From: a virus
Length of the DNA stretch: 22,935 nucleotides
Strand: one strand, 5' to 3'
IMG/VR virus record: IMGVR_UViG_3300020442_004026
Span: 1-22,935 of that record
Shown: in pieces, positions 1 to 22,935 of the stretch
Position numbering within the stretch: the stretch's first letter is position 1
Layout: each line of letters begins with the position of its first letter
Made by a program: the position numbers and the translations under genes
The notes under the pieces: model-generated
Told to the model about the DNA's origin: nothing
Databases searched by the model: none
What the model saw: the letters and a program-made list of their open reading frames with translations, nothing else

Positions 1-43
1 TTAGTGACTCAAGTTCTCCAATATTTGGAACTAGTAGTGCCAT
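1..43 (-). CDS. 5' end of a probable tail-associated protein (partial)
   Basis: Only the first 14 codons are in the window, reading MALLVPNIGELESL and running off the low-coordinate edge. The start is well supported: AAGGAG lies 8 nt upstream of the ATG, and an exact T4-type late promoter octamer lies 44 nt before the ATG. N-termini of the form MAxLVPNxGE are familiar from small tail-fibre-like virion proteins of marine T4-like phages. That resemblance is from memory and rests on 14 residues. The gene follows the 225-residue protein on the same strand after a 47-nt gap, so it is probably another late virion component. Confidence 0.6.
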   Translation of the reverse strand, partial: MALLVPNIGELESL

Positions 44-51
44 TGAAACAA

Positions 52-57
52 CTCCTT
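52..57 (-). promoter_or_regulatory. Shine-Dalgarno site of the downstream gene
   Basis: AAGGAG on the minus strand, 8 nt before the ATG at 43-41. It is the best Shine-Dalgarno match in the window and decides that start. Confidence 0.75.
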
Positions 58-87
58 CGACAGATGGTAAAAACTTTTAACTAACAT

Positions 88-95
88 TATTTATA
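88..95 (-). promoter_or_regulatory. T4-type late promoter (exact TATAAATA)
   Basis: The minus strand reads TATAAATA, the T4 late -10 consensus used by the phage sigma factor gp55 with gp33 and the gp45 clamp. It overlaps the TAA stop of the 225-residue gene (91-93) and precedes the strong Shine-Dalgarno and ATG of the next gene. Position at a gene junction and an exact match make it likely functional. No transcript data are available. Confidence 0.65.
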
Positions 96-768
96 ATTTT
101 AATTTCAAAGAGATTAGGAATCTCGTGATGTTGCTGACAGAAACCACATCAAACTGAAGAAGATCACCAGCAACTATAGTTGTGTTCCAGTTGGTAAGAA
201 CGTCATCTTTCAGCTTCGTATTATTTATCATCTGAATATTTCCACCGCCCAAGATCGAAGTAAACGTAGGGTATGTGGTGAAATCTGCCTTTTGAATATC
301 GAGAACTAGATCACCCTGTTGTTCAGAGTAAATTACAAGTTGTTCGATAACTCCACTTACATCAATAGTAATAAATCCCTTATCACCAGGTGTCATTGCA
401 AGGTTGCCGCTATCGACAACATAGTTCAAAGTTCTGGTTAAATCTGCAGTAGTAGCAAGTGCAACAATCGAAACTGTAGTGGAAGCAGCGGGTGCTGTTG
501 TGAATACGATGTTGGTTCCAGAAACTACATAATCTTGATCTGGTTTTTGTGCAGCATTACCTAAAATAACAATTAGTTGTTGTGCATTTCCTGGGGTATA
601 TGCGTTATTATCCTTTTTCAATGCAAAACTCGTTGCTACCCCATCAAACTGGGATGCAATACTATCAAGGATAATATTTCCATACTGAATCGATTTAGTG
701 GGGACTTCGTAGTCAACACTAATTCTGTATGGATCGTTGCCAGCTAAACTTACTGCGTTGATGCTCAT
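91..768 (-). CDS. Probable virion tail-appendage protein, 225 aa
   Basis: The protein is beta-rich, without signal peptide or membrane segment. Residues about 33-104 form a module with QFDG, a run of hydrophobic strands, LIVILGNAAQ, a DYVVSG turn and a following AP turn. A closely similar module occurs in the giant protein at 12830-13090. Residues about 125-225 (TPGDKGFITIDVSG, EQQGDLVLDIQKADF, LTNWNTTIVAGDLLQFDV, ending ISLKLKL) resemble a C-terminal beta-sandwich that ends many phage tail and fibre proteins. A peripheral tail or host-contact role is therefore inferred; no enzyme motif is visible. The ATG overlaps the stop of the preceding gene as ATGA, and AGGGG lies 7 nt upstream, which supports this start. 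Exact partner and location in the virion are unknown. Confidence 0.8.
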   Translation of the reverse strand: MSINAVSLAGNDPYRISVDYEVPTKSIQYGNIILDSIASQFDGVATSFALKKDNNAYTPGNAQQLIVILGNAAQKPDQDYVVSGTNIVFTTAPAASTTVSIVALATTADLTRTLNYVVDSGNLAMTPGDKGFITIDVSGVIEQLVIYSEQQGDLVLDIQKADFTTYPTFTSILGGGNIQMINNTKLKDDVLTNWNTTIVAGDLLQFDVVSVSNITRFLISLKLKL

Positions 769-1100
769 TTCGTTACCCCTGGAGTTACCAGAACATTACC
801 TTGAACCACTCTAGTTCTGTAATCGTTCGGTGAAATTAGAATGACATCATATACATATCTTCCACCTTCAATTGCTGCAGTAGCAGTGTAACCCATAGAA
901 ACCTGAACAATTCCTTGCAATCTATCAGGAAAAGATAGAGTTAGAGGAAATGCAGTTGATGAAGATGGATGTTTTCTGATGGAAGAAATACCACTATAAC
1001 CAACCATATTTAATGGCGAACCATTAGAGTTCGCTAGGGAAAAAGAGGCAGTAAAATCCGCCCCTTGTTCCAAAACCAGATTTACAACCCTTGCTGCCAT
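765..1100 (-). CDS. Small beta-sandwich tail protein, 111 aa
   Basis: The sequence has a layout common among small phage and prophage tail proteins: LEQGADFTASFSL, then a GSPLNMVGYSG turn, an IRKHP strand, a GIVQVSM strand, ATAAIEGGRYVYDV, and a final GNVLVTPGV. It looks like a single Ig-like or jelly-roll type beta domain; the fold is inferred from the pattern, not computed. There is no signal peptide or catalytic motif. It is followed by the 225-residue gene with a 4-nt ATGA overlap, so the two are probably translated together and may act in one appendage. No clear Shine-Dalgarno precedes the ATG. A late-promoter-like octamer lies 21 nt upstream. The exact function is not known to me. Confidence 0.75.
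   Translation of the reverse strand: MAARVVNLVLEQGADFTASFSLANSNGSPLNMVGYSGISSIRKHPSSSTAFPLTLSFPDRLQGIVQVSMGYTATAAIEGGRYVYDVILISPNDYRTRVVQGNVLVTPGVTK
776..780 (-). promoter_or_regulatory. Shine-Dalgarno-like AGGGG of the 225-aa gene
   Basis: AGGGG ends 7 nt before the ATG at 768. It lies inside the 3' end of the 111-residue gene, so both an own ribosome site and coupling through the ATGA overlap are possible. Confidence 0.5.
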
Positions 1101-1120
1101 TATTTTAGGTTACTTTTTAG

Positions 1121-1369
1121 TTATTTATCATCTAGTTTAGATACAATGTATCTCATCATGTCTTTAATTTCACTAACTTCCGACTTGATCTTGTCAATTT
1201 CATCAATCTTTCTAAGTTTTTTGTTTCTTTGCTCAAGTTCATGAAGTTTTTGATTTCTCAATTTCATGTATGCAGAATACTCTGTATCAGAGGTGTTTAT
1301 AATTGCATCAGAAGAGGGATCCCTATGAAGTTGGGGATTGCCCTCTACTGGTATCAACTTGTCATCCAT
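1121..1369 (-). CDS. Small conserved phage protein with C-terminal coiled coil, 82 aa
   Basis: The N-terminal third reads LIPVEGNPQLHRDPSSDAI and then INTSDTEYSAYMK, a signature I recognise from short proteins in other marine T4-like phages. Residues about 38-80 are charged (many K, E, R, D) with heptad-like hydrophobic spacing (LHELEQR, IDEIDKI, VSEIKDMM, VSKL) and should form a coiled coil. The ATG starts one base after the TAA of the 2505-residue gene (TAATATG) and has no visible Shine-Dalgarno, so translation probably depends on coupling. That tight link suggests it works with the large tail protein, for example as an oligomeric clamp or assembly factor. This role is inference; function is not established. 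Confidence 0.75.
   Translation of the reverse strand: MDDKLIPVEGNPQLHRDPSSDAIINTSDTEYSAYMKLRNQKLHELEQRNKKLRKIDEIDKIKSEVSEIKDMMRYIVSKLDDK
1122..1129 (-). promoter_or_regulatory. Late-promoter-like octamer GATAAATA
   Basis: The minus strand reads GATAAATA, matching the T4 late consensus at 7 of 8 positions. It overlaps the TAA stop of the 82-residue gene and lies 21 nt before the ATG of the 111-residue gene. The short leader leaves little room for a ribosome site and none is evident. Support comes mostly from its position at the junction. Confidence 0.45.
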
Positions 1370-1370
1370 A

Positions 1371-4300
1371 TTAGATAGAAGCGATTGCTCTCAGGTCTTT
1401 GATCTTAGGTACATATGCGGAATTACTTCCAGTCATCCAAATCTTAAGTTGGAATCCTTCAAACTGAGGTACGTGTTCAATAGTGAACTCGTAAGAACCA
1501 AAGTCATCAATAGACGACGATGATGGTACTCTAGTATCTGGATGTCCATCATTATTACTTTGGTCAATAACCTGACCATTAACGTCAAGATTTTCAAAAC
1601 CAGGGAATAATTCCCAAAGAGGTTCTTGGGGTGCATCAACTCTAAAGAGTCTATATCCAACTCTGATATCACTACTTGGATGTTTGAATGCATCAAAGTA
1701 AACTTTCAGACTATCTGCAGATTTTGCCAGTTCAACAATCTTACTCAGATAAACTGCAGAAGTTGGATCTTCAGTTAGAGAATTTGCTCTAAAATCAGTT
1801 GCGTAATTCTTGATAGGTTCGTTGATTCTATTATTGATAAGAATCAAACTGACTCTATCTAGGTCAATCATTGGCGAAACAAAATCATCATCTGTACTAA
1901 ATGTAAGTTCGACTGTGAATGACTTCTTGCCAGGGAAATCCTGGAGATATCGATCCTCATTCGTTGGAGATGCGATGACTCTTGGACTGGTGAGTTCATT
2001 AGTTTCACCAATTGCACAATCCTCAAATCCCTGATCAATGTAAGCAGAAAGTGAACTATCTGGTGTAGAACCCGAGAAAGTTCTTGCCTTTGCAGTAATA
2101 TTTGTTCCTTCTGGAAGCATCATCTGGAAGTTAGGTAGGAACGCATCGTATGTGATATTTTGCGTTGCTTTTGGACCCTTCTCAAGATTAGTGCTCAGTG
2201 GAACTACATCATAGGAACCGCAAGATTTAGATTCGTTGAAGTAAAGTTTGGGGAAATTGTTAGGATTATTATTACCTCTATCAGTTGCCTTACCATCATT
2301 AGTGCCAGCATTCCACTTGATATAATAGTTATCAAGTCCAATTGGATACTTGCTAAAGTCAGTGTCTTCCATACCATGTTGTCTATTGATTCTTCTCAAT
2401 GAAACGCCAGCCATTTCATATTTGAATACAGAATCTCCAGTTTCATGATCACCAGGTTTAGATTCACCAACACCTCTGGTAATACCTGTTAATGCACCAG
2501 ATGAAGTAGAAACTCCAGTATACTTAATAACTTCATCATCAATTAATACATAACCTGGATTTAGTGAGTCAACTGGTAGATTTTCAAAACTTGTGAAAAT
2601 ACCAACGGATTCAACTGTTAGGTTACCAGTAGAGGATGAATTGTAGTTTGCAGTAAGTTGAACTGGTTTAGTATCAGGTTCAAAACCATATAGTACAACT
2701 CTATCTTGAGTGTCATACATTCCATGATTTCTATGGGTAACCTTGAAGTGTCTACCATCTTGAAGGATACTATTGAAGGTTACGTTTGCATTTGGAATAC
2801 TAATCGTACTAGAAGTTCCAACGTAGAAGACTTCATCTGTTGCATTAACCCCAATCTCACCTTGAATGTTGGTGAGGATGAATCCATTAAACTCTCCAAT
2901 TGCACCAACTTCCTCTGGAATTGATAGAATAAGGTTCTTACCAATTCCATCGGTTTCATCGTAGTTAATAGTAAGGGCATCACCAGAAGCATAACCAGTA
3001 CCTCCAGCAGAAACTGTTGCAGCGATTGCAACTCCATTTTGTACCGAAAGTTCAACCTTAGCACCAGTACCTTCACCAGTGATTGCAATTAGACTTACAT
3101 TATCGTATGCAGTATATGGAGTAGTAAATCCTGAACCTACCGCAGTTAGTGAAAGAGCACTTCCGATACCAATGGAACCAACTACACTATCAAGAGTTGC
3201 ACTAAATCCAGAATTTCCTTTTTGCAACATAGTTACACCAGGTGTCAAATCAGTTTGTTCGGAAGAACTTAGACTTGTACCAATACCAACCAATGCACTT
3301 CTTGAGAAGGTATCAGCAGGATTATTCTTAAGAGTTGCAATTTGACCATTACCTAAGTCAAGATCTGGGTTATAGAATCTAAAAGTAGTCTCTCCAGTCT
3401 CGAATTTGGATCTGTAGACTGTGAACTTAAGGTCTTCCAACTGACTTGGATCCCAAGTTGCACCATTCTGAGACTTGAATAGAGAACCAAGAAGTGGCTG
3501 AGAAGAAACGATAATCTTCTCAGATTCTGGTTTATCAACTGTGGTCACATCTTCTTCACCCATTCTGGAGATGAAGACTGTGTACTCATTAGATGCAGAC
3601 AGAAGAACGAAGCAATAAGATTGACCAGTCTCCAGATAAACAGGAGATGGGAACTCAAACGTTGTTGGAACTGTACCAGTCTTTGAAGTTTCAACATCAA
3701 CTGGTTCAAGAACTACTTCACCGAAAGGAAGGATTTCTGTGGTTGGTAGACCAGTTTGCATGGTTCTGATCTGTCCAGTAACAGGAAGTCCCTGTGTATC
3801 CTTGGTTCTAAAGTAGACTTCAATTTTGGAGATGAATACACCTCTCTCATCTGGAACTTCAAAGGATTGTGCAAGTGGGTCAACCCATCTTGTTTGTTTG
3901 ACGGTTCTATCTTTAAATGTGGTCGATGCCTTAGTTGTAGTGTTCTTTTCTTTCAGAGTTTGTTCATCAGTCTTAATAAGTCTATCAACTTGTGCATTTC
4001 TAATTCTCAATGTAGTCTCTTCAATATTCTGAAGAGTACCAGAAGCAGTAAATGTACTTTCTGCGGTACTATCGGTTGCACCAGAAATCGTACTATTCTC
4101 CTTACTTGTAGTAAGAGTGAAAGTTTTAGTTCCAGTTTCAAACTCGGGTTTAGAAGTTTGTTTTGGATCTGGAATGAACAAGGATCCAATTAAAGTACCA
4201 GCATTGTCAGTAACAAGTCTAACATCAGTTACTTTTGCAATTGCACCACTTGTTTTACCCTTGAGCTTCATATTCTTTACAATATTACCATAATATCCAG

Positions 4301-7300
4301 AAGCAGATTGAAGTTCTAGAGAAGCAGTATCGAGGTTCAGAATTGTAGAGGTACTTGAGTAAGAACCTGGAATTGTCTGACCAGTCTTATATGGGTTAAT
4401 AGTATATGTCTGATCAGGATTCTTATATGGACCATACTTATGATTTGGTTTCGCAAGTCTAGCCTTAATTGCATGAGTACCTTCGTTTCCAGTAATATCT
4501 TCGCCAACCTGGAACGTTCCACTAATCATCTGAATTTCGATGAGTTTTGGAACTGTATACTTCTCCATTAAGACATTATCAAAGAATGGGAAGAGTTTTG
4601 TAGTTGGCTTCAGTCTTCTCGCAACAAATTCAATATTTCTGGATCTCATTGTATGGAGAACTTCGGTAGAAACTACCTTTGGACCCAATTCAACTGTCTC
4701 AAATACTTCACTTACTTTATATTGAATACCCTCTCTAGCCTGTTTCGTAGTAGTGAGAGTAGTGACATTTGTAAACTTAGTATACTTATCTCTAAATGTG
4801 GTAGTAGTTGTAATGGGAATACCACGACCTTTGACCTGTTTTCCTTTATGAGTAGATGTACCAGTCTTCTTGGATCCGACTTTAATCGAACCCATGTTCT
4901 TTTTACCGATAACCTTCTTACCAGTCCAAGTAGTTTCCCATGCACCCCATTGAATTGGAGAAAGTCCAGTATTGGTATCAATACCCAATTCCTGAATGGT
5001 AGATTCGTAGTTACCTTCTTGGTCAATAGTTTTCTTAGTTTTCTTGGTATCAATCCAAGTATCTGTTGCAGGATTCAACTCAATTGCACCAATCCAGTTG
5101 ACGACGTGGAATGGGTTGACGTTTTCATATCTGGTTGCAAACTTATTTTCCAACCACTTCTCATGTGAATACTTGAAGCAGATAACATCTCCTTTCTTAA
5201 CTGAATTTGGAGTTCCAAGTTGTTTAACAAATCTCAAGTCTGCATCAGGATTAGCAGCTCCATCTGCAGTTCCAACGACAGCTTCAGATCCCAGAAGCAT
5301 GTCAATCTGTGTGGAATAGTGTTGTGGTCTGAGATGACCTTCTTCCATATCAATGGAACACTTATGCATAGGATCACCAAGAGATCCAGCAGAAGTACTT
5401 CTGAAGTTATCTACAAAGAATCCAGTCTTGAATTTATCAAGACCAGTAGCACTATCTCTAAGAGTTAAGTTCTTAGTTTCACTTTCAAGAAGAGACAGGG
5501 AAGTGTAATACTCAACATTCTTTAACCTATCTTCCATTCTTGCAATGTCTTGCATTCGGAAGCGTTTGTGATCTGTAAGTGCGATTGTGATGTCCTTAAT
5601 GTTATAAACATATGGTGGCATCTCAATGGTTGCAATCTCCAGAGCAGTAGGAACGTCTTCGGGATTTCTAGGATTTAGTGCGGGGACACCCTGTTTCAGG
5701 AAAAACTCACCATATCTATTAACAAACAACTTATCAATTCTACCAAGATAATAGTCGTAAGATACCTTGATATTCTTATCTCTTGAAAGGAAGAATGGAG
5801 TAGATCCATTTGCAGTTTCAAAAGTTCTAGCACTATATTCAAATGGAGACAGAGTATCTACAGCCAAATCGTAAGCTTTTACTCTTGGTCTTGCATCAAG
5901 GATTTCATTCGCTCTATAGAAATCAATGAAGGGCAGTTCCGCAGTATAAACGGATGGATCATAGGAAGTAACAGTGGTGATGTCTCCATCATCACTAGGT
6001 TCAATATAGAAGTGATTGAAGACAATTTTTAGTTTTTTCGTTGGAGGTGTAACACCTTCTTTTCTGATTAGGAAACTATGGTCGGCATACTCAAGATATT
6101 GAGCAGGATTGAAGATGAAGTCATTAGAAATATCCTTATCACCTTCAGTGAATTTGGTTACATTCGCAGTTAGATTGGATTCTTGGAAAACAACTTTTTC
6201 GCCCTTAATGAAACTATTTTCATTTTGATATACAATATCAACCTCATTACTTCCATTATTGGATACTAGAACAGCAATAGCTTCGCTATCCTGACCAACA
6301 ATTTGTTCACCTTGAATACCATTGAGAATGTTTGCATTCAAATTCTCAAGAGTCAGTTTTGGTAAGGTTGGTTCATTAGCACCATCAGATTCAAAAACTC
6401 CAAGAACAGTTTGTACATCTGGTACTAACAAGGAGATTTCATTATCTTGAACTCTTGTACCATAAACTCTACTATAAGTCAGACCATCACCATTTGTCTT
6501 AGCACCTGTTCCAGATTTTTCGGTATTAGAACGTTCTACCTTCAGAGTGGCACATCTGTTATATACTTTATTTCTGGACTTAAGTTTATTCTTCCTAAGT
6601 GTTGCAGTAAGAACTGCAGCACCATTTTGACTCAAACCACCAAGGGTAACAGTTTTACCAGAAATGAATGCATTATCCTGTTCCAGTCCTTCAATAGTAC
6701 CATCATTATAAACGAGAGTATAATCCTCTTCATCAAAAGGTTCCAATACAATGTTTGGATCACTTTCCAGTGTTGCACTTAGTGCATTTCCAGAAATTGT
6801 AACATCATAAGATTTCTTGAATACAAGATCTCCTTGACTTAAATCTACAGTTGCAACATCAGCATACTCAAGTTCAGCAAACAAGTATGAATCTTTGGCA
6901 TTGAATAATTCTGGAACCAACTTGAATAGACTAGCAGTTTCAATATCAGAAGAAGGAAGAGCACCAATACTTACACCAGTAACACTTGTAGTCGCTTCTA
7001 ATGTAATCTCTTTTCCAGTTGCATTGACGGCCTTTACTCTGTTAAGAGTAATATCTGTTTCGCCTTTTTTATTGTAGGCAAGAATATCACCCGTTTGAAT
7101 ACCTACACCAAAGGTATTGGAAGAACATGTAACATCAGATTCTCCGCCAGCTGCTGCAGTGATGGTAAAGTCTGTACCTTGAGGTGCAATTGCCAGTGGT
7201 TGAGAAAGTCTAATATCGGCAGTCATGTTGCCGTCGAGACTTACAAGTTGTTTTACATCACCAAAACCATAATCTCTAACTTCTTTGATCGTTCTGCCAA

Positions 7301-8888
7301 GTTTTTGACCATTAACACGTAGTGGTTCTCTTTGATTGAAAGATCCAGAAACCTGATACAGAACCATTTGAGTATCTGTACCAGACATCGCAGTCTTCAA
7401 ATAACCACGAGCATTGGAATTGACACCTTCAATCAATGCTGGCAGGGCAACTGCTTTAGCTTCATTAAGTGTGATGTAAGTGTAAGTATTAACATCATAC
7501 AGAGAAGCTACAAAAATAGTGTCAGCACCAGAATATGAATCATTCTTTAGCTGCATGTCATAGACTCTAGCAACACCAATGGGAATACCACTAGCAGTTC
7601 CTGGACTTGCAGTTCTCTTACTATAAAGTGTTACCTGACTACTAGTTCCATATCCAACTTGAGTACAACCATAAACATTATTCAGTTCAATCTGATTGCC
7701 AAAAGCGAAAGGAATAGTCGTATCTAGTTCTTGTTGAGTAGTTCTTGGTTTAGGTACATCAACAAAAACTGTATTGATGGTTTCTACTTCATAACCTTTT
7801 ACGTATGCTTTACCAGGAGAAAGTTGAAGTGCAAGGAGATCTGGGGATGGAGTATTACCCTGTGAAGTAGTTTCATTGGGTCCATAAATGCCGTTATTAC
7901 CAAGACTATCGTTTACAGACTCTTTAGCAATAACTCTGAATGGATTTACATAATAATTACCAGATTCATCATAAGTTCTTCTAGCAAGTTCATCTGTAAT
8001 TAGAGAACTTACGTTTTGTTTTTTGGAGAACTTTAAGAGAACGCCATTCTCAATTCTCATCAACTCGATGAAAGCTTCATCGTTGGTATCTGTTAGAGGT
8101 TTCTTTGTAAGTTCAGTAGAAATCTTCAGTCTATCTGCACCTGGTGCAGCAAAGTTAGAGAATCCTCTAGCATTATCATATAGATCTGCGTTCTTCTGAG
8201 AAGCAACAGCAATCTCTTCGTTAATGAATAGACCAACTCTATAACTTGGAGAGTTGTCGTATTGATCTAGAAGAATAGTTTGAGATTTTACGTCAACGAA
8301 GAATCCTCTGATAAAATATACACCCTCTTCAATTTTTGCAGCAGAACCCGTTCTGATAGCACCAGAAACAATTGCAGTTGCAAAAGAAGAATCTTCCTTA
8401 ATAATGGAAAGACCATAGTCAATATTTTGTAGAGAAAGAAGATTCTCACCATCTACAAAAGTATTAGTTACAAAGTCGCCTTCTCCAGCGCTCTGATATT
8501 TTACATATAAAGTATAATTTCCTTCTTCCGACTGGGTGTCTGAAATGTAGTTTTCTACCTTCGCAGTTACACCACTAATTTCGCCCTTGATAAGTTGACC
8601 AACTAGTTTGTCAATATACAAAGAAACATCGATACCAAGGTGATTGGCATCGATTTGGACACAAGTATACTCTGGGTCGTATGCAATACTACCAGGAATG
8701 ACAACTTCTCCTTCTTTGAAGAAGTGTTTACCAAATTTTTCAACCTGATTCTGGAGAATCGACTGCATCGTCGTCAATTCTCTTGCTTGAATCGGAGTTC
8801 CTGGTTTGAATAGTACTCGTTTATAATTTTTATCTACATCAAAATCGTCAAAATATGGAGAAGCATTGAGGTTCGTATTTTGTGCCAT
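1371..8888 (-). CDS. Giant DUF4815-type tail/baseplate structural protein, 2505 aa
   Basis: Residues 1 to about 420 match the DUF4815 type of marine phage tail proteins: NASPYFDDFDVDKNYKRVLF, PIQARELTTMQSILQNQVEK, later GKAYVKGYEVETINTVFVDV. A second familiar block is at about 1105-1135 (RFRMQDIARMEDRLKNVEYY). Others are at 1413-1440 (MRSRNIEFVARRLKPTTKLF), 1669-1840 (DPLAQSFEVPDERGVFIS, then GSLFKSQNGATW) and the end (LKIWMTGSNSAYVPKIKDLR). Between them are beta repeats, including GGTGY near 1960 and an EVIKYTGVS module near 2105-2150. A 33-residue Lys-rich stretch begins at 1324. There is no signal peptide, membrane segment or enzyme motif. GGAG lies 12 nt upstream within the gp8 3' end, a long spacing. 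It follows gp8 by 6 nt, where T4 has gp9 to gp12. A role as baseplate-peripheral or fibre-bearing protein is inferred. Confidence 0.88.
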   Translation of the reverse strand: MAQNTNLNASPYFDDFDVDKNYKRVLFKPGTPIQARELTTMQSILQNQVEKFGKHFFKEGEVVIPGSIAYDPEYTCVQIDANHLGIDVSLYIDKLVGQLIKGEISGVTAKVENYISDTQSEEGNYTLYVKYQSAGEGDFVTNTFVDGENLLSLQNIDYGLSIIKEDSSFATAIVSGAIRTGSAAKIEEGVYFIRGFFVDVKSQTILLDQYDNSPSYRVGLFINEEIAVASQKNADLYDNARGFSNFAAPGADRLKISTELTKKPLTDTNDEAFIELMRIENGVLLKFSKKQNVSSLITDELARRTYDESGNYYVNPFRVIAKESVNDSLGNNGIYGPNETTSQGNTPSPDLLALQLSPGKAYVKGYEVETINTVFVDVPKPRTTQQELDTTIPFAFGNQIELNNVYGCTQVGYGTSSQVTLYSKRTASPGTASGIPIGVARVYDMQLKNDSYSGADTIFVASLYDVNTYTYITLNEAKAVALPALIEGVNSNARGYLKTAMSGTDTQMVLYQVSGSFNQREPLRVNGQKLGRTIKEVRDYGFGDVKQLVSLDGNMTADIRLSQPLAIAPQGTDFTITAAAGGESDVTCSSNTFGVGIQTGDILAYNKKGETDITLNRVKAVNATGKEITLEATTSVTGVSIGALPSSDIETASLFKLVPELFNAKDSYLFAELEYADVATVDLSQGDLVFKKSYDVTISGNALSATLESDPNIVLEPFDEEDYTLVYNDGTIEGLEQDNAFISGKTVTLGGLSQNGAAVLTATLRKNKLKSRNKVYNRCATLKVERSNTEKSGTGAKTNGDGLTYSRVYGTRVQDNEISLLVPDVQTVLGVFESDGANEPTLPKLTLENLNANILNGIQGEQIVGQDSEAIAVLVSNNGSNEVDIVYQNENSFIKGEKVVFQESNLTANVTKFTEGDKDISNDFIFNPAQYLEYADHSFLIRKEGVTPPTKKLKIVFNHFYIEPSDDGDITTVTSYDPSVYTAELPFIDFYRANEILDARPRVKAYDLAVDTLSPFEYSARTFETANGSTPFFLSRDKNIKVSYDYYLGRIDKLFVNRYGEFFLKQGVPALNPRNPEDVPTALEIATIEMPPYVYNIKDITIALTDHKRFRMQDIARMEDRLKNVEYYTSLSLLESETKNLTLRDSATGLDKFKTGFFVDNFRSTSAGSLGDPMHKCSIDMEEGHLRPQHYSTQIDMLLGSEAVVGTADGAANPDADLRFVKQLGTPNSVKKGDVICFKYSHEKWLENKFATRYENVNPFHVVNWIGAIELNPATDTWIDTKKTKKTIDQEGNYESTIQELGIDTNTGLSPIQWGAWETTWTGKKVIGKKNMGSIKVGSKKTGTSTHKGKQVKGRGIPITTTTTFRDKYTKFTNVTTLTTTKQAREGIQYKVSEVFETVELGPKVVSTEVLHTMRSRNIEFVARRLKPTTKLFPFFDNVLMEKYTVPKLIEIQMISGTFQVGEDITGNEGTHAIKARLAKPNHKYGPYKNPDQTYTINPYKTGQTIPGSYSSTSTILNLDTASLELQSASGYYGNIVKNMKLKGKTSGAIAKVTDVRLVTDNAGTLIGSLFIPDPKQTSKPEFETGTKTFTLTTSKENSTISGATDSTAESTFTASGTLQNIEETTLRIRNAQVDRLIKTDEQTLKEKNTTTKASTTFKDRTVKQTRWVDPLAQSFEVPDERGVFISKIEVYFRTKDTQGLPVTGQIRTMQTGLPTTEILPFGEVVLEPVDVETSKTGTVPTTFEFPSPVYLETGQSYCFVLLSASNEYTVFISRMGEEDVTTVDKPESEKIIVSSQPLLGSLFKSQNGATWDPSQLEDLKFTVYRSKFETGETTFRFYNPDLDLGNGQIATLKNNPADTFSRSALVGIGTSLSSSEQTDLTPGVTMLQKGNSGFSATLDSVVGSIGIGSALSLTAVGSGFTTPYTAYDNVSLIAITGEGTGAKVELSVQNGVAIAATVSAGGTGYASGDALTINYDETDGIGKNLILSIPEEVGAIGEFNGFILTNIQGEIGVNATDEVFYVGTSSTISIPNANVTFNSILQDGRHFKVTHRNHGMYDTQDRVVLYGFEPDTKPVQLTANYNSSSTGNLTVESVGIFTSFENLPVDSLNPGYVLIDDEVIKYTGVSTSSGALTGITRGVGESKPGDHETGDSVFKYEMAGVSLRRINRQHGMEDTDFSKYPIGLDNYYIKWNAGTNDGKATDRGNNNPNNFPKLYFNESKSCGSYDVVPLSTNLEKGPKATQNITYDAFLPNFQMMLPEGTNITAKARTFSGSTPDSSLSAYIDQGFEDCAIGETNELTSPRVIASPTNEDRYLQDFPGKKSFTVELTFSTDDDFVSPMIDLDRVSLILINNRINEPIKNYATDFRANSLTEDPTSAVYLSKIVELAKSADSLKVYFDAFKHPSSDIRVGYRLFRVDAPQEPLWELFPGFENLDVNGQVIDQSNNDGHPDTRVPSSSSIDDFGSYEFTIEHVPQFEGFQLKIWMTGSNSAYVPKIKDLRAIASI

Positions 8889-8894
8889 TTTTTA

Positions 8895-10490
8895 TTAAAA
8901 CTCCAGAATGATCTTGATGTCTTCTTTTTGGCTAGCAGATCTAGGGATCGGCGGTCTATTATCTATGTAGATAATTTCTCCCGACTTAGTATCATACTCT
9001 GCGGTAGAAACACCTGCAGAAAAGTCCAGTCCTAACTGGTATATTCTATTATTTATTGTGGTTGTGATACCACCAAATGTGGTATTGATCTGAAGTGCAG
9101 GACCAATTAGAGATTCACTTTCAATAGTAACACCATAACCAACATCAGGTGTCGCTGTAAACGGAATGATGTTGAATGCGGTTTCACTAGAAGCGAGACC
9201 AGTTGGTTGATAGTACTTCAGAACACCTGTTACATTATCCCAAGATGCAACATAACCAATAGCAGTTGAACCTAGTCCAACAGTCTGTTTAATAACAGAG
9301 TCAACAGCATATGTGGTTGTAGTAGTTACACCAGCAAGTTTAAGTGCATTCAGTCCACTGACAAGTGCGGTATTGAGATTTTCTACCTGACTTCCAACAA
9401 CTTTTGGATTTCTCATTACCCCGACTCTAGCAAAATCATTACCCAAAATGATATCTGGGTTTGAATCGAGAGTTTCAAATCTAGAATACAATAGTACTCT
9501 ATAAGCACCCAGTTCACGATAGATATCATATCCATGTCCACCTTTTGGTGGGATAATAACTTTGAATGCAGAGAAGGATGTAGTACCTACACCAACATTA
9601 GATAGTTTTTCAAGTGGTCCAGCAGTTTCGGAACCAGGAGCACCTGGATAGAACTGAATTGTTCCATATGTGTATCCCTTACCACCATCAGTCACAAACA
9701 CTTCGGATACTTTTCCGAAAGAGTCAACAGTGATAGTTGCTTTACCTCCAGTACCATCACCCAAGATGGGTACATTTGAGAAGGAAGTAGAAATTGGCTG
9801 ATAATTAGATCCTCTATTGTCAATCAAAATGGTTTCGATTTTTCCATCAATTGCATTATCCTTGACAGAAATACTTTCACCCAGTTCACCCCAGTTTTCT
9901 GGAACTGGAACATATTCAATAGAGTCGAACTTAACAATCTCAGATGGTTTGATCGTATAAAGGTATTTCCAAATATATCCATCTCCAGAGGTACCTGCCG
10001 CTCTGGGTTCTAGGTCAACAAATGTTGGTTCATCGAAAGATGGACGACCCTTGGGGTTTTCTGGGTCTGTTCCGTTCGCCAAACAAGCATAGACTCTGAG
10101 ATCATCATTAATTACATAGTAATTACCTTCATATAGTGAGGATGAACCAGTTACAGGAGTTGGGTTATATACTGTATAATCATGTCTATACATTTCATAG
10201 GTTTGACCAGCAACCCACTCGACTTTTCTAACAAGTCGTCTAACATCTTGAGAGGTAATTTGCTTCAATGCAATTATACTCTCCCTCACCTGGATTTCCT
10301 CTTGGAATCCATCTAAAGGTGAAGGAGGATCTGTCGTCCAATCCGCAAAACCGCCCGTTTCGGGGGCGGTTGCGTTTGGAAGACCAATAAACGTATAGTA
10401 CTTATTGGTAGTGTCCCCAACTCCAGAAACACTCTTCAAAAAGTTCTCAGCGTTTAGGATTCTAAACTGGTCAGATATAATTGCAGGCAT
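8895..10490 (-). CDS. 8: Baseplate wedge subunit gp8, 531 aa
   Basis: In T4, gp8 is a dimeric wedge protein that joins gp7, gp10 and gp6 to build the baseplate. The N-terminal 200 residues follow the T4 gp8 plan: a start near FRILNAENFLKSV, YYTFIGLPN, a DPPSPLDGFQEEI stretch, MYRHDYTVYNP, and YYVINDDLRVYACL. GDGYIWKYLYTIKPSE follows at 169-184 and EYVPVPENW at 192-200, matching the T4 segment GDGYVWEYLFEIPP. T4 gp8 is 334 residues, so this one carries about 200 extra. Part of the excess is a GGxGY beta module near 245-285 (TDGGKGYTYG). There is no obvious Shine-Dalgarno; a late-promoter-like octamer lies 29 nt upstream. Its place between two giant structural genes fits a wedge operon. The gp8 call is firm; copy number and contacts are assumed from T4. 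Confidence 0.9.
   Translation of the reverse strand: MPAIISDQFRILNAENFLKSVSGVGDTTNKYYTFIGLPNATAPETGGFADWTTDPPSPLDGFQEEIQVRESIIALKQITSQDVRRLVRKVEWVAGQTYEMYRHDYTVYNPTPVTGSSSLYEGNYYVINDDLRVYACLANGTDPENPKGRPSFDEPTFVDLEPRAAGTSGDGYIWKYLYTIKPSEIVKFDSIEYVPVPENWGELGESISVKDNAIDGKIETILIDNRGSNYQPISTSFSNVPILGDGTGGKATITVDSFGKVSEVFVTDGGKGYTYGTIQFYPGAPGSETAGPLEKLSNVGVGTTSFSAFKVIIPPKGGHGYDIYRELGAYRVLLYSRFETLDSNPDIILGNDFARVGVMRNPKVVGSQVENLNTALVSGLNALKLAGVTTTTTYAVDSVIKQTVGLGSTAIGYVASWDNVTGVLKYYQPTGLASSETAFNIIPFTATPDVGYGVTIESESLIGPALQINTTFGGITTTINNRIYQLGLDFSAGVSTAEYDTKSGEIIYIDNRPPIPRSASQKEDIKIILEF
10349..10371 (-). other. GC-rich stem-loop inside the 5' part of gp8
   Basis: The minus-strand RNA can form a perfect 8-bp stem (AACCGCCC with GGGCGGTT) around a 7-nt loop CCGAAAC, followed by two more T. 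It is at codons 41-48 of gp8 (TAPETGG), in a gene that otherwise uses AT-rich codons. It resembles a weak intrinsic terminator or a pausing or stability element, but the U tract is only four, two of them paired. Function is unproven. Confidence 0.45.
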
Positions 10491-10519
10491 TTTGAGAAAG
10501 TTAGGTTTTTTCTATATTT

Positions 10520-10527
10520 TATTTATG
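10520..10527 (-). promoter_or_regulatory. 8: Late-promoter-like octamer CATAAATA
   Basis: The minus strand reads CATAAATA, 7 of 8 to the T4 late consensus. It overlaps the TAA stop of the giant gene (10523-10525) and ends 29 nt before the gp8 ATG. The 32-nt spacer downstream is AT-rich with no other feature. It would drive gp8, the DUF4815 protein and the 82-residue protein. Confidence 0.5.
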
Positions 10528-13500
10528 GACTTAATAGTCCCCTTGTTCTGAATACTTTAGGTGAAGTGCTCAGTCCAGTTAGACCATTATCACGATAAGA
10601 ATCAAAGTTCACAGGATTCAGTGTTGTAAGTGCTCTATTTTGATAATCATAGATCTTACCCCATGAATATCTACCATAGAACTCATTGGTACCAATACCA
10701 CTGAAGTCCTCACCTCTTGCGTAGACTTGAACAAAGTTGTTGTTGTCTCCGAGAGATGGAACGAAGTGACATGTTACGGTTACGATACCAGCAGAAGCAG
10801 GTGTTACGAAATCCGCACGATATACACCATCAAGGAAACTCTTCGCTGTACCAACAACAGATGCAGGGTAATTAGCCATACCACCAGAGAGTGTGGAAAT
10901 ACCCGTGAGTTGAGTACCGATTCCAACATTACTATCGGTGATGACGAAGTAATCTCCCTTACTGATCTGAGATGCAGTGACTCCATAATCATTTAGTGCG
11001 GAATAACCAACACCCAGGGTTCCATTATCATATTGTTCAGATTTTAGAACAAACTCAATCTTAGGTGAAGTGGTTCCAATTCCAGGCGTGCCCGCGAGGA
11101 AAGTATTAACACCAACGATTACGCCGTGATCACCTTCAGCCTTGATAGATCTAATATTCTCAAACTTGTAAGTATCAGATTGGACCATAACGGATGGAAC
11201 ATTAGTTTGAGAATATCCAAAACCACCATCAGTAACCGTAATACTGGTTACAATTCCATTCAGAACAGAAGATTCTGCAGTCGCTCTATGTGTGATTGGT
11301 GTTGCGTAGATTGCAGTCGCGCCGGCGCCCGCGGCAATAAATGCACCATCTGTAGAGAATCCTACATCATGGAAGATAGTTCTCAAGTCATTATTTTGTT
11401 TAGTACCTCTTTCATCCCAAACAGCAAGGTCAAAGGAGTAGAAGAGTTTTCCACTATCGGTGATTGCGACATAAAGATCATCATGATATTGAAGATCAAC
11501 AATGATATTAGAAGCACCGATATTGTTGTTGACAACAACGTATTGATCTCTGGTAACAGATTTAACAATTGTTCCATTTTCGCCCGCGGCAATGAAATTA
11601 GATCCATCCCAGATAATACATTCCAAGTTCCTAATTGTTGGAGTTGGATTCTGTGACCAAATTTCTGCGGTGGAAGAATTGATAATCTTACCTCCACTAC
11701 AAACACCAACGAAATAACCAAGTTGTGGACTATGTGCGACTGCATTGATGTTATTAAGAATTCCAGTGTATCTGTTGAAGAAACACGTAGATCCAATACC
11801 AGTTGCAACGAACGCAGAACCACCTGCACCAACTGCAACATACTTGTCATTTAGTGGTTCATAGATAATATCATTGATTGTACCTGTGAACGTAGTCAGG
11901 TTGGTATTAATAACACCAAATCCTGCGAGAGATTGTTGTTCAAAGATTGGGAGTCTTTCAAACGAAGTAACTGCGGTATCCGATGCAGTTGCTTTCCAGA
12001 TCATTGCGGATTGACCAACTGCAACAACATGATCAGTATTTCCAAGACCCGTAGAAACTACGGAGTTGAAGTGATACGTATTACCCGCGCCCGTGACGAT
12101 TTCAGAAGCAGACCATGTTTCGAGATCAAGTGAAGATGCAAATAGTGAACTATTACCAACTGCAACAAATCTTCTCTGTGCAGTTCCCTTATCAATGTGA
12201 TTGAAAATAGTGTAAGTTGTAATACCAGTGATTCCACTAATGGTTCCGCCTTCCCAGTTAAAGATAGGATCTTTTCTTGTGATCGCGGAAGCAGAAATTG
12301 TTACGATTGGACTTAGAGTATTTGCATAACCAACTCCACCACTGGATACTCCAATGGAGGTGATGCTGGAAGAAGTAGAAACATTTGCAACCGCAACGGC
12401 ACTTTCTGTTTCTTTATCCTCGATGATCAAAATGTCTCTAACGTTCTCATTCAAATTATCCAAATCAGTAAAGATCGGGAATGCATTGTCTACGTAGATT
12501 GTAGTGTCACCTGGTAGAATCTCATTGATAATAGTTGCACTTGGTCTGATTACGGATGTGTATTGAGGTCTAGATTTGGGGAATAGTGATCCAGTAATGA
12601 TCTTATCATTCTTCTGTTTTCTCCAAGTCAGAGGTCTACGCTTATCTGTATTGGTATCGATTCCGATACTACCATAAACAAAGGTTTCTAGTTGATCAGT
12701 AGCAACAATCTTTTGTACTGTTCTATTGAACTGATCAATGTCATAAGCATCAAGACGACTTTCGTTGATTTGAATTTGATCACCAACTTTAATAGTCTTA
12801 GGTGGATCAATTTCTTCAACGTCTGCAGAAGAACCTCTGTAGTAGAGGATACTGCAACTAGATCCTTCAAGTGGTGCCTCAGTGAAGAAGATTCTGGATC
12901 CTCTAAACTCATATGCAACACCTGGGACTTGAAGAACATCATTCAGATAGATGAAGATGTTATTGGTAACGTCTAGATCACTTCCATCAGGAACTCTCAG
13001 GGAGAGAATCTTCTTGACACCATCAATATTTGCACTCAAAGTAAACTTCTTCTTGAATCCGTTGAACTGATCCTCAATGCTGTTGAAAGCAATGAATTGA
13101 CCAGGATAGAATCCAAAGAACTTGTCGGTTTGAACTTCAGTGATCTTGAGTTGGAACTCTTCAAATTGTCTGAAGGTTGTTACGCCCGTGTTTGCAGTAT
13201 AGAAGTGTGGAATCGTATTGACTCCTGCTCTTACTGTGTATTGGGTGGAACTATTAACCTTGGTAACCAGGAAGTCCAGTGCTCCATCAGTACTATCTTC
13301 GGTATATCTTAGAACTCTCTGTACACTTGGTACCTTTTGAGTCATGCCGACTCTTTGTGCAGTACCGCCAGAAACATAGTCATGTGCGATGGTAGAAATA
13401 CCTGCATTGAAAGTGAAAGAAGTTGTAGATCCAACTGCATCAACCTTGAATGTGCTTCCGTGTGGAGAAGAACCTTCATATGGGAACTTATTCGTGGTGA

Positions 13501-16500
13501 AACCAACGCTTGCAGTACCACCAGTATCATAAGAATGTGGAATTGTGGAAACACCGATATTGATTACCATGGTGGATCCAGTGGTTCCCGCCATCAACTT
13601 AAATGTATCATAGGTTCCAGATAGTGCATTAGGAGAAGATGCAGGATATGCATCACCATAGTCATCAGTACCTGCAGGATATGGGAACTTAGTGGAAGAG
13701 AATCCAGCGTGTTCCGCAGTACATGTCAGGAAGATATCTGCAAGTCTTACATAATCATCAACTGTTTGTCCATGAGCAGCATTGGTGGTAATAGTGACAA
13801 TACCAGCGACTTCATTATAATCAAGTGCGGTTACATTGTAAGTGGTAATTCCAGTCGCATGTGCAGGGCAATTCAGAATAATGTCTTTAAGATTCACCCA
13901 CTCACCAACGGAAAGATCATGATCTTCTGTAAGAGTGATTGTAGTAACACCAACAGATTCGGTATAATCGAAACCATATAGAGGAATTGCACCAAATCCT
14001 TCATATGAGTGTACAATAGTTGAAACACCTGCGTTGACACGGAAAGTATTTGCGTCATCAACTTGAGTGACCTTGAAGGAGAAACCAGATGGAGAAGATG
14101 CAGGATATGCATCACCATAAGTGTTTACACCTGCACGATATGGGAACAGGGTTGAGGTAATGCCTGCATAGTTATCATAGTTTGCATCGGTACACTTCAG
14201 TTTGAGATCCGCAAGAGTTACCCACTCATTTGCGACCAAGTTATGTGCATCATGAGTTTCAATAACACAAACACCAGAGTTTTGTGAGTAGTTGAACGTG
14301 GAAATACCCAGTTCAGTGTAACCTGCGAATACATGAGGAATGGTGGAAACACCTGCCTGCATCGTGAAAGTAGTTACACCTGGAGAAGAGATTGCAGGGA
14401 AGACGAAACCATATGGAGCAGTTCCATCTGGGAAGATGTCTGTTGTTACTCCTGCATGTTCTTCAGTACAAATGAACTTAACGTTGTGTAGATAAACTTC
14501 GTCAGCAGTCTTATTTGACTTAATACCCTTGACCGTGATCGCGTTAGGAGTTGCACTTACAAATGTATGTGCGCTCGTATCTGTTCCACCAGCACCAACA
14601 TTGATTGTAACTTCATCACCAGTGACATCCGTAATCTCTAGGAACTTACCAGCAGCTGGATCAGTGGATCTTGGATATGTGTGGTTGGTAGCATTGCCAT
14701 CCAAAGCACAAGTAAATGTGAGTGAATTATCTTCTAGTCTGATGAAGTCTCCTTCTTCCAGGCTGTGTCCATAAACTGTAAGTGTAGTAAATCCAGTATG
14801 TGGACAATAGGTTGCAGTCGAAGGTGTAAGTCTTCTCTCAACATCAGAGGTGAGAACACCATGTGGATCCCAGGTAGTTACTGTGCAAATACCAGTTACG
14901 TTGTCATAAGTGAAGGACTTAATACCAACTTCATCATATCCACAAGTCAAACCAACACCAGTGATTCTTACATTATCAAGAACAGATAGATTATGTGCAG
15001 AACCAGTTGTAATGGTAGTGAATCCAGTAGTCTCATCATAGACTAGATTTGTAATCGATAGAGAATCGGTTCTAAATCCAGAACCTTCGATAAGACCAGC
15101 TGCCTTGATAACATCACCAACCTTATATCCAATACCAGGATTATCAATCTTAAAGTCAATGACACTGGAACCCTGACCAACAACTACAGAAAGACGTGCA
15201 TCTTGTCCATCACCACTGGTTCCGCCAGTATATTCTGCGGTCAGATTACTATATCCTGTTGGAATACCAATTCTGATTTCTGGTAGAGATGTTCCAGTGA
15301 ATCCAGTTCCTGCATTTACGATTGTCAGTCCATTTACTGTACCAGCAGCACTGACTGTTGCAGTGATTGTTGCTCCATATCCGATTGTGGACGCAATACT
15401 GACATCAGGTGCAGACTGATATCCAGTACCACCTTCGTTGATTGTAATAGTGTCAATTTGACCAAAATCATCGATGGTGACTGTTGCAGCTGCGCCAATC
15501 TTTGGTTCATATCCAAAGCTGTTGGTGATTTCAACTTTGGAAATCTTACCAGCCTTTGGTACTCCAGAGAGGAACTTCAGAGTGTTCACAGAAGGTCCAT
15601 CAACTGTATAATCAACGATTGGATCCTGTGGTACATTGTTAATCAGTACGATAGGATTGTTGTTGATATCAACAGCAGAGTTTACATCGTTGAAGATTGT
15701 TGTTGTCGTCTGATTTTGAGACTTAATTGCAAATTCAGTTGCAGCAACACCAGTGAAAGCTAGAGAAAGGTCATCGAATAGAAGATTCTTATCTTCTGGT
15801 TTAGCTGCATCAAAAGTTCTACTGAAGACTCTACCACCAAAGATAGAACCAGTCTGTAGACCTGCAGGTCCAATCTTACCGAATGGTGGGGATGAGAAGT
15901 GAATGACATCACCAACAATGTTGAAGTCACCTGTTAGAACTGTTACTGCTGCTCCAACTGTATGTGCTGCAGCAGGTGTTCCAAATGAACCTCTTTCCAG
16001 AACAACTTCATTAGTTGCACCAACTCCGATAGACTTAATAAGTGCATATTCTGCACCAATATTCAGAACATCATTAGTTCTGACAGAAGAAACTCCAGTA
16101 GCAAGTTTAGCAATTGTAGTAGTTGCAGATCCGATAGAATTCTTAAGATCTACACTTAGAGACTTGAATCTCAGTGGAGTCTGAATGATACCATCGATAG
16201 TAATAATCGAACTTGCATTTGGATCCTTATATTGAACACTATAAGTACCAACACCGACATCAGTTACATCGATGAAAGTTGCGGTGGTAGAAAGACCAAA
16301 TAGTTTGATCTGATTATCAGTAACCTTGAAGCAATATACCGTAGAAGGCATAGTCTTCGCACCCATTAGTGTTGGGGTAATTGTAATATCATCGGTAGAA
16401 TCTGTACCACCGATACCTGACTGAGGAATTGTAATTACAGAAGTTAAAGCATATCCAGAACCACCATTGACAACATCAACATTACTGATGTATCCAGAAG

Positions 16501-19500
16501 AACCTCTGGTGACATTGAAGATTGCACCAGTACCACCGGCAGGATCAGTTCCTGCAGTGACATTAGAGTAAGATTGATTTGCCTGAGTAGCGACTGCAGA
16601 AGGTCCAGTCTTAGTAACAACGAAAGTCAAGTCGTTTGCAGGAGACGCTGCTTGCATCTGTGTTCCAGCAATTGTGATTGTATCACCTACTGCGTATCCA
16701 CTACCACCCGCTGTTGGTTGAATAGATGTAGAGATAGGAACACCAGAACCATCATAGTTGATTGATACTCTAAACTCTGCGTCTGTTCCAGTACCACCAT
16801 TAGATCCAATACACTGAACAAATTGTGTTGTGGAGTTTGCATCAACTACAGATGTTGTAGAAATACCACTAATGGTTCCAGAGATTGCAATGTTGTATCC
16901 ATTTTCAAGAACTGCCGTACCACCGAAGGTATCGGAGATATTCATTACAACATCGAGAGTTGCATCTTCGACGAAAGAAGTTGTTCCGATGCCAACGTCA
17001 TCACCATTCTCCTTAACAAAGAGAAGTTCTTGACCAGTTTGGAAATTGTGATTAGCAATATTAATAATATTGTTGGCGATATCAAATGCACCCTCACTGA
17101 AGACATGCTTGAACAGACTTGTGTTATTATTCTTAAGTCTGAATGTGGATAGTCCAACTGCAATTCCACCTCTAGTCTTAGAGGGATAATAAATTTCTGG
17201 TGCAACATCTGTACCAAATCCAATAATTCCAGTAATAATTCCAACATAATTTGCAAGAGAGAATCTTACATCAGCACAATCTGCAGTACCGAATCCAACT
17301 GTTGGAATTCCTGCAAGACTGCTATTTCCAATTGCGACTGTTAGGATACCAACTAAGGTATCAATATCAGTTTGAATATCAGCATAATTGCTAGGATCAG
17401 TGTTTACACCAGTTACTGGATCAATTGGAATTCTTAAATCCTTATAGTTAAGATTATTGGTAATTGCAAGTTGCATATAGTCCGCAGAGGACTCGAAGAT
17501 GTAGATAGACTCATCTTCTTCACCAATAAGACCATCAAGTTTTTGAGTACCATCTGGTTTAAAGTAGAACTTGGTGTTTCTTACTGTATGTTGATTAGTA
17601 TCATATGAAATATCCTGTGCAACACCATCAACAATGTATTGAAGATCGCGACGACACTTCAGACCACCTGTAGTGTAAGTTCCAACATTTGCAGTTGGTA
17701 GACCAATTGTAGATCCAGCAGAAATTACGTCAACTGTAATTTGAGTTAGAGTTGTGAGAGTTTGTTGAACGTCTGCACAAGCAGCAGTAGATGTAATTGC
17801 AACATTAGGTCCACCACTACCAAAAGTAGAAGGTCCAACAGGTGCGGTTAGATCTTTAATGGTCAGTTGGTTGGAAACCGCCTTCTCCATGAAGATTCTA
17901 GCCTGACTGAATGCATAGATGGTCTGTGCCTCTTCACCAACAAATGTGCGTTCTGGATCGGTGATTGGATTACCAGCACCATCAAAATAGAAACCAGAGA
18001 AATCTCTAGTGTAAGTGTTACCACCAAGGAATGTGTCAATGGAAACTGCATCAACCAGTTTACCCATTTCACGTTTGTACTTGTCTTCCTTATTACTAAT
18101 GCTATTATAGATTAGAACTGTTTCATCCCATGCCTCATCAATGATTTCCTGTCTGTTATTTTGAATCATTCCATAGGAACGAAGATATCTAGACTTCGCT
18201 TCAGTCTGGGGAGAACCAGGGAAGTAGAAGTTTGGATATGCCTTAGAAACAGATGCAAGAGACTTGTCTAGAATTTCTTCTTTGTTGAAAACAATCAGAT
18301 CTCTAGAATCTTTGTTTCTAGTCAGATAGAAGTTTGCTGGATCATCAATAACCTCAAAGTTAAATCTCTGTTTGACTGCAGTCTGATAGAGAGTGGGAGG
18401 AGTTTGATTATTAATTACATATTGACCAATAAACTTGACATAGTGATATGCATAAAGGGTCTGGGCTGTTTCATTTGCAACATAAGAAACCCCTGCATTC
18501 CAATAGGTTAAACCCGCTTCGACAGACTTATTATTAGAATTATACTTAAGGTCATGTGCAACTGCATCGACAATAAATCCAGTATCTCTTAAACACTTCT
18601 CTCTACTATAAGTTGTACTCAATCCAATATTTGGATAGTTGTACTCAACTTTAGCAACAACTTCTTCTTGAATGAATTCTCTATTCAATCCAAGTAAATC
18701 TGCAGCATCTGCATATCTACCTCTAAGTTGTTGAGTAACAGTTCCATCAAACTGATCTGAGATATCATCAACCGCAAGAACTTTATTTGTTCTGTTAATG
18801 ATATATGGTTGCAGTTCTACACCCTCAGGGAAGAAGACCTTTTTAACGCTTCCGTCTGCAAGAGGTTCATCTTCATAAACAAGACCGAAATTAGTCTTAT
18901 CGAAGAAACTCATTTCACTATCAATATTGACACTCAATAGAGGTGTAGTATCTGCAAGAGTAACCTTCATCGAAGTGGACTTTGCGATACCAGAATTTAC
19001 TTCTGCAAGTGTTGGTTGGGTTTCAATATTATAGTTGGAGAACTCTTTGAATCCAGATGGATGGACAATAGATTTAACAGATTCTTTCCAGGTAGAATAT
19101 GGAATAGTAGACTTGAGTTCATAAGAGAACTTCTGGAAGTAATAGTTATCAGAAATACTTTGTAGATAATCATTTAGAATACCAGAAGACATATCTGCAA
19201 CTTGGGTCTTGGTTCTAGAAACGCCAAGATTTGCCTTCAAGGTAAAAGTATTAAAATAATCTACAGTTCCAATAATCTTGGAGTTTTCACCTCTTAGTTT
19301 ATCATTGACAAACAAGTTACCGATAGAGTTATTAATTCTGAGTTGGTTGACATCATTGTCCCAACCATTCTCCATTACGTTACCACTGAAGAATTGTGCA
19401 GTAACTTTCTCTCCAGACTGATATCTAACATCATCACTGAGAACCATATTAAAGACAGGCATGTCTTTTTTGTTGATGATGGTTCCTTGAGTAATTTCAC

Positions 19501-22500
19501 CATCATAATCACCAAGAGTTCCAGTAGAAATTCCAGTGAGATCACATGTAACAGTTTGGTTAAGAGTACTTACTCCTGTTACAGGATAGAATGCATAATC
19601 ATACTGAATGGAGTTGAAGTTATTCTCACCCGCGATTCTAGAATCTTTAGTTAGTCTGCAGTTTTCTACAAATACTTCATCACCGATTGCGAATGGGAAA
19701 GTATATCCAGTTTGACCATAACCGAGGGTAATGAATGGATTGACTTCTGGATCATTATTAAGTTCAAAAGTAACTACATCATTACTATGAGTAACTTCAT
19801 CAATATCAAATCCATTACTATTGCGAATAGGAATAATTGTGAGTGGATCTGCAAGTGCAGTATCATTCTTATCGACAATAACATCAACAACTGAACCAAA
19901 TTGAGTAACTGCAATAAGTTTAATAGTTGGTTTTGCTGGTACTACGAGTTCAGGAGCACTAGAATAATTATTACCACCTGTAGAAATTGCAACCCTGTCA
20001 ATTGTTCTAATGTTCTTAATACCTGCAACAGTTGGAACACTCAGGGTAGGTGTTAGAGTAGGATCTGTTGGATAATCAAATCCATCCTTAATTCTCTCTA
20101 GACTTTCAACTCTACCGATAGTAGAAGATTCAAATCTAACAACACCATCTGTACCAGCTGCAGAAACAATACTGGAAACTGTTGGTAGTTTTGTATATCC
20201 TCTACCAGCAAAGTTAATTCTAACCTTACTAATAGGTCCAGTGACGTTCTGAGAGGTCGTAGTATACTCGTAAGTAGAATTCCCAATAATAGATTTCTCA
20301 ACGATGTTCAGGGGGTTTCTAACAACGAATGTAAGTCTCTTGTCATTATCTGTAGAGAGACCAACTACACTAAATTCATCGTTCAAACCATGAGGTTTAA
20401 TTGTAATCTTGTTTGCAGAAACAATACTATCGTCAGAAGAAATTTCTTTCTTATATTGTTCTGCAGCACCCTTAGGAACTAAGGTATAGAAGAAACTATC
20501 TGGTACGAACTTACTTCTAGTGTCAACAGTGATCTTAGCATCTGCAGTTCCAGGTTGACCATCTCTATCGATAGCAAAACCATCTGCGTCAGTTCCAAGA
20601 AGATCAAGTCTCTTAGTGAGATTGACATCCTTAGAGAATATCATATCAAGTTGAGCAAGAGTCGTGTCAGAAACATCAAACTCAATAATAGTTCCTCTGA
20701 AGAAATCTAGAGGTGGATTAATTAGATGGAACATATGAGCAGTTCCAGATCCAACAGCAGTCAGATCAACCGCTGATGTTGTACTGATGTCTGCTTCAAA
20801 CTCACATAGTTTAATCTTATCTGTAGAATCTTTCAGAATGTAATATGTTTTTCCGTTGTATAGTCCTGTGATTGGGGTTGCTGCATAATAAACAACTTTA
20901 TCACCTGTCTTGAGTTTCTTGTACTTAGAATAACCAGAAATATCAATAGAGTTTGTTGTTAGATCAACTTTAGAATCTGCAAAAGAAATATCATCAACCA
21001 GTACCTTTCTATTAATAGTATCAAGTTTAATTTTATAACTATCCGTCGTAGTACCAGTAAACTTCAGTCTGAAGTCATCACCAATCTGAAGTCCATGTGC
21101 TGTTTTAGTTGTAATAATGCCAATATTTCTAAAGACATCACCAGTAATTCTTTGATTAGTTTTAGTTAGAGAATGTGCAGCACCAACAATACCAAACTGG
21201 TCATCGAAAGGCCAGAACTCAAGGGAGTTTTTGGTTGTTCCAATACCATCAGAACTATTTGTCGTAAATCCGACTGTTGATAGTCCAATGTAATTGAGAC
21301 CCAAGTTTACTGTATAAAGTTCTTGTCCATTGGTCAATCCAAAAGATTGAGCAACACCAACATTGTTGACATATAGTGGAGCACCATTTGTACCAACGTT
21401 ATAGATTACCTTTTCACCAGTAAAGAAGTTATGATTTGGAATGTAGATACTTCTGGTTGGAATGAATCTGTTTTCAAAACTTGTGGTACCAAATCCAACA
21501 ACAGTTCTATCTGTACCTGCAACACCAGTACCTACAGTTTCTTTTGGATCAAAGAATGTTGTTGTATTCTCAAAGGTGTAATCATCAATCTCACCAACGA
21601 TGCTGAATGAGAATCTATTTGGTAGAAGTGCTACGAGACCATCTCCAATAGTATGAATACCTGTGTTATTAACTCGGTTTACATAGAAACCAGATCTTTG
21701 AGAAGAAACACCAGTGATTAATAGTGTTTCACCATCGACACTAATAAAATCATTAGATTTAAATCCAGAAGTATCCTTGACTTTAATAAACGTGGAAACT
21801 CCCGTTGCTCCAGCATCTAGAATATCTTCTAGAAGTTCTGTTGACTTGGATTTAACTCTAGCTTCTTTGACACCATTAATTGCTCTTGCAGTAATAGTAG
21901 AAACTCCAGAAATAAAGACATCTTCCAGATCCTCAATGTTGTGAGGTTGTGAACAGATTGCTTCAATTTCTGTACTTCTGATTCTAAATTCTACATTGTT
22001 AATTTCAGTTTCGGTAACACCAACAGATTCAATTTCTTTACCACCAAGTTCAGATACAGAAACCGATGCACCACCGCCTCCTGAATTTCCATTATCAATT
22101 TGTACAATATCATCAATCTTATAGTTCTTACCAGCAGTAAAGACAATTGCATTTTCAATAGAAGATGTCTGAATGTCAGTTACTCGGAATTCCTGTTTGA
22201 AAGATTCACCAACTCTATCAATGTATGGATAATCGGAGTTTGGATTGGTTAGATAGTAATTAGAAACGTTTCTTACGAGATCGGTAGTAAAGATGGTCGA
22301 ATCATCTTGGTTATAAGTTGGTAAGAAGTTATTTGAAATTGGATTATCATAGAAACTTGGACCAATCAGATATGGATATACAGGAGTAGAAATTTGGGAT
22401 TGGTCAACACTAACAGTGTAGAAATATGCATATGTTCCATCTGGGAACTGAGGAGTTACGCAGAATCTACCATTATGTTCGTCTAAATCTCCAGAACCAT

Positions 22501-22935
22501 CATAAACATAGTCATTAGTAAAGTAACCCTGTTGTTGAGGAGGTCTTAATTGTGGATTGACTGTTGGGTTATTAGTATAACTGGATGTCATTCTACGAAT
22601 TGGACCACCTTCAGGTTTATCGTAACCATAAGGTCCATAGATGGGGTTACCATCATATGCAAAACCTAGAATGGGCGAGTGTTGAAGATTTGTGGTTGCT
22701 TCTTTGTTTAGGATATTGAAGTTATCCTGAGTTTCAAATCTTAAAACTTTAGAAGGATAGAAAGTGAAGAACTGGAGCCCAAAGTTTGGATTGAAGGATG
22801 GATAGAGTACACCATCATCATCTTGATTAATTGTATTCTTTTTCTTAATAACTTGGTTTACTTTCCACCTCTTGACATTAGCAATAAACTTGGCATTAAT
22901 GCCTCTATTTTGAATCGATAAGAATGTATTACTAC
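10523..22935 (-). CDS. Giant modular baseplate/tail protein, at least 4136 aa (5' end outside window)
   Basis: The frame is open from the TAA at 10523 to the window edge. The ATG at 22591 is internal, because the 114 codons before it are uninterrupted and encode half of a YHYH-type domain. Numbering from the first full codon at 22933, the order is as follows. A YHYH-like domain spans 85-173. Beta modules follow, including ExxxITGVS near 385-430 and IPNHNFFTGE near 495. Helical repeats lie at 1432-1892, and a second NHNFQTG near 1960. GGxGY repeats are scattered throughout. Cys/His/FPY modules lie at 2649-3262, a QFNG module at 3282-3368 and a seven-repeat propeller at 3588-3877. The C-terminus carries YGRYSWGKI. 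No membrane segment or enzyme motif was seen. It lies just before gp8, the T4 position of gp7 (1032 aa), so a wedge role with appendage domains is inferred. It could instead be an added marine-phage baseplate component. Identity as a virion structural protein is likely; the exact equivalence is not shown. Confidence 0.85.
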   Translation of the reverse strand, partial: SNTFLSIQNRGINAKFIANVKRWKVNQVIKKKNTINQDDDGVLYPSFNPNFGLQFFTFYPSKVLRFETQDNFNILNKEATTNLQHSPILGFAYDGNPIYGPYGYDKPEGGPIRRMTSSYTNNPTVNPQLRPPQQQGYFTNDYVYDGSGDLDEHNGRFCVTPQFPDGTYAYFYTVSVDQSQISTPVYPYLIGPSFYDNPISNNFLPTYNQDDSTIFTTDLVRNVSNYYLTNPNSDYPYIDRVGESFKQEFRVTDIQTSSIENAIVFTAGKNYKIDDIVQIDNGNSGGGGASVSVSELGGKEIESVGVTETEINNVEFRIRSTEIEAICSQPHNIEDLEDVFISGVSTITARAINGVKEARVKSKSTELLEDILDAGATGVSTFIKVKDTSGFKSNDFISVDGETLLITGVSSQRSGFYVNRVNNTGIHTIGDGLVALLPNRFSFSIVGEIDDYTFENTTTFFDPKETVGTGVAGTDRTVVGFGTTSFENRFIPTRSIYIPNHNFFTGEKVIYNVGTNGAPLYVNNVGVAQSFGLTNGQELYTVNLGLNYIGLSTVGFTTNSSDGIGTTKNSLEFWPFDDQFGIVGAAHSLTKTNQRITGDVFRNIGIITTKTAHGLQIGDDFRLKFTGTTTDSYKIKLDTINRKVLVDDISFADSKVDLTTNSIDISGYSKYKKLKTGDKVVYYAATPITGLYNGKTYYILKDSTDKIKLCEFEADISTTSAVDLTAVGSGTAHMFHLINPPLDFFRGTIIEFDVSDTTLAQLDMIFSKDVNLTKRLDLLGTDADGFAIDRDGQPGTADAKITVDTRSKFVPDSFFYTLVPKGAAEQYKKEISSDDSIVSANKITIKPHGLNDEFSVVGLSTDNDKRLTFVVRNPLNIVEKSIIGNSTYEYTTTSQNVTGPISKVRINFAGRGYTKLPTVSSIVSAAGTDGVVRFESSTIGRVESLERIKDGFDYPTDPTLTPTLSVPTVAGIKNIRTIDRVAISTGGNNYSSAPELVVPAKPTIKLIAVTQFGSVVDVIVDKNDTALADPLTIIPIRNSNGFDIDEVTHSNDVVTFELNNDPEVNPFITLGYGQTGYTFPFAIGDEVFVENCRLTKDSRIAGENNFNSIQYDYAFYPVTGVSTLNQTVTCDLTGISTGTLGDYDGEITQGTIINKKDMPVFNMVLSDDVRYQSGEKVTAQFFSGNVMENGWDNDVNQLRINNSIGNLFVNDKLRGENSKIIGTVDYFNTFTLKANLGVSRTKTQVADMSSGILNDYLQSISDNYYFQKFSYELKSTIPYSTWKESVKSIVHPSGFKEFSNYNIETQPTLAEVNSGIAKSTSMKVTLADTTPLLSVNIDSEMSFFDKTNFGLVYEDEPLADGSVKKVFFPEGVELQPYIINRTNKVLAVDDISDQFDGTVTQQLRGRYADAADLLGLNREFIQEEVVAKVEYNYPNIGLSTTYSREKCLRDTGFIVDAVAHDLKYNSNNKSVEAGLTYWNAGVSYVANETAQTLYAYHYVKFIGQYVINNQTPPTLYQTAVKQRFNFEVIDDPANFYLTRNKDSRDLIVFNKEEILDKSLASVSKAYPNFYFPGSPQTEAKSRYLRSYGMIQNNRQEIIDEAWDETVLIYNSISNKEDKYKREMGKLVDAVSIDTFLGGNTYTRDFSGFYFDGAGNPITDPERTFVGEEAQTIYAFSQARIFMEKAVSNQLTIKDLTAPVGPSTFGSGGPNVAITSTAACADVQQTLTTLTQITVDVISAGSTIGLPTANVGTYTTGGLKCRRDLQYIVDGVAQDISYDTNQHTVRNTKFYFKPDGTQKLDGLIGEEDESIYIFESSADYMQLAITNNLNYKDLRIPIDPVTGVNTDPSNYADIQTDIDTLVGILTVAIGNSSLAGIPTVGFGTADCADVRFSLANYVGIITGIIGFGTDVAPEIYYPSKTRGGIAVGLSTFRLKNNNTSLFKHVFSEGAFDIANNIINIANHNFQTGQELLFVKENGDDVGIGTTSFVEDATLDVVMNISDTFGGTAVLENGYNIAISGTISGISTTSVVDANSTTQFVQCIGSNGGTGTDAEFRVSINYDGSGVPISTSIQPTAGGSGYAVGDTITIAGTQMQAASPANDLTFVVTKTGPSAVATQANQSYSNVTAGTDPAGGTGAIFNVTRGSSGYISNVDVVNGGSGYALTSVITIPQSGIGGTDSTDDITITPTLMGAKTMPSTVYCFKVTDNQIKLFGLSTTATFIDVTDVGVGTYSVQYKDPNASSIITIDGIIQTPLRFKSLSVDLKNSIGSATTTIAKLATGVSSVRTNDVLNIGAEYALIKSIGVGATNEVVLERGSFGTPAAAHTVGAAVTVLTGDFNIVGDVIHFSSPPFGKIGPAGLQTGSIFGGRVFSRTFDAAKPEDKNLLFDDLSLAFTGVAATEFAIKSQNQTTTTIFNDVNSAVDINNNPIVLINNVPQDPIVDYTVDGPSVNTLKFLSGVPKAGKISKVEITNSFGYEPKIGAAATVTIDDFGQIDTITINEGGTGYQSAPDVSIASTIGYGATITATVSAAGTVNGLTIVNAGTGFTGTSLPEIRIGIPTGYSNLTAEYTGGTSGDGQDARLSVVVGQGSSVIDFKIDNPGIGYKVGDVIKAAGLIEGSGFRTDSLSITNLVYDETTGFTTITTGSAHNLSVLDNVRITGVGLTCGYDEVGIKSFTYDNVTGICTVTTWDPHGVLTSDVERRLTPSTATYCPHTGFTTLTVYGHSLEEGDFIRLEDNSLTFTCALDGNATNHTYPRSTDPAAGKFLEITDVTGDEVTINVGAGGTDTSAHTFVSATPNAITVKGIKSNKTADEVYLHNVKFICTEEHAGVTTDIFPDGTAPYGFVFPAISSPGVTTFTMQAGVSTIPHVFAGYTELGISTFNYSQNSGVCVIETHDAHNLVANEWVTLADLKLKCTDANYDNYAGITSTLFPYRAGVNTYGDAYPASSPSGFSFKVTQVDDANTFRVNAGVSTIVHSYEGFGAIPLYGFDYTESVGVTTITLTEDHDLSVGEWVNLKDIILNCPAHATGITTYNVTALDYNEVAGIVTITTNAAHGQTVDDYVRLADIFLTCTAEHAGFSSTKFPYPAGTDDYGDAYPASSPNALSGTYDTFKLMAGTTGSTMVINIGVSTIPHSYDTGGTASVGFTTNKFPYEGSSPHGSTFKVDAVGSTTSFTFNAGISTIAHDYVSGGTAQRVGMTQKVPSVQRVLRYTEDSTDGALDFLVTKVNSSTQYTVRAGVNTIPHFYTANTGVTTFRQFEEFQLKITEVQTDKFFGFYPGQFIAFNSIEDQFNGFKKKFTLSANIDGVKKILSLRVPDGSDLDVTNNIFIYLNDVLQVPGVAYEFRGSRIFFTEAPLEGSSCSILYYRGSSADVEEIDPPKTIKVGDQIQINESRLDAYDIDQFNRTVQKIVATDQLETFVYGSIGIDTNTDKRRPLTWRKQKNDKIITGSLFPKSRPQYTSVIRPSATIINEILPGDTTIYVDNAFPIFTDLDNLNENVRDILIIEDKETESAVAVANVSTSSSITSIGVSSGGVGYANTLSPIVTISASAITRKDPIFNWEGGTISGITGITTYTIFNHIDKGTAQRRFVAVGNSSLFASSLDLETWSASEIVTGAGNTYHFNSVVSTGLGNTDHVVAVGQSAMIWKATASDTAVTSFERLPIFEQQSLAGFGVINTNLTTFTGTINDIIYEPLNDKYVAVGAGGSAFVATGIGSTCFFNRYTGILNNINAVAHSPQLGYFVGVCSGGKIINSSTAEIWSQNPTPTIRNLECIIWDGSNFIAAGENGTIVKSVTRDQYVVVNNNIGASNIIVDLQYHDDLYVAITDSGKLFYSFDLAVWDERGTKQNNDLRTIFHDVGFSTDGAFIAAGAGATAIYATPITHRATAESSVLNGIVTSITVTDGGFGYSQTNVPSVMVQSDTYKFENIRSIKAEGDHGVIVGVNTFLAGTPGIGTTSPKIEFVLKSEQYDNGTLGVGYSALNDYGVTASQISKGDYFVITDSNVGIGTQLTGISTLSGGMANYPASVVGTAKSFLDGVYRADFVTPASAGIVTVTCHFVPSLGDNNNFVQVYARGEDFSGIGTNEFYGRYSWGKIYDYQNRALTTLNPVNFDSYRDNGLTGLSTSPKVFRTRGLLSP
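11305..12171 (-). repeat. Seven-blade beta-propeller-like repeat in the giant protein
   Basis: Seven blade signatures occur in order, spaced about 39-60 residues. They are FVAVGNSSLFASSLDLETW (from 12171), HVVAVGQSAMIWKA (12031), KYVAVGAGGSAFVAT (11849), YFVGVCSGGKIINSS (11721), FIAAGENGTIVKSV (11602), LYVAITDSGKLFYSFDLAVW (11477) and AFIAAGAGATAIYAT (11348). The pattern hydrophobic-A-V/A-G-x-x-G-x-I-x-x-S-x-D-x-x-x-W is that of BNR / Ycf48-like propellers, and seven is a common closed number. No sialidase-type catalytic set was recognised, so a binding role is more likely. Confidence 0.7.
11316..11335 (-). other. GC-rich patch with palindromes in blade 7
   Basis: Eighteen of these 20 bases are G or C by my reading, including the perfect 10-bp palindrome GCGCCGGCGC (11319-11328) followed directly by CCGCGG (11329-11334). 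The codons are GCC, GCG, GGC, GCC, GGC, GCG for AAGAGA, whereas the rest of the gene mainly uses GCA/GCT and GGT/GGA. It stands out sharply from its AT-rich surroundings. Confidence 0.6.
12830..13090 (-). repeat. QFNG / AYEFxG module, related to one in the 225-aa protein
   Basis: The segment reads NSIEDQFNGFKKKFTL, then IFIYLNDVLQVPGVAYEFRG, SRIFFTEAPLEGSS. It aligns by eye with the QFDGVATSFAL, LIVILGNAAQKP, DYVVSG, IVFTTAPAAS series of the 225-residue protein (457-672). A third, more distant copy in this giant (about 15580-15690) has IVLINNVPQDPIVDYTVDG. It is probably a small beta domain used as a structural building block. Confidence 0.65.
13632..13660 (-). repeat. 29-bp direct repeat, copy 1
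   Basis: An exact 29-bp match to 14091-14119, in the same frame, encoding YGDAYPASSP. The two copies are 459 bp (153 codons) apart, which is about the length of one large tandem unit. Identity at DNA level implies recent duplication or gene conversion. Confidence 0.8.
14091..14119 (-). repeat. 29-bp direct repeat, copy 2
   Basis: Second copy of the repeat at 13632-13660, identical over 29 bases and also coding YGDAYPASSP. Similarity continues downstream in weaker form (GATATGGGAAC in both), showing the unit rather than the short word was duplicated. Confidence 0.8.
17260..18640 (-). repeat. Three predicted-helical repeats in the giant protein
   Basis: Three units share a plan: RD or GK, xxIVDAVxxD, an aromatic segment, then ExxxxIYxF, an amphipathic stretch and NxLxxKDL. 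Unit 1 (about 18603-18350) has CLRDTGFIVDAVAHDLKY and TLYAYHYVKFIGQYV. Unit 2 (about 18070-17850) has GKLVDAVSIDTF, TIYAFSQARIFMEKAV, NQLTIKDL. Unit 3 (about 17662-17425) has CRRDLQYIVDGVAQDISY, SIYIFESSADYMQLAI, NNLNYKDL. Units 2 and 3 are followed by CADVQQTLTTL, YADIQTDIDTL and CADVRFSLANY segments. They interrupt an otherwise beta-rich protein. Similar RDxxxIVDA repeats are familiar from cyanophage structural proteins. Their role is unknown. Confidence 0.7.
22415..22681 (-). other. YHYH-like domain in the giant protein
   Basis: Codons here give GFAYDGNPIYGPYGY, then after a linker GDLDEHNGRF, TPQFPDGTYAYFYT. The spacing and the DG-PIYGPYGY, LDExNGR and GTYxY elements are those of the YHYH family, whose biochemical role is unknown. 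The tetrapeptide that names the family is replaced by YAYF. The domain spans the ATG at 22591, which proves that codon is not the gene start. Confidence 0.75.

Follow-up and report, generated by a model that had tools for sequence, protein, structure and literature searches.

A giant structural protein of a marine cyanophage carries, near its C-terminus, an insertion that is predicted to form a seven-bladed beta-propeller with a closed ring, of the Ycf48-like/BNR type. The stretch of DNA analysed here (the window) is a viral contig 22935 bases long, with every large gene on the minus strand. Among named phages, Synechococcus phage S-SCSM2R is the closest to it (DNA 96% identical, with 98% of the searched giant gene covered), and the virus carrying the giant infects marine Synechococcus. 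The large features of the window are listed below; the remaining minus-strand genes are small virion genes.

10523..22933, minus strand: gp7-like baseplate wedge giant, C-terminal 4136 residues, with the N-terminus outside the window
10526..11266, minus strand: C-terminal region of the giant, common to 34 cyanophage records with and without the propeller
8895..10490, minus strand: gp8-like baseplate wedge gene, next after the giant (Pfam Phage-Gp8 E 1.6e-12; PHROG 438)
1371-8888, minus strand: large structural protein, annotated DUF4815 in S-SCSM2R

The giant is 93% identical in protein to its counterpart in S-SCSM2R, a protein of 5172 residues in a single reading frame with baseplate genes on both sides. 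In S-SSM7, S-CAM9, Bellamy, S-SM2 and others, its homologue has a gp6-like wedge gene on one side and a gp8-like one on the other, and its annotation there is gp7 or baseplate wedge initiator. The gene order gp6-gp7-gp8 occurs in S-SCSM2R and relatives, and in the window gp8 adjoins the giant. A profile of the N-termini of seven relatives, a part that falls outside the window, matched T4 gp7 in the PDB (E 9.4e-6 over about 70 positions). Because of this synteny and profile match, the giant, which belongs to a T4-like marine cyanomyovirus, can be assigned from sequence comparison as the baseplate wedge protein corresponding to T4 gp7, and its description as a phage baseplate giant in an earlier, sequence-only reading was borne out. 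S-SSM7 and Sf-FS3 have this sequence divided over three genes, namely gp7, a small gene and a separate carrier of the propeller; the window and S-SCSM2R have the two large parts (gp7 and propeller carrier) fused in one frame. Two gp7-like genes are also found in DSL-LC02 and B23.

Several other features were observed in and around the window. A YHYH domain (PF14240, E 9.3e-25) is encoded at 22406-22708 on the minus strand, close to where the portion of the giant inside the window begins. The motif GxSTIxHxY/F occurs four times in the giant, at residues 2861, 2969, 3127 and 3178 (about 13370-14353, minus strand), which suggests degenerate internal repeats. Folding of the giant's C-terminal domain yielded a model of low quality (pLDDT 61), without PDB matches at E 0.001 or better. 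In the protein coded at 1371-8888, the first 265 residues match 1253 phage records, far beyond cyanophages and including many Staphylococcus and Salmonella phages. For the small protein at 765-1100, minus strand, the PHROG match is to L-shaped tail fibre assembly (E 1.7e-26), with a weak Pfam match to LtfC. Just past the genes that S-SCSM2R has in common with the window lies a gene annotated 'TolB' (87252-91361 of S-SCSM2R), of which the window stops short; this name suggests another propeller.

The propeller had been proposed from seven blade signatures read in direct succession. On the minus strand these are, in order, RFVAVG, HVVAVG, KYVAVG, YFVGVC, NFIAAG, LYVAIT and AFIAAG, at residues 3588, 3635, 3697, 3740, 3779, 3820 and 3864 of the giant's frame and with motif-to-motif spacings of 47, 62, 43, 39, 41 and 44 residues. 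When a motif matrix trained on other phages only was scored over the whole 4136-residue frame, the seven motifs took the top seven positions (15.6-23.4 bits versus 9.0 or less elsewhere). Shuffling the domain 2000 times gave zero sites in 1697 cases, one in 285, two in 15, three in 2 and four in 1, and none reached seven. The succession of seven signatures is therefore confirmed. The spacing of 39-60 residues read earlier is close to the 39-62 measured here, and the S.D...W part of the proposed alternating plan stands out clearly in blades 1 and 6 alone (SLDLETW and SFDLAVW).

Structure prediction of the segment, which had been suggested beforehand as a check, returned a confident seven-bladed model. 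With 30 sequences from the window and from related viral contigs as input, AlphaFold2 modelled the residues coded at 11144-12421 at a pLDDT of 89.7 and a pTM of 0.86. DSSP of the model revealed seven strand groups, the second strand of each coinciding with a blade motif, and these form seven consecutive blade units that are four-stranded except for the seventh, with three strands. The elements of the region are as follows, all on the minus strand:

12296..12397, minus strand: beta-repeat with GGxGY signature, upstream of the insertion
About 11288..12271, minus strand: seven-bladed beta-propeller domain (AlphaFold2 pLDDT 89.7; Foldseek to Ycf48; profile to Ycf48 E 8.4e-8)
12248..12256, minus strand: short strand at an invariant Trp, ahead of blade 1 (DSSP of model)
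12101..12208, minus strand: blade 1 (DSSP of model)
11951..12070, minus strand: blade 2 (DSSP of model)
11897..11947, minus strand: extra beta-hairpin between blades 2 and 3, kept in most of the gp7 propeller family
11768..11878, minus strand: blade 3 (DSSP of model)
11654..11749, minus strand: blade 4 (DSSP of model)
11531..11626, minus strand: blade 5 (DSSP of model)
11408..11503, minus strand: blade 6 (DSSP of model)
11303..11386, minus strand: blade 7, three strands (DSSP of model)
11183..11281, minus strand: beta-repeat with GGxGY signature, downstream of the insertion

In the model, the short strand at the invariant Trp would close the ring with blade 7. Foldseek aligned the model with closed seven-bladed proteins over more than 330 columns, in keeping with ring closure in the predicted structure. 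Against the PDB, Ycf48 chains filled the first nine ranks. Against a viral library, the S-SSM7 baseplate protein, represented by a separately made prediction, was the best match over the whole model (TMq 0.88, rmsd 2.6, 429 columns). The model and these matches support a complete seven-bladed propeller. The propeller does lie at 11305-12171, where it had been placed, but those bounds are too short, the domain extending over about 11288-12271 with the closing N-terminal strand.

A Pfam scan of the entire giant missed the propeller, single-sequence searches with it gave weak matches only, and PHROG matches to it were at chance level. A profile of seven homologues was needed for a clear match, which was to Ycf48 (E 8.4e-8). 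The window propeller scores 17.4 bits against PF14870, under the Pfam gathering cut-off of 27, and the DSL-LC03 homologue scores 31.1 bits. Of the families suggested for a profile search (BNR, Ycf48-like and Kelch), Ycf48 was recovered. No Kelch was found in Pfam, where the only related match was WD40_WDHD1 at 18.2 bits versus a cut-off of 109.9, and no sialidase match was found in Pfam or the PDB. Ycf48/HCF136 (Pfam PSII_BNR, PF14870), an assembly factor of photosystem II, is likewise seven-bladed and is the best match by both profile and Foldseek; it is a free lipoprotein or lumen protein, whereas the window domain is an internal part of a structural giant. When cellular genomes were searched with the DSL-LC03 propeller, no relative turned up, so that the propeller could not be traced to a host.

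Two short GGxGY-like beta-repeats near the C-terminus of the giant flank the propeller, which is an internal insertion. Ten sequences with the propeller were examined; it occupies the same site in S-SSM7, S-SSM6a, Sf-FS3, S-CAM9, S-8S53/55/56, DSL-LC02 and DSL-LC03, and homologues are also present in many IMG/VR contigs (44 non-redundant sequences at 95%). In Bellamy, SynMITS9220M01, S-SCSM1, P-SSM2, S-SM2, B23 and AG-345-F15 the two repeats are adjacent, with a short loop only. The S-SSM7 protein SSSM7_103, annotated as a baseplate wedge initiator with no mention of a propeller, has the same propeller in the same place; it differs in that its propeller is about 33-36% identical to that of the window and its gene is separate, not joined to gp7. 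In a tree built from the region that follows the insertion, a single branch (support 77/81) separates the propeller carriers from the other sequences. This distribution is consistent with, but does not firmly show, one gain or loss.

In addition to the propeller, an unrelated domain of about 300 residues is found in RN05-S, one turn upstream and inside the first beta-repeat. S-B05 is without this insert, yet it is 99% identical to RN05-S over the 300 residues just before it, indicating that this region of gp7 can gain or lose whole domains. In Syn33, a segment of a separate structural protein matches the RN05-S domain at 91% identity, and 85 phage records contain the domain; by these matches, it is common to other cyanophage structural genes. 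It has no convincing Pfam or PDB match, and a metallopeptidase suspected from its HVFHTLHMH run was unsupported by any match in either database.

For pairs 90-99% identical, median dN/dS was 0.115 in the propeller, 0.095 upstream and 0.103 downstream, the pairs being non-independent and some contigs counted twice. At larger distances, the propeller diverges somewhat faster than the C-terminal region. A dN/dS of about 0.1, similar to that of the flanks, indicates that the propeller is kept by selection. Among the 44 non-redundant sequences, the second strands are the best-conserved parts, and the loops between first and second strands and between blades are the most variable, with no hypervariable loops. 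The near-invariant positions are for the most part structural Gly, Trp, Val and Ser, and no conserved catalytic pattern is evident in this set. Since the domain is under purifying selection and has neither a conserved catalytic pattern nor hypervariable loops, the data favour a conserved, probably non-enzymatic binder. Of the functions suggested in the earlier reading (a receptor-reading or sugar-binding head, or a platform for fibres), they agree with host binding and docking alike.

These results also bear on what else the propeller might be. An enzyme, such as a sialidase-type glycosidase acting on the host surface, would agree with the BNR/Asp-box signatures in S-CAM9, S-8S53/55/56 and DSL-LC03. 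However, the strict Asp-box S-x-D-x-G-x-T-W occurs once each in S-CAM9, S-8S55 and DSL-LC03 and not in the window, and together with the structural nature of the near-invariant positions, the lack of a catalytic set and the lack of a sialidase match this led us to reject the sialidase reading as very improbable. Still harder to credit is a mimic of Ycf48, taken from a host gene and acting on the host photosystem, although Ycf48 is the best profile and structural match and the hosts of related isolates are photosynthetic. Identity to Ycf48 is 14-18% only, and the propeller is internal to a structural protein of thousands of residues. Ycf48 binds D1 through an Arg patch (PMC10403576). By eye, in a low-identity alignment, one of the five aligned patch residues, R219 of Ycf48, has an Arg opposite it in the window and none has one in S-SSM7, so the patch is apparently lost, and this reading was also rejected.

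A spacer or stabilising insertion with no specific partner would fit both a site that accepts insertions and related phages that manage without the propeller; its retention over large divergence at a dN/dS of about 0.1, with a single change on the tree, makes this improbable. A more serious contender, which we rate as possible without being probable, is a docking platform inside the virion for a fibre, an adaptor or a baseplate neighbour, with no host contact. Strong purifying selection without hypervariable loops and the hairpin retained between blades 2 and 3 in most of the family agree with docking, as does the contact of T4 gp7 with gp8, gp9 and gp10 (PMC3004832). By contrast, relatives without the propeller still build tails, and an unsystematic look identified no partner gene that tracks its presence.

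We tentatively prefer, at somewhat less than an even chance, a non-enzymatic binding head with a partner on the Synechococcus envelope, and we consider such a host-envelope partner likelier than a virion-protein partner. T4 gp7 is a monomer with six copies per tail, lies in the wedge and is counted among the peripheral baseplate proteins (PMC3004832). If this stoichiometry holds, six gp7 copies and hence six propellers would be placed at or near the baseplate rim. The propeller would project from the wedge, its loop faces would hold a partner without cleaving it, and the partner on the envelope would be met as the baseplate lands; rim placement, copy number and binding are all inferred here. 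The binding head is favoured because baseplate propellers elsewhere have been proposed as receptor binders. The C-terminal propeller of PhiKZ gp131 is by description seven-bladed and located at the rim of a myophage baseplate, where it was proposed, without proof, to be a receptor binder or an enzyme (PMC4901313). It belongs to a different phage group, however, and is not known as a gp7 insertion. In Staphylococcus phage phi11, the baseplate propeller of Gp45 is a proposed receptor binder with a cavity that could take GlcNAc, and an N-terminal strand closes its ring (PMC4901313); unlike the window domain, Gp45 has five blades and is a trimeric receptor-binding protein in a siphophage of a Gram-positive host.

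Host binding is opposed by the lack of a hypervariable loop, which one might expect in a host-range determinant. Strain WH7803 is the recorded host of S-SCSM2R (with the propeller) and S-SCSM1 (without it), and also of S-RIM2 and Syn33 (with the other insert, in a separate protein); WH8109 is recorded for both S-SSM7 and Bellamy, the latter without the propeller. As phages with and without the propeller record the same strains, it is not required for WH7803 or WH8109. A wider proposal is that the C-terminal beta-repeats of gp7 serve as an accessory slot for unrelated 300-residue domains that differ by lineage, the Ycf48-like propeller being here an adsorption head in the wedge and not in a fibre. 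The different domain held by the neighbouring turn in RN05-S indicates that the wedge tip tolerates whole domains; even so, we regard this full proposal as rather doubtful.

Neither the propeller fold nor the general idea of baseplate propellers is new, and public databases already contain the S-SSM7 homologue. The apparently new points are the recognition of the domain as a propeller in gp7, its nature as an inherited insertion, and a second module beside it that comes and goes. No paper joining cyanophage, beta-propeller and baseplate was found in the open-access library searched, and an earlier description elsewhere is possible. To our knowledge, the attachment of marine cyanomyoviruses to their hosts is poorly known. 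The insertion that differs between the nearly identical RN05-S and S-B05 marks the wedge tip as a place of module gain or loss, and a conserved gp7 propeller with natural relatives that lack it provides a defined domain to express, image and delete.
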